A DNA stretch of 64,000 nucleotides from a virus, in IMG/VR virus record IMGVR_UViG_3300025131_000007, positions 1 to 64,000 of that record; one strand, 5' to 3'. The translations under genes were made by a program, and so were the position numbers. Below are positions 1 to 64,000 of the stretch, piece after piece; position 1 is the stretch's first letter; each line of letters opens with the position of its first letter. The notes below the pieces were generated by a model that saw only the letters and a list, made by a program, of their open reading frames with translations, had not been told where the DNA came from and did not search any database.

Positions 1-106
1 TCGTGGCGGCGGCGGAGCAGGCGGCGGTGGCGGCGGCGGAGCAGGCGGCGGTGGTAATCGTGGCGGCGGCGGAGCAGGCGGCGGTGGTGGAGGTAGAAAT
101 TACTAA
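1..106 (+). CDS. C-terminal end of a glycine-rich protein (partial, begins before window)
   Basis: An open frame from base 2 runs to TAA at 104-106 and encodes only a low-complexity tail: repeated Arg/Asn-(Gly)n-Ala-(Gly)n units ending Gly-Arg-Asn-Tyr. The DNA is an imperfect tandem repeat of a roughly 29-base GC-rich unit, unlike the AT-rich genes that follow. The stop shares one base with the ATG of the next gene (TAATG), so the two are probably translationally coupled. Glycine-rich tracts of this kind occur in phage tail and fibre proteins, and a similar Gly/Asn tract occurs in the gene at 6094. The main body is outside the window, so no function is assigned. Confidence 0.6.
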   Translation, partial: RGGGGAGGGGGGGAGGGGNRGGGGAGGGGGGRNY

Positions 107-1188
107 TGGCTAAATTTATTAACAGAAAAGAACAAGTAATAGATCTGAAATTAACGGGTTATGGTAATTATTTGTTTTCCATAGGAAAATTTGAACCAAT
201 TTATTATAGTTTTTTGGATGATAATATCATTTACGATGGCGCATATACCGGGCTTAACGAAAAACAAAATGATGTGGTTTCACGTATTAGAAATGATTCT
301 CAATACATTGAAAGCTTGGTGATGTTCCAAGATGCAGAAAATCAATTTAACACCTTAAATACCGAAAACGAAAATGATGAAGATAATGATTATTTAGTTT
401 ATTTTCAAACCGACATAGAGCCTATGAGAATCGAACCTAGAGTTGATAACTATAGATTTGATGCAATGATCGGAGATGCTTACTTGGAGGGTGATACTCA
501 GACCGCGCCGGCATGGAAAATTGTGGCGTTAGAAGGAACCATTGTTTCATCTTTCCAGAAAGATAACAAAAACCAAATTCGCATTCCTCAAATTAACATT
601 AATCTCAATTATGTTAAACAAATCGAAGACTTCGATCCCAACGTTATATTAACGGAAGAAGATTTTAGAGAGATAGTGGTGACATCAGATCCCTTCGCGG
701 ATAACCGAGTCATAAAATTAGTAAGAGAAAATTTGTTAGTTTACGGAGAAGAAGTTAATACTGCTCTTTTGACGGAGAATTTTGAAATAGAGATATTTGA
801 AGTAGATGCCGATGCTTATCCCAAAACATGGATTGATGGTTCGAGCAGAGATGCGTTGATGAGAAAATATTTTCCTAATGAGAATACTTCTATCCAAGGA
901 GAATTAATGAAGACCATCGAGAGTGAAGATGGAACCCTTATGGCAATTCAAAAAGATGCGGAACATGCCACCAAAAACACTCAACTGACAACTAATTCTG
1001 TAGAATATTATTTTGATATACTTACTGATGCCGAGATCGATATTAAAAAGGCATGTAAAATAGCTAGCGAATTTAATAAAGATTCATATTATGTGGATTT
1101 GGATTTTGATTGCACTTCTCTGAGATCTACCGAACCAGAGGATGTGGATATATATGGAAAAGTAACGGAGCCTGAAATATGTCAATAA
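106..1188 (+). CDS. Virion structural protein, unknown role (360 aa)
   Basis: This is a soluble 360-residue protein with no signal peptide or membrane segment. Its N-terminus (MAKFINRKEQVIDLKLTGYG, then a run rich in Tyr and Asp) resembles, from memory, a protein family found in the structural region of uncultured marine T4-like phages. No catalytic motif is visible. It overlaps the next gene by 10 bases (1179-1188) and shares one base with the preceding Gly-rich gene, so it sits in a tightly coupled structural operon. Its neighbours are large beta-rich and fibre-like proteins, so a baseplate, neck or fibre role is most likely. That role is inferred from context. Confidence 0.6.
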   Translation: MAKFINRKEQVIDLKLTGYGNYLFSIGKFEPIYYSFLDDNIIYDGAYTGLNEKQNDVVSRIRNDSQYIESLVMFQDAENQFNTLNTENENDEDNDYLVYFQTDIEPMRIEPRVDNYRFDAMIGDAYLEGDTQTAPAWKIVALEGTIVSSFQKDNKNQIRIPQININLNYVKQIEDFDPNVILTEEDFREIVVTSDPFADNRVIKLVRENLLVYGEEVNTALLTENFEIEIFEVDADAYPKTWIDGSSRDALMRKYFPNENTSIQGELMKTIESEDGTLMAIQKDAEHATKNTQLTTNSVEYYFDILTDAEIDIKKACKIASEFNKDSYYVDLDFDCTSLRSTEPEDVDIYGKVTEPEICQ

Positions 1189-4100
1189 CGCGTTTTTCTG
1201 GAGATTTAGTAACAAAGTTTGGGAAACTGATGCCCACTCCTTTCATAGAAAAGGTGGTAATCGATACATCTGCTTCAACCGGAGTGACGGAATTAAAAAT
1301 AAATTTGGCGTTTTATTTTGATTTAAACGAATGGGGAGTTGGTAACTTTGCAGATTATATGAGTGACTTTACTACCGATCAATACGCGGGAATCGGCTTG
1401 CTATTGTGCATGCAAGAAGCGGATAGTCCCGATCGGGTTTATGATAATTTGGTAAGTGGCAAGTGGTCTATTTTAGAAGGAATATCTAACAGCTTTTTGG
1501 CCGGTGGAGAGAATTACGGCTTCAGCACAACTTATGAGGGTTCGGAGGTATACGGAGGGTCAATTAATGGTTTCCAACAAGTGTCGAAATCTAACTTATT
1601 CTTTTTAGATATAGCTCTGAGCAATTATGAAGAAGAGACTTTTTATGATGCTCAAAATAATCCGATAAAAAAGATAACTTTTAGAGATGCATCCTTACCT
1701 TTGGGTATATTCTATGACAACAACCCCGATACCAAACTTATAAATATGAATACCCTGGCGAACCTCCCGATGGGAGGTGATCCCCTTAGTGTCCTCGTGA
1801 CTGCAAATTTTTTGAGCATAGCCGAGGTGGTTAGTTCTAGAATAGAAAAAATGGGATTATTGAGTTTTTCTTATGTCTTTGGAAATAGCGCCGAATCTCA
1901 AGGAACTCAAGGAACTCAGTGGAACACATATGTGGATGGAATGCTTCACGATCCTCCTTTGTTTAAAGCCGGAAGGAAAAAGGTTTTTGAATCTGGATTT
2001 TCAAATGCGGGATTTATTACATTAACAACCAACGGATCGTTGGTCACTTCGGAAGAAGATATTTTTATTAATCTAAATGGAGATGTGATTGATAATGTTA
2101 TTCAATCATTGGATGGAGATTACTATGAGCAAGACGATACTCTTTTGGATACCATTCGTAGCGACATAGCAGAATTAGCATCTTTCACAACAGATGATTG
2201 GCAGCTTCAAAGTGTTTATGATAATATAAATTATATTTTACAACTTTACGGAAGTGATGTGTTTTTGTTGAGAGAACTTAATGAGTTTCGCAGAACATTT
2301 CCTGATAAATCTACCACCACTCCAGTGGGAAGGTTTTATAATGTATTTAGAAATAAGATAGCAGATGCTGACTTCTTAGTGAGAAAGGGGGTTCAAGTGA
2401 GACGTGAAATAATTTCTAATCCTCGCATTATAAATCTTCGTGAATCTATCTTCCAACAGAGTCAGGTTAGTGTGCCACTCCCATACTTCTCCATGTTGGA
2501 GAGAGGGGAAGCTTTTGATTATTACGCAGATGGCACCGCCGGAATCCCCACAACGTGGAATCGATCATATGCTTACATCTACCCCGGCGCAACCAGATAT
2601 ACGAGGGAAATGCTCAAAAAAGATAATGAATATTTATTTAAAGATTTTGGTTTTTTCTTTTTTGATTATGAAAAAGCCTTAAAATTTTACAGTAAAATTT
2701 CTCATATTTGTGATGTAACTAAGTTGGAAAATTTCTATGGAAAGGAAGTTGTTTCTTCCACTTACAGATTAAGAAAAGCCTCAGTTTATTTAAATATGTA
2801 TAAAACTGCAGATGCTGATGGAACTATTCCGATATCTACAGGAGATGTGGTGCCTAATAAAGGTAACGATTGGGATGAGGTATTGAAAATGACATCTTTT
2901 TATAATACGAATCTCAATTTGTCTAATCCAGCCCCTCAGTCTTTTACGTTCCAAGTGGAACCGGGCAATGAAGAGTTGGCAGACGAGAGTTACAATGGGG
3001 GTCTGGGCAACCAGTGTTCTTATATTACATTGCGTGGCTTTCGTGCAGCCACATTGTCAGGGCTTGATGTTTCAAATAAACTATATAGACTTATGTGTTT
3101 TGAATTTCAGAAACTTAAAGTATACAAAGCCACCGGTCAGTCCAGTGATTGGCAAAGTGATTTTGAGGCTGTGACATCTTATGCTGATAATCGAAGATGG
3201 TTTTATGAATTCGAAGTTACCATACAGGATCGTAGCGAATTGTTATTTTATAAAATAAAACAAGACTTTGAAAATATAAAGGAATCCTTTGAACATTTTG
3301 CAGGCGGCGCAATGGAGTCTTGTTCGAGCACAATGGATGGTTTTTTGAGTGATTTTTTTATTGAGGGAGTGGAAGAGCGCTATAGAGACAACCCCGAAGA
3401 AGCCCCATGGAATAGGGCACCTCTTTTAATAGAATTTTATGATGATTTGTTTTTTGATAGATATAGTGGAGATATAGATAAAATCTATAGGGCGGCCGCA
3501 AATTCTTCCACAAAACTTAATCCCAAAGCTACCACAACGGAGCAGTTGAGTTTATATCTAGATAGAATTAATTCACTTGACGGCATAATAACAGGAGAAG
3601 GATCTGAATCAACAGATATAACGCCTCATAGCGTTTATTCTGCAATCCCCGGGATATCTACGCCGACGGATTATGTAGTAAATAGCGAAATTGTCTTTGG
3701 GAGAAGAAGCGAAGATGCGACAGAAACTAGTTGCTATACGGTTACAAACTTAAGACCATATCAAGATATAAGCAACATTGGGATGGCTGCGGCAGAACAA
3801 GTAGTCCAAACAGGAGTCTCACAAATATCGATGGGGAATGATGCAATAAACGTTATTTCTCCGGAGAGATGTTCTCTTCTTGATTTCATGATGATAACGT
3901 GTGGTTATGCCGGCACAGGTTTATGGAGCGCTTACTCCGCATGCGTGGAAGCCCCCGGCTCGCTGGAACAATGGTGGAAAGGCTACCCAGAGTCGGGCAC
4001 TGCGGACATTGGGATAAGTGGTGTGTGGACCCAAAGATTTTTTGCAACCAGGTATTGGTGGAAGGCGGCACAAGATTGGGAAGTGGAAGCAGCCGATGTC

Positions 4101-4625
4101 ATTGTTGGTTTTGATAAGAAAGTGTGGGGAGGTGATTTAAATGGCACAATTCCATGGGCATGGAACACTGATGAGTTTGTTTCGAGCGGAGTGTGGGATT
4201 ATTTTAAAAAATATTTTGTAGCCCAAAAGACGGGAGACAGCTATGCGGATTTTGATGAGTTTGCGACACATCTGAGTGAAAGCTTGGCTAACACGAGCTT
4301 AACCCCAGATCAGAGAAAACATACCCGCAAAGATTTGTGGCGCACCTTTTTATCAGAACAATTTGAGAGAGTCAAGGGATCGGGCGCCCCGTTAAGAAAC
4401 TTTTATGATGCGATACTGTATGCCTCAACGCATTTTGCAGACAGTTTAACGGGAGATGGAGATTATGAAAAATTTGAAGAATTATTTGCGGGTGCAGTAG
4501 GTTTCGGAGGCACCGGCACCTGGGACACCGAAGACGTCCATGGCACCAATCATGATTGGGCTGAACAAATGAGAAGCCTAGTTATCGACATTGATATGGC
4601 GTTTGTGCAAGAATATGGTGCCTGA
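1179..4625 (+). CDS. Large virion structural protein, unknown role (1148 aa)
   Basis: This 1148-residue protein has no recognisable enzymatic motif, signal peptide or coiled coil, and is rich in Asp, Tyr, Phe, Asn, Ser and Thr, typical of large beta-structured phage virion proteins. It starts inside the end of the previous gene (10-base overlap), and the next gene follows after 18 bases with a GGAGAGAG ribosome site. Its size and its place in a run of structural genes suggest a baseplate or tail-associated component. I do not recognise a named family, so the assignment rests on context. Confidence 0.6.
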   Translation: MSITRFSGDLVTKFGKLMPTPFIEKVVIDTSASTGVTELKINLAFYFDLNEWGVGNFADYMSDFTTDQYAGIGLLLCMQEADSPDRVYDNLVSGKWSILEGISNSFLAGGENYGFSTTYEGSEVYGGSINGFQQVSKSNLFFLDIALSNYEEETFYDAQNNPIKKITFRDASLPLGIFYDNNPDTKLINMNTLANLPMGGDPLSVLVTANFLSIAEVVSSRIEKMGLLSFSYVFGNSAESQGTQGTQWNTYVDGMLHDPPLFKAGRKKVFESGFSNAGFITLTTNGSLVTSEEDIFINLNGDVIDNVIQSLDGDYYEQDDTLLDTIRSDIAELASFTTDDWQLQSVYDNINYILQLYGSDVFLLRELNEFRRTFPDKSTTTPVGRFYNVFRNKIADADFLVRKGVQVRREIISNPRIINLRESIFQQSQVSVPLPYFSMLERGEAFDYYADGTAGIPTTWNRSYAYIYPGATRYTREMLKKDNEYLFKDFGFFFFDYEKALKFYSKISHICDVTKLENFYGKEVVSSTYRLRKASVYLNMYKTADADGTIPISTGDVVPNKGNDWDEVLKMTSFYNTNLNLSNPAPQSFTFQVEPGNEELADESYNGGLGNQCSYITLRGFRAATLSGLDVSNKLYRLMCFEFQKLKVYKATGQSSDWQSDFEAVTSYADNRRWFYEFEVTIQDRSELLFYKIKQDFENIKESFEHFAGGAMESCSSTMDGFLSDFFIEGVEERYRDNPEEAPWNRAPLLIEFYDDLFFDRYSGDIDKIYRAAANSSTKLNPKATTTEQLSLYLDRINSLDGIITGEGSESTDITPHSVYSAIPGISTPTDYVVNSEIVFGRRSEDATETSCYTVTNLRPYQDISNIGMAAAEQVVQTGVSQISMGNDAINVISPERCSLLDFMMITCGYAGTGLWSAYSACVEAPGSLEQWWKGYPESGTADIGISGVWTQRFFATRYWWKAAQDWEVEAADVIVGFDKKVWGGDLNGTIPWAWNTDEFVSSGVWDYFKKYFVAQKTGDSYADFDEFATHLSESLANTSLTPDQRKHTRKDLWRTFLSEQFERVKGSGAPLRNFYDAILYASTHFADSLTGDGDYEKFEELFAGAVGFGGTGTWDTEDVHGTNHDWAEQMRSLVIDIDMAFVQEYGA

Positions 4626-4643
4626 AATTAAAGGAGAGAGATT

Positions 4644-5201
4644 ATGGCAAGAAGAAATGTAACTTTAAAAACTATTTCAAATCAAAGAAACAATACCACA
4701 CCTAGACGAAGAACGGTATTCGTGGGAGGTCAAGAGGTTGCCAATGAGAAAACAGTTGTAAAGGCAGCAGCCATGGTAAATAAATTAGTATCTAATAAAA
4801 TAATTCCACCCCCTTCGCGAGAGCAGATGGGTGATCTTAAACAATTTTCTAATTTAGCTTTGTTTGGGGTAAATATCACTATTCGTGACGATATCGGCAG
4901 TGACTACAGTTTATTGGAACAACAAAAGAAAAATAATTTATTGGAGAATACCAATATTGTAAACCCAAGTCTTAAGAATTTAAGTAATGAACTTCAAGAT
5001 CCACAAAAAGACAAATTTGTTAATAAAGAGGATCCGTTTTTTGAATTAGATGATGAGCCTGCATCATTTATGAGAGAACAAGAGGTAGTTTTAAAAAAAC
5101 AAACAGCAAAAGATGTTACCAAGATCGCGGCGGATATTTTTGATCAAAATAATCCTTTTAAGCATGGAAATACAAAAAATTTAAAACAATTTCCTAAATA
5201 G
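4644..5201 (+). CDS. Hypothetical protein in structural operon (185 aa)
   Basis: This is a hydrophilic, charged protein. The first 45 residues are basic and Asn/Arg/Thr-rich (MARRNVTLKTISNQRNNTTP), the middle is mixed, and the end is rich in Lys, Asp and Gln. A good ribosome site (AAGGAGAGAG) precedes the ATG. No domain is recognised. Small charged proteins between large baseplate-type proteins are often assembly factors or minor virion proteins, but that is inference only. Confidence 0.5.
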   Translation: MARRNVTLKTISNQRNNTTPRRRTVFVGGQEVANEKTVVKAAAMVNKLVSNKIIPPPSREQMGDLKQFSNLALFGVNITIRDDIGSDYSLLEQQKKNNLLENTNIVNPSLKNLSNELQDPQKDKFVNKEDPFFELDDEPASFMREQEVVLKKQTAKDVTKIAADIFDQNNPFKHGNTKNLKQFPK

Positions 5202-5222
5202 GAAATGGGGGGAGTATAAAAG

Positions 5223-6092
5223 ATGACATGGCCATGGGAAGACATAAATAAGGCAGTTGAACAGGTAGCTGAAGAGATCGAAGAACAAGAAAAAACAACA
5301 GCAACAAAATCAACAACAACGAAAGCTGGCGATGCCGGTGGTTCAGATGCTGATGAAGATGGTGGAATACTCCAACAACTAGAAGAAACATTGGAGTGGA
5401 TGGACAGCCACTCCACCACTTCCTCGGGTGCAGATATATTAGGATCTTCCGATTCGTGGCAAATAGGTAACAACAAATTTATTATGGGTTTTGATCCAGG
5501 TCAAGGTTCATCACCCGACGTGGTACAATTTGTGCATGGTCACCGAGTGTTGGATCCACCCACTGCAGGTGACGATATCTTTGAGTGGTATAGCTACGGT
5601 GGATTTAATAGCAATCCTACCGCAGCCGCAAGCTCACAATCAGGCCCAAATCCTGGATGGTTGTTAACCCCCAGCCGTCCCGACCCCGAATTAGTTAATG
5701 GATCAATGACTATTTTACAAAATACACAACTCGATGTTGATACTGCTGAGAGCAAAATAGATTATTTTCCCTTTTCAGCATCGGATGATATGTTTGTTGA
5801 CACAAGAAATATCGGAAGCTCCTTAATTATTACTTACACAGATGTTGAAAAGTCTTTAATAAATGAAACGTTTTCGTTTCCATCCAATATGTCGTTAACA
5901 GACGAAATGGATCGTATAATCAGAGAAAGAACCGGCAATGTGATGAAATCTTATAATGTGCGCAGAAATTCTTTTATTAAAACCAAAAAAGCACCTTCCT
6001 TAACGCAAATTAATTTTAGTTCTTTAGATATTTCCACCCCTATAACTACCATGTCCACACCATCTTCTACGTCTACCGGACGAGGGTATTAG
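5223..6092 (+). CDS. Hypothetical structural-operon protein with acidic, low-complexity N-terminus (289 aa)
   Basis: Residues 1-65 are acidic and rich in Glu, Gln, Thr and Ala (for example EQVAEEIEEQEKTTATKS), probably disordered or helical. The rest is a Ser/Thr/Pro-rich region followed by a more regular C-terminal part of about 100 residues ending in a Ser/Thr-rich tail. No catalytic or membrane motif is visible. It ends one base before the next gene, so the two are probably co-translated. The function is unknown; a virion or assembly role is inferred from position. Confidence 0.5.
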   Translation: MTWPWEDINKAVEQVAEEIEEQEKTTATKSTTTKAGDAGGSDADEDGGILQQLEETLEWMDSHSTTSSGADILGSSDSWQIGNNKFIMGFDPGQGSSPDVVQFVHGHRVLDPPTAGDDIFEWYSYGGFNSNPTAAASSQSGPNPGWLLTPSRPDPELVNGSMTILQNTQLDVDTAESKIDYFPFSASDDMFVDTRNIGSSLIITYTDVEKSLINETFSFPSNMSLTDEMDRIIRERTGNVMKSYNVRRNSFIKTKKAPSLTQINFSSLDISTPITTMSTPSSTSTGRGY

Positions 6093-6093
6093 C

Positions 6094-9000
6094 ATGAGTA
6101 ACTGGCGGACTAATAATAACAGCGGTACCAACACCAGTTCTGGCATCGGCGCCGATCGACCAGGCCATGGTCGATCAGCCGATCGACCAGCAGGTAGCCT
6201 TTCGAGTGATTTGACCGAACAAATCCATAAAAACGAAGAAGAAACTGATCGGCCGCTTTCCCTCCTGCCCGGATCCGGGCCTGGAGGAAGGGATAGTGGC
6301 GAGGAAGAGAGGGAAACCCACCAACAAAGTTTTGGTATGACGAGCGATGGTGGCGGTGGCGGAAACAACGGAGCCGATGGTGGCGGTGGCGGAAACAACG
6401 GTACCGAGGGTTGCTCTGCAGCGGCCGCCGGCGTGGGTGGGCGCAAACTATTGTATTATTCCCCCACTTTGGCTTCTGGTTCATCCGACAAGTTAAGAAA
6501 CGCTTTCGGTGGAAACTATCAAATTGTGGAAGATGTGGGGAATTTCGTAGCTACCCTAGAAAGCACCAACACTTCTTATGCTTCTCAGTGGGCCCCCACC
6601 GATTCGCTGATTTCGGAAACCTATGTTTTAGATGCAGAGGATCAGGTAGCGATATCTTCTGAATTAATTTACAATTCTGTTAAAACACCGATATTGTTTG
6701 TGGGAGATGAGGGAAAAATAAACGATGATTTGGAATGGGAAACTTTTATTATAGGGGGAAGTTATTCTACTTCGGTTTATGACGGCATTTCTACTTCTGC
6801 CGTATTTGATGGGCTGTATAATGAGATAACCATTCCTTATGAAAAATTAGAATCTAAAATACTAAAAGCTTCTCGTGGGATCTTTGCTGGTGTAAATAAC
6901 TTTACAACCATTGAAAATCAATATCAAACGTATCTGTCGTCTGTAGAAGAGAAAGGTTCTTCAATTTATGAATTGCCTAATTTTTATTTTTTGTCAACGC
7001 CATCCAATGTTAACTTGGTTTATGATGATGATGTTAAGAATTATTTAAACTTAGAAGGTCAATATACAGAAACCGATCTCGAGAAATTATTTATAGCAGA
7101 ACCATTCAGTTGGCCCGCAGTGCATGAATCGGTTACTACTTTGGATCAAGATACATACGATGATACCCGTCATAATATTAATGAATATTTTCGAAAATGG
7201 GGAGCAACCGACTACTCTAGCTCCACAGATTCATATATCTCACAGAGAATGAAAAATATTATTTTTGATAGAGATTTTATTTCGAACCTCGATGTAAGTA
7301 ACGTCGACTTAATGCCTTTTTATATCAACGTTAATATTCCCACCTTTGCTACATCACCGAATTCCGGATTATTATCAGCTATGATAAATCGAGGATTTGA
7401 TAATATGTTTTTGTCTATTCTTAAAAAGAATTTTGTAGATGAAACCCCTCAAGAAATGCCCCTCGCTGTTCGTATAGAGCAAGATGGTGAAGAAGAACAT
7501 TTGAATGAGACTTTTCGATGTGTAGATCTAAAAAAGGTATTTTTGAACGAGATGTCGTTGGATTATCCGGATATGTCAGATGTGTCTTTTTTAACTAATT
7601 CCCCTCTTCAATACAACTTGTTGACTTCCGAAGCTCGATATAGAAATTTAAGAACCACCAGAACATCACTAACTCTTCAAGCGATTCTTAATGAGATAGA
7701 TTCTTTCGGAGGACCACAATTCCCAATGCCAACATTGATGAGTTATGAATCTTGGTCATTGAAAGATTTTTTAAATATTTCCTCTCATTACGCAACTCAT
7801 TACGCAACTGGAGTTAGGGATGTAGTAGCGTACCGCATAGAAAAGATGGGTACAGAATTGGGCGATGGAGGAACAGCTAGCTCAACAGTATTGCAGAACT
7901 TCTTTTTTCTCAACAACAACGATGGAGAAGAGATTCAACTATATGATTCACAAGTTCACTATGGAGCCGAATATACTTACAATATCTATCTATATGTGGG
8001 GGTTGTTTCTTATAAATATAAATATGAAAATTTTGCTATTTCCCAAAAGACCGGTCTTGCGGATCCAGATAATGCGACTTCTGACCGTTGCTTGAGGCTT
8101 TATAGCCCTGCAACCAATGAGCCTGTAGATTCTCAATGGAATAAAATGAAACTCTCGACGACTGGCCCAAATCCGATGAGGGCTTTGGGAACGGAATATT
8201 CCAGTATGTCAGAAGCACTTTCAGACAATGACTATGTGGCAGAATGTATGCTGGAAGTGGAACCATACGTTAAGATTTATGAGATTCCTATTCATTCTAA
8301 AACTTTATCGATTATAGATAACCCACCCCGACAAATTGACATTATCCCTTTTCAACGAAAAGACAACTCTCAAGTCATTGGATTCTTTGCGGAAAAACCC
8401 GCTCCCCTCAGCCCTATAGATGGCAGCCTTTATCCTACTCCGTTAAATATTACCGAAGAGGAATTGAGAGTATCATATTTGGTATCTAATAATCTATTGG
8501 AAGATGAGGTAATTGCGGCATCTTCGGTTTCGGCGCTCTCTCATGTGCAAATATTTCGTTTAGAAGAGAAACCTACACAGATGAGTGATTTTGATGGAGC
8601 GATGATAGCGCAAAAAGATTTACGTTTAAAGCAGCGTATATATCCCCAAGTGGAGGAAGATGGTTTTAGATCGACCACTCAAACTTCCGATGTGTGTTTT
8701 TACGAAGAGAAAATCCATGTTAACAAAACTTATTATTATGCTTTTCGTTTTTTAAATGAGCATGGCATGCCTGGGAGATTCAGTTCGATTCAGGAACTAA
8801 AGCTCGTGTCGGATGGGGGATATAAATATTTGGAATCTAATTCGATTTTACAATCTGAGTTAGCCGAAATTAGTGAAACTCAGAACCCTTCCATATCTTT
8901 CAAAAAGATATTCGAAATTATTCCTAACATTAACCAGATTCAGTTCGATACTTCTGATGTTGATTTTACAGACACAGCTTTTAACCAGTTTGAAAATATA

Positions 9001-9123
9001 AATGTGGGAATGCCCGATGTGGATAAAGTGTGGGGAAAAACTTTCAAAATTAGAATGACTTCCAAGAAGACGGGAAAGAAAATAGATCTCAATGTGACTT
9101 ATAATTTAAAGGATTCGGTGTAA
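6094..9123 (+). CDS. Large structural protein with Gly/Asn-rich N-terminal linker and Fn3-like C-terminal part (1009 aa)
   Basis: The protein has two distinct parts. Residues 1 to about 112 are low complexity (Ser/Asn/Gly, Arg-Pro-Gly and two copies of an Asp-Gly5-Asn-Asn-Gly unit) and are encoded by GC-rich DNA full of dyads. Residues 115-1009 look like an ordinary beta-rich virion protein. A stretch near residues 800-920 has the Tyr/Phe, Asn-Lys-Thr-Tyr-Tyr-Tyr and Pro-Gly-Arg pattern of a fibronectin type III-like module, a fold common in phage tail and baseplate proteins. Frames on the other strand here are by-products of the GC-rich repeat. A tail, fibre or baseplate protein is likely; no specific orthologue is recognised. 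Confidence 0.6.
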   Translation: MSNWRTNNNSGTNTSSGIGADRPGHGRSADRPAGSLSSDLTEQIHKNEEETDRPLSLLPGSGPGGRDSGEEERETHQQSFGMTSDGGGGGNNGADGGGGGNNGTEGCSAAAAGVGGRKLLYYSPTLASGSSDKLRNAFGGNYQIVEDVGNFVATLESTNTSYASQWAPTDSLISETYVLDAEDQVAISSELIYNSVKTPILFVGDEGKINDDLEWETFIIGGSYSTSVYDGISTSAVFDGLYNEITIPYEKLESKILKASRGIFAGVNNFTTIENQYQTYLSSVEEKGSSIYELPNFYFLSTPSNVNLVYDDDVKNYLNLEGQYTETDLEKLFIAEPFSWPAVHESVTTLDQDTYDDTRHNINEYFRKWGATDYSSSTDSYISQRMKNIIFDRDFISNLDVSNVDLMPFYINVNIPTFATSPNSGLLSAMINRGFDNMFLSILKKNFVDETPQEMPLAVRIEQDGEEEHLNETFRCVDLKKVFLNEMSLDYPDMSDVSFLTNSPLQYNLLTSEARYRNLRTTRTSLTLQAILNEIDSFGGPQFPMPTLMSYESWSLKDFLNISSHYATHYATGVRDVVAYRIEKMGTELGDGGTASSTVLQNFFFLNNNDGEEIQLYDSQVHYGAEYTYNIYLYVGVVSYKYKYENFAISQKTGLADPDNATSDRCLRLYSPATNEPVDSQWNKMKLSTTGPNPMRALGTEYSSMSEALSDNDYVAECMLEVEPYVKIYEIPIHSKTLSIIDNPPRQIDIIPFQRKDNSQVIGFFAEKPAPLSPIDGSLYPTPLNITEEELRVSYLVSNNLLEDEVIAASSVSALSHVQIFRLEEKPTQMSDFDGAMIAQKDLRLKQRIYPQVEEDGFRSTTQTSDVCFYEEKIHVNKTYYYAFRFLNEHGMPGRFSSIQELKLVSDGGYKYLESNSILQSELAEISETQNPSISFKKIFEIIPNINQIQFDTSDVDFTDTAFNQFENINVGMPDVDKVWGKTFKIRMTSKKTGKKIDLNVTYNLKDSV
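6154..6293. repeat. Inverted repeats inside the low-complexity coding segment
   Basis: Two dyads lie in the 5' part of the gene at 6094. One has arms GATCGACCA (6154-6162) and TGGTCGATC (6168-6176). The other is centred on the 12-base palindrome CCCGGATCCGGG (6268-6279), flanked by CCTCC (6261-6265) and GGAGG (6283-6287). Local base composition is far more GC-rich than the surrounding gene. They encode only a flexible Arg/Pro/Gly/Ser linker. Confidence 0.6.
6346..6401 (+). repeat. Direct 26-base repeat, two copies 30 bases apart
   Basis: Copies at 6346-6371 and 6376-6401 are identical and encode the Asp-Gly-Gly-Gly-Gly-Gly-Asn-Asn-Gly unit of the linker in the gene at 6094. The length of this linker probably varies between relatives by slippage. 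Confidence 0.75.
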
Positions 9124-9130
9124 TTAAGAT

Positions 9131-10120
9131 ATGGCTTTTCAAGATAGTTGTGGAACAATAATATTAGATGCGGTTTTGACTGACATTGGTCGTCAAAAGA
9201 TGGCAAGGAACAAATTTGAAATTGAAAAATTTGCGTTAGGAGATGACGAAGTAGATTACTCTATTAATAATGGAGGATCCGGAGATAATTTTCAATTACT
9301 TGATGAATCGGCGACCCCCATATTGGAGTCATTTGGTAGCCCCTTGGCTAATATCCAGCATGGATTAATGGATTTGAATTATCGCACAGATGTGTGGTAT
9401 ATTCCTCAGTTTTTTATAAACCAGCGCCTTGGAAGCGCATGCAGGTTGTATGATACTCGTTACTATTTATCAGTTAATGATGAGACTACCACGAAACTTA
9501 AATCTGACTTAGGTCAGGAATTTATTCTTGAAAACAATATGTTATCCCATAATTTTATTTTTATAGAATCGGGAATAGTTGTTGATTCTCCTACTTTGGA
9601 TCAAAGCCCTGCGGGAAAAGAAAGATTTATTACCAATTTAGGTCTTTATGATGAATATATTTTTGTATATTGTGACAAAAGGGTCGTCGACAAGCTTCTT
9701 GTAAACCCATCAGATTCATTTTTTAAAAATGATAGTAATAATAATTTATATTTGAATGTGGTTCCATTGCGGGATTCGATAAAAATTTCTTTGCCCCCGC
9801 CAATTGAGAATTACGAAACGTTCAAGGTGAAAACAATCGACAATCAAGTATTTGATGATAATAATCCTTCGGCGCTGTCTGCTGTGGAGGGCCCTCGTGG
9901 GATTGCTTTTGCAATGAATATTAAAATTAACGATAGATTGGTAAACGATTCATCTTCCACTCGTGATCAAAGGTATAATCTTTTTGGGTTGACAGATCAG
10001 TCTTTGTTCGGAGGAAGCAATAATTACGATTATATCGATACCAATATTATGATAGAAGGTGCCACGACCGGAGTGCAGAAAATCATCTCCCTTCGGATTA
10101 TTCGCTATTCCGGCACCTAG
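9131..10120 (+). CDS. Virion structural protein, first of a tandem paralogous pair (329 aa)
   Basis: The N-terminus (MAFQDSCGTIILDAVLTDIG, then FALGDDEVDYS) is clearly shared with the next gene at 10190, so the two are paralogues. Both begin with a short IILDAVLT segment and a conserved ALGDDE(V/I)(D/N)YS motif, followed by divergent beta-rich bodies, and both carry an LSA(V/I)EGP motif near residues 250-265. From memory this type recurs in the structural region of uncultured marine T4-like phages. There is no signal peptide or catalytic motif. A repeated peripheral baseplate or fibre subunit is a reasonable inference. Confidence 0.6.
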   Translation: MAFQDSCGTIILDAVLTDIGRQKMARNKFEIEKFALGDDEVDYSINNGGSGDNFQLLDESATPILESFGSPLANIQHGLMDLNYRTDVWYIPQFFINQRLGSACRLYDTRYYLSVNDETTTKLKSDLGQEFILENNMLSHNFIFIESGIVVDSPTLDQSPAGKERFITNLGLYDEYIFVYCDKRVVDKLLVNPSDSFFKNDSNNNLYLNVVPLRDSIKISLPPPIENYETFKVKTIDNQVFDDNNPSALSAVEGPRGIAFAMNIKINDRLVNDSSSTRDQRYNLFGLTDQSLFGGSNNYDYIDTNIMIEGATTGVQKIISLRIIRYSGT

Positions 10121-10161
10121 ACCATTTTCTTTTCGAGAAAAGGAATACAAATGAAAATAGA

Positions 10162-10169
10162 ACTATTTA
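10162..10169 (+). promoter_or_regulatory. Candidate late-promoter motif ACTATTTA
   Basis: ACTATTTA lies 28 bases upstream of the ATG at 10190, in the 69-base gap after the previous gene. The same motif precedes at least six other head, neck and tail genes in this window at similar distances. It is not a sigma70 -10 box, and no TTGACA lies at the right spacing. The role is inferred from recurrence and position. Confidence 0.45.
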
Positions 10170-10189
10170 TGTAAAGAGAGGTATAATAA

Positions 10190-11254
10190 ATGGCTTTTTT
10201 AGACAATTCGGGCGACATTATTTTAGATGCCGTTTTAACAGAGGTGGGACGCAAGAGGCTTACTCAGACCACCATCAATGGAGGGACGAGTGCTAATATT
10301 ACTCATTTTGCGTTAGGCGATGATGAAATTAACTATTCTCAATATAACTTGAACGCAGCGTCTGGATCTAATTATGCAGATTTGGAGATTTTACAAACTC
10401 CGATTTTGCAAGCATTTACGATGGGAAATGCTAATATCAATTATGGACTGATGTCGTTAACGAAAACCGACATTCTTTATCTTCCTTCTTTGAAGGTTAA
10501 TTCTTTAATGGGAGGTAATTTTAAGCCATTAAATACTTTTAGTAATATCTTTTATTTTGCTGTTAATGCAAAAACGTATGCCACCCTTAAAGATACGGAA
10601 GTTAATATTGGAATAAATCAAATTGGCTATGCTTATAATGCCGGCGCATCTCCTTTTGTCTTTATTGAAGGAGGTTTGAACACCCCTCTTTTGCAAAAAG
10701 ATGCTAGCAACAAAGCCTCCTATATTGAGGCAGGCAACATTTCTAATCGCGGATATACCATAGGTATGGATAATCGATTAGGAGTTCCTTACACAAGTAA
10801 TGGCGCTGGAACTTTTGCTAATAACAAAACTGATGGAACTGATATGAGGGGAGGCTTTGCGGTAAGTCAAAAATCACCTCTCGGGAGCACCACAAGCGCT
10901 ACTGGAATTAAAAACTACAGTTTTTATCAATCGGCAGCAGTGAACAATGGGATTGTGCAACCAGACATCAATGGGCCGGCATCCACCCTATCTGCGATAG
11001 AGGGGCCGGGAGATACAGTAACTTGCTTTAAAGTGGTGGTAAAGCCGAGTCTTCGAACCGACGGAACCGCCGGAGGTGTTCGCGATGTTCTGTATTCTCA
11101 GATTGGCTCATTGAATAAGACGGCAGCTTCGCTTGGTTTGAGTGGAGATGCTAGTAGAACTTATGATATTATTGATACGATGATATATATCAACGGATCA
11201 AATACCGGTGGAACGATTACGTTACCCGTAAGAATCATTAGACAAACCGCATAA
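10190..11254 (+). CDS. Virion structural protein, second of a tandem paralogous pair (354 aa)
   Basis: This is a paralogue of the preceding gene: MAFLDNSGDIILDAVLTEVG, then FALGDDEINYS, a shared YGLMSL-type segment, and LSAIEGPG near residue 265. The body is longer and more Asn/Gly/Thr-rich than its partner, consistent with a beta-structured surface protein. It has its own ribosome site (AGAGAGG) and a candidate late-promoter motif 28 bases upstream, so it may be transcribed separately from its twin. The function is inferred from position only. Confidence 0.6.
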   Translation: MAFLDNSGDIILDAVLTEVGRKRLTQTTINGGTSANITHFALGDDEINYSQYNLNAASGSNYADLEILQTPILQAFTMGNANINYGLMSLTKTDILYLPSLKVNSLMGGNFKPLNTFSNIFYFAVNAKTYATLKDTEVNIGINQIGYAYNAGASPFVFIEGGLNTPLLQKDASNKASYIEAGNISNRGYTIGMDNRLGVPYTSNGAGTFANNKTDGTDMRGGFAVSQKSPLGSTTSATGIKNYSFYQSAAVNNGIVQPDINGPASTLSAIEGPGDTVTCFKVVVKPSLRTDGTAGGVRDVLYSQIGSLNKTAASLGLSGDASRTYDIIDTMIYINGSNTGGTITLPVRIIRQTA

Positions 11255-11275
11255 AATTAATACGGAGATTTATCA

Positions 11276-12316
11276 ATGCCAGTAATAGACATGTCACCAA
11301 TTGACCCTGTTAGCGATGTGACAACTACAACCACCTTACTTCACGAAGTTATTCCGCTGACTGGTACTATCATTAGCGGAACTTATGGAACTTTCCCTGA
11401 CGAGAATAACATTAAGAACTACACCCATGGAATGTTTCAGTCGGTTTATGACTATCCATATCTTAGTTCTTCGGCTAATCATATTTTTGATATTACAGCC
11501 GGATATGATGAAGAGTCTGATTATTCTGGTTCTACATCTGTACAGAACACCAAGAAGATCAATTTATACAATCAGTTCGCCCAGCTTTTGCTAGGATATA
11601 CTTCCTCGACTGCTGACACAATTCGTAAATTCGAAAGCGATTTGAATCTGGATGGGGTGGGAACGATGAATGAGGTGTTTTTCTTATCATTTTCTCGCCT
11701 TCTTACAAAAGATCAAATCAAAAGAAACTCTTTTACTATAGCAGTGGGAACCGGTTCTTATGATAATGCGATGCAGAAAATAGTAACTTTGACGGATTCG
11801 CAAGCATCCTATGGAACAGATGGTGGAGTAGGAAGTTCGAACGGGGGAGATTACGGAGTGCTATATACCAGCGGAAACGAAGCACATGGTGTTGTCTTTT
11901 ATCAGGCAGGCATTGTTGTTTTATCGGCTTCTGTGTTTGCTGATGTGACGGATTTTAATACATCTGGCACGAATGCCGTAGCTGCCACTCTAACCGGATC
12001 TAGCATTAGTGGTGCATGTGATGCCTTAAGGCACCGCATTCAAAATATCTCATATAATAATACTACGGAAATTAATTCTACAATTTATTTCTGTCGCGTT
12101 CCGCATAATAAATTCAATTATAGTTCCAACCCAACGTATGTTTCGGGAAGCAAAATAAGAGTGAAGAACGTCGCGTCAGATAATCCTGTTTCCTATATTA
12201 CTACGATAGGGTTATATAACACCATTGGCGAATTGTTGGCAGTAGCTAAACTTTCTGAGCCGCTTAAGAAGTCTCCCACCAACGACATCACAATTAGGGT
12301 GAGATTGGACTATTAG
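11276..12316 (+). CDS. Virion structural protein, first of a second paralogous pair (346 aa)
   Basis: The protein is soluble and Ser/Thr/Asn-rich. Its last 90 residues share an arrangement with the next gene: a CRVPHNKFNYSSNPTY segment here against ARRGEVNYSNNPTF there, then an IGLYN / VALYD strand, then (L/V)AVAKLSEPL or GVATLANPV, ending in (R/K)(V/L)(R/K)LD(Y/I). This C-terminal module looks like a conserved assembly or attachment domain carrying different N-terminal parts. It abuts the next gene with no spacer. A baseplate or fibre-attachment role is inferred. Confidence 0.6.
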   Translation: MPVIDMSPIDPVSDVTTTTTLLHEVIPLTGTIISGTYGTFPDENNIKNYTHGMFQSVYDYPYLSSSANHIFDITAGYDEESDYSGSTSVQNTKKINLYNQFAQLLLGYTSSTADTIRKFESDLNLDGVGTMNEVFFLSFSRLLTKDQIKRNSFTIAVGTGSYDNAMQKIVTLTDSQASYGTDGGVGSSNGGDYGVLYTSGNEAHGVVFYQAGIVVLSASVFADVTDFNTSGTNAVAATLTGSSISGACDALRHRIQNISYNNTTEINSTIYFCRVPHNKFNYSSNPTYVSGSKIRVKNVASDNPVSYITTIGLYNTIGELLAVAKLSEPLKKSPTNDITIRVRLDY

Positions 12317-13567
12317 ATGTCTCTAAAGAAGTTCGGTAACAAAGATGTCTTTGTTAACACGATGCGGGCTTTTCCAACTTGTGACTTTGTTGTATTTGAC
12401 AGCAAAGTGATCTATAATAGTGTGCCTGCTCAAAGTGGCGCGCGAAATTATCAAGTTCGGAACGTTTCATCCAGTAAGGGGTTCATTAGCCTCTATGAAT
12501 ATAATATTGATAGACCTTGGGTAGACACCGGAAGAACGGTTCAAACAGCAAGTATTGCCGACACCGGTCGTATCTATCCGTGGATTTCAAAAGATAGCGC
12601 AAGATCTAGTTTTAAAACAGCGAACAGTTTTCAATCTTCGGATTCGACGACCTACAATAACGAATTTCAATATGGGGATGTTCTCACGAATGTTTATCCT
12701 TTAAAGGCTTCTATTAGCCGGGAATACATCACTACCCCATCCTCTTCGGGGGGAACTTATAATAAACATTTTGTAGCTTTAAAAAATAGGTTAAATTTTT
12801 ATTCTCTACGATCTGAGCATTATAAAGTTAATTCTTCATATGGAAATAAAAATATTCAAACCTTGAATATGGTATCTATCCCTAGTATTTTTTATGGATC
12901 GCGTATCTATCCAGGATCGATGTCTTTAAAGTGGTATTACACAGGATCCTTGGCGGCAGAATTACAGGATTCAAAACAAAACGGCGAACTTATTCAGGTT
13001 GGGCCGCCAGGATCCGTAGGTTCTGGATCGGTGGCGGGCGTGGTGATGTATGATGAGGGAATCATTATCCTCACTGGCTCGTGGGCGCTGAACGGAGAAT
13101 CTCTAACTTTGAGAACAGCCGGCGGCAACGATTCGCCGAAGTGGGTCTATTTTGGCGCAGGGATGAATGATGGCGTTACCCAAGCTACTGCCAATTCTAA
13201 CATGATTAACGCTTCTTTTGGAATGTCATTCAAAGGACAGACTGAAACCCAAGTAATGACAATGTTTGCACATGCTCGGCGTGGCGAGGTAAATTATTCC
13301 AACAACCCCACATTCCTTCAATATGGTCAAACTAAAACTTTCCATACCTCATCTCATGTTTATGAAGAATCTAAAGATATTCAATTGAAGAATTTTGTAA
13401 GTTCTTCTTACAGTCATTATTCCGCTTCTTTTGAGAGACAAGTGTTTATCTCTCGAGTAGCACTCTATGATAAGAACAAAAATTTAATTGGGGTAGCAAC
13501 TTTGGCGAACCCGGTTCTTAAAAAAGAAGCAGAAGATGTATCTTTTAAATTAAAACTTGATATTTAG
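12317..13567 (+). CDS. Virion structural protein, second of the second paralogous pair (416 aa)
   Basis: The first base follows the stop of the previous gene directly. The C-terminal third matches the preceding protein (NYSNNPTF motif, VALYDKNKNL strand, closing KLKLDI), while the N-terminal two thirds have diverged. No enzymatic or membrane features are visible. It is the last gene of this structural block; a sigma70-like promoter for the next gene overlaps its last codons and stop, which marks a change of transcription unit. A virion role is inferred from position and paralogy. Confidence 0.6.
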   Translation: MSLKKFGNKDVFVNTMRAFPTCDFVVFDSKVIYNSVPAQSGARNYQVRNVSSSKGFISLYEYNIDRPWVDTGRTVQTASIADTGRIYPWISKDSARSSFKTANSFQSSDSTTYNNEFQYGDVLTNVYPLKASISREYITTPSSSGGTYNKHFVALKNRLNFYSLRSEHYKVNSSYGNKNIQTLNMVSIPSIFYGSRIYPGSMSLKWYYTGSLAAELQDSKQNGELIQVGPPGSVGSGSVAGVVMYDEGIIILTGSWALNGESLTLRTAGGNDSPKWVYFGAGMNDGVTQATANSNMINASFGMSFKGQTETQVMTMFAHARRGEVNYSNNPTFLQYGQTKTFHTSSHVYEESKDIQLKNFVSSSYSHYSASFERQVFISRVALYDKNKNLIGVATLANPVLKKEAEDVSFKLKLDI

Positions 13568-13585
13568 AAATAAATAGGTTATAAT
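13557..13585 (+). promoter_or_regulatory. Sigma70-like promoter for the RuvC-like gene
   Basis: TTGATA (13557-13562), a 17-base spacer, then TATAAT (13580-13585). It overlaps the last codons and stop of the preceding structural gene. The expected transcription start, about 7 bases past the -10 box, falls at or within two bases of the ATG at 13591, so a transcript from here would be leaderless. Confidence 0.65.
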
Positions 13586-13590
13586 AGAGT

Positions 13591-14136
13591 ATGATATTAG
13601 GCGTAGACGTTTCCACTAGCATAACAGGATTTGCCGTTGTTGACAAGAATGGCAAAATAGTTGATATAGGCGCATGTGATCTTCGTAGATATAAAAGCTT
13701 TTTTGAAAAATGCTTACAGATGAGAGAGTTTACTTTAAATCTTTCAGAAAAACATTGTATTGATTGGGTTGAGAGGGGAGTAGAGCACATCTATGTTGAA
13801 CAGCCATTTACTTTTTTTAACTCAGGTGGCTCTAGCGCTAAGACGATGGCATTGTTGCAACGCTTTAATGGGGTGGTTTCTTGGATGTTATACGAGACAT
13901 TCGCCCGAGAGCCCAATTATGTGGGTGCAACCCAGGCACGAAAGAAAGTTGGAATTAGTGTTCCCCGGGGCATCAAGGCGAAAAAAGTTGTGATGGAACA
14001 CCTGCTGACGACGGATGAAGATTTTAAAGTAGAATATACCAATCATGGGAACCCCAAGCCTGTATATTTTGATATGGCAGACGCGTTAGTTATTGCTCGC
14101 GCCGGATTAATTATAGAAAAAGAAAATATCTCTTGA
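13591..14136 (+). CDS. ruvC: RuvC-like Holliday-junction resolvase (RNase H fold)
   Basis: The product probably cleaves four-way DNA junctions produced by recombination-dependent replication, resolving branched DNA before packaging. The 181-residue length matches the RuvC family. The acidic residues of the RNase H-like active site are all visible: Asp6 in ILGVDVSTSITGFAVVD, Glu70 in IYVEQPF, and Asp161 and Asp164 in YFDMADALVIA. The start is fixed because Asp6 must lie in the first strand; no Shine-Dalgarno precedes it, in line with a possible leaderless mRNA. T4 itself uses endonuclease VII (gp49), so this phage has a different resolvase type. It leads the block resolvase-primase-gp47/46-tubulin. 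Confidence 0.85.
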   Translation: MILGVDVSTSITGFAVVDKNGKIVDIGACDLRRYKSFFEKCLQMREFTLNLSEKHCIDWVERGVEHIYVEQPFTFFNSGGSSAKTMALLQRFNGVVSWMLYETFAREPNYVGATQARKKVGISVPRGIKAKKVVMEHLLTTDEDFKVEYTNHGNPKPVYFDMADALVIARAGLIIEKENIS

Positions 14137-14161
14137 CATACATACTGATAGATGTTATATT
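14133..14161 (+). promoter_or_regulatory. Sigma70-like promoter with extended -10, for the primase gene
   Basis: TTGACA (14133-14138), a 17-base spacer, TATATT (14156-14161) with TGT just before it (extended -10). The TGA stop of the resolvase gene (14134-14136) lies inside the TTGACA box. The start codon of the primase is 16 bases downstream of the -10 box. Confidence 0.75.
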
Positions 14162-14176
14162 TGTTCATGAGGAAAT

Positions 14177-15115
14177 ATGAACAAATCACAAGCTAAGAAG
14201 ATATTACATGAAGCATTTGGATACTATCACGATAAGGGTAGCGAACTTCTCTTTACGTGCCCCGCGTGTCGCCATCACAAACGTAAACTATCTGTTAATT
14301 TGGATAAAAATGCTTTTAAATGTTGGATTTGTGATTACCGTGGTCGTAGCCTTCGGCATCTTATTCGGCGGTTTGGAACTCATACACAGTTACAGAAATG
14401 GGACCAAATCTCATCTCGAAGCGATCTTAGTCAGTTTGATGTTTTGTTTATGGATCCAGGTCGGAATTGTGATCGACAAAAGTTATCTCTCCCTAGAGAG
14501 TTTCAAACTCTGACATCTCGCAAGATTCCGGCTACGGGTCAGTATGCGTATAATTATTTATTATCGCGTGGCTTAACTCGTTCAGATATCGTTCGATGGA
14601 AGATAGGATATTGTTTTAGTGGAGAATATCGAAACAGAATCATTATTCCTTCGTTTGATGACGATGGGGATGTCAATTATTTTATTGCGAGATCTTATAC
14701 CAAAGACTCCTATAAATATAAGAATCCCCGCGCCTCTAAAGATATTGTATTTAATGAACTTTATGTCGATTGGAACAAAGATTTAACTTTGGTCGAGGGT
14801 ACATTTGACGCAATTGTTGCGGGAAACAGCATACCTATATTAGGAAGCACATTGCGTTATGATTCCCGTCTGATTCAGAAAATTGTGTTAAATGATACCC
14901 CGGTTTATATGGCTCTCGATCCCGATGCGGCAGAAAAAGAAAGAAAGATTATCTCTACACTTCTTAAATATGATGTAGAGCTTTATAAAATAGATGTATC
15001 GGGATATGAAGACGTGGGGTCAATGTCGCATGATATATTTGTGGAACGAAAACGGAATGCTATGTTCGTGGATCAAGAAGAATATGTTCTGCGAGATATG
15101 TTGTCTGCAATTTAA
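14177..15115 (+). CDS. DNA primase (zinc-binding plus TOPRIM domain)
   Basis: Makes RNA primers for lagging-strand synthesis with the replicative helicase at 62458. Order of domains: a zinc-binding module with Cys28, Cys31, Cys49 and Cys52 (CPAC ... CWIC), then a linker, then a TOPRIM fold. The TOPRIM glutamate is in LVEGTFDAI (Glu207), and the metal-binding DxD-type segment is ALDPDA (residues 246-251). At 312 residues it is short, like phage primases, with no fused helicase. It has its own promoter (14133-14161) and an AGGA ribosome site. The zinc and TOPRIM signatures make a DnaG-type assignment secure; whether it is a strict T4 gp61 orthologue is not decided. Confidence 0.85.
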   Translation: MNKSQAKKILHEAFGYYHDKGSELLFTCPACRHHKRKLSVNLDKNAFKCWICDYRGRSLRHLIRRFGTHTQLQKWDQISSRSDLSQFDVLFMDPGRNCDRQKLSLPREFQTLTSRKIPATGQYAYNYLLSRGLTRSDIVRWKIGYCFSGEYRNRIIIPSFDDDGDVNYFIARSYTKDSYKYKNPRASKDIVFNELYVDWNKDLTLVEGTFDAIVAGNSIPILGSTLRYDSRLIQKIVLNDTPVYMALDPDAAEKERKIISTLLKYDVELYKIDVSGYEDVGSMSHDIFVERKRNAMFVDQEEYVLRDMLSAI

Positions 15116-15118
15116 TCC

Positions 15119-15147
15119 TTGACAGATCTATTCTGACGTGTTATAAT
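15119..15147 (+). promoter_or_regulatory. Consensus sigma70 promoter (TTGACA-17-TATAAT, extended -10)
   Basis: TTGACA (15119-15124), 17 bases, TATAAT (15142-15147), preceded by TGT. Both hexamers are perfect consensus, making it the strongest promoter seen here. It drives the gp47/46 fusion gene and, by overlap, the tubulin-like gene. Confidence 0.85.
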
Positions 15148-15178
15148 ATCTTAACGGATAGATCCGTTTGGAGGGTAT

Positions 15179-18100
15179 TTGAAGTTTGCGCATATTAGCG
15201 ACACTCACATTAAGAATTTAAAATATCATTTTGAGTATCGCGAAGTCTTTCGTCAACTTTATGATCGACTTAAAAAAGAAAAAGTAGATTACATTATTCA
15301 TTGCGGCGATATCGCCCACACCAAGACTCAGATATCGCCTGAGTTTGTGGAGATGTGTTCTCAGTTTTTTCGTAATTTAGAAGCAATTGCTCCTACTTAT
15401 ATAATTTTAGGAAATCATGATGGTAATTTGAAGAACAGCAGTCGTCAGGACGCACTAACGCCTATTGTGGAGGCGTTGGATTTGCCTAATTTGCATTTGC
15501 TTAAAAATTCTGGCGAGACTATTTTAAATGATGAGTTTTGTTTAAACGTTTTATCAGTTTTTGATCGCGATCGATGGGTTACTCCTACCGATAAAGATAA
15601 AATTAATATTGCTCTATATCATGGCTCTATTTCTAACTGTAAAACGGATATGAATTGGGTGATGACAAAGGGAGAAGATACCTTAGACATTTTCAAAGAT
15701 TATGATTTTGCAATGTTGGGGGATATACACCGTCGTCAATTTTTGGATGAAGAAGGTCGTATTTGGTATGCGGGCTCTACCGTTCAACAGAATCACGGAG
15801 AGACAAACGATAAGGGTATTCTCATTTGGAAGATCACTTCCAAAGATGAATGGGATATCGAGCCTATTGTTTTAAAAAATCCTAAACCTTTTATGACTAT
15901 CGAGTTGACCCCGAAGGGGAGAATGCCGCATAATGTAAAAGTTCCCGTTGGCGCTCGCCTGCGTTTGGTAAGTAACAACAACTTGCCTCTGGCAACAATG
16001 CGCAGAGCAATGCAGATAGCTAAGCATCGCTTTAATCCGGAGAGCATATCTTTTCTTAATCGTGCTGCCGGCCAACGAGGGAATGTTGAAGAGATTACCA
16101 ATGATTTAAAAGTAGAAAACTTACGTGATCCTAAGATACAAGAAGAGTTGATGCGTAAATATCTTAAAGAATATCAAGTAACAACCCAGACACTAACACG
16201 CATCTACGAGATTAATCGACATTATAACAAATCTATTGAAAATAGTGAAGAGATATCTAGAAACATTAACTGGAAACTTAAATCTTTTAAGTGGGATTAT
16301 CTGTTTAATTATGGCAAATCCAATCATATTAATTTTGACAGTCTTCATGGCATTATTGGTATTTTTGGAAAGAACTTTTCTGGCAAAAGCTCTGTTGTTG
16401 ATGCTGCGCTTTATACCTTGTTCAACACAACATCCAAGAATGAAAGAAAAAATCTAAATGTCATTAACCAAAATCACACCACAGGTTGCGGAGAACTTGT
16501 TATTGATATAGGAGAAAAGAGATACACTATTAGCCGAGAATCTGAAAAGTATACAAAACGCCTTAAAGGTGAAGAAACCCTTGAAGCAAAAACAGAATTG
16601 AATTTTGAAGTTTATGATATGGTCACAGGAGAAACAACCTCATTAAACGGCAATACTCGCAACCAGACCGACGCAAATATTAGAAAGCACTTTGGGTCTA
16701 TTGAAGACTTTTTTGTCTCTTCATTGGCATCTCAACATGGCGCGTTGGCATTTATTGATGAGGGATCGACTCGTCGTAAAGAAATCATCGCCAAATTTTT
16801 GGATTTGGAAGTCTTCGATAAAAAGTTTAGGCTAGCTAAAGAAGATTCAGTAGACATGAAAGTTCTCCTAAAGAAGCACCAAGATAGAGATTACGATTCC
16901 GAAATTAGCGAACTTCACCAACATTTGGCAACATATAAAGAAAATGTAGAGATTAATAAGCAAATTTGCACTACGTTGCGTGAAGAAGTAAAAACAATTC
17001 AAGCATCGGTGGCAACGGTTAATGAAACAATCAATTCTATTCCTAATAAATATATTGATATTACTAAACTAAAAAAACGCAAAAGAGAACAAGAGACAAC
17101 AATTGCTGTCATTCATAGTAAAATTGTTGAGTCATCTAAAGAGATCGATCTCAAAAAATCCGAAATTGTAATTGCTGCGCGCTTATTGGAAGTGGTTAAT
17201 ATCGAAGATTTAGATGAAAAACAAATAGAAATACAACAGGTTGGGGAAAAGGAAGTAAAATTCTTAAAAGAATTAGAAGAGATAGAAAAGAAACGAAAAT
17301 TACTTGATGGAATTCCTTGTGGTGAGTCGTATCCTACGTGTAAATTTATTCGCGATGCTAACATTGCTGTGGCATGCCAAGAGTTAGTGGAAGGAGATTT
17401 AAGATACGCTACAAAACGATTAAAAATACTCAATCCTCAAGATGTTGAGCGTGAAATATCGGATTATAAAAAGTTACAAACGCAAATTGCCACAACTGAA
17501 AAAACTATTAGCGAGTTGAGTTTGGAAAGAGAGAAGAATAAAGGCACCAAGGTTACTTTAGAAGCGAGATTGAAAGATGTTATATCACAAATCGAAGAAT
17601 ATAATTCTAACAAAGAAGCTATCGAAAATATAGAACGTCTTCTTCAGTTGAGAGTGGAGCATGACCTCAAAGCTGCTGCGAAGGAAGATAAAATATGCAC
17701 GTGCGACAACCAAACACTCGAGCTTGTTAAATTAGTAGGATCGTGTGAACAACAAATAGAAAACCTCCAACAACAAAAACAGGAACAAAAACACTTACAA
17801 GAATCTTTCTCTGCATACGACTTGTTTATGAGATGTATGCACCCTAATGGTATTGCTTATGATATTATCAAAAAGAAAATACCAGTAATCAACCAAGAGA
17901 TTGCTAAGATTTTAACTAATATTGTGGAATTTGAAATAATTTTTGAGAGTAGTGGGAACAAATTTGACATCTTTATAAAACACCCTCAACATGATGCGCG
18001 CCCCATTGAAATGGCATCGGGATCTGAAAAAACAATGGGAGCCATGGCTATTCGTTTGGCACTGTTAAGTGTCTCTTCTCTTCCCAAGGGGGATTTGTTT

Positions 18101-18286
18101 ATTTTGGATGAACCGGGTACGGCATTGGATGAAGAAAATATGGAGGGATTTATTCGGATCTTGGCACTAATTAAGGTGTATTTTAAAAATGTGCTTTTGA
18201 TTTCTCATCTAGATTCTCTTAAGGATTGTGTAGATAGACAGATTATAATAGAAAAGAACAATGGATATGCCAAGGTTAACCAATGA
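15179..18286 (+). CDS. Fused recombination nuclease: gp47 (SbcD/Mre11) + gp46 (SbcC/Rad50) in one chain (1035 aa)
   Basis: This protein processes DNA ends for recombination-dependent replication and host DNA degradation. Residues 1-250 are an Mre11/SbcD phosphoesterase with all motifs: SDTH (Asp8, His10), CGDIAH (Asp44), GNHD (78-81), YHGS (His148) and GDIH (His184). From residue 363 an SbcC/Rad50 ATPase begins: Walker A GKNFSGKSS (397-405), long coiled-coil arms, a hook with Cys713 and Cys720 spaced wider than the usual CxxC, a returning coil, then the ABC signature ASGSEKTMG and Walker B LFILDEPG. In T4 and bacteria these are two genes. The start is TTG, with GGAGGG 5 bases upstream. It overlaps the next gene by ATGA. 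Confidence 0.9.
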   Translation: MKFAHISDTHIKNLKYHFEYREVFRQLYDRLKKEKVDYIIHCGDIAHTKTQISPEFVEMCSQFFRNLEAIAPTYIILGNHDGNLKNSSRQDALTPIVEALDLPNLHLLKNSGETILNDEFCLNVLSVFDRDRWVTPTDKDKINIALYHGSISNCKTDMNWVMTKGEDTLDIFKDYDFAMLGDIHRRQFLDEEGRIWYAGSTVQQNHGETNDKGILIWKITSKDEWDIEPIVLKNPKPFMTIELTPKGRMPHNVKVPVGARLRLVSNNNLPLATMRRAMQIAKHRFNPESISFLNRAAGQRGNVEEITNDLKVENLRDPKIQEELMRKYLKEYQVTTQTLTRIYEINRHYNKSIENSEEISRNINWKLKSFKWDYLFNYGKSNHINFDSLHGIIGIFGKNFSGKSSVVDAALYTLFNTTSKNERKNLNVINQNHTTGCGELVIDIGEKRYTISRESEKYTKRLKGEETLEAKTELNFEVYDMVTGETTSLNGNTRNQTDANIRKHFGSIEDFFVSSLASQHGALAFIDEGSTRRKEIIAKFLDLEVFDKKFRLAKEDSVDMKVLLKKHQDRDYDSEISELHQHLATYKENVEINKQICTTLREEVKTIQASVATVNETINSIPNKYIDITKLKKRKREQETTIAVIHSKIVESSKEIDLKKSEIVIAARLLEVVNIEDLDEKQIEIQQVGEKEVKFLKELEEIEKKRKLLDGIPCGESYPTCKFIRDANIAVACQELVEGDLRYATKRLKILNPQDVEREISDYKKLQTQIATTEKTISELSLEREKNKGTKVTLEARLKDVISQIEEYNSNKEAIENIERLLQLRVEHDLKAAAKEDKICTCDNQTLELVKLVGSCEQQIENLQQQKQEQKHLQESFSAYDLFMRCMHPNGIAYDIIKKKIPVINQEIAKILTNIVEFEIIFESSGNKFDIFIKHPQHDARPIEMASGSEKTMGAMAIRLALLSVSSLPKGDLFILDEPGTALDEENMEGFIRILALIKVYFKNVLLISHLDSLKDCVDRQIIIEKNNGYAKVNQ

Positions 18287-19434
18287 CTAAGAAAAAGAAA
18301 GAAAATAAAAACGAATTTGACTTTCTGCCACCAGCAGAGCTTCCTCCTTCTTTTACTCAGGAGAAGGATCACTATCACGAAAAAGTGGCTGCTGAAGACT
18401 TTGGAATGGTTGAAGACTTCGGTCTTCAAATGGAATATTCTGATGAAGACTTGCTTCCAGATAACACTGCACCGTCTTCTTTAAACATTGGATTTGTGGG
18501 CGTGGGCGGTGGTGGCAACAAGATGGCTAATTCTTTTATTGAATTAGGATTCAACAAAACAATCTTAGTTAATACTACTGGAAAAGATATTCCTAAAAAC
18601 GTTACCGAAGATCATGTGGTATTGATCCCCGATTCTGATGGAATTGGCAAAAATACTGAATATGGAAAAGAAGTGCTAGCCCAGAACGGTGCTGTCGTGG
18701 AAGATGCGTTACGAATTAAATTTGGCAAAGTAGACTGGCTTTTTGTTTGTGCAGGGGGTGGCGGTGGAACCGGATCTTCTGTCGCCGCACTGCATCCCGT
18801 TTTCGAAAGATACATGCAATCTGTGCAGGCGGGTGGAAAAGTAGTGTATGTCGTTTCTTGGCCCACGGCACAAGAGGCACTTAATCCCACAATTGCTAAA
18901 AACGCTCTCACTCTTTTAAATGATGTGTCTAAGTATCCCAACATTGTATTAGATAATGAACGCGCCACCCGCTTGTTGCGCGGAAGAATTGGGATGCTGG
19001 GGCTTTATCCTGTGGCTAATACTCAATTTGCGAAATCTTTTGCGCAAATTCTTAAACTCTCCACCGAAGATTCACCGATTCAGTCCTTCGATTCGAAAGA
19101 TTTGGAAACCTGTATAGGGCAAAATGGTCGTGGCTTTATTGGTTCGACCATGATAAAAGATCCAAATACCGGAAAGCTTGGATCGATGATTCTTCATAAC
19201 TGTATGAACCGATCGGCTTGTCCTCCACCAAAGGGAAAAGCTGCTGCCGGCTCTCTCATTCTGGTTGCATCCGAAGAGATGGTTGCGGATCCAAGAGTAA
19301 GCAAGCATTTAGAATCAGCGATCGCATACGTTGGTGGAAGATGTGAAACACTTTTTTCAGGTGTTTATGTGCGACAGAACGTGCCTGGGTTGATTGCTAT
19401 ACTAGGTATGAGTGGGTTGCCACAAGGAAACTAA
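18283..19434 (+). CDS. FtsZ/tubulin-superfamily GTPase (phage tubulin)
   Basis: A GTP-dependent filament-forming protein is predicted. Residues 1-66 are an acidic extension (with EDFGMVEDFGL) absent from FtsZ. A nucleotide-binding core follows: T1 loop GFVGVGGGGNK (70-80) and tubulin signature AGGGGGTGSS (157-166). The T7-loop equivalent SFDSKDL (268-274) keeps both acidic residues of the FtsZ NxDxxD motif, suggesting GTP hydrolysis is retained. Residues 290-383 match the FtsZ C-terminal subdomain (AAGSLILVAS ... LIAILGMSGLP); no FtsZ-type C-terminal host-binding tail is seen. It overlaps the gp47/46 gene by ATGA, so it is made with recombination enzymes. A role in positioning phage DNA, like PhuZ of jumbo phages, or in interfering with host division is inferred. 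Confidence 0.82.
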   Translation: MTKKKKENKNEFDFLPPAELPPSFTQEKDHYHEKVAAEDFGMVEDFGLQMEYSDEDLLPDNTAPSSLNIGFVGVGGGGNKMANSFIELGFNKTILVNTTGKDIPKNVTEDHVVLIPDSDGIGKNTEYGKEVLAQNGAVVEDALRIKFGKVDWLFVCAGGGGGTGSSVAALHPVFERYMQSVQAGGKVVYVVSWPTAQEALNPTIAKNALTLLNDVSKYPNIVLDNERATRLLRGRIGMLGLYPVANTQFAKSFAQILKLSTEDSPIQSFDSKDLETCIGQNGRGFIGSTMIKDPNTGKLGSMILHNCMNRSACPPPKGKAAAGSLILVASEEMVADPRVSKHLESAIAYVGGRCETLFSGVYVRQNVPGLIAILGMSGLPQGN

Positions 19435-19436
19435 CT

Positions 19437-20345
19437 ATGAAACTAATAATGGAAAATTGGAATAAGTTTGTGAATGAGGAAGAAGCTTCAAAACCAAAAT
19501 TAATTTTCTTGATTGGTCCGCCATCGGTTGGAAAGAGCCGTTGGGTTGCAGATAATATGTCAGGAGATTCTTTAATTCTCAATCGAGATGAGATGGTTGA
19601 AAAAATTGCTCTAGAAAGCGGCGTGGGAACTTATGACGATATGTACAAAAGACCGCCAAAAGAAATATTGCCTACCCCGTTACCAGAGCCGCAAAACCAA
19701 CAAGCAGTAAAGCAATATTTAGCGTCTTTACAAGCAATTGCAGATAAATTTAATAATGAAAATCCCGAGCAAACAAAACAATTTGGACCAGTTGAGCCTT
19801 TCACGGTCGAAAATTATATTAAAGCACTAACCCCAAGAACCGAAGGGGGGTGGGGAGTTCCGGCGGCTGTTTTTGTTCCCCTATATTATCCTAAGATTAA
19901 CACGACAAATGAAACCATCAAAAAGCAATTTGAAGAAGCAAGAGCTTCTTACGCTAGAGACACAAAAGACGTTGTGATAGATATGGTTAATATGTCTCTT
20001 GATGAAAGAGCAGGTCACCGCGTAGAGATGGCTAAAGCAATTGCAGAGACCCCTGTTGATAGTGTTGAAGAAGCGCGCCAAATTATTGATGATAAATTTG
20101 ATCAACAAGCATATGTGTTCGCAAATAGTTTGGAAGGATGGAGCGATGAAGAAAAAGAAAAAATTATACAAAGCGCCGAATTGAGAGCAAAAGAAATAGC
20201 ATCAGAACCGGGAAGATCAAAAACAATACCCCCTCACGCATTTAATCGATTTTTTAATAGCTACGTGCCGCCATCAAAGTCCGAAGGATATTCAATAATA
20301 AAAGTGGTTGGCATACCGGCCTTAACACCAGAAAGGGGATTTTAA
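19437..20345 (+). CDS. P-loop kinase-like protein (zeta-toxin / polynucleotide-kinase type) with head-targeting-like N-terminus
   Basis: The Walker A motif GPPSVGKS (residues 27-34) sits right behind a hydrophobic strand (KLIFLI), followed by LILNRDEMVEKIA, which resembles the (N/S)RD(D/E) substrate-side motif of polynucleotide-kinase and zeta-toxin ATPases. The remaining 240 residues are helical and charged, with no visible phosphatase motif, so a two-domain T4 PseT-like enzyme is unlikely. The N-terminal MENWNKFVNEEE resembles the short head-targeting peptide of T4 internal proteins (MKTYQEFIAEA), which would imply packaging into the capsid. That idea is inference. It follows the tubulin-like gene by two bases, and an AAGGA ribosome site precedes it. 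Confidence 0.6.
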   Translation: MKLIMENWNKFVNEEEASKPKLIFLIGPPSVGKSRWVADNMSGDSLILNRDEMVEKIALESGVGTYDDMYKRPPKEILPTPLPEPQNQQAVKQYLASLQAIADKFNNENPEQTKQFGPVEPFTVENYIKALTPRTEGGWGVPAAVFVPLYYPKINTTNETIKKQFEEARASYARDTKDVVIDMVNMSLDERAGHRVEMAKAIAETPVDSVEEARQIIDDKFDQQAYVFANSLEGWSDEEKEKIIQSAELRAKEIASEPGRSKTIPPHAFNRFFNSYVPPSKSEGYSIIKVVGIPALTPERGF

Positions 20346-20346
20346 A

Positions 20347-20841
20347 ATGAAAATCACGAAAGCACAACTTAGAAAGATTATCGAAGAAGAAATCCAAGAG
20401 ACGCGGATGGGCGGCTTGGGAGGAATGCTCTCGGGAGAAAGTCCCGGCTTTAATCCCGAAAGAGTGGCTGGCGCCGATCCTATGGATGTACCAACCCTTC
20501 GAGGTTCTGTTGAGGATAGGCTTGATAGTTTGGAAGAACGATTTGGTGGTATGGCATCCGATCTACAATGGATACGGAACAAACTGAGTACACCAGAGGG
20601 GCCTTTGGACGAAGAAGAGGCAAAACGAACAGCTAAAGGAAACATTACTCAAGATACGCGCGAAAAATATGCGACTGTCGGTGATGATGGGTTTCCTATT
20701 TTTGATAAAAAGTCTGCGGAAGCAGCGATAGATACGCGCGGCCATGCGTCTGAGGAAGATCAAAAAAAGATTATCAACAAGGCTGCTAAATATGCCCCCG
20801 CCGCCGCAAAGAAAGCAAGAGAAGTTGAAAAGAAGAAATGA
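20347..20841 (+). CDS. Small charged protein with MKxxKxxLxxIIxEE N-terminal peptide (164 aa)
   Basis: The N-terminus MKITKAQLRKIIEEEIQE is an amphipathic, charged helix nearly repeated in the next gene (MKISKSKLEQIIREELAN) and echoed at 30017. A Gly-rich turn, a probable coiled coil near residues 55-85 (VEDRLDSLEERF) and a Lys/Ala-rich end follow. No catalytic motif is present. In T4, short N-terminal peptides direct internal proteins into the prohead, where the gp21 protease removes them; a similar role is possible. The ATG follows the previous stop by one base, and the end overlaps the next gene by ATGA. Confidence 0.5.
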   Translation: MKITKAQLRKIIEEEIQETRMGGLGGMLSGESPGFNPERVAGADPMDVPTLRGSVEDRLDSLEERFGGMASDLQWIRNKLSTPEGPLDEEEAKRTAKGNITQDTREKYATVGDDGFPIFDKKSAEAAIDTRGHASEEDQKKIINKAAKYAPAAAKKAREVEKKK

Positions 20842-21179
20842 AAATCTCCAAGTCCAAACTTGAACAGATCATTCGTGAAGAATTGGCTAACTACTTGTCT
20901 ATGGACGAAGGGAGGCCTGGGTATGTCGCAGGTCATTATATGGGTAAAGTCTACAAGCGCGATGACGATCTTGAAGTAGATCCAGAAGTCGACCCTTACG
21001 AGAGGGCACTTGAATCTCCGCTCGAAGAGGATGACGAAATAGAAGAGGTATTGGGCGCTGATGCATCGTTGGAGGATTATATTCAAGATTTTGTGAACTC
21101 TAAAGATAAGAAGTTCGATGGAGACAGCAAGGAACAAAGAATTAAAAGAGCCAAAGGTGCTTTTTATAATAAGGAGTAA
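20838..21179 (+). CDS. Small acidic protein with MKxxKxxLxxIIxEE N-terminal peptide (113 aa)
   Basis: It begins MKISKSKLEQIIREELANYL, the same amphipathic N-terminal helix pattern as its upstream neighbour. A basic patch around YVAGHYMGKVYKR, a long acidic stretch (Asp/Glu-rich, residues 42-75) and a basic C-terminus follow. No enzyme motif or membrane segment is seen. The start overlaps the preceding stop by ATGA. With its neighbour it may be a head-internal or ejected protein; that rests on the shared N-terminal peptide only. Confidence 0.5.
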   Translation: MKISKSKLEQIIREELANYLSMDEGRPGYVAGHYMGKVYKRDDDLEVDPEVDPYERALESPLEEDDEIEEVLGADASLEDYIQDFVNSKDKKFDGDSKEQRIKRAKGAFYNKE

Positions 21180-21187
21180 GAACACTA

Positions 21188-21385
21188 ATGATTGAAAATG
21201 CAAAAGGAAAATTAGATAAGTTAGTTGAGAAAGTTATATCACGCAAGTTTTTGGTGTGGTTGACTGCAACTGGGCTTATGGCAATGTCAAGCTTGAACTC
21301 TTCTGATTGGGTTATTATATCGGCTATTTATATCGGCGGTCAGACTGTGATTGATGGTGTAGCTAAGCTGAAAGGCTTGGAGTGA
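21188..21385 (+). CDS. Holin-like small membrane protein (65 aa)
   Basis: The 65 residues contain a charged N-terminal helix (1-20), a first hydrophobic segment (about 21-35, FLVWLTATGLMAMSS), a short polar turn (NSSD), a second hydrophobic segment (about 41-57) and a charged tail (KLKGLE). This two-helix hairpin layout fits class II holins or holin-like phage membrane proteins. It overlaps an inner-membrane coiled-coil protein by 4 bases (ATGA-type coupling), and an exported protein follows, so the three look like a lysis cassette. No endolysin gene is in the window. The holin assignment is by topology and context. Confidence 0.5.
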   Translation: MIENAKGKLDKLVEKVISRKFLVWLTATGLMAMSSLNSSDWVIISAIYIGGQTVIDGVAKLKGLE

Positions 21386-21774
21386 TAAGTATTGATTTTT
21401 TAAAAGTATTATCTCTTTTCACGAAATATTGGAAAGAGATTTTACTTATTGTATTTTCTGTTATTATAATCGGCAAGATGCGAATAGATCATAATCGTAT
21501 GAAGGATACATACGAAACGGCACAAGAAGAACTCCAAACACAAATCAACGAACTCAACAAGATCCATGCGCAAGAAATAGAACAAAAGAACAAAGCCATA
21601 GAAATATATCGGGCTGCCATGGAGAATATTGAGAAAGATTACGAAGAACAAAAGAAAAAGAATAAAGAACTTAGCGAGAAAAGAAAAACAACACTCGTAA
21701 AACAATTTACTCACAACAAAGAAGAGCTAGCAGATGAGATTAACAGCACTTTTGGTATTAAATATACTCCTTAG
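21382..21774 (+). CDS. i-spanin-like inner-membrane coiled-coil protein (130 aa)
   Basis: One N-terminal membrane anchor (about residues 16-33, YWKEILLIVFSVIIIGKM) is followed by a long, charged alpha-helical coiled coil (35-110), the layout of Rz-type i-spanins, which sit in the inner membrane and reach across the periplasm. It overlaps the upstream holin-like gene by 4 bases, and its last 41 bases overlap the downstream exported protein in another frame, recalling the nested Rz/Rz1 arrangement. Family identity by sequence is not claimed. A Gram-negative host is implied if this is right. Confidence 0.5.
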   Translation: MISIDFLKVLSLFTKYWKEILLIVFSVIIIGKMRIDHNRMKDTYETAQEELQTQINELNKIHAQEIEQKNKAIEIYRAAMENIEKDYEEQKKKNKELSEKRKTTLVKQFTHNKEELADEINSTFGIKYTP

Positions 21775-22162
21775 TTCGGTGGCATATGGCGCTGAAGGCA
21801 GATTTACGTTCTTGGGAGAGGGAGAGTGTGCCGTCTACGAGGGAGGTCTATTCGACCCTCCGGCCATAGCAAAAATGATTGTCATTGTGGAAGATATACA
21901 CACGGCATGTGACTTAAAAATAGAATACGAATTAGACAAAATTGGCACTCAACACCAATTAGAGATACAAAACCACCACATTGCTTACCAAGCGTTACAG
22001 CAGAAATATAACATACTAGAACAGTCTACGAATACACAAATAACCGAACTTCAAGAGACTTTGAATAGGGTGTCGCCAGATAATAAGTGGTGGTGGTTTG
22101 CCGGCGGTGTGGCCGCCGGGATGGCATCAACGTACGGCGCTTATAAGGTTTTTAATGAGTGA
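21734..22162 (+). CDS. Exported coiled-coil protein with C-terminal membrane anchor; candidate spanin partner (142 aa)
   Basis: A signal peptide (residues 1-19, likely cleaved after AYG) is followed by a short domain with Cys32 and Cys59 that could form a disulfide. A coiled coil (60-112) and a Trp-rich C-terminal hydrophobic segment (about 118-134, WWWFAGGVAAGMAS) come next. There is no lipobox cysteine, so it is not a standard Rz1 lipoprotein. It overlaps the preceding i-spanin-like gene by 41 bases. The topology would place a periplasmic coil anchored at the C-terminal end. A lysis role is inferred from cassette position; an alternative is a general envelope protein. Confidence 0.5.
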   Translation: MRLTALLVLNILLSSVAYGAEGRFTFLGEGECAVYEGGLFDPPAIAKMIVIVEDIHTACDLKIEYELDKIGTQHQLEIQNHHIAYQALQQKYNILEQSTNTQITELQETLNRVSPDNKWWWFAGGVAAGMASTYGAYKVFNE

Positions 22163-22544
22163 TAATTCAGATAAAATCGCTGCCGTAGAACAAGCCATTT
22201 CTAAGAAGTATGGCGACGAAGCCATCCAGAATCCTAAAGCTAATTGGGATCAAGAAAAAGAGCGAGAATATATAAAACAATCTCAGGAATTTTATCGCAA
22301 AGTTCAGCGTAATGATCAGTGGGAAGAAAAAATAGAGGTTAATGGTGTAAAGGTTTCAAAAAAACTACTTAATAGAGAATCTTTGGTTTCTTGCTCCACA
22401 TGTGGGAATTTTCCAAAAGGTGTGATGGATGATGTATGTTTGTCAAAATTTGACTGCTGCAACAAATGTTATATAAAATATGTGGAAGGAAGAGAAGATA
22501 GATGGCTAACAGGATGGAGACCAAATAATGGCAACAACTTATGA
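22155..22544 (+). CDS. Small zinc-ribbon-like protein upstream of the terminase genes (129 aa)
   Basis: The start chosen is ATG at 22155 (MSDNSDKIAAVEQ), which overlaps the previous stop by 8 bases; the longer frame from 22098 begins with residues that look non-coding. The C-terminal half has a CSTCGNF ... CCNKCYIKYVEGRE pattern, two CxxC pairs about 20 residues apart, typical of a structural zinc ribbon. From memory a similar protein precedes the terminase genes in related marine phages. The function is unknown; nucleic-acid or protein binding is possible. It overlaps the next gene by 17 bases. Confidence 0.6.
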   Translation: MSDNSDKIAAVEQAISKKYGDEAIQNPKANWDQEKEREYIKQSQEFYRKVQRNDQWEEKIEVNGVKVSKKLLNRESLVSCSTCGNFPKGVMDDVCLSKFDCCNKCYIKYVEGREDRWLTGWRPNNGNNL

Positions 22545-23061
22545 AATTATACAAGGGCTAGCACAAGCTGCCGCAAATTCTTATGACGGAGCGCTGGGAG
22601 AAGATTGTGAGCCGGTGAATGATGGTATTTTACGAAGAGAAGAAGGGAATGCTTTAATTGACCAGCGAGTGATGGATGGTTTTAACGTTAAATTCTATGG
22701 CAACATGATGTGTTTAAGTTATCAATCCGAGATTAAACTAAAAGAGGTTTATGCCGGCGGATTTGAAGATGAAATGAGTCAGAGGATTACTGATATTGCG
22801 GGCTGGCTTAAAAAAGAATATAAAAAGATTACTGGCGATGCGGTCTCTCTCACTGAAGAAGGGGAGATAGATATTTTAGTTCAAAATTCCTCGAGGGTGC
22901 GCTCATGGGTTCAAGCAAAGAAGCATTATCGCGTTGGTGGTTTGGCAGAGGATATGCAAATTGAGAAACCCTCAGAGAATACTGTAGATGCTTCGTGGAA
23001 AACGTTTTTGAGTCAAGGCGGCTGGGGAAAACGCCCCAAAAACGATACCCGAAAAAAATAA
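22528..23061 (+). CDS. Conserved protein before terminase; candidate small terminase subunit (177 aa)
   Basis: The protein begins MATTYEIIQGLAQAAANSYD and is a mixed alpha/beta soluble protein with a Trp/Lys-rich C-terminal part (SWVQAKKHYRVGG). From memory, proteins with this start lie just upstream of the large terminase in marine T4-like phages. The small terminase subunit normally occupies that position, but no helix-turn-helix or gp16-like coiled coil is evident, so this is only a positional suggestion. It overlaps the zinc-ribbon gene by 17 bases and is 8 bases from the terminase ATG. Confidence 0.5.
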   Translation: MATTYEIIQGLAQAAANSYDGALGEDCEPVNDGILRREEGNALIDQRVMDGFNVKFYGNMMCLSYQSEIKLKEVYAGGFEDEMSQRITDIAGWLKKEYKKITGDAVSLTEEGEIDILVQNSSRVRSWVQAKKHYRVGGLAEDMQIEKPSENTVDASWKTFLSQGGWGKRPKNDTRKK

Positions 23062-23069
23062 GATGAGGC

Positions 23070-24653
23070 ATGACTTTCAAGTTAACTAAAAAACAGCAAG
23101 TCGCTGAAATTTTAAAGTGCGGAAAAGATCCTTCTTATTTTCTTAAGACCTATGCTCGGATTTCTCATCCAATGCAGGGGTTGATTCTGTTTAATACTTA
23201 TGATTTTCAGGATGATTTGTTGAAAGAATTCAACGATTATCGTTTTAATGTAATATTGAAAGCGCGCCAGTTGGGTATTTCTACCATTACTGCCGGCTAT
23301 ATTGTGTGGATGATGTTGTTCCATCGAGACAAGAACATCCTTGTAATGGCGACTAAGTTTGCCACGGCTGGAAACTTGGTTAAGAAAGTCAAAAGCATTA
23401 TGAAGAATCTTCCTTTGTGGTTATCAATTTCTAAAATTGATGTAGACAATAGAACATCTTTTGAACTTTCTAATGGATCCACGATCAAAGCTACGTCGAC
23501 TTCTGGAGATGCCGGTCGTTCTGAGGCGTTGTCTCTGTTGGTTCTTGATGAGGCTGCTCACATCGATGGATTGGACGAGTTGTGGACAGGTTTGTATCCC
23601 ACGCTATCGACAGGTGGTCGATGCATTGCCCTATCTACTCCCAATGGTGTGGGTAATTGGTTTCATAAAACATGCAGCGATGCCCAAAGTGGTGGAAACA
23701 ATTTCAATCTAACTACTTTAAAGTGGAGCAAACACCCAGATCGAGATGAAGAATGGTTTAAGAAAGAAACTAAGAATATGTCTCGCCGCCAAATAGCGCA
23801 AGAGCTTGAGTGCAACTTTAACACGTCTGGAGAAACCGTCATCGATCCAGACTGCATGCAATGGATGTTGTCGAATGTCAAAGAACCAAAACACAGAACG
23901 GGATTCGACAGAAACTTTTGGATCTGGGAAGAGTTTGATCCTACTTGTAATTACCTTATGGTCGCTGATGTGGCTCGCGGAGACGCTGCTGACTATTCTA
24001 CTTTCCATATTCTTAAGTTAGAAACGATGGAAATGGTTGGAGAATACCAAGGTAAGCCAACACCAGATTTATACGCAAACATGCTAAATCAAGTGGGAAG
24101 AGAATTCGGCAATGCCATGTTAGTGGTGGAAAATAATAATATTGGTTATACGGTTTTAGATAAGTTGGTGGAATACGCCTATCCTAATATTTATTATTCC
24201 ATTAAATCTACGCATGAGTATATTGAACAATATCAAGCTGAAGCCATAAATAATTCGATAGCTGGTTTCACCACAAGTGTAAGAACCCGGCCGCTAATTA
24301 TTGCGAAATTAGAAGAGTTTATAAGAAATAAACTAATTACTCTATACTCTTCTCGTACTGTCAACGAGATGAAGACATTCATATGGAACAATGGCAAGCC
24401 GCAAGCAATGAAAGGGTATCATGATGATCTGATCATGGCTCTTGCAATCGCGTGTTGGGTAAGAGATACCGCACTTCAAGCAAACGCAAGAGATCTAAAT
24501 TATCAAAAAGCTTTTGTTGATGCAATTTTTACTACACGAACTACGATGAATACACAAATTAAAGGACAAATTGGTTATAAAAAAGATAATGCTTTAGAGC
24601 AAGTAAATAAAGCTAAAAGTCTGTATGATCAATATAAATGGATTATAAAGTGA
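23070..24653 (+). CDS. 17: Terminase large subunit (gp17-like ATPase/nuclease)
   Basis: The motor packages phage DNA into proheads through the portal. The ATPase domain has a degenerate Walker A KARQLGIST (residues 64-72), as usual for T4-type terminases, and Walker B LLVLDE (156-161) followed by AAHID. The C-terminal RNase H-like nuclease carries Asp300 in YLMVADVARGDAADYS and Glu354 in LVVENNNIGY, with a further acidic pair in YHDDLIMALAIA. At 527 residues it is somewhat shorter than T4 gp17 (610). It sits directly before the portal gene, the normal packaging order. Confidence 0.93.
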   Translation: MTFKLTKKQQVAEILKCGKDPSYFLKTYARISHPMQGLILFNTYDFQDDLLKEFNDYRFNVILKARQLGISTITAGYIVWMMLFHRDKNILVMATKFATAGNLVKKVKSIMKNLPLWLSISKIDVDNRTSFELSNGSTIKATSTSGDAGRSEALSLLVLDEAAHIDGLDELWTGLYPTLSTGGRCIALSTPNGVGNWFHKTCSDAQSGGNNFNLTTLKWSKHPDRDEEWFKKETKNMSRRQIAQELECNFNTSGETVIDPDCMQWMLSNVKEPKHRTGFDRNFWIWEEFDPTCNYLMVADVARGDAADYSTFHILKLETMEMVGEYQGKPTPDLYANMLNQVGREFGNAMLVVENNNIGYTVLDKLVEYAYPNIYYSIKSTHEYIEQYQAEAINNSIAGFTTSVRTRPLIIAKLEEFIRNKLITLYSSRTVNEMKTFIWNNGKPQAMKGYHDDLIMALAIACWVRDTALQANARDLNYQKAFVDAIFTTRTTMNTQIKGQIGYKKDNALEQVNKAKSLYDQYKWIIK

Positions 24654-24661
24654 GATAATAT

Positions 24662-26623
24662 ATGGCACCTCCCAATAGACATAAAGGAAAGAACCCGGTC
24701 AACGATCAGTCGCAATTGTTTAAAGCCCTAACGCGATTATTTTCAGGACCCATTGTTAATTACAGATCTCAATCCGGAAGAAAGATCCGGAGGCAACATT
24801 TAGATAAATTTGCTGCGCGTTTTAAAACTGCTTCTGGACAACAATTCAAAAAGACCCTTTATAATCCTCTAGATAATATAGCAGCGAACGCCATTAGTAA
24901 TCAACGACGCGGAGAACGTTATGTGGATTTTGATCAAATGGAATACATGCCCGAGATTGCTTCCACTCTGGATATCTATGCTGACGAGATGACGACTTAT
25001 TCCGATTTGCGCCCTATGTTAAACATTAAATGCCCCAATGAGGAAATCCGAGCCGTCTTGGCAACTCTTTATGATAACATTTTAAATTTGCAATATAATT
25101 TATTCGGCTGGTGTCGAACCATGTGTAAGTATGGAGACTTCTTTTTGTATTTGGATATTGATGAAAAGTTTGGAGTCAAGTCGGTTATTGCATTGCCGCC
25201 GTCGGAAATCGAAAGGATGGAAGGTCAAGATGCAACGAATCCTAACTATGTTCAATATCAATGGAATTCTGCTGGAATGACCTTTGAGAATTGGCAAGTT
25301 GGCCACTTCCGTATTCTCGGCAATGATAAATATGCTCCCTATGGAACATCCATTCTTGAACCAGCGCGACGTATTTGGAGACAATTAGTGTTGATGGAAG
25401 ATGCGATGATGGCTTATCGTGTCATACGCTCTTCTGAAAGGCGCGTTTTTAAGATTGATGTTGGGGGTATCGCTCCCCAAGATGTGGAACAATACATGCA
25501 GAAGATCGTGACACAACTGAAACGACACTCTGTGGTAGATTCCTCTACCGGTCGTGTTGATTTGCGCTATAATCCCATGTCTATTGAGGAAGATTATTTT
25601 ATTCCTGTACGTGCGGGCTCTGTTACTGATATTCAAAGCCTTCCGGGCGCTACTAATATAACTCAAATTGATGATATCAAATATCTAAGGGATAAATTGT
25701 TTTCAGCACTTAAAGTTCCTCAAGCTTATTTATCGATGGGAGACGAAGCCACGGAAGACAAGACAACTTTAGCTCAAAAAGATATCCGTTTTGCGAGAAC
25801 AGTTCAACGACTTCAAAGAGTTATCATCGCTGAACTCGAAAAGATTGGCATTATTCATCTTTACACTTTGGGTTTTAGGGGAGATGATCTTCTTTCGTTT
25901 AATTTATCTTTAAATAATCCATCTAAAATTGCAGAACTGCAAGAGTTGGAGCACTGGAAGCAAAAGTTTGATATTGCAGCATCTGCTACGGAAGGTTTTT
26001 TCTCGCGCCGATGGGTATCTGAACATGTCTTTGCAATGTCTCATGAGGATTTTGTGAGAAACCAGAGAGAACTTTATTTTGATCGCAAGCAAGATGCCGC
26101 ATTGCAGGCAGTCGCTGAAGCGGGTCTGGCCGGCGGAGGCGGTGGAGAATTGGATTTAGGTGACGAAGGGGGAGAATTGGATTTAGGTGACGAAGGGGGA
26201 GAATTGGATCTCGGAGGGCCGGAAGAGATGCCTGCCGGTGAAGCTGAAACCCCAGCGGGCGATGAAAGTACTTTGTTGGCGGTTCCCCCGGGATCCAGAT
26301 CGCACGTTACCTCTCGTTCGAAAGGAAAAGCATACACGCCAGTAAAAAATGATAAACGACCCGCTGGTGCCCGAAGTCGATCGACGGCTGCCAAATGGGG
26401 ACAACAAATGACATCTCCTACATTAAGAAACATTCTGCCTGGATATGGTGGTCATGATTCTTTGAAATCTTTGGGCGCAGGTATTTATGAAGAAAAAGAT
26501 CCTATTTATACTATAAGTGAGCAAAGGGAAGAAGAAAAGCTATTTCAATTAAATGACTCGATTAGACATTTAATAGGGGATTTGGAAGCTAAACCAAAGA
26601 GGGAGACCGAAAATGAAGATTAG
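24662..26623 (+). CDS. 20: Portal protein (gp20-like)
   Basis: The product forms the dodecameric DNA-entry ring at the capsid vertex and docks the terminase. The core (about residues 50-480) has typical T4-portal features: the MPEIASTLDIYADEMTT segment, LEPARRIWRQLVLMEDAMM, and a YLSMGDEATEDKTTLAQKDIRFARTV-like region in the clip/stem part. At 653 residues it is longer than T4 gp20 (524); the extra length is a C-terminal low-complexity tail with a repeated acidic GELDLGDEG unit and a basic Arg/Ser stretch. It overlaps the next gene by 11 bases. Confidence 0.9.
   Translation: MAPPNRHKGKNPVNDQSQLFKALTRLFSGPIVNYRSQSGRKIRRQHLDKFAARFKTASGQQFKKTLYNPLDNIAANAISNQRRGERYVDFDQMEYMPEIASTLDIYADEMTTYSDLRPMLNIKCPNEEIRAVLATLYDNILNLQYNLFGWCRTMCKYGDFFLYLDIDEKFGVKSVIALPPSEIERMEGQDATNPNYVQYQWNSAGMTFENWQVGHFRILGNDKYAPYGTSILEPARRIWRQLVLMEDAMMAYRVIRSSERRVFKIDVGGIAPQDVEQYMQKIVTQLKRHSVVDSSTGRVDLRYNPMSIEEDYFIPVRAGSVTDIQSLPGATNITQIDDIKYLRDKLFSALKVPQAYLSMGDEATEDKTTLAQKDIRFARTVQRLQRVIIAELEKIGIIHLYTLGFRGDDLLSFNLSLNNPSKIAELQELEHWKQKFDIAASATEGFFSRRWVSEHVFAMSHEDFVRNQRELYFDRKQDAALQAVAEAGLAGGGGGELDLGDEGGELDLGDEGGELDLGGPEEMPAGEAETPAGDESTLLAVPPGSRSHVTSRSKGKAYTPVKNDKRPAGARSRSTAAKWGQQMTSPTLRNILPGYGGHDSLKSLGAGIYEEKDPIYTISEQREEEKLFQLNDSIRHLIGDLEAKPKRETENED
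26144..26214 (+). repeat. 27-base tandem repeat in portal C-terminal tail (about 2.6 copies)
   Basis: Copies at 26144-26170 and 26171-26197 are identical, and a partial third runs from 26198 to 26214. They encode Gly-Glu-Leu-Asp-Leu-Gly-Asp-Glu-Gly repeats. The repeat keeps frame (27 bases), so length change is tolerated. Confidence 0.8.
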
Positions 26624-27440
26624 ACACAACAAGAAGCGTAATACGGCTTTTGTTTTTGAATCGCTTATTAAAGAGATTACGATATCAATTCTTAAAGAAG
26701 ATAAAGAAAGAAAAGATAAGGCGATATCTTTAGTAAGAAAACATTTTAAAGCGGGAAGTGTTCTTCACCAACATCTTCAGTGCTATCGCTCATTGTATGA
26801 AAATCAAAATTTGACTAAAGAAATATGCGAGAAGATTTTAAAAGAAGCAAAACTTTCGACACGCACGATAGATACAGAAGGGTTATTTAAAAGCCAGACT
26901 GATTTAATTAATGATGTTAATAAAGAATTGGAACCGAGTGTGTTCAATAACTTTGTCCCTAATTACAAAACATTGGCAACCATTGATCAAATTTTTTCTA
27001 CCAAACTTTCTCCTAAAAATGCGGTTATTTTAGAATCGCAAGTTATCCACAATATGATGAAAAACCCTAATAACAAAGAATCGCTCGACCCGGTAGATAG
27101 TTTAGTCGTGACATCTTTTGCGTCTAAATTTAATTCTAAATATGATGAGTTTTTGTTAGAAAATCAAAAAGATTTATTGAATCACTATATTTCATCTTTT
27201 ACTGATAACGCATTGGGATTGAAAATGTTTCTTAATGATGAAATTGGAAGATTGAAGGATCGTTTACAAGAAGCACTCACTGTTGACGAAATTAAAAATG
27301 ATGCAGAAATGGTACAAAAAACCAAGAAAGTGTTTGAAAAATTACAGGAGTTTAAGAATAGCGGCATACACGAGAGTGTAGTGCTAGCGGTGCTGCGCAC
27401 ACAGCAATTGGAACAGGAAATATTTGATAATGACAATTAA
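26613..27440 (+). CDS. Conserved head-region protein, unknown function (275 aa)
   Basis: The protein is charged and largely helical, starting MKIRHNKKRNTAFVFESLIK, with many Lys/Glu heptad-like stretches near the C-terminus (VQKTKKVFEKLQEF). It has no catalytic motif or membrane segment. From memory the same start recurs between portal and prohead protease in marine T4-like phages, so it probably belongs to head assembly or the prohead core. It overlaps the portal gene by 11 bases and the next gene by 11 bases. Confidence 0.6.
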   Translation: MKIRHNKKRNTAFVFESLIKEITISILKEDKERKDKAISLVRKHFKAGSVLHQHLQCYRSLYENQNLTKEICEKILKEAKLSTRTIDTEGLFKSQTDLINDVNKELEPSVFNNFVPNYKTLATIDQIFSTKLSPKNAVILESQVIHNMMKNPNNKESLDPVDSLVVTSFASKFNSKYDEFLLENQKDLLNHYISSFTDNALGLKMFLNDEIGRLKDRLQEALTVDEIKNDAEMVQKTKKVFEKLQEFKNSGIHESVVLAVLRTQQLEQEIFDNDN

Positions 27441-27969
27441 AGTTACAATTGGAAAAGAGGGAGATCAAGCTGTCGTTCGTTTAGAGATGAACATTCGAAA
27501 AGCCATTAATGGCGATTTGATGATTTTTGATCATGGTGATATTGATATTGTATTATCTCCTTCGAACAATACTGTGGTTGCTTTTCCCAAAGAAACTATG
27601 AACGATCTGGTGTACGGCGCGCAAAACAGGCTTTTTACTCATTTACACAAGCGCGGCATTGTCATTCCGGAATCCATTCAGGCAGCTTCTTTTAGCGGAG
27701 CATTTGAGGCTAAACTACAACAGCCGTTTAAGGAAAGTGTGAGTTCGGCAAAAATGGCATTGGTGAATATCTCTCAATTTATTGATGAAGAGCGTCCTTA
27801 TTTTGAATCAACGGAAGCAATTATTTCGATGTCTGATGATGAACTTGTTCATCCCGACAATACTGATTCTACCGAATTGGGGGCTGTTCCACAAGCGACC
27901 GACAAAGGATCGATTAGGCCGGGATACGTCAGAGACTCTTATGGTATAAACTATATGTACACAATTTGA
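27430..27969 (+). CDS. Conserved head-region protein, unknown function (179 aa)
   Basis: The ATG at 27430 is preferred over an in-frame TTG six bases upstream. The first half is a compact beta-rich domain (TIKVTIGKEGDQAVVRLEMN ... DIDIVLSP), and the second half is more helical with an acidic stretch and a Tyr-rich end (YGINYMYTI). No motif is recognised. It lies in the portal-protease interval with overlapping ends, so a head assembly role is inferred. Confidence 0.55.
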   Translation: MTIKVTIGKEGDQAVVRLEMNIRKAINGDLMIFDHGDIDIVLSPSNNTVVAFPKETMNDLVYGAQNRLFTHLHKRGIVIPESIQAASFSGAFEAKLQQPFKESVSSAKMALVNISQFIDEERPYFESTEAIISMSDDELVHPDNTDSTELGAVPQATDKGSIRPGYVRDSYGINYMYTI

Positions 27970-27982
27970 GGGAGAAACTAAA

Positions 27983-28357
27983 ATGATGGAATTAATATAT
28001 TTTACATTGATTGCATCGGGTCTGACCCAGATTGTTGTTTATAGTGATATGCCGCTAGCGAAGGAATTGAGACCTCCAAAAGAGTTTTTGCGCGGATACG
28101 GGAAGCTTTTTCATTGCCCGATGTGTGTGGGCTTCCACGTTGGTTGGTTTTTAATGTTGCTTTCCCCATACACAGAACTATTTAGTTTTGATGTTTCGGC
28201 AGCAAATTTCTTCCTTTTGGGGTGGTTATCTTCTGGAACCTCATATATTTTAAATATGATCTTCGGTGATCATGGAATTAAAATTCAACGTAACATAGAG
28301 GTAATTAACGATGAAAAGTGGTATTTGGACAACAAGATGGATGATACAACCAGTTAG
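27983..28357 (+). CDS. Small membrane protein, DUF1360-like (124 aa)
   Basis: There are three hydrophobic stretches: residues 3-22 (IYFTLIASGLTQIVVY), about 52-66 (GFHVGWFLMLLSPY) and 75-93 (NFFLLGWLSSGTSYILN). Between the first two lies LFHCPMCVGFHVG, a Cys-Pro-x-Cys-x-Gly motif seen in DUF1360-type membrane proteins. A membrane protein amid head genes is unusual; it could act during prohead assembly at the membrane, as T4 proheads do, but this is speculation. A GAGGGAG ribosome site precedes it. Confidence 0.55.
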   Translation: MMELIYFTLIASGLTQIVVYSDMPLAKELRPPKEFLRGYGKLFHCPMCVGFHVGWFLMLLSPYTELFSFDVSAANFFLLGWLSSGTSYILNMIFGDHGIKIQRNIEVINDEKWYLDNKMDDTTS

Positions 28358-28379
28358 GCGTTGCAAGTCTGGTTGTTAA
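28311..28379 (+). CDS. Candidate 22-residue basic peptide overlapping the membrane-protein gene
   Basis: ATG at 28311 to TAA at 28379, in a different frame from the overlapping gene. A good AGAGGT ribosome site ends 8 bases upstream. The peptide begins MKSGIW, is rich in Arg, Lys and Trp, and ends RRCKSGC. The short reading frame with a well-placed ribosome site and a terminator just downstream suggests real translation, but it could be chance. Confidence 0.35.
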   Translation: MKSGIWTTRWMIQPVRRCKSGC

Positions 28380-28384
28380 CTCGC

Positions 28385-28404
28385 GCGGGTAATGCCCGCA
28401 TTTT
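28385..28404 (+). terminator. Weak intrinsic terminator
   Basis: GCGGG (28385-28389), loop TAATG, CCCGC (28395-28399), then ATTTT. The stem is only 5 bp but GC-rich, and it lies in the 45-base gap before the protease gene. Confidence 0.5.
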
Positions 28405-28424
28405 ATTAATAAGGTGAGAGACTA

Positions 28425-29030
28425 ATGAGTAAAAAACTTTTGAGAGAATACTATCAACTATGCGAAGGTGGCGTATGCCAAGATCTTTTGACAGAAGAAG
28501 AAAAAAGATTTGTATCTGATGGTGGCATGATCCTTTCGGGTATTATGCAAATGGCAGAGACTGTGAATGGTAATGGAAGAGTATATCCGCACTGTGTTTT
28601 AATGAAAGAAATTCGCAATTATGCAAAGCTTGTAAAAGAGAAACGAGCATTGGGAGAACTAGATCACCCTGATGATTCTGTTATTAATTTGCGTAATGCC
28701 TCGCATTTGGTCACTTCGTGCTGGATGGAGGGGAACAAAGTCATGGGAAAAATTCAAGTTCTCAACACGCCATCTGGAAAAATCTTACAAGAACTCGTAA
28801 AAGGTGGCGTAAGTATAGGAATCTCTTCGAGGGGAATGGGCTCCGTTACAGAAAACAACGGCCAGACAATTGTGGAGGATGACTTTCAATTGATTTGTTT
28901 TGATATGGTGTCGGAACCATCGACCCCAGGAGCCTTTATGATGAAAGAGGCAAAAGAATACACTAATACAGTTTTCACCAAAGCAGATACAATTAATCGT
29001 CTCTTAAATGAGGTTTTAGAGAGTGAGTGA
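28425..29030 (+). CDS. 21: Prohead core serine protease (gp21-like)
   Basis: The protease degrades the scaffold and trims capsid and internal proteins during head maturation. The herpesvirus/T4 assemblin-type catalytic residues are visible: His81 in GELDHP and the serine in ISSRGMGSV (Ser134 or Ser135). The 201-residue length is close to T4 gp21 (212). It lies upstream of scaffold and capsid genes as in T4, but separated from them by several decoration-type genes and bS21. It ends with an 8-base overlap into the next gene. Confidence 0.88.
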   Translation: MSKKLLREYYQLCEGGVCQDLLTEEEKRFVSDGGMILSGIMQMAETVNGNGRVYPHCVLMKEIRNYAKLVKEKRALGELDHPDDSVINLRNASHLVTSCWMEGNKVMGKIQVLNTPSGKILQELVKGGVSIGISSRGMGSVTENNGQTIVEDDFQLICFDMVSEPSTPGAFMMKEAKEYTNTVFTKADTINRLLNEVLESE

Positions 29031-30036
29031 TTGGTCAAGTTATAGCGATGATAAACGCCGTATGGATACGTGGAAGGAGTTTCTTACAGAAGCCCCCACC
29101 TCCAAAGGTCGTATTGGCAAAACTCTGCGAAGCACCGAGCCATCGCGCTCTATTCGGGATAGAGTAAAAGGATACTATCACGTCTATGCCCCCGGTCAAG
29201 TAGTGGAACCCCCCGACGAGGTTGAGCCCAAGCCCCAACCTGCTCCTGAGCCCGCTCCCGAGCCCGAACCAAAGCCCGAACCACAACCCGCGCCGACTCC
29301 CGAGCCTCAACAGATGGGGAGGTTTGTGCTGAAAAATATGTCACCTCAATCTTTAGAGATTATGGGAACACATTGGGATCCTCCCATCAAAACCGCCAAT
29401 TTGAGTGCGGATGCTCCACGTAGTAGTGAAGAAAAAGAGTTTCTTGCGGCATTAGATAAATTTGTAGCATTTGTCGGGCCTTTTATGGGCGCACCACTTT
29501 CTAAATTGTCTACTGATCCTGAGATTTTAGCTATTACCGACAAAGAACAACAGAAACAAGCGCTAGCTACCAAACAATCTGCACTTCAACGTCAAATATT
29601 TGAAGGTGGTTATACCAACCCGGTGTCTAAAATAATTGATTCGGATTATTTAAGAGGAAACAAAGAACAACTCATTCAAAAATATCAATTGTTGCGCCAG
29701 AAGAGCCCGGCCACAGCGGCCCAAATTTATCAAATAGCTAATTTATTTGTGGGCGGAACAAAAACAAAGTCTGGAGTGAAGAGACGAAACGCGTTTTTGG
29801 ATTTAATGAGAAGTGTCGAATGGGATCCCACATGGTCTACAGCGATGCCCTCCTATAGCGGCCCCGGCCGTGCTAAAGGAGAGAAGACAAGTGGAGAAAA
29901 AGAACAAATTAGTCAAACCGATCTAAATAAATTACGAAAAATGAAAGCTAGAAGTGTGGGATCGTCTTCGAAGAAATTAGAAAATATTATTATTGATGAA
30001 ATAGAGAGGCTATTAAATGAAAAAACAAGATCTTAA
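29023..30036 (+). CDS. Head-region protein with Pro/Glu-rich linker and targeting-like N-terminus (337 aa)
   Basis: Starts at GTG 29023 inside the end of the protease gene; an ATG at 29062 is possible but has no ribosome site. Near the start is MDTWKEFLTEA, a close match in pattern to the T4 head-targeting peptide MKTYQEFIAEA. A Pro/Glu/Lys/Ala repeat linker (about residues 64-92) leads to a helical domain of about 200 residues. The C-terminal KKLENIIIDEIERLLNE echoes the N-terminal helix of other proteins here. A prohead core or internal protein is inferred. It overlaps the next gene by 20 bases. Confidence 0.5.
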   Translation: MSDWSSYSDDKRRMDTWKEFLTEAPTSKGRIGKTLRSTEPSRSIRDRVKGYYHVYAPGQVVEPPDEVEPKPQPAPEPAPEPEPKPEPQPAPTPEPQQMGRFVLKNMSPQSLEIMGTHWDPPIKTANLSADAPRSSEEKEFLAALDKFVAFVGPFMGAPLSKLSTDPEILAITDKEQQKQALATKQSALQRQIFEGGYTNPVSKIIDSDYLRGNKEQLIQKYQLLRQKSPATAAQIYQIANLFVGGTKTKSGVKRRNAFLDLMRSVEWDPTWSTAMPSYSGPGRAKGEKTSGEKEQISQTDLNKLRKMKARSVGSSSKKLENIIIDEIERLLNEKTRS

Positions 30037-30454
30037 ACAACTTATCAAACCATTGGTTAAAGAATGCATTCACGAAGTTCTTATCGAAGAAGGGCTTTTG
30101 TCTAATGTGGTTGCTGAAGTGGCGAAAGGTATGCAAAGCAACTTGATGGTAGAAGAAAGACCTCGTAAAAAATCCTCCCAACCTCTATTTAAAGAAGATC
30201 GCCCACCAAAGCGCCCTCCGCGAGAGGGGAAGAGAAAAATGGAACAACAACGCAAACGACTAATGGATGCTATCGGAAAAGAAGCCTACAATGGTGTGGA
30301 TGTGTTTGAGGGAACTGAACCAATGCGAAAAGCGGGGAGCCCAAATGGGTCTACCCAAATGCCTTCGGTTTTGGGGGATGACACAGGGGATGCTGGTGTC
30401 GACATTTCTTCGCTGATCGCCGGCGCGTCCCAAGTATGGAAAGCAATAAAATAG
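30017..30454 (+). CDS. Conserved head-region protein next to bS21 (145 aa)
   Basis: The N-terminal amphipathic helix MKKQDLKQLIKPLVKECIHE resembles the shared peptide of 20347 and 20838. A strongly basic, Pro/Lys/Arg-rich middle (ERPRKKSSQPLFKEDRPP) and a conserved-looking end with NGVDVFEGTEP and VDISSLIAG follow. From memory this arrangement recurs beside phage S21 genes in marine phages. The basic middle suggests nucleic-acid binding, perhaps inside the head; that is inference. It starts within the previous gene and ends 7 bases before the S21 gene. Confidence 0.55.
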   Translation: MKKQDLKQLIKPLVKECIHEVLIEEGLLSNVVAEVAKGMQSNLMVEERPRKKSSQPLFKEDRPPKRPPREGKRKMEQQRKRLMDAIGKEAYNGVDVFEGTEPMRKAGSPNGSTQMPSVLGDDTGDAGVDISSLIAGASQVWKAIK

Positions 30455-30461
30455 GTGTAGA

Positions 30462-30707
30462 ATGGGGAAAAAATTAGTATATGCTAGCGTGACTGCTAAG
30501 GAATGTCGCGGCAATGTTGAGAAGATGATTCGAAAATTTCTTAAAAAAGTAAAGAAAGAAAGAATTATTGAGCAAGTGAGAGATCGTCGTTTCCATAAGA
30601 AACCCTCAGTGAAAAAAAGAGAGAAGAGGATCCGAGCAGAACGCATGCGCCGCCGCGAACAACTAAAACGTCGGAAAGCAGAAGAAAGACGTAATAGAAG
30701 AAATTAG
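30462..30707 (+). CDS. rpsU: Phage-encoded ribosomal protein bS21
   Basis: This 81-residue, very basic protein has the S21 pattern: a short N-terminal strand (KLVYASVTAKECRGNVEKMI), a long first helix (RKFLKKVKKERIIEQVRDRR), the FHKKPSVKKREK(R) element that corresponds to F(Y)xKPSxxRxx in bacterial S21, and a long Arg/Lys helix. Bacterial S21 sits on the 30S platform next to the Shine-Dalgarno helix and affects initiation. Phage S21 homologues are known in marine and other large phages and are thought to replace host S21 and favour phage mRNAs. Its place among late head genes is notable. It is slightly longer than typical bacterial S21. Confidence 0.85.
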   Translation: MGKKLVYASVTAKECRGNVEKMIRKFLKKVKKERIIEQVRDRRFHKKPSVKKREKRIRAERMRRREQLKRRKAEERRNRRN

Positions 30708-30709
30708 TG

Positions 30710-30717
30710 ACTATTTA
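30710..30717 (+). promoter_or_regulatory. Candidate late-promoter motif ACTATTTA
   Basis: The motif starts 41 bases upstream of the ATG at 30751, just after the S21 stop codon, and is the same 8-mer found before other structural genes. Confidence 0.45.
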
Positions 30718-30750
30718 TTAATAGTTTGAAAAAATCGGAGGTTTTATAAC

Positions 30751-31182
30751 ATGGCAAATCTGACGGCTGACCACCCTTATCAAGTATCGGTTGGTATTAA
30801 TCATGTGGGCGCTTACCAAGTAAGTGGCCGACCATACGCCAGTGCGAGCATTGATGCGAAACATGGTCTTCGCCCGGGCGGATATGAGATTGAGTTCCCT
30901 TATGTTACAAAGTGGTTCCAGGTTATCAATGGAGATTCAACGAACGCATGTAAAGTTGCTTTTTCCCTCAGCGGGATGACCGGATCCGGAAATTATTTTA
31001 CGATAGATGCAGCCCCATCCGGGGATCACAAATATAGTGAAATATATGACACGAAAGTATCGAGTATCTGGGTGTCAGGATCGACCAATGTACAAATTGT
31101 GGCAGGTCTAACGAGTATTTTACCAAATAGAACCACCACCATCAGTGGAAGTAACTTCTCAGGTTCTGTGGGAGTCGGTTAA
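30751..31182 (+). CDS. Beta-rich virion protein, head decoration type (143 aa)
   Basis: The protein is small, Ser/Gly/Thr-rich and beta-structured, starting MANLTADHPYQVSVGINHVG, with no charged core, signal peptide or catalytic motif. It has a strong GGAGG ribosome site and its own candidate late promoter. It begins a run of three adjacent proteins with similar composition between the protease and scaffold genes. A head surface or short-fibre component is likely by composition and position; no family is named. Confidence 0.5.
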   Translation: MANLTADHPYQVSVGINHVGAYQVSGRPYASASIDAKHGLRPGGYEIEFPYVTKWFQVINGDSTNACKVAFSLSGMTGSGNYFTIDAAPSGDHKYSEIYDTKVSSIWVSGSTNVQIVAGLTSILPNRTTTISGSNFSGSVGVG

Positions 31183-31184
31183 TA

Positions 31185-31874
31185 ATGGCGCAGTTTGGTT
31201 GGGCATACATTAATTGTGATAACAGCACTGGCGGATCTGGTCAAGCGGCAGGACCAACCGGATCTATTCAATTTTTAACCGGTGCGAATGCGAGCAGTGG
31301 ATCTGCTAATTTTTTGTATCATACCTCAGCTTATGCCGGCTATGATGCTAGCACACTTGTTCTAACCGGAACTTTGGTGGTAAGTGGAAATATTTCCGCC
31401 AGTTCTTATACTATTAAGGATATTTCCAGAATCGAAGCGAGCGGTTCTACCTTCTTTGGAGATTCCACCGATGACACTCACGCTCGAACCGGAAGTTTAT
31501 ATATGGTACGAGATGACGCAGGGGGAACTCCGTATTTTTCCACATTAGCAGCCTACCAACAAACATATGCGAAAGCATTTCGCGTAGGATACACAGGAAC
31601 ATTCGCTACCGTTTTTACTTCTTCAGTTGCTAATTACATTTTTGGAATGCGCAATACCGGAGATGTAAACTTTAGGCTCCATAGCGCCTCTGATTGCGAC
31701 GATGGTACTATGATATTAATAAAAGACGAAGCTGTTAGCCGAACACCGAGTACTAGTATTACCATTTCGGCATCTTCTCCCGATACGATTGATGGGGCTG
31801 ATTATTATATTTTGACAGGCACATTGCCAGCCATTGGGCTCTATTCTAACGGGAGCAACTGGTTCGTATATTAA
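31185..31874 (+). CDS. Beta-rich virion protein, unknown role (229 aa)
   Basis: Gly/Ser/Thr-rich with a GSIQFLTGANASSGSANFLY start region and LVLTGTLVVSGNISASSY, a strand-turn pattern common in phage fibre shafts and heads. The last 40 residues (ISASSPDTIDGADYYILTG ... GSNWFVY) end with a typical beta-strand closing Trp-Phe-Val-Tyr, paralleled by the next gene's GNWLIL and by VNWNIC at 33690. These related C-terminal ends suggest shared assembly modules. It follows the previous gene with 2 bases between. Confidence 0.5.
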   Translation: MAQFGWAYINCDNSTGGSGQAAGPTGSIQFLTGANASSGSANFLYHTSAYAGYDASTLVLTGTLVVSGNISASSYTIKDISRIEASGSTFFGDSTDDTHARTGSLYMVRDDAGGTPYFSTLAAYQQTYAKAFRVGYTGTFATVFTSSVANYIFGMRNTGDVNFRLHSASDCDDGTMILIKDEAVSRTPSTSITISASSPDTIDGADYYILTGTLPAIGLYSNGSNWFVY

Positions 31875-31892
31875 TAGGGGAGTTGTTGCTCA

Positions 31893-32513
31893 ATGGCATT
31901 TAATAGATTATCAGGAACAATAGTTGCGCCTAATTATTTTGGCCCAGGCGATGGCCCGGGCACCAATATTATATCTGGCACACTGCACGGTGATGGCGCG
32001 GAAATTATTGAAGTTCCTCGTATAGTTGCTGATCCTACTGAAAATTATATGCTCACTGTGGGCGTTAATGAAAACTCTATGGTGGGTGAGCCTAACTTAA
32101 GATTTGATGGCAGCACTTTGTCTTTAGATGGTGATTTGAGTGCTAGTATTAATATTTCTGCATCTATTTTTTATGGATCAGGCGCAGGTCTCACCGATGT
32201 TCCGACGGCTGGCAACGAATCTGTTAATAATGTAGCAGTTTCGGCTTCTATGGCAAAGGGGTTTAATTATGTAAGCGCAGTAAGTAGCGCTGTGGGTGTA
32301 TTTATGCCACACACTGCCTCTACTTCTGTGGGAGATGTTGTGCGTATGAAGGCAACATCCGGTGTTTCGGAAAATAATTCTATAACTGTTTTTTCCGAAT
32401 CGGGATCTAATGTTAGCATAAGTATTGATGGTATACAATCGGTTGTAATGGAATCTGAATATGGGGCAGTTTCGTTTATTTATGTGAGTTCCGGGAATTG
32501 GCTAATACTGTAG
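31893..32513 (+). CDS. Beta-rich virion protein, unknown role (206 aa)
   Basis: It begins MAFNRLSGTIVAPNYFGPGD and contains a LRFDGSTLSLDGDLSASINI repeat-like beta segment and a FYGSGAGLTDVP element, which recurs as YFGSGVGLTNLQ in the fibre-like protein at 33839. It ends in GNWLIL. No enzyme or membrane features are present. This is the last gene before a strong terminator. A fibre or head-surface protein is inferred from the shared modules. Confidence 0.5.
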   Translation: MAFNRLSGTIVAPNYFGPGDGPGTNIISGTLHGDGAEIIEVPRIVADPTENYMLTVGVNENSMVGEPNLRFDGSTLSLDGDLSASINISASIFYGSGAGLTDVPTAGNESVNNVAVSASMAKGFNYVSAVSSAVGVFMPHTASTSVGDVVRMKATSGVSENNSITVFSESGSNVSISIDGIQSVVMESEYGAVSFIYVSSGNWLIL

Positions 32514-32547
32514 ATCGAATAGAGAGCACCAAAGTCATTATAATATT

Positions 32548-32573
32548 ATTCTTCTTCGGAAGGATTTTTTTTT
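32548..32573 (+). terminator. Strong intrinsic terminator (UUCG loop)
   Basis: ATTCTTC (32548-32554), TTCG loop, GAAGGAT (32559-32565), followed by eight T. The stem is 7 bp with one G-T pair, capped by a C(UUCG)G tetraloop. Confidence 0.85.
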
Positions 32574-32690
32574 ATCAGTGAAGACAAGGTTTATAAGCCA
32601 TTGGCTTGCGGTGCGTCTAGTTAACGGTGAAGGTCGACTATGGTCGATCGCATCGAGATTGGGGGATCCCTAGTCTCGAAGTTACCATTT
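32574..32690 (+). ncRNA. Candidate structured RNA or structured 5' leader
   Basis: The longest gene-free gap (32514-32724) holds, after the terminator, a segment that folds well by eye. One hairpin is AAGCC (32595-32599) / GGCTT (32603-32607). A three-way junction follows: outer helix GGTGA (32626-32630) / TTACC (32682-32686), hairpin TCGAC (32634-32638) / GTCGA (32643-32647) with loop TATG, and a 12-bp hairpin from 32653-32664 to 32668-32679 with loop GAT and only two G-T pairs. No tRNA T-loop or open frame is present. It could be a leader for the gene at 32725 or a separate RNA. Confidence 0.45.
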
Positions 32691-32724
32691 AAATTAATTA
32701 AACTAATATGGAGGGTTTTATTAT

Positions 32725-33690
32725 ATGGCTTATAAATTTCAAGTAGGCCCCGCGATTATGTCCGGGAGCCTCAAACAAGAGGATACAATTACCTCTACTA
32801 GCACCATTTCTGGTGCGGCTGTTCAAGGTGAAGCAGGAACGCTGACTTCACTTGACTTACAAGTTGGTGGAATCACCAGCGCCGGTGCAATCGCTGGTGT
32901 TACTACTATGTCGACCGACGATATCACTTATGGTAATACCGGAATTGACGTCGATGATGCGGCTGCTAGTAACTTCACCATCCAACAAGAAAATGCAACC
33001 AAAGCGATCCGCATCAAACTAGGAGCGGCAGGTGCTGGAACTTCCGGCTTTGGTATAAGAGACAGCAGCAACGGCAATCTATGGGCAGTATTGGATACTG
33101 GAAAGGTTTCTGGTTCGGGAATTCTACACCAGGTGGGTGCTGTTACATTCGGTAGCACCCTTAGTGTAACTGGTGCTGTTTCTGGTGCGGCAGAACTATA
33201 TCATGCCGGCGCAGCTACATTCAGTAGCACCCTTAGTGTAACTGGTGCTGTTTCTGGTGCTGCTGCAACATTCACCTCAACAGCGCTGAGTGATGATCTC
33301 ACGGTGAGCAGCGATATTCTCCCCGCAGCAGATTCAGTCAGTGATATAGGTAGTTCTAGCGCATACTTTGCGAACATATATGTTGATACCATCCACGGTG
33401 GTAGTAATGCTCTGAGTGTTCAAACACTGTCGGCAAGTTCCTTGACTGTTTCAGCTTCAACTGATTTTGTTTTGGTCGCTAAGACTTCTGCTTCTGTTAC
33501 GTTGGCTACTGCTGCAGCAGGACGCAAAGTTATCATTAAGATGTCTGGTTCTCATACCATGGCAACTATTGGTGCAGGTGCCGATGATAACATTTCTGAA
33601 GTTCCAGCCGGTGGATCATTGATTTTGGAGGCTAGCGGCGCTGCTGTCACTATGCTTGCTTATGATGCTGTAAACTGGAATATCTGCTAA
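32725..33690 (+). CDS. Ser/Ala/Gly-rich beta-repeat structural protein (321 aa)
   Basis: The whole chain is low in charge and rich in Ser, Ala, Gly, Thr and Val, with repeated 'STLSVTGAVSGAA'-type strands (residues about 143-155 and 167-179), a pattern typical of beta-helical or fibrous virion proteins. The C-terminus (GGSLILEASGAAVTMLAYDA, then VNWNIC) resembles the ends of the proteins at 31185 and 31893 and of the decoration-type protein at 38264. It has its own GGAGGG ribosome site after the structured leader and is followed by a strong terminator, so it seems to form a one-gene unit, consistent with high expression. Confidence 0.55.
   Translation: MAYKFQVGPAIMSGSLKQEDTITSTSTISGAAVQGEAGTLTSLDLQVGGITSAGAIAGVTTMSTDDITYGNTGIDVDDAAASNFTIQQENATKAIRIKLGAAGAGTSGFGIRDSSNGNLWAVLDTGKVSGSGILHQVGAVTFGSTLSVTGAVSGAAELYHAGAATFSSTLSVTGAVSGAAATFTSTALSDDLTVSSDILPAADSVSDIGSSSAYFANIYVDTIHGGSNALSVQTLSASSLTVSASTDFVLVAKTSASVTLATAAAGRKVIIKMSGSHTMATIGAGADDNISEVPAGGSLILEASGAAVTMLAYDAVNWNIC
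33145..33260 (+). repeat. Direct repeat of 44 bases, 72 bases apart
   Basis: 33145-33188 and 33217-33260 are identical except for one base (33151 against 33223). They encode the two STLSVTGAVSGA strands of the protein at 32725. The 72-base period keeps frame, consistent with recent duplication of a beta-repeat unit of 24 residues. Confidence 0.8.
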
Positions 33691-33735
33691 ATTTCATATA
33701 CGAAAAAGACCAATATTTATTATTGCTCTCTTTCC

Positions 33736-33765
33736 AAGGTATCCCTTCGGGGGTACCTTTTTTTT
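33736..33765 (+). terminator. Strong intrinsic terminator (10-bp stem, UUCG loop)
   Basis: AAGGTATCCC (33736-33745), TTCG, GGGGTACCTT (33750-33759), followed by a T run to 33765. It lies 45 bases after the stop of the gene at 32725. Confidence 0.92.
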
Positions 33766-33812
33766 GTCTTTAAATTCATCTATAAGAGAAGTGGGAAAAA
33801 TCATATAATGCC

Positions 33813-33820
33813 TCTATTTA
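33813..33820 (+). promoter_or_regulatory. Candidate late-promoter motif TCTATTTA
   Basis: 26 bases upstream of the ATG at 33839 and downstream of the terminator at 33736-33765, where a new promoter is required. Confidence 0.45.
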
Positions 33821-33838
33821 TACACAAGAGGTAAGAAT

Positions 33839-34978
33839 ATGGCATATAATGTGGTCAAAGGGGAGACTGAGAAAAAAATAGAAGGCTCGGTGAGCGATTC
33901 GGGAGATCAAACCATTGCGGGAAACAAGACATTCACAAACCCTGTCAGCGCGCCTTCGTTTTACGATTCCAACCTTCAGAAAAACCTCGAACACCCCGCC
34001 TTAACCGAAATTACCAATGATAATTCAGGGTGCATTGTGGTGTCTAACGGCGATGGAACTGCCACAGCATTTACTGGTCTCACTTTTAATGGAGATTGCC
34101 TAAAAGCGTCTTCATATTTTGGTTCCGGAGTAGGTCTCACCAACTTGCAAGCAACCGAGATTCGTGGCAAATTGTCATTAGATAATTTGAATTATGGAGG
34201 TGGGCTGATTGCATCCAATCAACAGTTAAGAGTTAATGGGGGAAAGGGGATAAAAATAGAAGAAGCGGGAATCAGTATTGACAATGTGCCCAACGGAGGT
34301 CTGAACTCTTCGGATGTTGGGGTGCGGGTGGATCCGATGTTAGCTCCACGAAAGCGCGCAATCGGTGTCAATGATCGTTTTTTGATTGCGGATAGTAGTC
34401 AGAATAATACACTAAAAAGTGCTACGATTAAATCTTTATCTACCTATATTCAAAATACACTTAAGTTGACGCGCCCTCATGGTGCTTCCTCTCAAATTCA
34501 ATTTAACGACAGGGGGCTCTTTGGGTCTACTGCTAATTTGCGTTTTGAAATCGATACGTTGTCAACTATTAACGTGGCGTTGCATGGAGAATTGAGAGTA
34601 GGAAAGAACACCCTTAAGGGGGATAAAGCAATTTTAGCTCTCCCTACCGATCCGATAGCTGCCGACAAGCTACCTCCGGGCTCTCTATCATTTTATTTAG
34701 ATGCTGAGACTCAGAGGCTTATGGTCAAGATTAAAGACGCTGAAGGGGTTACTAAAAATTTAGGAATCGACTTGCTCACAAGTGCCGAGATTATAGAGGA
34801 AGACAAGATGCAAGGGTATTTGTTAGATGATGATACTATTGATGATGAACTAGAGATTTCAGAAGATGAAGCAGGCATTTCTACCTTCGCGGAAGAAGAA
34901 GTTGATGATTCGAATAGTAGCTCAAACGAGAATAGTGGAATATTAGGTTATTTCAAAAATGCTTTTACTAAGAAATAG
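33839..34978 (+). CDS. Fibre-like virion protein (379 aa)
   Basis: The N-terminal part has SGDQTIAGNKTFTNPVSAPS, a segment very common in phage tail-fibre and adhesin-type proteins, followed by YFGSGVGLTNLQ (compare FYGSGAGLTDVP at 31893). Residues about 100-300 are beta-rich, and the C-terminal 60 residues are acidic and Ser/Asn-rich, ending in a short basic peptide (GYFKNAFTKK). No catalytic motif is visible. Being between head genes it may be a head fibre rather than a tail fibre; this is inference. It is transcribed from its own candidate late promoter. Confidence 0.55.
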   Translation: MAYNVVKGETEKKIEGSVSDSGDQTIAGNKTFTNPVSAPSFYDSNLQKNLEHPALTEITNDNSGCIVVSNGDGTATAFTGLTFNGDCLKASSYFGSGVGLTNLQATEIRGKLSLDNLNYGGGLIASNQQLRVNGGKGIKIEEAGISIDNVPNGGLNSSDVGVRVDPMLAPRKRAIGVNDRFLIADSSQNNTLKSATIKSLSTYIQNTLKLTRPHGASSQIQFNDRGLFGSTANLRFEIDTLSTINVALHGELRVGKNTLKGDKAILALPTDPIAADKLPPGSLSFYLDAETQRLMVKIKDAEGVTKNLGIDLLTSAEIIEEDKMQGYLLDDDTIDDELEISEDEAGISTFAEEEVDDSNSSSNENSGILGYFKNAFTKK

Positions 34979-35021
34979 CACTAATTATTTGATGGAAAAC
35001 TGTTTTTTAGGAGATTTTTGA

Positions 35022-36290
35022 ATGTCAAGTTTACTCAAAGAGGCGATTGTTGATGCCCATGCCCTCAAAGAAGCCGCACTGAAGAATGCAGAATCAGCGA
35101 TCATCGCAAAATATTCGAGTGAAGTCAAAGAAACCATTGATAAATTGCTAGAACAAGATGAAATGGATCTGGAACTAGGCGGCCCCCTCAGCGGGGAAGA
35201 GATGGGCGATCCTGGAATGGGTGAAGATCCCATGGTGGCGATGGATGATGCCGGCACTGTGGAAGAAGTAACCGATCCCGGTGATATTCCGTTGGCAGCC
35301 GCCGATGGTTTGTCGAAAGAGGTAGGGATGCATTTAGAAAATGCTCCAACTGAAGGGGAAGAGATTGAATTCAATGTCAACCTGGGCGCGCTTCAAGAAG
35401 CTATTGAGGAATTAAAGCAAGAACTCGACGAAGCAGAAGAAATTGAAATTACTGAAGAAGATTTGATAGCTTTGTTGGAGCAACCACAAGATCCTGGTTC
35501 CTTCGCCGGCGAAGAAGAAGGTGTTCGCGATATTGAGGATGCTTGGGAAGATTTCAAAGAAGCCCACATGGATAACAGGGAGATTGAAAACGATGAGTTA
35601 TATGATTTTGTTAACAATCTCACACCAGAACAACATAACTACATTGACCAAGACATAGAAAGAGAAAACATTAGAGTTGTTGATCAATTTTCGGAAAGTG
35701 TGACAGAAGAACAAGAGATAGACATTTCCGAAGAACTTATCGACGCAGTTATGGAAAGACTTACAGTAGACATGGGTGCTACTCTCTCCGGATGGGCAGG
35801 TCGCTCATCTGAAGATATTAAGTGGGAGCTAACCAAAGCTCTCGCTCATCGCAGAGGCACCGATTTCGAAGAAGATTTAGAAGATTTAAAAAAGGCTCAT
35901 GATGAGTTGGTTTTTGAAAATAGCCAACTTAAGGAGCGAAATACAAAATATGAGCAAGCCTTGACGCAACTTCAAGAGAATTTACAGGATATTAATCTCT
36001 CGAATGCGCGCTTGCTTTATACGAACCGTGTTCTTAGGAATACCTCGTTGAATGAGCGACAAAAAGAAAAGATTGTCGAAGCTATTTCAAACGCCGGTTC
36101 AGTTATGGAGGCGAAGACGATACACGATACCCTTCAAAGCACAATGGAGTCTAAGCAAGTTAAGCGCGGACCACAATCATTGAGCGAAGCCATCAATCGC
36201 AGACCCTCTGTTCTTCGTGCTACTCGCAAAGAAAGCAACCCTGTAGACCCTTTTAGCGACAGAATGAAGAAACTAGCTGGAATTAAATAA
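35022..36290 (+). CDS. 22: Prohead scaffold / core protein (gp22-like)
   Basis: The protein forms the internal core on which the capsid shell assembles and is then digested by the prohead protease. It is very acidic (long Glu/Asp runs, residues 45-240), with a coiled coil near 285-345 (LEDLKKAHDELVFENSQLKE) and a basic C-terminal tail (DRMKKLAGIK), the usual layout of T4-type scaffold proteins. The major capsid gene follows after 20 bases, as 22-23 in T4. At 422 residues it is longer than T4 gp22 (269). Assignment is by composition, layout and position rather than by sequence identity. Confidence 0.75.
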   Translation: MSSLLKEAIVDAHALKEAALKNAESAIIAKYSSEVKETIDKLLEQDEMDLELGGPLSGEEMGDPGMGEDPMVAMDDAGTVEEVTDPGDIPLAAADGLSKEVGMHLENAPTEGEEIEFNVNLGALQEAIEELKQELDEAEEIEITEEDLIALLEQPQDPGSFAGEEEGVRDIEDAWEDFKEAHMDNREIENDELYDFVNNLTPEQHNYIDQDIERENIRVVDQFSESVTEEQEIDISEELIDAVMERLTVDMGATLSGWAGRSSEDIKWELTKALAHRRGTDFEEDLEDLKKAHDELVFENSQLKERNTKYEQALTQLQENLQDINLSNARLLYTNRVLRNTSLNERQKEKIVEAISNAGSVMEAKTIHDTLQSTMESKQVKRGPQSLSEAINRRPSVLRATRKESNPVDPFSDRMKKLAGIK

Positions 36291-36310
36291 AATTATGGAG
36301 GTATTTAAAA

Positions 36311-38134
36311 ATGTCTAGTATTATCGAAAGACTGACTGAAGGCGTTGTCAACCGTGACATGAAAGCCGAAGGTCATGCTCTTCTTACAAAATGGGAACGC
36401 ACTGGTCTCCTTGAGGGATTGACCAATGATCGTTCTAAGCATTCTATGGCTCGCTTGCTTGAAAATCAAGCTAAAGAGCTTCTTCGTGAAACAAGCGCAA
36501 TGAGCGCTGGTGATGTCGAAGGTTTTGCATCTGTTGCATTTCCAATCGTTCGTCGTGTTTTCGCTGGGTTGATCGCAAACGATCTCGTTTCCGTTCAACC
36601 AATGAGTCTGCCAAGCGGTCTCATCTTTTTCCTTGACTTCTTGTTCTCACCAGATCTTGGTGGGCGCGCGCAAAACCAAACCCGAATGGGCAACGTTTAT
36701 GACAAGTCTATTTATGGTACTGATCAGGTTGGATCGCAAATTACCGGTGGTGTTAATCTGGTAGGGGCAACCCTTAAAGAAGACCTCTCTGGTCCTCGCA
36801 CTGTTGGTGCTCGCGGTTATTCCTATTCATCACCAACCGCTTCTGTGGATAACGGAAACTGTCAGTTTTTGGCAGGGTTCTCTCTTACTGGTGCTACTGA
36901 AGCACAAAAAAGAGATTACTTGTTGAATGACCCTGATTTGATTACGCTTTCTCAGTCTAATTCTACGGCTGAGGTCGCAGTCTTTAGGATCCCTGGAAAC
37001 GCCCTAACGGGAGCAAACAATGCCACACCCGCTGATTTTGAAAATCTGGGTGCATTTGTTCTTAATAATTCACCTGGTGCTGGTGCTGAAAATACAGGTG
37101 TTGGAACATCTACCAAGCAAATCCGTCGTCTTACTCAGCAAACTGGGTCTGGTGGAACGGAACGCGATGTTCTCTTTGTGTTGATTGGTCCTGACAATGC
37201 GGCAACAACCGGATTGCAGCCCACCAATTGTAGTGCAACCCCTGCTTCCATGGAAGCAACATCTGTTACTTTCCCACTGCGTGATAATATGGATGCTGGT
37301 GGTGCTATTGGTTCGGTTACCGGTCTTCAAGATTGGGCACTGGAAAATAGCGATAACATCCCAGAGATCGACATTAAGGTCGATAGTGTGGCAGTAACCG
37401 CCATTACCAAGAAACTGAAAGCCAAGTGGACACCTGAATTGGGTCAAGACTTGAATGCTTATCATAACTTGGATGCCGAGGTGGAGTTGACCTCGATTCT
37501 TTCTGAGCAAGTTGCTCTTGAAATCGATCGTGAAATTATCTCTGATCTTGTCAATGGTGCAAAAGCTGCGACCTATTATTGGAGTCGTGCACCTGGGTTG
37601 TTTTTGAACCGAGAAACTGGAACTGAAATTGGAGCGGCAAGTGCTGCACCTGACTTTACCGGTACGGTTTCGGAATGGTATGAAACTCTTGCTGAAACAA
37701 TCAATGATGTTTCTGCCCAAATTCACCGTAAAACTCTTAGGGGTGGAGCTAACTTTGTGGTCTGTGGCCCTGAAGTTGCGAATATCCTTGAGTTTACCGC
37801 TGGGTTCCGCGCATCAGTTACCGCTGATGACGAAACGGGCTCTATCGGTGCTGTGAAAGTCGGTAGTCTTTCTAAGAAGTTTGACGTTATCGTCGATCCT
37901 TACTTCCTCCGGAACGTTGTTCTCGTTGGTCGTCGGGGTTCTAGCTTCCTCGAAAGCGGATATGTGTATGCACCTTATGTGCCACTGCAAACCACACCAA
38001 CGATCTTCGGACCTGAAGACTTCGTGCCAAGAAAGGGTGTTATGACCCGTTACGCGAAGAAGATGGTTCGCCCAGATATGTATGGGTTGGTTATCATTCG
38101 TGGTCTCCTTGGTGAAGCCGGCGCTACTAGCTAA
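36311..38134 (+). CDS. 23: Major capsid protein (gp23-like, HK97 fold)
   Basis: The main shell subunit. It begins MSSIIERLTEGVVNRDMKAE, then LLEGLTND, a plausible site for removal of the N-terminal region by the prohead protease. Typical gp23 segments follow: FPIVRRVFAGLIANDLVSVQPMSLPSGLIF-like text near residues 78-106, the AEVELTSILSEQVALEIDRE long helix near 396, and a C-terminal GLVIIRGLL strand. At 607 residues it is larger than T4 gp23 (521). Codon choice is visibly more uniform and GC-richer than neighbours, consistent with high expression. A strong terminator follows directly. Confidence 0.92.
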   Translation: MSSIIERLTEGVVNRDMKAEGHALLTKWERTGLLEGLTNDRSKHSMARLLENQAKELLRETSAMSAGDVEGFASVAFPIVRRVFAGLIANDLVSVQPMSLPSGLIFFLDFLFSPDLGGRAQNQTRMGNVYDKSIYGTDQVGSQITGGVNLVGATLKEDLSGPRTVGARGYSYSSPTASVDNGNCQFLAGFSLTGATEAQKRDYLLNDPDLITLSQSNSTAEVAVFRIPGNALTGANNATPADFENLGAFVLNNSPGAGAENTGVGTSTKQIRRLTQQTGSGGTERDVLFVLIGPDNAATTGLQPTNCSATPASMEATSVTFPLRDNMDAGGAIGSVTGLQDWALENSDNIPEIDIKVDSVAVTAITKKLKAKWTPELGQDLNAYHNLDAEVELTSILSEQVALEIDREIISDLVNGAKAATYYWSRAPGLFLNRETGTEIGAASAAPDFTGTVSEWYETLAETINDVSAQIHRKTLRGGANFVVCGPEVANILEFTAGFRASVTADDETGSIGAVKVGSLSKKFDVIVDPYFLRNVVLVGRRGSSFLESGYVYAPYVPLQTTPTIFGPEDFVPRKGVMTRYAKKMVRPDMYGLVIIRGLLGEAGATS

Positions 38135-38156
38135 TTTAGCGTAGCCTATTAAATGT

Positions 38157-38192
38157 AAAGCCCCTGTCTTTGACGGGGGCTTTCTTTTATTT
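38157..38192 (+). terminator. Strong intrinsic terminator after the capsid gene
   Basis: AAAGCCCCTGTC (38157-38168), loop TTT, GACGGGGGCTTT (38172-38183), then CTTTTATTT. The stem is 12 bp with one G-T pair. Confidence 0.92.
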
Positions 38193-38263
38193 GGAAACTA
38201 CTTATAGCTGAAAGGAATAAATACCTTTCGTTAATTGACCATATTCTATAGGAGGAATTTATT

Positions 38264-38719
38264 ATGGGAACAAAAAGAGTAGGTTGGGCTAGAATCAAAA
38301 GCCTGATTAACGAAAATCAAAATCAATTACATCATCTCAAGCAAGGTTATATGGCGCTGAGTTCTGACACCACGCTTACTGCTGCTGATAGCGGTAAGAT
38401 TATTTTAATGTCAAACAATGGTGTCGATATCACATTGCCCGTTCCAGAGGCGGGGATGACTTTTACAATCATTCAAGTTAGAGATTGGGATACCGCTAAT
38501 TGTACAGTTGATGCGGGCACGTACGTCATGGGCGGTTCTGTTGCTGGCGTAGCCGCTGACTCGAATAATTTAGCCGATGGCAGCAGCGATACTACATGCA
38601 CATTCGGTAGTGCTACGTTAGCAGGCGACCAGATTACCCTCGTGTCAGATGGCACCAAGTGGTATGTATCTGGCATTGGCGCTGCTGGTGGCACTAATGG
38701 TATTACATTCGGTAGCTAA
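38264..38719 (+). CDS. Small beta-rich head protein, decoration type (151 aa)
   Basis: It begins MGTKRVGWARIKSLINENQN, a basic amphipathic helix, followed by a beta domain with TTLTAADSGKIILMSNNGVD and ITLPVPEAGMTFTIIQVRD, a pattern remembered from proteins next to the capsid gene in marine T4-like phages. The last strands (LAGDQITLVSDGTKWYVSG) close a beta-sandwich-like unit. Flanked by terminators on both sides, it is a one-gene unit, which suits an abundant capsid surface protein. A strong AGGAGG ribosome site precedes it. The decoration role is inferred. Confidence 0.6.
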   Translation: MGTKRVGWARIKSLINENQNQLHHLKQGYMALSSDTTLTAADSGKIILMSNNGVDITLPVPEAGMTFTIIQVRDWDTANCTVDAGTYVMGGSVAGVAADSNNLADGSSDTTCTFGSATLAGDQITLVSDGTKWYVSGIGAAGGTNGITFGS

Positions 38720-38742
38720 ATATGGTTTTGCCTTATGCGATA

Positions 38743-38750
38743 ACTATTTA
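38743..38750 (+). promoter_or_regulatory. ACTATTTA motif upstream of a terminator
   Basis: The same 8-mer as the candidate late promoters, but a strong terminator lies 14 bases downstream, so if active it would make a very short RNA. The next ATG is 143 bases away. Confidence 0.25.
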
Positions 38751-38764
38751 AAGGTGCGAATTCT

Positions 38765-38790
38765 CCCCCCTTCCGAGGGGGGTTTTTTTT
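38765..38790 (+). terminator. Strong intrinsic terminator
   Basis: CCCCCCT (38765-38771), loop TCCG, AGGGGGG (38776-38782), then eight T. The stem is 7 bp and almost pure G-C. Confidence 0.92.
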
Positions 38791-38855
38791 AAAAACTCGA
38801 TCTGTCAAATTTTTGCGCCGGTAAATTTTTGAGATTTTCACTTTCTGAAATCAAT

Positions 38856-38863
38856 ACTATTTA
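38856..38863 (+). promoter_or_regulatory. Candidate late-promoter motif ACTATTTA
   Basis: 30 bases upstream of the ATG at 38886 and after the terminator at 38765-38790, so a promoter is expected here. The preceding bases give AATACTATT, which matches the right half of the T4 late consensus TATAAATACTATT. Confidence 0.5.
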
Positions 38864-38885
38864 CTATATTATATAGGAGATCCCC

Positions 38886-39197
38886 ATGGGAAGAAAACGA
38901 AGATTAAGAACATGCCCCAAATTTAAGCTAAAACATGCAAGACATCCAAGAATTACGTTGGAAAGTGCCGGCACCACCACAGATACAACCCCAGTTGCAA
39001 TTGTTGTGGAACCCCCCGCACCAACACCACCAACTAATCCTCCGGAAGTGACGCTTGCCCCAGAAAGCACGGAAACCCCGAAAGCTACACCACCACCACA
39101 GTTGACGAAACCTAAAAAGACTACCGTATCTCGGAAGCGTAAACCGACCACACCGCGAAAAACTCGGCCGAGAAAAAAAGACGACAACTCAAAATAA
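38886..39197 (+). CDS. Basic, Pro/Thr-rich small protein (103 aa)
   Basis: A basic start (MGRKRRLRTCPKFKLKHARH), a long Pro/Thr/Glu-rich middle (residues 30-75) and a Lys/Arg-rich C-terminus (SRKRKPTTPRKTRPRKKDD) are seen; there is no folded domain. A strong ribosome site (AGGAGA) and a candidate late promoter indicate real expression. The composition suggests a DNA-binding or linker protein associated with the head-neck region; this is inference. From memory proteins starting MGRKRRL sit at this place in related phages. Confidence 0.5.
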   Translation: MGRKRRLRTCPKFKLKHARHPRITLESAGTTTDTTPVAIVVEPPAPTPPTNPPEVTLAPESTETPKATPPPQLTKPKKTTVSRKRKPTTPRKTRPRKKDDNSK

Positions 39198-39229
39198 GAA
39201 ATAGGGTGTTGAGTTTTGCTGAAAACTCT

Positions 39230-39237
39230 ACTATTTA
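39230..39237 (+). promoter_or_regulatory. Candidate late-promoter motif ACTATTTA
   Basis: 28 bases upstream of the neck-protein ATG at 39258, the same spacing as at 10162. Confidence 0.5.
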
Positions 39238-39257
39238 GTGTGTAGGAGTGTTTATGT

Positions 39258-40526
39258 ATGCCCACCAATATTAGCCCTAAATCTCAAGTAAGCGCCATTG
39301 TTCTAACGAGCACCGGATCCACTACTGCTGTAACCCAATCGTTGCCTTTTGGAGTCTATAACGACTCAGCCGCCTTTATTAGTGGCGCGGTAGATCAGGT
39401 TGCATATACCTATAAAAAGCTCGGCGGAGATGTCGTTGATATTGAAATAACTCCGGCTAATGTATATGCCGCCTATGAGGAAGCCGTTTTAGAATATTCC
39501 TTTATCGTTAATGTGCATCAAGGCAAAAATGTTCTTTCGAATGTGCTGGGCGAACAAACAGGAACTTTTGATCACAAAGGTGACCTTCTTACGGGGCCCA
39601 CCGGCAGCAATCTTAAATATCCCCGGTTTTCCATGGGTTATTCCCGAAAAGTTGGGGATGGAGCGGCCGCAGCCGGCGGTTTTGGGGGAACGATCCCTCA
39701 ATATTCTGCATCCTTTTTACCTAAAACACAGATTCAGGATTATGATTTGCAAAGTATTATTGAGACAGCATCATCTACAGGTCTAGATGAAAGCGGCAAA
39801 GCTGTGCCCTACGCGGGCTTAGTAGGCAATAAGAGGGTGATTGTCACCAAGGTTTTTTACCAATCTCCACGGGCAATGTGGCGCTTTTATGGTTATTTTG
39901 GCGGTATTGGGGTGGTAGGAAATTATTCCACTTATGGTCAGTTTGCTGATGATTCTACATTTGAAATAGTTCCTACATGGCAGAATAAAATGCAAGCTAT
40001 CATGTATGAAGACTCCATTGTGACTCGAACCTCAAATTATTCATATGAACTTATCGATAACAAGTTGCGGCTTTTCCCCACTCCCAGTTATTGGGGATAT
40101 GAAGATGATGACAAGATTTGGGTAAAATTTTATGTAGATTTGGGATCTTTTCAAACCGGATCGTATGATGTGGGGATTGAAGGAATCAACAATCTTAATA
40201 CGTTGCCTTTTGATAATATACCTTATGGAAATATCAATTCAATTGGAAAACAATGGATTCGGAAATATGCTCTCGCCGTTTCCAAAGAGATGCTGGGTCA
40301 AATCCGAGGTAAGTTTGCGACCATTCCTATCCCGGGTGATTCTGTGACACTGAATGCTAGCGATTTGTTATCACAAGCTAAAGAGGAACAAGAGTCTTTG
40401 AAAGAAAAATTAAAAGAAATGTTAGCTGAGACTGAATATGTAGCTCTAGCACAACAAGACCAGCAACTTACTGACGCTGCTACCGAAGTGCTGAAAGTAA
40501 CGCCGTTACCAATTTTTGTAGGATAA
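39258..40526 (+). CDS. Neck protein (gp13-like), probable
   Basis: This 422-residue soluble protein lies between head and tail genes. Segments such as VDQVAYTYKKLGGDVVDIEI, NVYAAYEEAVLEYSFIVN and KQWIRKYALAVSKEMLGQIRGK match my recollection of gp13-type neck proteins of T4-like phages, which seal the DNA-filled head and join the tail. A helical segment (QAKEEQESLKEKLKEMLAE) lies near the C-terminus. The ATG at 39258 is chosen over one at 39254, which gives only a short out-of-frame peptide. It has its own candidate late promoter. Confidence in the exact orthologue is moderate. Confidence 0.65.
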   Translation: MPTNISPKSQVSAIVLTSTGSTTAVTQSLPFGVYNDSAAFISGAVDQVAYTYKKLGGDVVDIEITPANVYAAYEEAVLEYSFIVNVHQGKNVLSNVLGEQTGTFDHKGDLLTGPTGSNLKYPRFSMGYSRKVGDGAAAAGGFGGTIPQYSASFLPKTQIQDYDLQSIIETASSTGLDESGKAVPYAGLVGNKRVIVTKVFYQSPRAMWRFYGYFGGIGVVGNYSTYGQFADDSTFEIVPTWQNKMQAIMYEDSIVTRTSNYSYELIDNKLRLFPTPSYWGYEDDDKIWVKFYVDLGSFQTGSYDVGIEGINNLNTLPFDNIPYGNINSIGKQWIRKYALAVSKEMLGQIRGKFATIPIPGDSVTLNASDLLSQAKEEQESLKEKLKEMLAETEYVALAQQDQQLTDAATEVLKVTPLPIFVG

Positions 40527-40533
40527 TATATGA

Positions 40534-41022
40534 ATGGCTAATAAATGGAACCGACCCGAACAACCACCTCCCCCTCTTTTTCTAGGAGAAAAGGAGAGAA
40601 ATCTCGTAAAACAGGTTAATGACGAACTGATTGAGAAGGTCATCGGCCAGCAAATTTTATATTACCCCATCGACTTACAGACTACAGATTTTCACCCCCT
40701 TTATGGCGAAGCGATTAAGAAAAATTACCTTCCCCCGGTGCGTGTATATGCATTGGTTGAATTCACCGAATATGCAACTTCTTATTTAGAAAATGCTGGT
40801 ATAGACAAATTGTGGGAAATTGAAGTTCACTTTCACCGCCGTCGCCTTACTGAGGATCAGAACTTATATGTTCGGGAAGGGGATTTTGTTTTATACGGAG
40901 AATATTACTATGAAATCGTAAGGCTTTCGGAGCCTACGAAACTTTTTGGTCAAGTAGATTATTCTTTTGAAATCGCTGCTACATGCAAGCGTTCACGACA
41001 AGGGCTTTTCGATGCTACCTAA
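40534..41022 (+). CDS. Neck / tail-completion protein, unknown role (162 aa)
   Basis: A Pro-rich start (MANKWNRPEQPPPPLFLGEK) leads to a mixed alpha/beta domain with LYYPIDLQTTDFHPLYGEAI and LPPVRVYALVEF, patterns remembered from the head-tail joining region of marine T4-like phages. No catalytic residues are apparent. It follows the gp13-like gene by 7 bases and overlaps the next gene by 11 bases. A head-closure or tail-completion factor (gp14/gp15-like place in the order) is inferred from position. Confidence 0.55.
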   Translation: MANKWNRPEQPPPPLFLGEKERNLVKQVNDELIEKVIGQQILYYPIDLQTTDFHPLYGEAIKKNYLPPVRVYALVEFTEYATSYLENAGIDKLWEIEVHFHRRRLTEDQNLYVREGDFVLYGEYYYEIVRLSEPTKLFGQVDYSFEIAATCKRSRQGLFDAT

Positions 41023-41887
41023 GAATTTTGATTTTGCACAATTACCGTTCACTAAGAGCGAACTAACCCTTGAAGAAGTGGGGATGTTGTCTTCTAATAT
41101 TGAGGATATCGATTTTGCGATAACAGATTGGATAAAAAATGATTTGCGTATTACCACCCTTACTAACGAAGGTCTTTTAATGGTTCCGGTGTTGTGGCAA
41201 GTGCCCGAAAGGTCTTATCAAATTAAACATAAGAAAGCACTGCGAGATGATGCTGGCGCGCTTAAATTGCCTTTGATATCTGTTGATCGAATTGCGATTC
41301 TTAAAGATCCCCAACGAAAAGGTGGTCTTCAAGCTAACTTGTTTGCGACTCAAAAAAATGGGCTTCCTGGTCGTTTTGTTATCGCTCGTCGTATTGTTCA
41401 AGACAAGACGCGAAACTTTGCTGTGGCAGCCGGCACCCGAACAAACACTTCAGGAACTGAACAGCGGTATTATCCGCGAGTTAATAAAAAGGTAGTTGTG
41501 CAAACCGTGTCTATTCCTCTTCCCACTTATGTCAATGTGGAATATAAGATAGTATTAAAGTCAGAATATCAACAACAGATGAATGATATGATTGCCCCTT
41601 TTGTGGTTCGCCCCGGTCAAATTAACACTTTTGTAATGAAAAGAAATGGTCACATTTATGAAGGATTTGTGCAACAAGAATATACTCACTCTAACAATGT
41701 GGCTAATTTGGGGGAAGATATGCGCATGTTTAATACAGAGATTACCATCCGAGTTTTGGGATATCTGGTTGGAGAGGGCGCTAGCTCCGATCAGCCGATT
41801 GTGCGTGTTGATGAAAATACCGTAGAATATCAATTCCCTAGTGAATCGGTAGTGCCTGCCGGTAACTTTAATTTATTTGAAAAGTAG
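41012..41887 (+). CDS. Tail-completion / sheath-terminator region protein (291 aa)
   Basis: The ATG at 41012 (MLPKNFDFAQLPF) is preferred because it lies right behind an AGGG site and overlaps the previous stop by 11 bases; an upstream in-frame start at 40967 adds a run with no coding character. The body has PLPTYVNVEYKIVLKSEYQQ and FNTEITIRVLGYLVG, a beta-rich pattern remembered in structural proteins just before the sheath gene in related phages. A tail terminator or connector is a plausible role by gene order (compare T4 gp15), not proven. Confidence 0.55.
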   Translation: MLPKNFDFAQLPFTKSELTLEEVGMLSSNIEDIDFAITDWIKNDLRITTLTNEGLLMVPVLWQVPERSYQIKHKKALRDDAGALKLPLISVDRIAILKDPQRKGGLQANLFATQKNGLPGRFVIARRIVQDKTRNFAVAAGTRTNTSGTEQRYYPRVNKKVVVQTVSIPLPTYVNVEYKIVLKSEYQQQMNDMIAPFVVRPGQINTFVMKRNGHIYEGFVQQEYTHSNNVANLGEDMRMFNTEITIRVLGYLVGEGASSDQPIVRVDENTVEYQFPSESVVPAGNFNLFEK

Positions 41888-41945
41888 GTCCCGAACTGAA
41901 AAGTCATTTTTCTTCCGCGCCCCCACTCCTTTTGAAAATAAAAAT

Positions 41946-41953
41946 ACTATTTA
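41946..41953 (+). promoter_or_regulatory. Candidate late-promoter motif ACTATTTA before the sheath gene
   Basis: 71 bases upstream of the sheath ATG. The flanking sequence AAAAATACTATT is close to the T4 late consensus TATAAATACTATT, the best such match in the window. Confidence 0.5.
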
Positions 41954-42016
41954 TTTAATGATCAAGGTGGCACATTAATAGCCATTTTTAAGCGTTTTTA
42001 TAAGGAAATAACCAAC

Positions 42017-44914
42017 ATGTCAGTAAAGAAATTCAAATTTGTATCTCCTGGAGTGTTTATTAACGAGATTGACAACTCTTTTGTTCCTAAATCTGCAGAA
42101 GCCATAGGCCCAGTGGTGATTGGAAGATCAACACGCGGGATTGCAATGGAGCCAACCAAGGTGCAGTCTTACTCTGATTTTGTGGAAAAATTTGGTGACA
42201 CCGTTCCGGGTAATGGTGGGGGTGATATCTATCGAGATGGAAACCTACAATCCCCGATGTATGGAACTTATTCCGCAAAAGCTTTTTTGAAAGCTAACGT
42301 TGCTCCTTTAACCTATATTAGATTGCTAGGAAGAGAGCACACACAAGCCGACACCGACGGCCAAGCAGGGTGGAAATGTCTGAAGACCCCATCCAAAGTC
42401 GATGTGTGGCATAACGGTGGAGCATATGGTCTTTTTGTGTGGCTCAGCAGTTCACTCACCGTTGGCGAAGCGGATGGCGGCTCGGCTATCGGAACAGGAA
42501 GTTTGGCAGCAGTGTTTTATGCCAATAGTGGTTCTCTTATCACTCTCTCAGGAAATGTCATTGACGGAACAGCGGGAACCGATATTACGGGCGGATTAGC
42601 TACTGCGATTAACAGTGATAGCAGCAATAGATTATTGGCTGAGATTAATTATGCTACCGGCCCTGCCGCGTCGACCAATGCCACTACGAAACAGATTTTG
42701 TTTAATTTTGACGATACTAGCGATGATTACATTCGCAATAAGTTTAACACCAATCCTCAATTAACGGCTGGTCCCGCCGGAACGTTTTATCCCAGTAGTT
42801 CTTATACAGGCTATTGGCTTGGGGAGACCTTCGATCAAGAACTCCGGATGATGGGTGTAAGTGCTAACACTTCACTGATTGGGGCAATATATCCTATCGC
42901 TCTCAGCGGCGCTGCCACCACCGGCCTTGCGACCATGAAGCAAAGCTTCCGCAATGACACCGCCGGCTGGTTTATTGGTCAGGATTTGGGCAGAGCTATT
43001 GATTTTAACCCCCAATTGTCGCAGAAATTATTCCGATTGCGCGGAAGAAATCAGGGTGCGTGGTTGCATGAAAATTGTAAGGTTTCGATTGAAAAAATTC
43101 GTCAATCTAATTCTTCTGCCACCGAATACGGAACGTTTTCAGTAGTGATTAGGAACTTGTTTGATACTGACAACAACATCGAAGTAATGGAAAGATTCGA
43201 TAATTGCACGTTGGATCCCGCGTCTCCTAATTTTATTGCGCGCAAAATTGGCGATATGTATCACACGTGGGATACAACCTCTCGCCGGCTGAAGAGGTAT
43301 GGAGAGTATGCTAATAGTTCTCAACTGATATATGTAGAAATGAACGCTGATGTAGAAGTAGGTGCCACAGATGCCACTCTGCTGCCCTTCGGATATTTTG
43401 CACCTCCAAAGTTTTCTGATCTCGAGCAGGTTACAGGGCTCATGACGGATACTGCCGGTAATCCGATGAGTGCTTCATTTCTATATATGGGCGATGGTGC
43501 TATTACGGGGTCAAATAAGGGATTTAGCATGATTGCCGGCGTTGAGGGATTGTTTGCCACTGCCAGCTTTAACTTTCCGCCGCACCGAATGCGTGTTTCT
43601 GCGTCTGACGGCGGATTGTCGGATTTGACCAATGCTTATTTCGGATTCAGCACAACGAGAACGTCTACCTCCACACGTAGTGATAAAAACGTGGGCTTCT
43701 TGGGAAGACTTCTGTATCAAGATTTCCCCGATGATCCCACCAACGGCACTATCGAAGGTGTTGACGGCTTTGGTGCAGTCTTTTCGATGAATGATTTATC
43801 ATCTTCTACGAATGGTTATTCATATGTATCGGGATCCCGCGCCAATCAGACATCAGCCGGGTCTTACACCACAATTTTGAATGCTGGTTATGATCAATTT
43901 ACGGCTCCATTTTGGGGAGGTTTTGATGGTTTAAATATTGAGGTACCCGATCCGTTTTATAACAATGGAATGACGAGCGCCACCGAGACGACCAGTTATG
44001 CCTACAATACCCTTAAAGAGGCGATTGATACAGTCGCAGATCCGGAATTTGTAAATATGAATCTGTTGACTACTCCAGGGCTCACTAATACAGCTTTGAC
44101 GCAACATATGATAAATATATCTCAAGAACGAGCCGACACCATGGCATTGATTGATTTGCCGAACGTTTATATTCCGGCGCATGAGCAATACGAGTCTAAC
44201 AAATCTGATAGAATCGGAACTACCCCACGCAATGCTGCAATTGCATTGAGAAACAGGGCAATTGATTCGAGCTATGGAGCAACATTTTATCCTTGGGTGC
44301 AAACCGTTGATGCCACAACTAGCCAAACAGTCTGGATTCCACCTTCTGTGGCAATGCTCGGTGTCTTAGCTAGTTCTCAGGCTAAATCTGATGTTTGGTT
44401 TGCTCCCGCTGGCTTTAATCGCGGCGGTCTGACCGATGGGGCGGCAGGCATACCCATAACTAACGTGACTGAACGCGTTATCTCCAAAGATCGAGACATT
44501 CTTTATGAAGCACGAATTAACCCAATTGCCTCCTTCCCTTCAACCGGAATCGTGGTGTTTGGGCAAAAGACACTTCAGGAACGACAGTCGGCATTGGATA
44601 GAATCAACGTTCGTCGTTTGGTTATCTACCTTAAAAAGCAGATTTCGATCCTCGCTTCTCAAGTGCTCTTTGAACAAAATGTTCAAGCCACATGGAATCG
44701 ATTTAAATCAATGATTGAGCCTTTCTTGGCAAATGTCAAAGTTCAGTTCGGTATTACCGACTACAAGTTGATCCTTGACGAATCGACGACGACTCCCGAC
44801 TTGATTGATCAGAACATTATGTATGCGAAGATTATGATTAAGCCGGCTCGTGCTATTGAATACATTGCAATCGATTTTGTGGTGACTTCAACAGGTGCTT
44901 CATTTGACGATTAA
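42017..44914 (+). CDS. 18: Contractile tail sheath protein (gp18-like)
   Basis: The subunit of the sheath that contracts to drive the tail tube through the envelope. The N-terminus (SPGVFINEIDNSFVP, then GPVVIGRSTRGIAMEPTKVQ) is the usual sheath start, and the C-terminal 200 residues have the conserved core: PPSVAMLGVLASSQAKSDVW, APAGFNRGGL, RRLVIYLKKQI, and AIEYIAIDFVVTSTG. At 965 residues it is much longer than T4 gp18 (659); the extra length lies in the middle, where Ser/Thr/Gly-rich inserts probably form outer domains. The tube gene follows after 70 bases, as in T4. Confidence 0.92.
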   Translation: MSVKKFKFVSPGVFINEIDNSFVPKSAEAIGPVVIGRSTRGIAMEPTKVQSYSDFVEKFGDTVPGNGGGDIYRDGNLQSPMYGTYSAKAFLKANVAPLTYIRLLGREHTQADTDGQAGWKCLKTPSKVDVWHNGGAYGLFVWLSSSLTVGEADGGSAIGTGSLAAVFYANSGSLITLSGNVIDGTAGTDITGGLATAINSDSSNRLLAEINYATGPAASTNATTKQILFNFDDTSDDYIRNKFNTNPQLTAGPAGTFYPSSSYTGYWLGETFDQELRMMGVSANTSLIGAIYPIALSGAATTGLATMKQSFRNDTAGWFIGQDLGRAIDFNPQLSQKLFRLRGRNQGAWLHENCKVSIEKIRQSNSSATEYGTFSVVIRNLFDTDNNIEVMERFDNCTLDPASPNFIARKIGDMYHTWDTTSRRLKRYGEYANSSQLIYVEMNADVEVGATDATLLPFGYFAPPKFSDLEQVTGLMTDTAGNPMSASFLYMGDGAITGSNKGFSMIAGVEGLFATASFNFPPHRMRVSASDGGLSDLTNAYFGFSTTRTSTSTRSDKNVGFLGRLLYQDFPDDPTNGTIEGVDGFGAVFSMNDLSSSTNGYSYVSGSRANQTSAGSYTTILNAGYDQFTAPFWGGFDGLNIEVPDPFYNNGMTSATETTSYAYNTLKEAIDTVADPEFVNMNLLTTPGLTNTALTQHMINISQERADTMALIDLPNVYIPAHEQYESNKSDRIGTTPRNAAIALRNRAIDSSYGATFYPWVQTVDATTSQTVWIPPSVAMLGVLASSQAKSDVWFAPAGFNRGGLTDGAAGIPITNVTERVISKDRDILYEARINPIASFPSTGIVVFGQKTLQERQSALDRINVRRLVIYLKKQISILASQVLFEQNVQATWNRFKSMIEPFLANVKVQFGITDYKLILDESTTTPDLIDQNIMYAKIMIKPARAIEYIAIDFVVTSTGASFDD

Positions 44915-44945
44915 CATCGCAGGGGGGAATAAAACCCCTCATCTA

Positions 44946-44953
44946 ACTATTTA
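44946..44953 (+). promoter_or_regulatory. Candidate late-promoter motif ACTATTTA before the tail-tube gene
   Basis: 39 bases upstream of the tube ATG, in a 70-base gap. It would allow tube protein to be made separately from sheath. Confidence 0.45.
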
Positions 44954-44984
44954 AAAATAGAACTTAAAAAGGAGTTACAAAACG

Positions 44985-45572
44985 ATGCCATTCTGGTCCA
45001 CAAATTTCGGGGAAGATTCCACCTTACAAGATCCTAAAAGGAAATTTAGATTTATTGTTGAATTTCAAGGAATCAACGATCAAAACGGAGGCGGAGCGGT
45101 TCTTTGGTATGCGAAGACTGTGGATAAGCCGAGTTTTACTATTAATAGCGCAGAACACAAATACTTGAATCACACATTTTATTATCCTGGTTCGGTAACC
45201 TGGAACGAGGTCGCCCTTACTTTGGTCGATCCTGTAGATCCGGATATGACTGCTACTTTATCAGATATTGTTCAAGCTAGTGGATATAGCCCACCTACGG
45301 ATGCTAATTCTTTGACAACAATGTCGAAAGCAAAATCGGCAGCAGCCTTGGGCTCCGTATTGATTCAACAATTGAATGCAGAAGGATCTCCTATTGAAAC
45401 ATGGACCTTGTGGAATTCTTTTATCTCAGATCTAAAATATGGTGAATTGGCTTATGGTGACGATGAACTCAATGAGCTTACCGTCACGCTCAAATATGAT
45501 TGGGCACGAGTCGCTACCAGCAATCCATCACGAGCCGTAGTTGGCGGTGGTGATACATTCTTTAACGTATAG
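44985..45572 (+). CDS. 19: Tail tube protein (gp19-like)
   Basis: The stacked hexamer subunit of the inner tail tube. The protein has the family pattern: KRKFRFIVEFQGI, WYAKTVDKPSF, HTFYYPGSVTWNEVALTLVDP, ETWTLWNSFISDLKYGELAYGDD and LNELTVTLKYDWARV. At 195 residues it is a little longer than T4 gp19 (163). It sits directly after the sheath gene and ahead of the tail-assembly pair, and has a strong GGAG ribosome site and its own candidate late promoter, fitting high expression. Confidence 0.9.
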   Translation: MPFWSTNFGEDSTLQDPKRKFRFIVEFQGINDQNGGGAVLWYAKTVDKPSFTINSAEHKYLNHTFYYPGSVTWNEVALTLVDPVDPDMTATLSDIVQASGYSPPTDANSLTTMSKAKSAAALGSVLIQQLNAEGSPIETWTLWNSFISDLKYGELAYGDDELNELTVTLKYDWARVATSNPSRAVVGGGDTFFNV

Positions 45573-45592
45573 AATAAACAGAGAGGTGATAT

Positions 45593-46453
45593 TTGTCACG
45601 TAATAAAGATAGGCTTGGAATGGGAAATCCACAGCCTCAAAACATCCCTACCCCTCCACAACAAAGTAAAGCGCCCGGGGAGGGGTTTTCCTTTGTAGTT
45701 CCTACCGAATTTGTGGAGCTTCCTTCTAAAGGGCGATTCTATTCCCCTGATCACCCGTTACATATGAAAGAGACGGTGGAAATTAAACAAATGACAGCGA
45801 AGGAAGAAGATTTGTTGACTTCCCGGTCATTGTTAAAAAAAGGAGTAGCCCTGGAGCGCGTCATAGAGAGCGTATTGGTAGGTAAAAACATAAACCCTGC
45901 GACCCTACTGGTTGGCGATCGAAACGCTATTGTGGTGGCACTACGGGTGTCAGGTTACGGCAACGACTATGAGACTCATGTGTCATGTCCCGCATGTGGA
46001 TCCCAACAGAAATATGAATTTGACCTTAATGAGATTGAGGTTTACGATGGAGACTCTGAGGTAGATCCCACCACCGAGCATTTGGGAAATGGCTTTTTCT
46101 CGACAAAGCTTCCTCAAACAGAGGTGACTGTAGTTTTTCGCCTGTTGAGTGGCGCTGATGAACAGCGAGCTTTTAAACAATTTAGTGGAGCAAAAAAGCG
46201 TCAAAAAGATGAAAACCTCATCACTTCACAGTTACGCACGATGATAGTGTCAGTTAACGATAGTCAAGAGCCGGGAGATATCCACTATGTGGTGGAAAAC
46301 ATGCCCAGTTCTGACGCACGTCATCTTCGTTTGGCGTATAAACTTAGCGCTCCTAACTTGGATATGACCCAAGATTTTGCATGCACCTCTTGTGGCCAAG
46401 AACAGGAACTGGAGGTTCCGCTGACTGCGGACTTTTTTTGGCCTGACCGATGA
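45593..46453 (+). CDS. Tail-assembly / baseplate hub protein (gp26-like) with split zinc ribbon
   Basis: Starts at TTG 45593 with a GAGAGGTGA ribosome site. The protein has FVELPSKGRFYSPDHPLH, IKQMTAKEEDLLTSRSLLKK and two Cys pairs (CPAC about residue 128 and CTSC about residue 265) that could form one zinc site. From memory this matches gp26-like hub or assembly proteins of T4-like phages. It ends ADFFWPDR at TGA 46451-46453. Just before the end is a run of seven T, and the +1 frame is open beyond the stop into a conserved-looking domain. The gene lies between the tube gene and the tape measure, the classic place of the frameshifted tail chaperone pair. Confidence 0.7.
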   Translation: MSRNKDRLGMGNPQPQNIPTPPQQSKAPGEGFSFVVPTEFVELPSKGRFYSPDHPLHMKETVEIKQMTAKEEDLLTSRSLLKKGVALERVIESVLVGKNINPATLLVGDRNAIVVALRVSGYGNDYETHVSCPACGSQQKYEFDLNEIEVYDGDSEVDPTTEHLGNGFFSTKLPQTEVTVVFRLLSGADEQRAFKQFSGAKKRQKDENLITSQLRTMIVSVNDSQEPGDIHYVVENMPSSDARHLRLAYKLSAPNLDMTQDFACTSCGQEQELEVPLTADFFWPDR

Positions 46454-46703
46454 ATACAATGAAAATGTATATGAACAATTCTTTTTCCTAAAGTATTCAG
46501 GAGGATGGTCATTTTCGGAAGCCTATAATTTACCGATTGGATTGCGTCGGTGGTTTGTAGAGCGACTTATTAAACAAATTGAAATGGAGAATGAGGCGAT
46601 TCGCAAATCATCCAAAGGAGGTGGTGGTCGTTCTCAGACGTTGAGTGCTCACAATCAGCCATCTACGCCGCCTAATATTGCGAGAAGCAGAAGACAGGGA
46701 TAA
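46425..46703 (+). CDS. Downstream half of a probable frameshift product (no start codon of its own)
   Basis: This frame is +1 relative to the gene at 45593. It opens after a TGA at 46422-46424 and runs to TAA at 46701-46703. It has no ATG, GTG or TTG before the middle of its conserved part. Translated, it gives LTDEYNENVYEQFFFLKYSG, then WSFSEAYNLPIGLRRWFVER and a Gly/Ser/Arg-rich tail. The YxLPIxxRRWFV pattern is typical of a small protein found after gp26-like genes and before tape measures. Expression probably needs slippage at the T7 run (46433-46439): +1, or the equivalent -2. A homopolymer error in assembly is the main alternative; with 8 or 5 T the two parts would be one gene. Confidence 0.65.
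   Translation: MRTFFGLTDEYNENVYEQFFFLKYSGGWSFSEAYNLPIGLRRWFVERLIKQIEMENEAIRKSSKGGGGRSQTLSAHNQPSTPPNIARSRRQG
46433..46439 (+). promoter_or_regulatory. Candidate slippery site (seven T) for frameshifting
   Basis: The zero frame reads GAC TTT TTT TGG. A Phe-tRNA on the second TTT can re-pair perfectly one base forward (or two back), and the next codon then becomes GGC, leading into the open +1 frame. The slow Trp codon in the A site would favour a pause. Confidence 0.55.
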
Positions 46704-46717
46704 ATCCTGTCTTTTTT
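46691..46717 (+). terminator. Intrinsic terminator containing the stop codon of the frameshift product
   Basis: AAGACAGG (46691-46698), loop GATAAAT, CCTGTCTT (46706-46713), then a T run to 46717. The TAA stop of the +1 frame (46701-46703) lies in the loop. Confidence 0.85.
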
Positions 46718-46754
46718 GTTGTTTAACTAATTATTTCAAGAAGGAACAGCAAGC

Positions 46755-49112
46755 ATGGCAGATAGAGTAAGCGACGAAGCAGCACTTTGGGTTGCAGCCA
46801 AAGAATCCTTGGAGGAATACAAGGAAGAACTGCGTACCATGCGGGCGGCCGGTAGCGTTTATAGCACTGCCGAAAAAGATGCCCAGCAAGACAAGATCGA
46901 GCTTCAAAATGAGTTCTTAGCTTTGTTGAAAGAAGAGGGCGCGCAAGAAGCAGAAAATATTGAAAAATTACGAGATAAAGAAGCTCTTAATGATCGCATC
47001 TTAGGCGAAGAGTTAACTCGTTTTCAACGCCGCGAAGTAGACAGAATAAAGCAGCGAGACGAAGACGAAAGACGAAAGAAGGAAATAAAATTTCTTTTAG
47101 ATCGTGTCAATAATTTGACCGCAGCAGAAGAAAAGCGCCTAAAACTTCTTATCGCAGACAATGCTGAAGCAGAAAAGCGCAACGATTATTTGCGTGAGGC
47201 TAAAGACTTAGCCGGCAGTATCGCTAGTTCTTTTAATAGCTACGGCAAACATCCATTTTTTAATGTTAACACCATAGCCAACATAACAGGCGCGATGAAA
47301 AACTTCGGAGAATTCGTAGCCAACACTCTGGAAGGAGCGGCGTTTGGTGTTATAGATTCCATGCTGAATCTCATTTTTGAAATGAACAAACACGAAGCCG
47401 CACTGAAGAAGGCTGTGCGAGCGTCTGATGATTTTAATTCTAGTTTGAGAGACACCTATAGCGAGGTGCGAGCGAACGTTGTATCCATGGATACGTTTTA
47501 TGAATCAGTGGAGGATTTAGCTAAAGGATTTACAGACTTTACGCAAATATCACAATCCTCCGCTAACGAGGTGGCAAAAATTACTTCCACAATGATCCAA
47601 GCGGGTCACAGCAGTAAAGCTCTCACCAAAGATATACAATTATTGACAGTTTCGTTTGGAATGCTGCCAAAACAAGCCACCCAAACGTTGCTGGAATTAG
47701 AGGCGTTTGCTGATGATATCGGTCTGCCAGCACCCCAACTAACGGAGAAATTTGGTGCTTTAGGGGCAGAACTAACAAAGCTGGGTCAAGACGGCGTTCG
47801 CGCATTTAAAGATTTGGCAAGAGTTTTCAAGATCACAGGCTTGGAGATGGATAAAATTCTGAAGATGACAAATCGCTTTGACACCTTTGAAGGCGCGGCA
47901 GATCAAGCAGGTCGTCTTAACGCGGCTATTGGCGGCAACTTTGTGAATGCTATGGATTTAATGACAGCAACGGATCCGATTGAGCGTTTTGAAATGTTGC
48001 GCAATTCTCTGCTTCAAGCGGGATTAGAATTTGATAACATGTCTTATTATCAACGTATCTTTTTTAAGGAATCTCTGGGTCTAGAAAGCGTGGCAGATTT
48101 GGCGGCGATGATGCGTGGAGATTTATCTTCGTTGGATGCGGAAATAGGTCAGAATGCCGCCTCATATGAAGAGATGGCAAAAAAAGCCAAGGAATCTGCT
48201 GATTTTCAAGCGAGACTCAATGCACTCATGCAACAGATGATACCGGTTTTGGGCGGCGTTATTGATGGAATCGATCGCGCCCTCGATAGTTTAGAGCGAG
48301 GTAATCCAAATTTGATTGACGTATTTAAACTCTTGGGTTCTATCATGGGGGCAATGATTGAGCACTGGGAAGCGACCTTAACTATTCTTGCCGCCTGGAA
48401 GGTGGGGATCCCCCTTGCGACCTTCTTGTGGGCGCAATTTGGAACCGCATCAACGGCTGCAGCCACAGGTAGCACCGCCATGAGCGCCGCAATTGGCCGC
48501 GTTGGCGCTGCGGCGGTGAGAGCGACACCGGGGCTTCTCATTCTTACTGGTGTGTTTGCTGCGATTGGTCTGGCAGCCTTGGGTATTGGAGCGGTTTTTT
48601 CTGGATTGGCATCGATGCTATCTGCGTTTGATTCCGATAAGTTATGGGATTTGAGCAAATGGATCGCGTCAGTTAATGTAGGAACTATCATGTTTTGGAA
48701 TGCTTCGCGCGCCATCGGCTCTTTAGCTGAATCTATAGGGGAAGTCGGTGAGGCACTAAACAATTTAGATGCCGGCAAAATGAGAGCCATTGCACAATTG
48801 TCGAAAATTGCTACCGTCGGAGCGTCAATTCCGAAAGCCGCACAAATTGAATTAGCAGATGCTATTAACACTGCGGTAAGTATGCCGGTGGTGCTGGGTG
48901 CAGCCCAGGCGACTTTGGGGGCTGGCGGTGGCGGAGGAACGACTGATAAAGTGGTGCTCTATGCTGAAATTCCGGTGTATGTAGATGGAAAAGAAATCGA
49001 GAGAAAAACATTAAAAAGCATCGCCACGTCAAAGAAGCGGAGCGTGATGAGTTCGTTGGTGAACGCTGGAATTCCCCCGGGGGCTGGCACAAGCACCCCT
49101 GGGAGACCTTGA
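46755..49112 (+). CDS. Tail tape-measure-like protein (785 aa)
   Basis: The first 160 residues are a charged coiled coil, the next 400 are helical, and a hydrophobic, Ala/Gly-rich segment (about residues 592-622, LLILTGVFAAIGLAALGIG) is followed by a Gly-rich tail and a basic end. A long helical protein with internal hydrophobic helices, placed after a frameshifted assembly pair, is the hallmark of tape measures, which set tail length and may insert in the membrane during DNA entry. The T4 counterpart is gp29. No peptidoglycan hydrolase motif is seen. The previous unit is closed by a terminator, so this gene may need its own promoter. Confidence 0.7.
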   Translation: MADRVSDEAALWVAAKESLEEYKEELRTMRAAGSVYSTAEKDAQQDKIELQNEFLALLKEEGAQEAENIEKLRDKEALNDRILGEELTRFQRREVDRIKQRDEDERRKKEIKFLLDRVNNLTAAEEKRLKLLIADNAEAEKRNDYLREAKDLAGSIASSFNSYGKHPFFNVNTIANITGAMKNFGEFVANTLEGAAFGVIDSMLNLIFEMNKHEAALKKAVRASDDFNSSLRDTYSEVRANVVSMDTFYESVEDLAKGFTDFTQISQSSANEVAKITSTMIQAGHSSKALTKDIQLLTVSFGMLPKQATQTLLELEAFADDIGLPAPQLTEKFGALGAELTKLGQDGVRAFKDLARVFKITGLEMDKILKMTNRFDTFEGAADQAGRLNAAIGGNFVNAMDLMTATDPIERFEMLRNSLLQAGLEFDNMSYYQRIFFKESLGLESVADLAAMMRGDLSSLDAEIGQNAASYEEMAKKAKESADFQARLNALMQQMIPVLGGVIDGIDRALDSLERGNPNLIDVFKLLGSIMGAMIEHWEATLTILAAWKVGIPLATFLWAQFGTASTAAATGSTAMSAAIGRVGAAAVRATPGLLILTGVFAAIGLAALGIGAVFSGLASMLSAFDSDKLWDLSKWIASVNVGTIMFWNASRAIGSLAESIGEVGEALNNLDAGKMRAIAQLSKIATVGASIPKAAQIELADAINTAVSMPVVLGAAQATLGAGGGGGTTDKVVLYAEIPVYVDGKEIERKTLKSIATSKKRSVMSSLVNAGIPPGAGTSTPGRP

Positions 49113-49156
49113 GAATAGATAGTTTAGGCGACGACAATTAGAAAGGAAACACATAA

Positions 49157-50263
49157 ATGACGGTTAATAATAAATTCTTTAATGCATCCAAGCTTGGTGT
49201 GCGAAACAAGATAGTAATGGATAATGGCGACGAACGCTATTTTGCTGATGGATCCGATTCGTATGCGAATATGGGATTTTATATCTCTTTTCATCATGTT
49301 CCCAGTGAAGAAGAAGTCGCATTTAAGGCATTTATTAATTCTTTTCAAGAAAATTATGCATGCGATTGGGCAGAGGAAAGCGTCTACGGCCGCCCCGATG
49401 CGATTTATACCTACAAGGGCACCAATCGACGTTTAGCTATATCATTTTTGATTCCCGCTGCCACGATGAGTGAGGGTTTTGAAAACTTAGCTACTGTTCA
49501 AAAATTAATGCAATTTTTATATCCTACATATGTGGGCCCACGCAGTGCTCAAACTATTTCTCAATCGCCCTTAATGCGTATGCGAGTGATGAATTTGTTT
49601 GCCAACCGCTCAGGTGTTCATTCTGAGATAGCCGAAGGCGAACTAACTGCGGAAGAACGCGCTCCTTCATCCTATGACGATATGGTAAAATCAACAAATG
49701 ATAGCATTTGGCAACAAGGGCTCCTGGGTGCGGTTTCCAGTGTTAATGTAAACCACAACTTAGACAATCCGAACACAGGAGTGTTTGAATTTGCTCCCGG
49801 AGTAATTGTGCCTAAATTGATAGAAATTAATCTAGATTTCAATGTGATCCATGAACATCCAGTGGGGTGGCGTGGTGACAAACAATTTATGCAACCTTTG
49901 TTTCCTTACGGGGTTAATTTGGATGCAAGTGTTCCCAGGAGTGTAGATGATCTCAAACGCCAAGAAAACCAACTAGCAGCCGACACCAAAAAGCGCCGCG
50001 ATCAGCGTTTGGCGGAAACCGGAAAACCACTTTCCGAACAAGTCATGCAAAATTTAAAAGCAGAATATGGAAAACTTTTGGATAGCATGACGTGGAGCGG
50101 AACGGGCGATACGACTACACGTTATGCGGCTGTTGGCCCCGGAGCACAAGGTCAAACCACAACGTCGCTGAAAGAGGGCCCTGATGTGGAGGGGAACGTG
50201 GTTTACGAAAAGACCACCTCATTTAAGTGGGGAACAACAACAGTAACCGACGACAAACCGTGA
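49157..50263 (+). CDS. Tube-baseplate junction protein (gp48/gp54-like), probable
   Basis: The segment FINSFQENYACDWAEESVYG, then RPDAIYTYKGTNRRLAISF, then ENLATVQKLMQFLYPTYVG resembles the beta-domain of baseplate proteins that cap or start the tail tube in T4-like phages (gp48, gp54). The C-terminal 90 residues are charged and probably extended. It lies between the tape measure and the LysM-like gp53 gene, the correct neighbourhood. Assignment is moderate. Confidence 0.55.
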   Translation: MTVNNKFFNASKLGVRNKIVMDNGDERYFADGSDSYANMGFYISFHHVPSEEEVAFKAFINSFQENYACDWAEESVYGRPDAIYTYKGTNRRLAISFLIPAATMSEGFENLATVQKLMQFLYPTYVGPRSAQTISQSPLMRMRVMNLFANRSGVHSEIAEGELTAEERAPSSYDDMVKSTNDSIWQQGLLGAVSSVNVNHNLDNPNTGVFEFAPGVIVPKLIEINLDFNVIHEHPVGWRGDKQFMQPLFPYGVNLDASVPRSVDDLKRQENQLAADTKKRRDQRLAETGKPLSEQVMQNLKAEYGKLLDSMTWSGTGDTTTRYAAVGPGAQGQTTTSLKEGPDVEGNVVYEKTTSFKWGTTTVTDDKP

Positions 50264-50280
50264 GTCGAGGAAATTAAACT

Positions 50281-50622
50281 ATGCCGAGATACAAATACAC
50301 ACCTATACTAAATAATGACATTGAATTCTACGAATTCCTTCGCAAGAAAAGAAACAATATCAAAAACATTGTTCAATACGATACGCAGATAATGTATAAC
50401 CCCAGCGTAAGGGATCGCATGAACCTCGTTTCAGAAAAACACGTCTGGAAATACGGTGATAGGTTTTATAAACTGGCAGACCAATATTATAGCGATGTTA
50501 ACTATTGGTGGGTGATTGCGTGGTATAATGGATATATGACCGAAGTAGATATATTTCCCGGCGATGTTATTTCTATTCCGCTGGATCTCGAAAGAGCGCT
50601 GATGGCGCTAGGGAGCTATTAG
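50281..50622 (+). CDS. 53: Baseplate wedge protein with LysM-like domain (gp53-like)
   Basis: A short 113-residue protein whose C-terminal half (WKYGDRFYKLADQYYSDVNY, then WWVIAWYNG ... VDIFPGDVISIPLD) is a LysM-type fold of the kind found in T4 gp53 and related baseplate wedge proteins. T4 gp53 is 196 residues, so this is a compact version that lacks most of the N-terminal part. It is followed two bases later by the large baseplate gene, in line with joint assembly. Confidence 0.7.
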   Translation: MPRYKYTPILNNDIEFYEFLRKKRNNIKNIVQYDTQIMYNPSVRDRMNLVSEKHVWKYGDRFYKLADQYYSDVNYWWVIAWYNGYMTEVDIFPGDVISIPLDLERALMALGSY

Positions 50623-50624
50623 GG

Positions 50625-53600
50625 ATGTTAAATCTCTCTACGGTTCTAAGATCGTACATGACTGAATATTCTGACGACGAACTAGAGGAACTTGATAACC
50701 TTATTGAGGAAAAAGCCGGGTCACTCGCTCAAGACTATCAGGCGGCTCTTAACAAAGTGCAGGGCTGCAGCGTAGAATTGGCACAATTGCAGAAAGAATT
50801 AAAATTATATTTACAATCAATTTATGCAGATAATCCTATATGGCTTAATACGAGTCTCAAAGAATCTGTTGACAACATAGCCTGGGGCGCCCCAGGCACT
50901 AGCGCCCAACGAACGGAAACTGCGGCTATTTATGGCGCAAAAGATGACCGGCAATTGATTTTATTACAACAAGCCGGCCAAACGTGGCCGGCTAAAGTTC
51001 TAGATATAAAAGAAATAGAGGGATTAGAGGGAGTATCGCACCCATCTTTGTTGCCCTGCATTACCCTCGTCGACGCGTCTCAATTATACACGCCAGATTT
51101 TACGGATGTGGATTATCCCGCAGCCATGTATCTCTTGGATACGAATCTGAAGGCACAGGAAACACTTAAGAATGCCAAGATGCCCGGGCAAGGCGTTGCC
51201 ACCGCTAGTCTTTATCCCCAAGGGCTCGTTTCCTTGTATGCGGGAATATTGGCCCAGTGTGAATTGTTGGTGTCTTTCAACATGATGATCGATGAGGAAG
51301 CTGCCCGGGGCCTGACTATGGCATCATCATTGCAGATGGATTCTTCTTATTCTCACGAAGCTACCTATGACCAAATTTCACACATTAATCATAGACTTTA
51401 TAAAAATGTATACGGGGGCACCGAACAATTAGGTTCGGGCGTACCCATATCAGCAGTAGGCCCAGACACTTTATATGAAATTTTACAATATGGGGGTTAT
51501 TCTGTTTTTAATGTGTTTGGTTCTCAGGCGACAACTTATGTAGATGACGGAATACGTCGAGCCCAACATGTTGAAATTCAAAACATATCTGGTCAATTAT
51601 CTCCCATTGAATTGTTGAAATATCTCAATGCGGGTGCCGCCAAGTTTGGAAACTTTCACCCTACTGATGCGGAATTAGCTTCAACAACTCCTTCTGAGTC
51701 GCCTTGGGCTGTGGGAAGCGATTGGATCGTTGGTCTAAAGAAATATCTTCAAGATGTAGCTAATAATTTGTTAAGAATTTTGGGAGAAATGAGACGTAAT
51801 TCGGAGTGTATTTATAGAGCAGATGTGGCATTGCGCGAAAAACAACAAAAAGTTTTTGAGGATTTAGCAAGCGAGCGCCCTATTTTCGCAGAAAATCCCG
51901 AAGTTTTACAAAAAGCTCTCGATAATTTAATGCTCGGAAACTTGGAAGAGTTTATCGGAGAGTCAGGTTTTTTTGCAAGTCAAATATTGTTCAAAGAACA
52001 ATGTTGGTTATTGGCATATGTAGATTTGCTCGCTCGCTACAAGAAGGAGCATTTGGATGTAGGTCATGGGGGAACCATTTTCTCCAGCACTAACCGGGGA
52101 ACTTATTCCACACCGCGTAAAGGAACAGCTAAAAAGTTTTTACCATACGTCAATTTACCGCAAAATCCCGAACGGGTGGGCAAATTGAATTCAACATTGT
52201 TGGTGGATAGCGATCCGTATGCGTTTATTAATCGGTTGACGTTCAATCCTCATCTTCCAGCTTATTTAAATATCGACAACCACGAGTTATCTAATTTGCA
52301 GCCAAAAATTCGTTTATCGAAGGTGATTTATGAAAAAGAAGGATCGAAACGAAATGATTTAAGAGAGGTAGAATTTGATTTTGAATCTTATTTCGATACT
52401 TCGCGAATGGTGGGCCCAGGTAAAAAAACCAACATCCTACAAGATCGGAAGCGACGTGGGAGCGGGGTTGGTATTACGAGTTTTGATTTTGCTTATGACG
52501 GATCTAACCCTTTTGCTATTAAGAAAAGTATTACCGCGAATTTAAAATTATACGCCACGGATATCAAGGAATTGTTTGAAGTGCGCGGGGGTCAAAACGG
52601 CTCCCCCGAATGGCGTTATGTAGATTTAGCCTTAAAAACGGGAGATGTGAGTGCAGAGACTAAAAAATGTTTTAATCATATCAAAGAAAATGCGGATAAT
52701 TATGCTCTTAATTTTCGGTTGCGGGCGCATGTGGGAATGGCGCGCCCTACAACTTTGATCAATAAAAACAATGAGGGTCTTAAGGAAGCGTTACAAGATG
52801 CCTATGTGACTCTAAATCTTACGCCGACCGTTCATAATTTTGAGCTTGATGAGATGGGGCGCGTTGTTTTTAATATTACTTATTTGGCATATATTGAAGA
52901 AATGTTTGATCAGCCTGTATATAATATTTTTGCCAACGCTCGAAGCGCAACGAACCAAAAGGAACTGGTGGCTTTAAAAAGAATTCAGAGACAATTTGAA
53001 TTAGAATTCGCCCAAAAGAATTGCGGCAATAAAGAAATGGATGAATTGCGTGAGAAATTTGAAGACCAAATTGCCAGTGAAACATCTCTAAGTTTGCAAA
53101 TGATTATACAAACATTGATGACAGAAGGAAGAATTCAGTATGTTCCCTTGGATTCAGCGATGATGGCCAGTTTTGCCAACAAAGGGCCTTCCACAAAAGA
53201 GAAGGGCATACGTCGCAGAATTGAAAAGTTTTTAGAAGGAAAGGGAGTTCTACCTCTTCAGGAAAACCTCAAAAAATTGAAGGCAATTCCCATTTTGAAT
53301 AACGCCATCGATCTTCAAGCCGATTTGGAAGCGCGCACCAATCAGGTAGTAAATGCCCATACGACAAATTATAAGAACAGAGCCGACACAGATAAACAAA
53401 CATCGGTTGCCAAAGTTCTTACGGAAGGGGCAGATCCCAACACTTATGTAATTTCTTATTTTTATGTTAGTGACCTGATAGATATTATTTTGAGTAATAT
53501 TGAAAAAGAATTGAAGAGGCTTCCGGATGAATTAGTGGATATCCAAAGCGATTATCTAGATGTGAGCACCAAAGAGGTTTGGGTCAGAGAGAAGCGAAAA

Positions 53601-54623
53601 GAATTGGAACAATATGCGTTAAATTTACGACGCTTGCGCGTGGTGTTGGGGCCGGCAGAATTATTTACCACGGCTGGGGCAGACGGTGGAAGACAATCGC
53701 ATATCATAAGTTTGGGAGATATCCCCATTTCAGTCAAATATTTTTTAGAATGGATGACGGATAAAATGTTAAAGAAACAAGAAGTTTTTTATTCCTTTAC
53801 TAAATTTTTAAATGATTTATTTAATGACTTGGTGCGCAATTTTTTAAATAATGAAGATTGCTTTGGCTACTCGATTAAACAAAAGACGCGAGTTCAGCAA
53901 GCCACCTTGACATCATATACGCCGGATCCGAATATAGATCCCCTAACTGCCATGGCACAAGAACAGAATTCGACGCGCCTTGATTTGGGGCTCTTGCCGC
54001 AAGGAAGACGGTTGCTAGAATTATCAGGCCCCTCAGAAAGTGTGCGTACGACCATTCCCATTCAAAATGAAATTAATTATTTTACTTATTTTATTGGAAG
54101 AGTTCAGCCTTTTGAGCTTATGAACGGCAACAAAGCGCAAGACGAGGGGAGAGGAATTTTTCATTATTTGTTGGGAAGAGATAAGGGCATTATTAAGAAC
54201 ATTAAAATGTCAAAAACCCAAACACCAGGATTAGCGGAGGTTAGATTTGAACAGGAGGGGTATGATGGCTTAAGTCAGTTGCGCGTAATTTATGATGTGC
54301 AGATTGAGACATTTGCTAACGTTCAAACCTTTCCGGGAACTTATATTTATGTTGATCCGCAGGGATTTTCCCCGTCGGGTAAAAATATTCCCGACTCTAA
54401 CTTAACATTAACAGATTTGGGGATTGGTGGTTATTATATGATATATAAGTCAGAGCATGGTTTTGGGCGTGGATATGCTCAGTCTATTATTCATGCCAAG
54501 TGGGTTCATGCGATTCAGCAAGAGGAAGCTTTGCGTGATTGTCAAGTTCTCATGGATGCTAGCGCAGGGAACGGCGGCCGTATGTCGCCATGGTGTCGGA
54601 TAACCGAGGCTTCTAAAAAATAG
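50625..54623 (+). CDS. Very large baseplate-type structural protein (1332 aa)
   Basis: The longest gene in the window. The region around residues 600-780 has a pattern (RRGSGVGITSFDFAYDGSNP, then FAIKKSITANLKLYATD, then YVDLALKTG, then VTLNLTPTVHNFELDEMGR) remembered as conserved in one protein per genome in marine T4-like phages. The N-terminal 60 residues and segments near 880-1000 are helical and charged. No lysozyme or protease motif is seen. By position (after gp53-like, before the last structural gene) it is most likely a baseplate wedge or hub component. No T4 orthologue is named. Confidence 0.6.
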   Translation: MLNLSTVLRSYMTEYSDDELEELDNLIEEKAGSLAQDYQAALNKVQGCSVELAQLQKELKLYLQSIYADNPIWLNTSLKESVDNIAWGAPGTSAQRTETAAIYGAKDDRQLILLQQAGQTWPAKVLDIKEIEGLEGVSHPSLLPCITLVDASQLYTPDFTDVDYPAAMYLLDTNLKAQETLKNAKMPGQGVATASLYPQGLVSLYAGILAQCELLVSFNMMIDEEAARGLTMASSLQMDSSYSHEATYDQISHINHRLYKNVYGGTEQLGSGVPISAVGPDTLYEILQYGGYSVFNVFGSQATTYVDDGIRRAQHVEIQNISGQLSPIELLKYLNAGAAKFGNFHPTDAELASTTPSESPWAVGSDWIVGLKKYLQDVANNLLRILGEMRRNSECIYRADVALREKQQKVFEDLASERPIFAENPEVLQKALDNLMLGNLEEFIGESGFFASQILFKEQCWLLAYVDLLARYKKEHLDVGHGGTIFSSTNRGTYSTPRKGTAKKFLPYVNLPQNPERVGKLNSTLLVDSDPYAFINRLTFNPHLPAYLNIDNHELSNLQPKIRLSKVIYEKEGSKRNDLREVEFDFESYFDTSRMVGPGKKTNILQDRKRRGSGVGITSFDFAYDGSNPFAIKKSITANLKLYATDIKELFEVRGGQNGSPEWRYVDLALKTGDVSAETKKCFNHIKENADNYALNFRLRAHVGMARPTTLINKNNEGLKEALQDAYVTLNLTPTVHNFELDEMGRVVFNITYLAYIEEMFDQPVYNIFANARSATNQKELVALKRIQRQFELEFAQKNCGNKEMDELREKFEDQIASETSLSLQMIIQTLMTEGRIQYVPLDSAMMASFANKGPSTKEKGIRRRIEKFLEGKGVLPLQENLKKLKAIPILNNAIDLQADLEARTNQVVNAHTTNYKNRADTDKQTSVAKVLTEGADPNTYVISYFYVSDLIDIILSNIEKELKRLPDELVDIQSDYLDVSTKEVWVREKRKELEQYALNLRRLRVVLGPAELFTTAGADGGRQSHIISLGDIPISVKYFLEWMTDKMLKKQEVFYSFTKFLNDLFNDLVRNFLNNEDCFGYSIKQKTRVQQATLTSYTPDPNIDPLTAMAQEQNSTRLDLGLLPQGRRLLELSGPSESVRTTIPIQNEINYFTYFIGRVQPFELMNGNKAQDEGRGIFHYLLGRDKGIIKNIKMSKTQTPGLAEVRFEQEGYDGLSQLRVIYDVQIETFANVQTFPGTYIYVDPQGFSPSGKNIPDSNLTLTDLGIGGYYMIYKSEHGFGRGYAQSIIHAKWVHAIQQEEALRDCQVLMDASAGNGGRMSPWCRITEASKK

Positions 54624-54635
54624 GAAGATAAAAGA

Positions 54636-55904
54636 ATGTCAATTTTTTTTAAGGAAAATAATTTTGAATCAACCTTCAATCTTTTTAACAAAAGTATTGT
54701 ATATCGGGGCACCGTGATTCGCCCCCAAGATAATAACATAGTTAATTTTCATCATGGGGAAAAATTTCTTTATGGCAAAATAAGGCGCGATGGAACACCT
54801 GTAGCTCCAATTGGAGACAGTGTTTTAAAAAGAATCACGGCTGCCGGAAACCCAAGTAACCCTCCCCAAGCAATGAATTTTGTAGTAGATGTGTTTGAGC
54901 AGATGTCATTGCAATTTCAAAAGTGTGTTGGGTTAAACAAAATTAGCTCCAATGATCCTTTTTTGTCTAATTTGGTGGCATATAAAGGATACGTTCAGCC
55001 GGCAGCATTATTCGCGGGTTATCAAAAAGTAATTTATAATTCCATTCGAGAATATTTCTCTTCCTCCGATATTCGCTTGACGAGCTTTGAGCAGTTTATT
55101 GCTATCTTTCGCGATCTCATGACAGGCATGTTGTCTCATGTGCGATTTACTTATCCGGGCTTTATTAAAAGCTCAGATTGCACTATTTTGGGGAGCGGTC
55201 TGGCAATTGAAATTGCAGACAAACAAAATTTTTCCAACGATAACAGTAAGATAAAAAAATTCACCAACAGCCCAAACTGGGATTTTTATGTTAATACTTG
55301 CGATTCTTACGGTTTCATGATAGATTATAATATACCCTGGAGAATTGTGGCAGATATTGATTGTGAATTAATGCGCATCGAAGCCGAGAAATATGGATAT
55401 GTAAATCCTTACGATCTTTTGGCAAGAGCTTACTCAGAGGTTTCTGTATCTTATTTTGTAAATAATTTCATTTCTGACTTGCTTAATCTCTATAATGATG
55501 TTAAGTTAGAGTATTGGAATGAACCAGCTTATTGTGAAGACGGATCAATAGGGGTTCAATCGGGAGGATCGCCCTCCTATACTTTAGCCGAGATTCAACG
55601 TAAATTTGGAATGACTTACTTTCTTAAATTATATTTATTTTGTCGCCTACTGGAAGAAAAACCAGAAATGCCCCAACAACACAAACTTCGATTAATCGAA
55701 GACGTAGTGAGAATGGTAAACAACAAAGATACCGCCTCTGCACCCGTTTCTTATTTTGAAAGAGTGATCAATAAAGAGTTTGACAAAATAGGATCTTACA
55801 CGTATCTTCGGAAAGCGGAGAAAGCAACTGCGTTGAGTGAGTTTGAAACCCAACAACGCCAATCTTTAGAAGTGAGCGAAACAGATGATATTTCAAACTA
55901 TTGA
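54636..55904 (+). CDS. Conserved structural-operon protein, unknown role (422 aa)
   Basis: The protein begins MSIFFKENNFESTFNLFNKS and contains VYRGTVIRPQDNNIVNFHHG, LGDSVLKRIT-like PIGDSVLKRIT, and YGFMIDYNIPWRIVADID. From memory these recur in one conserved protein of marine T4-like phages, located between baseplate genes and DNA polymerase. It is soluble and mostly helical with no enzyme signature. It overlaps the PolA gene by 20 bases, so a structural and a replication gene share a transcript here. The function is unknown. Confidence 0.55.
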   Translation: MSIFFKENNFESTFNLFNKSIVYRGTVIRPQDNNIVNFHHGEKFLYGKIRRDGTPVAPIGDSVLKRITAAGNPSNPPQAMNFVVDVFEQMSLQFQKCVGLNKISSNDPFLSNLVAYKGYVQPAALFAGYQKVIYNSIREYFSSSDIRLTSFEQFIAIFRDLMTGMLSHVRFTYPGFIKSSDCTILGSGLAIEIADKQNFSNDNSKIKKFTNSPNWDFYVNTCDSYGFMIDYNIPWRIVADIDCELMRIEAEKYGYVNPYDLLARAYSEVSVSYFVNNFISDLLNLYNDVKLEYWNEPAYCEDGSIGVQSGGSPSYTLAEIQRKFGMTYFLKLYLFCRLLEEKPEMPQQHKLRLIEDVVRMVNNKDTASAPVSYFERVINKEFDKIGSYTYLRKAEKATALSEFETQQRQSLEVSETDDISNY

Positions 55905-57060
55905 TGACAAAAAAGAATGTATTGGTGTGTATACGGAGGGAGAATTGCATTTTGATAATTTTCCACAACCTCTTACACGCACTTGGAAATATAGTGCATC
56001 TCAACCACCACGCGGGGTGGAGTATGGGTGGATCTATGGTAATGGTAAATCATTAGAAGACGCAGCACCACCGGAGCTTGCAGAAGCACTTCAAGCAGCA
56101 CAGCGTAAAATGACCGCATATCGTAAATCATTTGAGATTGCGAAGCTAAAACTTAACGAACATTGTATTTTTGATCTGGTCCCCCAAAGTTTTTTAATGG
56201 AGTTTTGTGAGATTAAAAATCAAATTACACAACATGTGTTTGAGACGAACACCAAGCCTGATAATTACGAGCACTTAGTCAGTGTGCATAAGCTACTAGA
56301 GAAGATATCTTATCAGGAACTTAATTTAACCATTGATGATTGTAAGCACTTGATGTATGGAACTCTTGGGCGAAATAAAATCCAAGAGCTATTAAAGAAC
56401 TATCGTTATATTAAATATAATCTTTATGGCACTGTTACGGGTAGACTTACCACATCTTATGGGTCGTTCCCTATTTTAACATTGAAAAAAGAATTTCGTA
56501 ATCTAATAAAGCCCGTTCATGATTCTTTTGTGAGTCTGGATTATAATGGTGCAGAAGTGCGCACGTTTTTGGATTTATGCGGAAGCGAACAGCCGTTGGT
56601 GGATATACATACTTGGAATATAGAAAATATTTTTAAAGACGAAGATATGACCCGCGATGAAGCCAAGACTTTGTTTTTTGCATGGTTGTATAATCCCGAC
56701 TCTGATCAGTTAGATGATGAAATATATAATCGTAAAAAACTTCTTGACAAAGTGTATAAAGAGGGTTATATTATTACTCCATACGGGAGAACTCTTGCCG
56801 TGGGAGAAAGGAAAGCATTGAACTATCTTATTCAAAGCACAACAGCCGATAGGGTATTGTCGAAAGCGGTGGCTATTGATCAACTCCTAGCTGACCGTCA
56901 ATCTTTTATTTCTCATATAGTGCATGATGAAATTGTCATTGATTACAACGAAGCAGATAAAGATCTTTTGCTCGATATCAAAAACATTTTTGAAGACGGC
57001 TATCTGTCGAACATGAAAGTGGGAAAAAATTATTATCATTTAAATATGTTGGAATTATGA
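55885..57060 (+). CDS. polA: Short family-A DNA polymerase (PolA), polymerase domain only
   Basis: Replicates phage DNA. The conserved polymerase motifs are all present: TVTGRL (183-188), motif A LDYNGAEVR with catalytic Asp219, the O-helix Arg257-Lys261-Phe265-Tyr269 series in RDEAKTLFFAWLYN, and motif C VHDEIVID with Asp348. No 3'-5' exonuclease domain precedes them, and 391 residues is short for the family (E. coli Pol I is 928). The residue equivalent to Pol I position 762 is Phe265. T4 itself uses a family-B enzyme, so this is a replacement of the central replicase. It starts 20 bases inside the preceding gene and overlaps the next by ATGA. Confidence 0.88.
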   Translation: MIFQTIDDKKECIGVYTEGELHFDNFPQPLTRTWKYSASQPPRGVEYGWIYGNGKSLEDAAPPELAEALQAAQRKMTAYRKSFEIAKLKLNEHCIFDLVPQSFLMEFCEIKNQITQHVFETNTKPDNYEHLVSVHKLLEKISYQELNLTIDDCKHLMYGTLGRNKIQELLKNYRYIKYNLYGTVTGRLTTSYGSFPILTLKKEFRNLIKPVHDSFVSLDYNGAEVRTFLDLCGSEQPLVDIHTWNIENIFKDEDMTRDEAKTLFFAWLYNPDSDQLDDEIYNRKKLLDKVYKEGYIITPYGRTLAVGERKALNYLIQSTTADRVLSKAVAIDQLLADRQSFISHIVHDEIVIDYNEADKDLLLDIKNIFEDGYLSNMKVGKNYYHLNMLEL

Positions 57061-57896
57061 TTTCAATTATTGGGTTAGGAAGCGCCGCATCACGTATCGC
57101 ACAACAATTTTCTATAACGCCGAATTACAATGTTTATATGCTGAGCGATGAATTTTCACGTAGCTCTAAGAGAAAATATAAATTAAAATCTTACGAAACA
57201 CCAGAAGAGTATGAAACCAATATTCCATCACTTAAGAAGTTTTTTGCAGATGTAGATGATCACGTGCAATTTTTTGTGGTAGGATCTTCTTATAGTTCCA
57301 ATTATACATTGGGAGTATTAGAGCAAATTAAAGATAAAAAGATTGAGATTTTCTATATTCAACCGGATACAGAATTGCTGACGGGGATCCCCAAACTGTT
57401 AGATAAGATCGTGTTTAGTGTTCTTCAGGAATACGCCCGCAGCGGATTGTTGCAGTCGTTTACTGCGATATCTCATTTGAAAATAGAAGAAGCGATCGGA
57501 GACATCCCCATTAAATCGTATTATAATGCTTTGAATAAGACGGTTTTTTCGACTGTTCATTATTGTAATTATTTTAACAATGCGGAGCCTGAGATTGGTA
57601 CCGTAGCCCGCCCACTGGAGATAAATCGGATCCGTAGCATCGCCATGTTAAACCCTGAAAATTTATCAGAAAAATGGTTTTTTGACCTTGACAACGAGCG
57701 AGATTTATGTTATTATATATGTATAAACCAAGAGAAGTTGGAAAAGGATGGCACTTTGCATAAACGATTGGTTGAGAAACTGAAAAGTAAGCCGAGAAAT
57801 GCATTTAGAAAGATATCTTATGCAATTTATGAAACACCACATGAAGATTTTGGGTTCTGCGTTGCCCACACAAACGCAATACAAAATTACACTTGA
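57057..57896 (+). CDS. Divergent tubulin/FtsZ-fold protein downstream of PolA
   Basis: The start IIGLGSAASRIAQQF (residues 4-18) resembles the FtsZ/tubulin T1 loop. FVVGSSYSSNYTLGVLEQI (73-91) sits where the GGGTGTG signature would lie but is degenerate. Next comes a strand and helix series (KIEIFYIQPDTELL ... VFSVLQEYARSGLLQ ... LKIEEAIGDIPIKSYYNALN) with the order expected before helix H7. Similar proteins are remembered next to PolA in marine T4-like phages. The loss of signature glycines suggests altered or absent GTP hydrolysis. The TGA stop lies within the -35 box of the gp32 promoter. The fold assignment is tentative. Confidence 0.5.
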   Translation: MISIIGLGSAASRIAQQFSITPNYNVYMLSDEFSRSSKRKYKLKSYETPEEYETNIPSLKKFFADVDDHVQFFVVGSSYSSNYTLGVLEQIKDKKIEIFYIQPDTELLTGIPKLLDKIVFSVLQEYARSGLLQSFTAISHLKIEEAIGDIPIKSYYNALNKTVFSTVHYCNYFNNAEPEIGTVARPLEINRIRSIAMLNPENLSEKWFFDLDNERDLCYYICINQEKLEKDGTLHKRLVEKLKSKPRNAFRKISYAIYETPHEDFGFCVAHTNAIQNYT

Positions 57897-57921
57897 CAAA
57901 CTACGTTGAGTGTGTTACATT
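57893..57921 (+). promoter_or_regulatory. Sigma70-like promoter with extended -10, for the SSB gene
   Basis: TTGACA (57893-57898), 17 bases, TACATT (57916-57921) preceded by TGT. The TGA stop of the preceding gene (57894-57896) is inside the -35 box. An AGGAGA ribosome site follows before the ATG at 57974. Confidence 0.75.
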
Positions 57922-57973
57922 AAAGATACTGAGGAAAGCTTAGTATACTATATTCTTAAACAGGAGAAATAAA

Positions 57974-58744
57974 ATGGGAATTAATATGGAACTTATGCGC
58001 AAGAAACTTGCTGCCTTGCGTGGAAATGGCGGAGATGCCAAATCTTCTGTCTGGTTTAAGCCAGATGAGGGAGATACAGATATTCGGATCATTCCATCAA
58101 AAGATGGGGATCCTCTTAAAGAGATGCATTTTCATTACAATGTAGGAAACCACCACGGTGGTGTGCCATGCCCCAAGCGTAATTATGGGGAAAGTTGCCC
58201 AATTTGTGAATTTGCTTCTCAGCTTTGGAGAGAGGGAGTAGACAACAACGACGAAGAAAGCAAAAAGCTTGCTAAGTCTCTTTTTGTTCGTCAACGCTAT
58301 TTTTCTCCTGTTGTTGTCCGAGGTCGTGAAGACGAAGGCGCGAAGGTGTATGGCTATGGAAAAAAAGCTTACGAACTTTTGCTGGGATACATTCTCGATC
58401 CCGAATATGGAGATATCACTGATATTCTTGAGGGAACTGATATCACCCTAACTTACACTAAACCAAACAAGCCTGGGGCATACCCTCAGACGAGCCTAAA
58501 GATGCGTCGAAATACTTCTACGCTGTTGGAAGATACGGAAGCCATTCCCGCCCTCCTTGACGGCATTCCGGAATTCAACTCCCTATTTGAAAGGTTGAGC
58601 ACAGCGCAGGTTGAGGCAATTCTAGATGAGCAGTTGGCTAGCGATGGAAGCGCTGAGCAACGCTCTGCTGAAAGCACCCGATACAACAAAGATAACACTG
58701 GAAGCAGTGTAGATCGAGCATTTAATGAGTTGATGTCGGGCTAA
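57974..58744 (+). CDS. 32: Single-stranded DNA-binding protein (gp32-like)
   Basis: Coats single-stranded DNA at forks and organises recombination and replication proteins. The gp32 zinc module is visible: a His near residues 60-61 (NVGNHHGG) and Cys66, Cys75, Cys78 (VPCPKRNYGESCPICEF). The OB-fold follows with SLFVRQRYFSPVVVRG and AYELLLGYI. The C-terminal tail is mixed in charge and ends with DRAFNELMSG, the type of short tail that contacts partner proteins. At 256 residues it is shorter than T4 gp32 (301). It has its own promoter, and a hairpin terminator-like element follows. Confidence 0.85.
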   Translation: MGINMELMRKKLAALRGNGGDAKSSVWFKPDEGDTDIRIIPSKDGDPLKEMHFHYNVGNHHGGVPCPKRNYGESCPICEFASQLWREGVDNNDEESKKLAKSLFVRQRYFSPVVVRGREDEGAKVYGYGKKAYELLLGYILDPEYGDITDILEGTDITLTYTKPNKPGAYPQTSLKMRRNTSTLLEDTEAIPALLDGIPEFNSLFERLSTAQVEAILDEQLASDGSAEQRSAESTRYNKDNTGSSVDRAFNELMSG

Positions 58745-58755
58745 CAAGGCTCCCG

Positions 58756-58793
58756 CCGCTGGCAGATCGGTTACAATAATCTGCCTTTATTTT
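58756..58793 (+). terminator. Hairpin element 1 of a three-member family (after gp32)
   Basis: CCGCTGG leads into the stem GGCAGAT (58761-58767) / ATCTGCC (58779-58785), loop CGGTTACAATA, then TTTATTTT. It works as an intrinsic terminator on paper and shares the CCGC(A/T)GG leader and the GG(C)TTACA loop with elements at 59741 and 59936. Confidence 0.7.
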
Positions 58794-58816
58794 AAACTAG
58801 TTTTAAGGAGAACGAA

Positions 58817-59626
58817 ATGATAAATATTTTTAAATTATGTTTGCTCATGGGTTGCGCTCAGCCCGAAGAGGGGCCGCTTGCGGACGACATTGCTTCAAGG
58901 CCAGAGGGAGAGGAATTGATTCCACCTGATGATCCATGGTCATACAAACCTGACATGGTGATGTTCCACAATGTGGCTGTTATAAATGAAGGGAATCAAA
59001 TTGCGTGTTTTGACGATGGGGATGGCACTCCTTATTGCGGCGTATATAAGGTGATCTTGACTATATGGGATGAGTGGGAAGGATTGTCGGATAGCGACAG
59101 TTGTCAAATTATTCATCGTGTAGCGCCAGAATATCTTATTGAGAACGAAGTCTCTCAAGATTTCGCAGCTTATAACACACGACATGCGTGGGAATTTGAT
59201 GCATCACAGTCTTTTGTTTCCACCACTCAACTGTGTGATATGATCGCAGAGGATAGCGATATAGCTAATGTGGTGGAGAAATTTAAAACTGAGAATGTGG
59301 CATTTGGATACAAAGAGCTTTCTGAAGATATGGCTGCCGAATATAAAAATAGCTTTGGTTCGAATTATACGGATGAAGAGTGGGCTGCTGAAGTTCAGCC
59401 TTATTTGTTGGGAATGACCAATCGCATCGAGGGAGTCTATCGAACTCCAAACGTTGGCGTTGTTTATGAGATTGATGAAGATAATCAATTAGTGGTCGAT
59501 GAGAACGATACGTGGAATCGTTTGATTTTTGAAGGAACAGAAGAGGTTCCGACCGGCTATTATCGTGCGCCTTCTTATTATGTATATGATATCGGAACAT
59601 TTGTGCCGGAAGAGATAGGAGAATAA
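58817..59626 (+). CDS. Putative lipoprotein, unknown function (269 aa)
   Basis: A short hydrophobic start (MINIFKLCLLMGC) ends in a lipobox-like Leu-Met-Gly-Cys13, followed by an acidic, Pro-rich linker (residues 14-45) and a beta-rich domain of about 220 residues with several Cys (CFDDGDGTPYCG; SCQII; LCDMI) that could form disulfides outside the cytoplasm. No enzyme family is recognised. A surface lipoprotein made early with replication genes could act in superinfection exclusion or envelope modification; that is inference. It lies between two hairpin elements and has a good AAGGAG ribosome site. Confidence 0.55.
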   Translation: MINIFKLCLLMGCAQPEEGPLADDIASRPEGEELIPPDDPWSYKPDMVMFHNVAVINEGNQIACFDDGDGTPYCGVYKVILTIWDEWEGLSDSDSCQIIHRVAPEYLIENEVSQDFAAYNTRHAWEFDASQSFVSTTQLCDMIAEDSDIANVVEKFKTENVAFGYKELSEDMAAEYKNSFGSNYTDEEWAAEVQPYLLGMTNRIEGVYRTPNVGVVYEIDEDNQLVVDENDTWNRLIFEGTEEVPTGYYRAPSYYVYDIGTFVPEEIGE

Positions 59627-59631
59627 ATAAA

Positions 59632-59712
59632 ATGAACGAAGATTTTTACGAAGACCCCGATTCAATATCTGACGATGACTATGACGACGATGATTGGGAC
59701 TATGAAGATTAG
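59632..59712 (+). CDS. Very acidic 26-residue peptide
   Basis: ATG 59632 to TAG 59712, preceded by AGGAG about 11 bases upstream. Of 26 residues about 16 are Asp or Glu, with several Tyr (MNEDFYEDPDS ... DDDDWDYED). It lies between two lipoprotein genes and is followed by a hairpin element. A DNA-mimic or inhibitor peptide is conceivable, but no function can be assigned. Confidence 0.4.
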   Translation: MNEDFYEDPDSISDDDYDDDDWDYED

Positions 59713-59740
59713 GGCGTAAACCTGATTAAAAAACAAACAA

Positions 59741-59778
59741 CCGCAGGGAGGCACGGGTTACAGGTGCCTCGTTTTATT
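59741..59778 (+). terminator. Hairpin element 2 of a three-member family
   Basis: CCGCAGG leader, stem GAGGCAC (59748-59754) / GTGCCTC (59764-59770), loop GGGTTACAG, then GTTTTATT. It resembles the elements at 58756 and 59936; the last stem pair differs from element 3 in a compensated way. Confidence 0.7.
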
Positions 59779-59799
59779 AAACAAACGAGGTGAAAAAAG

Positions 59800-59928
59800 A
59801 TGTTTAATCTACTCCTATATATGTTTACCGCCTGTGGGGAAGTTGAAGATACAGCCGAACCAGAGGTGGTTGAAGAAGAACAAGAAGAGGTGGTTGAAGA
59901 AGAAGATTCTGCCGTTTCTGAAGAGTGA
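59800..59928 (+). CDS. Mini-lipoprotein, 42 residues, acidic
   Basis: ATG 59800 to TGA 59926-59928 with ribosome site GAGGTG 7 bases upstream. The start MFNLLLYMFTAC is a very short hydrophobic segment ending in a lipobox-like Phe-Thr-Ala-Cys12; the rest is almost all Glu, Val, Asp and Ser (a GluGluxGluGluValValGluGlu repeat). It is a small companion of the lipoprotein at 58817, with the same layout of short signal, Cys, acidic tail. The function is unknown. Confidence 0.5.
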   Translation: MFNLLLYMFTACGEVEDTAEPEVVEEEQEEVVEEEDSAVSEE

Positions 59929-59935
59929 ACATATG

Positions 59936-64000: not shown

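Follow-up and report, generated by a model that had tools for sequence, protein, structure and literature searches.

The window analysed here is a stretch of 64,000 nucleotides (positions 1 to 64,000) of the IMG/VR virus record IMGVR_UViG_3300025131_000007 and carries a gene, hereafter TUB, coding for a protein of the tubulin/FtsZ superfamily; TUB is present as a single copy within the 135,976-bp record. The open reading frame lies on the plus strand and, as an earlier note on this DNA had claimed, its start overlaps the stop of a gp47/gp46 fusion gene by 4 nt (ATGA). The terminase, portal, prohead protease, capsid and sheath proteins all match T4-type profiles (phrog_2, phrog_213, phrog_207, phrog_138 and phrog_23, respectively), which bears out the assignment to a T4-type myovirus. 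The features considered below are the following:

15179..18286, plus strand: fused gp47/gp46 (SbcD-SbcC-like) recombination nuclease, 1035 aa (PHROG 77 and 100)
18283..19434, plus strand: TUB, tubulin/FtsZ-superfamily GTPase gene, ATG start, 383 aa (ORF, PF00091, AF2, Foldseek)
18283..18480, plus strand: acidic N-terminal extension of TUB, residues 1-66, mostly predicted disordered (sequence, AF2)
18394..18465, plus strand: conserved acidic linear motif before strand S1, residues 38-61, EDFGMVEDFGLQMEYSDEDLLPDN (alignment of relatives)
18499..18522, plus strand: T1 nucleotide loop GVGGGGNK, residues 73-80 (G73, G75, G76, G78 and K80 invariant in 63 relatives)
18751..18780, plus strand: T4/tubulin signature AGGGGGTGSS, residues 157-166 (G158 and G160-S165 invariant in 63 relatives)
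18952..18963, plus strand: T6 base-contact motif DNER, residues 224-227 (N225 and E226 invariant in 63 relatives)
18994..19059, plus strand: central helix H7, residues 238-259 (AF2 model)
19084..19104, plus strand: T7 catalytic synergy loop SFDSKDL, residues 268-274 (D270 and D273 invariant in 63 relatives)
23070..24653, plus strand: T4-type large terminase (terL), 3.6 kb downstream of TUB (phrog_2)
24662..26623, plus strand: T4-type portal, gp20 (phrog_213)
28425..29030, plus strand: prohead maturation protease, gp21 (phrog_207)
36311..38134, plus strand: major capsid protein, gp23 (phrog_138)

The Pfam Tubulin profile (PF00091) matched TUB with E=1.7e-10 and 42 bits (cut-off 33), and scored above the cut-off in 8 of 10 long contigs; the best sequence match in the PDB was FtsZ of S. 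aureus (E=3.5e-10). With 23 close homologues as input, AlphaFold2 (AF2) returned a poor model (pLDDT 49.8); 63 diverse sequences mended its quality (pLDDT 86.2, pTM 0.81). In this model the N domain, H7 and the C-terminal activation domain follow one another in order, with strands S1-S10 and helices H7-H10, and the chain stops 4 residues past S10, a remainder otherwise put at about 4-7 residues. Foldseek aligned TUB with CetZ, FtsZ and TubZ over 320-360 columns, at E values of about 1e-18 to 1e-20 (best values: 5e-20 for CetZ; TM score, on the target, of up to 0.80 for FtsZ and 0.70 for TubZ). The T1, T4, T6 and T7 motifs, scored over 63 diverse relatives (55-89% identical), are invariant or nearly so. 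The signature AGGGGGTGSS aligns with GMGGGTGTG of FtsZ, the T6 motif is in the style of the DNE[KQ] of TubZ and phage G, and SFDSKDL aligns with NLDFADV of FtsZ and LDKKDL of TubZ. The T1 loop, the signature, the T7 loop with both aspartates and the C-terminal subdomain, all listed in the earlier note, were found, except that the signature ends in Ser (Ala in other relatives) and not in the canonical Gly. The profile search and structure prediction that had been proposed as checks both returned a tubulin/FtsZ fold, and Pfam, AF2, Foldseek and the invariant motifs together bear out an intact GTPase apparatus; with its catalytic residues complete, TUB also stands as a predicted, likely filament former. 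We regard the fold and the membership in the superfamily as practically certain. That TUB is an active GTPase and polymerises head to tail would follow from established knowledge of tubulin and FtsZ.

The N-terminal extension has a net charge of about -9 (16 Asp/Glu and 7 Lys residues), and AF2 assigned low confidence to residues 1-13, 19-32 and 42-53. The acidic extension of 66 residues described earlier is present in the window; across the family, however, its length varies from about 20 to 100 aa and only a short motif, DDF[DG]F[IV]xHYG...LPEN, is kept, in nearly all relatives and even in those without the rest of the extension. In PhuZ and TubZ, polymer and cofactor functions are served by the C-terminal tail (PMC3678025; PMC5322520). 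As TUB has no such tail, its acidic N-terminal motif is a candidate docking site.

At least 415 IMG/VR contigs, with lengths reaching 190-205 kb, carry relatives of TUB, and the full-length relatives are 53-100% identical. A tblastn search of INPHARED returned a single match, the distant gp138 of Bacillus phage G, and no other isolate, and the PLSDB plasmid collection held no relative. The family therefore belongs to a clade of uncultured phages, apparently mostly marine, an impression gained from the sample types. In a scan of GTDB genomes, one contig carried a relative; it was binned in a Flavobacteriaceae MAG, is separate from the contig carrying the MAG's own FtsZ, and looks like a binned phage. 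The nearest terminases among isolates are those of Flavobacterium phage immuto (48%) and Microcystis phage Mel-JY01 (44%); neither these two phages nor the 484-kb LR756508 or SRB7757 has a Tubulin-domain gene above the cut-off. Strong Shine-Dalgarno sites precede 35 of the 47 genes in the window, a usage that argues against a Bacteroidota host; psbA was searched for and not found. We found no report of a tubulin in T4-type phages in the mainly open-access literature covered.

Among the genes compared in the window's lineage, TUB shows the highest conservation: near the window's type, median identities were 86.6% for TUB, 81.8% for terL, 73.7% for the portal, 66.0% for the primase and 58.6% for gp46/47, in loci picked by their similarity to TUB, a bias that may inflate TUB's own figure. 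Its median omega of about 0.034, with synonymous sites near saturation, indicates strong purifying selection. High conservation is expected for a self-assembling protein, and the rank of TUB in this comparison points to a central role. When presence was scored from the terminase and not from TUB, in 12 loci spanning gp46/47 to terL, TUB was encoded in 11, with 62-89% identity; in the remaining locus (L295), both gp46/47 and terL are present and small leader-bearing ORFs occupy its place, so that TUB is not strictly essential. TUB is a near-core gene, nearly universal (11/12 loci) in this uncultured T4-type clade. These data also bear on the proposal of the earlier note that TUB might disturb host FtsZ; such an interferer would co-assemble with FtsZ or cap it and so block division. 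Phage-encoded division inhibitors exist and the fold of TUB is FtsZ-like; a poison, however, would have no need of the catalytic aspartates of T7, which are nevertheless invariant in the 63 relatives, the extreme conservation is not the pattern of an arms race, and co-assembly is unlikely because TUB is only about 20% identical to FtsZ. Nothing in the analysis supports such interference, which we consider improbable.

Several other features of these genomes were recorded. In the window and loci L241-L428, many otherwise unrelated proteins have a common N-terminal leader: 203 different ORFs start like MKITKSQLKQIIKEEL and 32 like MKLLxENWRKFLNE, with an [ILV]xE site in 233 of the 235 and no matches after the N-termini were shuffled. 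In the window, leader-bearing ORFs lie at 19437-20345, 20347-20841 and 20838-21179. T4-style capsid-targeting sequences (CTS) are cut by the gp21 protease (PMC9026906), and the shared leaders look like a large set of such sequences, which would mark a considerable number of proteins as packaged in the head and probably injected. The P-loop protein encoded at 19437-20345 was considered as a partner of TUB and rejected, as it is not conserved; no dedicated conserved partner adjoining TUB was found. Between TUB and terL, a conserved cassette (21188-22162 in the window) codes for three small proteins and is likely a lysis cassette: the first, of 65 aa, is hydrophobic, the second, of 130 aa, is a single-TM coiled coil weakly similar to Rz spanins (phrog_739, E 0.027), and the third, of 142 aa, has an N-terminus resembling a signal. 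For the 391-aa product of 55885-57060, similarity to phrog_17, a profile of phage DNA polymerase, falls mainly in the C-terminal part of the profile, with the best stretch at 1118-1232 of its 1445 positions; the protein is possibly part of a split DNA polymerase. Lastly, six ORFs of up to 1148 aa in 106-10120 have no PHROG match, and short GGC-rich tandem repeats are present at 3-81 and 6345-6401.

In hhalign comparisons TubZ ranked first (E 1.4e-15, 289 columns), followed by FtsZ (6e-10, 215 columns) and PhuZ (1e-5, 137 columns). A maximum likelihood tree recovered the TUB family as one clade (100/99) and excluded PhuZ (100/100); FtsZ and TubZ were not separated as its sister group (80/75, with long branches). 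The PhuZ profile phrog_4733 covered only 80 residues of TUB (91-170, E=0.006), and the A4 profile failed to detect the PhuZ of phiKZ. Because a chimallin search with a single query missed two of three PhuZ-carrying controls, the PHROG profile phrog_4795 was used, which was found in all three of these PhuZ phages (Noxifer, BONAISHI and JM-2012) and in none of seven TUB-carrying contigs of 135,976-205,517 bp (the window's record and six of 190-205 kb). Multisubunit RNA polymerase was likewise absent from the long TUB-carrying contigs, with two control phages positive. Because the records are classed as linear in IMG/VR, and may be fragments, both absences are strong and not absolute. Membership in PhuZ is ruled out by profile, tree, missing tail and lack of chimallin, and the likeness to PhuZ drawn by the earlier note is contradicted on each of these counts.

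The neighbourhood of TUB differs among relatives. Of 61 relatives with gp46/47 no more than 2.1 kb upstream, 12 have the 4-nt overlap, and in most others up to 2 kb of inserted sequence separates the two genes. The recognised genes flanking TUB are gp46/47 and terL in 74 loci, the portal and protease genes in 11 (with gp21 directly after TUB), the capsid and head-tail adaptor genes in eight (plus three with the adaptor only) and the primase and gp46/47 genes in two, whereas 14 loci lack any recognised gene for replication, the head or packaging nearby; these counts include several close relatives and are not independent events. A general functional operon of TUB and gp46/47 was therefore rejected, as the overlap is local and other lineages have other contexts. 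The earlier note had placed TUB beside genes for DNA-end processing, which is true of the window; the arrangement is local, and elsewhere in the family TUB is found in the head/packaging module. Since TUB moves but recurs in this module, we prefer a role at the packaging stage over one in DNA-end processing.

Two alternatives bear on this preference. That TUB lies in other lineages between the portal and protease genes, or behind the capsid gene, could also fit a head-assembly GTPase or scaffold, or a packaged internal head protein, and not a cytomotive filament; yet TUB has a complete polymerisation-type active site, lacks the capsid-targeting leader of its neighbours and, in the window's lineage, usually lies outside the head operon, and we give this reading little credence. 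The second alternative is a filament that positions or segregates DNA, centring replicating concatemers in the manner of TubZ or PhuZ, and that acts early, with the recombination-replication genes and not on capsids. It agrees with the proximity of the TUB profile to that of the DNA-moving TubZ, and with the place of TUB after primase and gp46/47 in the window's lineage, including the ATGA overlap in 12/61 relatives. On the other hand, no tubC-like iteron array was detected within 12000-23500, which speaks against a TubZRC locus in that stretch, and no TubR was seen in a non-exhaustive search for such folds; TUB lacks a TubZ-like C-terminal tail and lies inside the head module in other lineages. 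We view an early DNA-positioning filament as rather unlikely.

Our best guess, to which we give an even chance or slightly less, is a dynamic TUB filament that positions genomes or capsids at the packaging stage. In its favour stand the fold, the invariant catalytic residues, the strong conservation and near-core presence of TUB, its recurrence beside packaging or head genes, the lack of chimallin and multisubunit RNA polymerase, and a profile closest to that of the DNA-moving TubZ; as a guide to the cargo, however, neighbouring genes are weak evidence. Once bound to GTP, subunits would assemble head to tail, each using its T7 aspartates to complete the active site of its neighbour, and would so form dynamic filaments. 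The acidic N-terminal motif, instead of a C-terminal tail, may dock a phage cargo or adaptor, and the filaments may position phage DNA and/or procapsids, or move them, in a nucleus-free T4-type infection, by which packaging would be spatially organised. The fuller proposition, that a nucleus-free T4-type clade uses a near-core tubulin to organise packaging, with cargo held through the N-terminal acidic motif, is put forward somewhat more tentatively.

Compared with known systems, TUB has the two-domain fold of FtsZ and CetZ, its top Foldseek matches, and a T1 loop of their GVGGGG(N/G) style; it differs from FtsZ in sequence (about 20% identity) and in lying in a viral locus and not in a host division cluster, and the FtsZ-type C-terminal linker and conserved FtsA/ZipA-binding peptide are absent from all aligned relatives. 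Two subgroups of phage tubulins are distinguished in reviews, C-st TubZ and PhuZ (PMC7950403). TubZ-like proteins (gp138 of Bacillus phage G and those of Bacillus/Priestia plasmids) are the best full-length profile match, at about 23-24% identity, and have in common with TUB a DNE T6 motif and a DxxDL T7 motif. TubZ dynamics, however, need a flexible C-terminal tail (PMC5322520), which TUB lacks, and TUB is set apart by its acidic N-terminal motif, its T4-type genome and the lack of an obvious TubR or tubC. PhuZ is also a phage-encoded member of the superfamily; it has [GS]-[AG]-S-G-S where the TUB family has GGGTGS, and a helix H11 and an acidic C-terminal tail that runs along the protofilament (PMC3678025), whereas TUB has neither and ends after S10. 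PhuZ is linked to phage nuclei (PMC12908238; PMC10299810): about two thirds of the phages that form a nucleus have it (PMC12908238). These phages are the Chimalliviridae, whereas chimallin was absent from the long TUB-carrying contigs. Giant phages that form a nucleus are thus probably not the only ones in which filaments organise infection; if so, TUB would represent a cytomotive system that does without the phage nucleus and, in the literature examined, the first of its kind in T4-type phages. The result is stronger than the claim that led to it, in that it describes a conserved family across a large clade of uncultured phages. TUB is ordinary in its fold and new in its family, phage type and context: it constitutes a third family of phage tubulins, next to PhuZ and TubZ of the C-st type, and its occurrence in a T4-type clade without chimallin uncouples phage cytoskeletons from phage nuclei and allows the purpose of phage tubulins to be tested in a simpler system.
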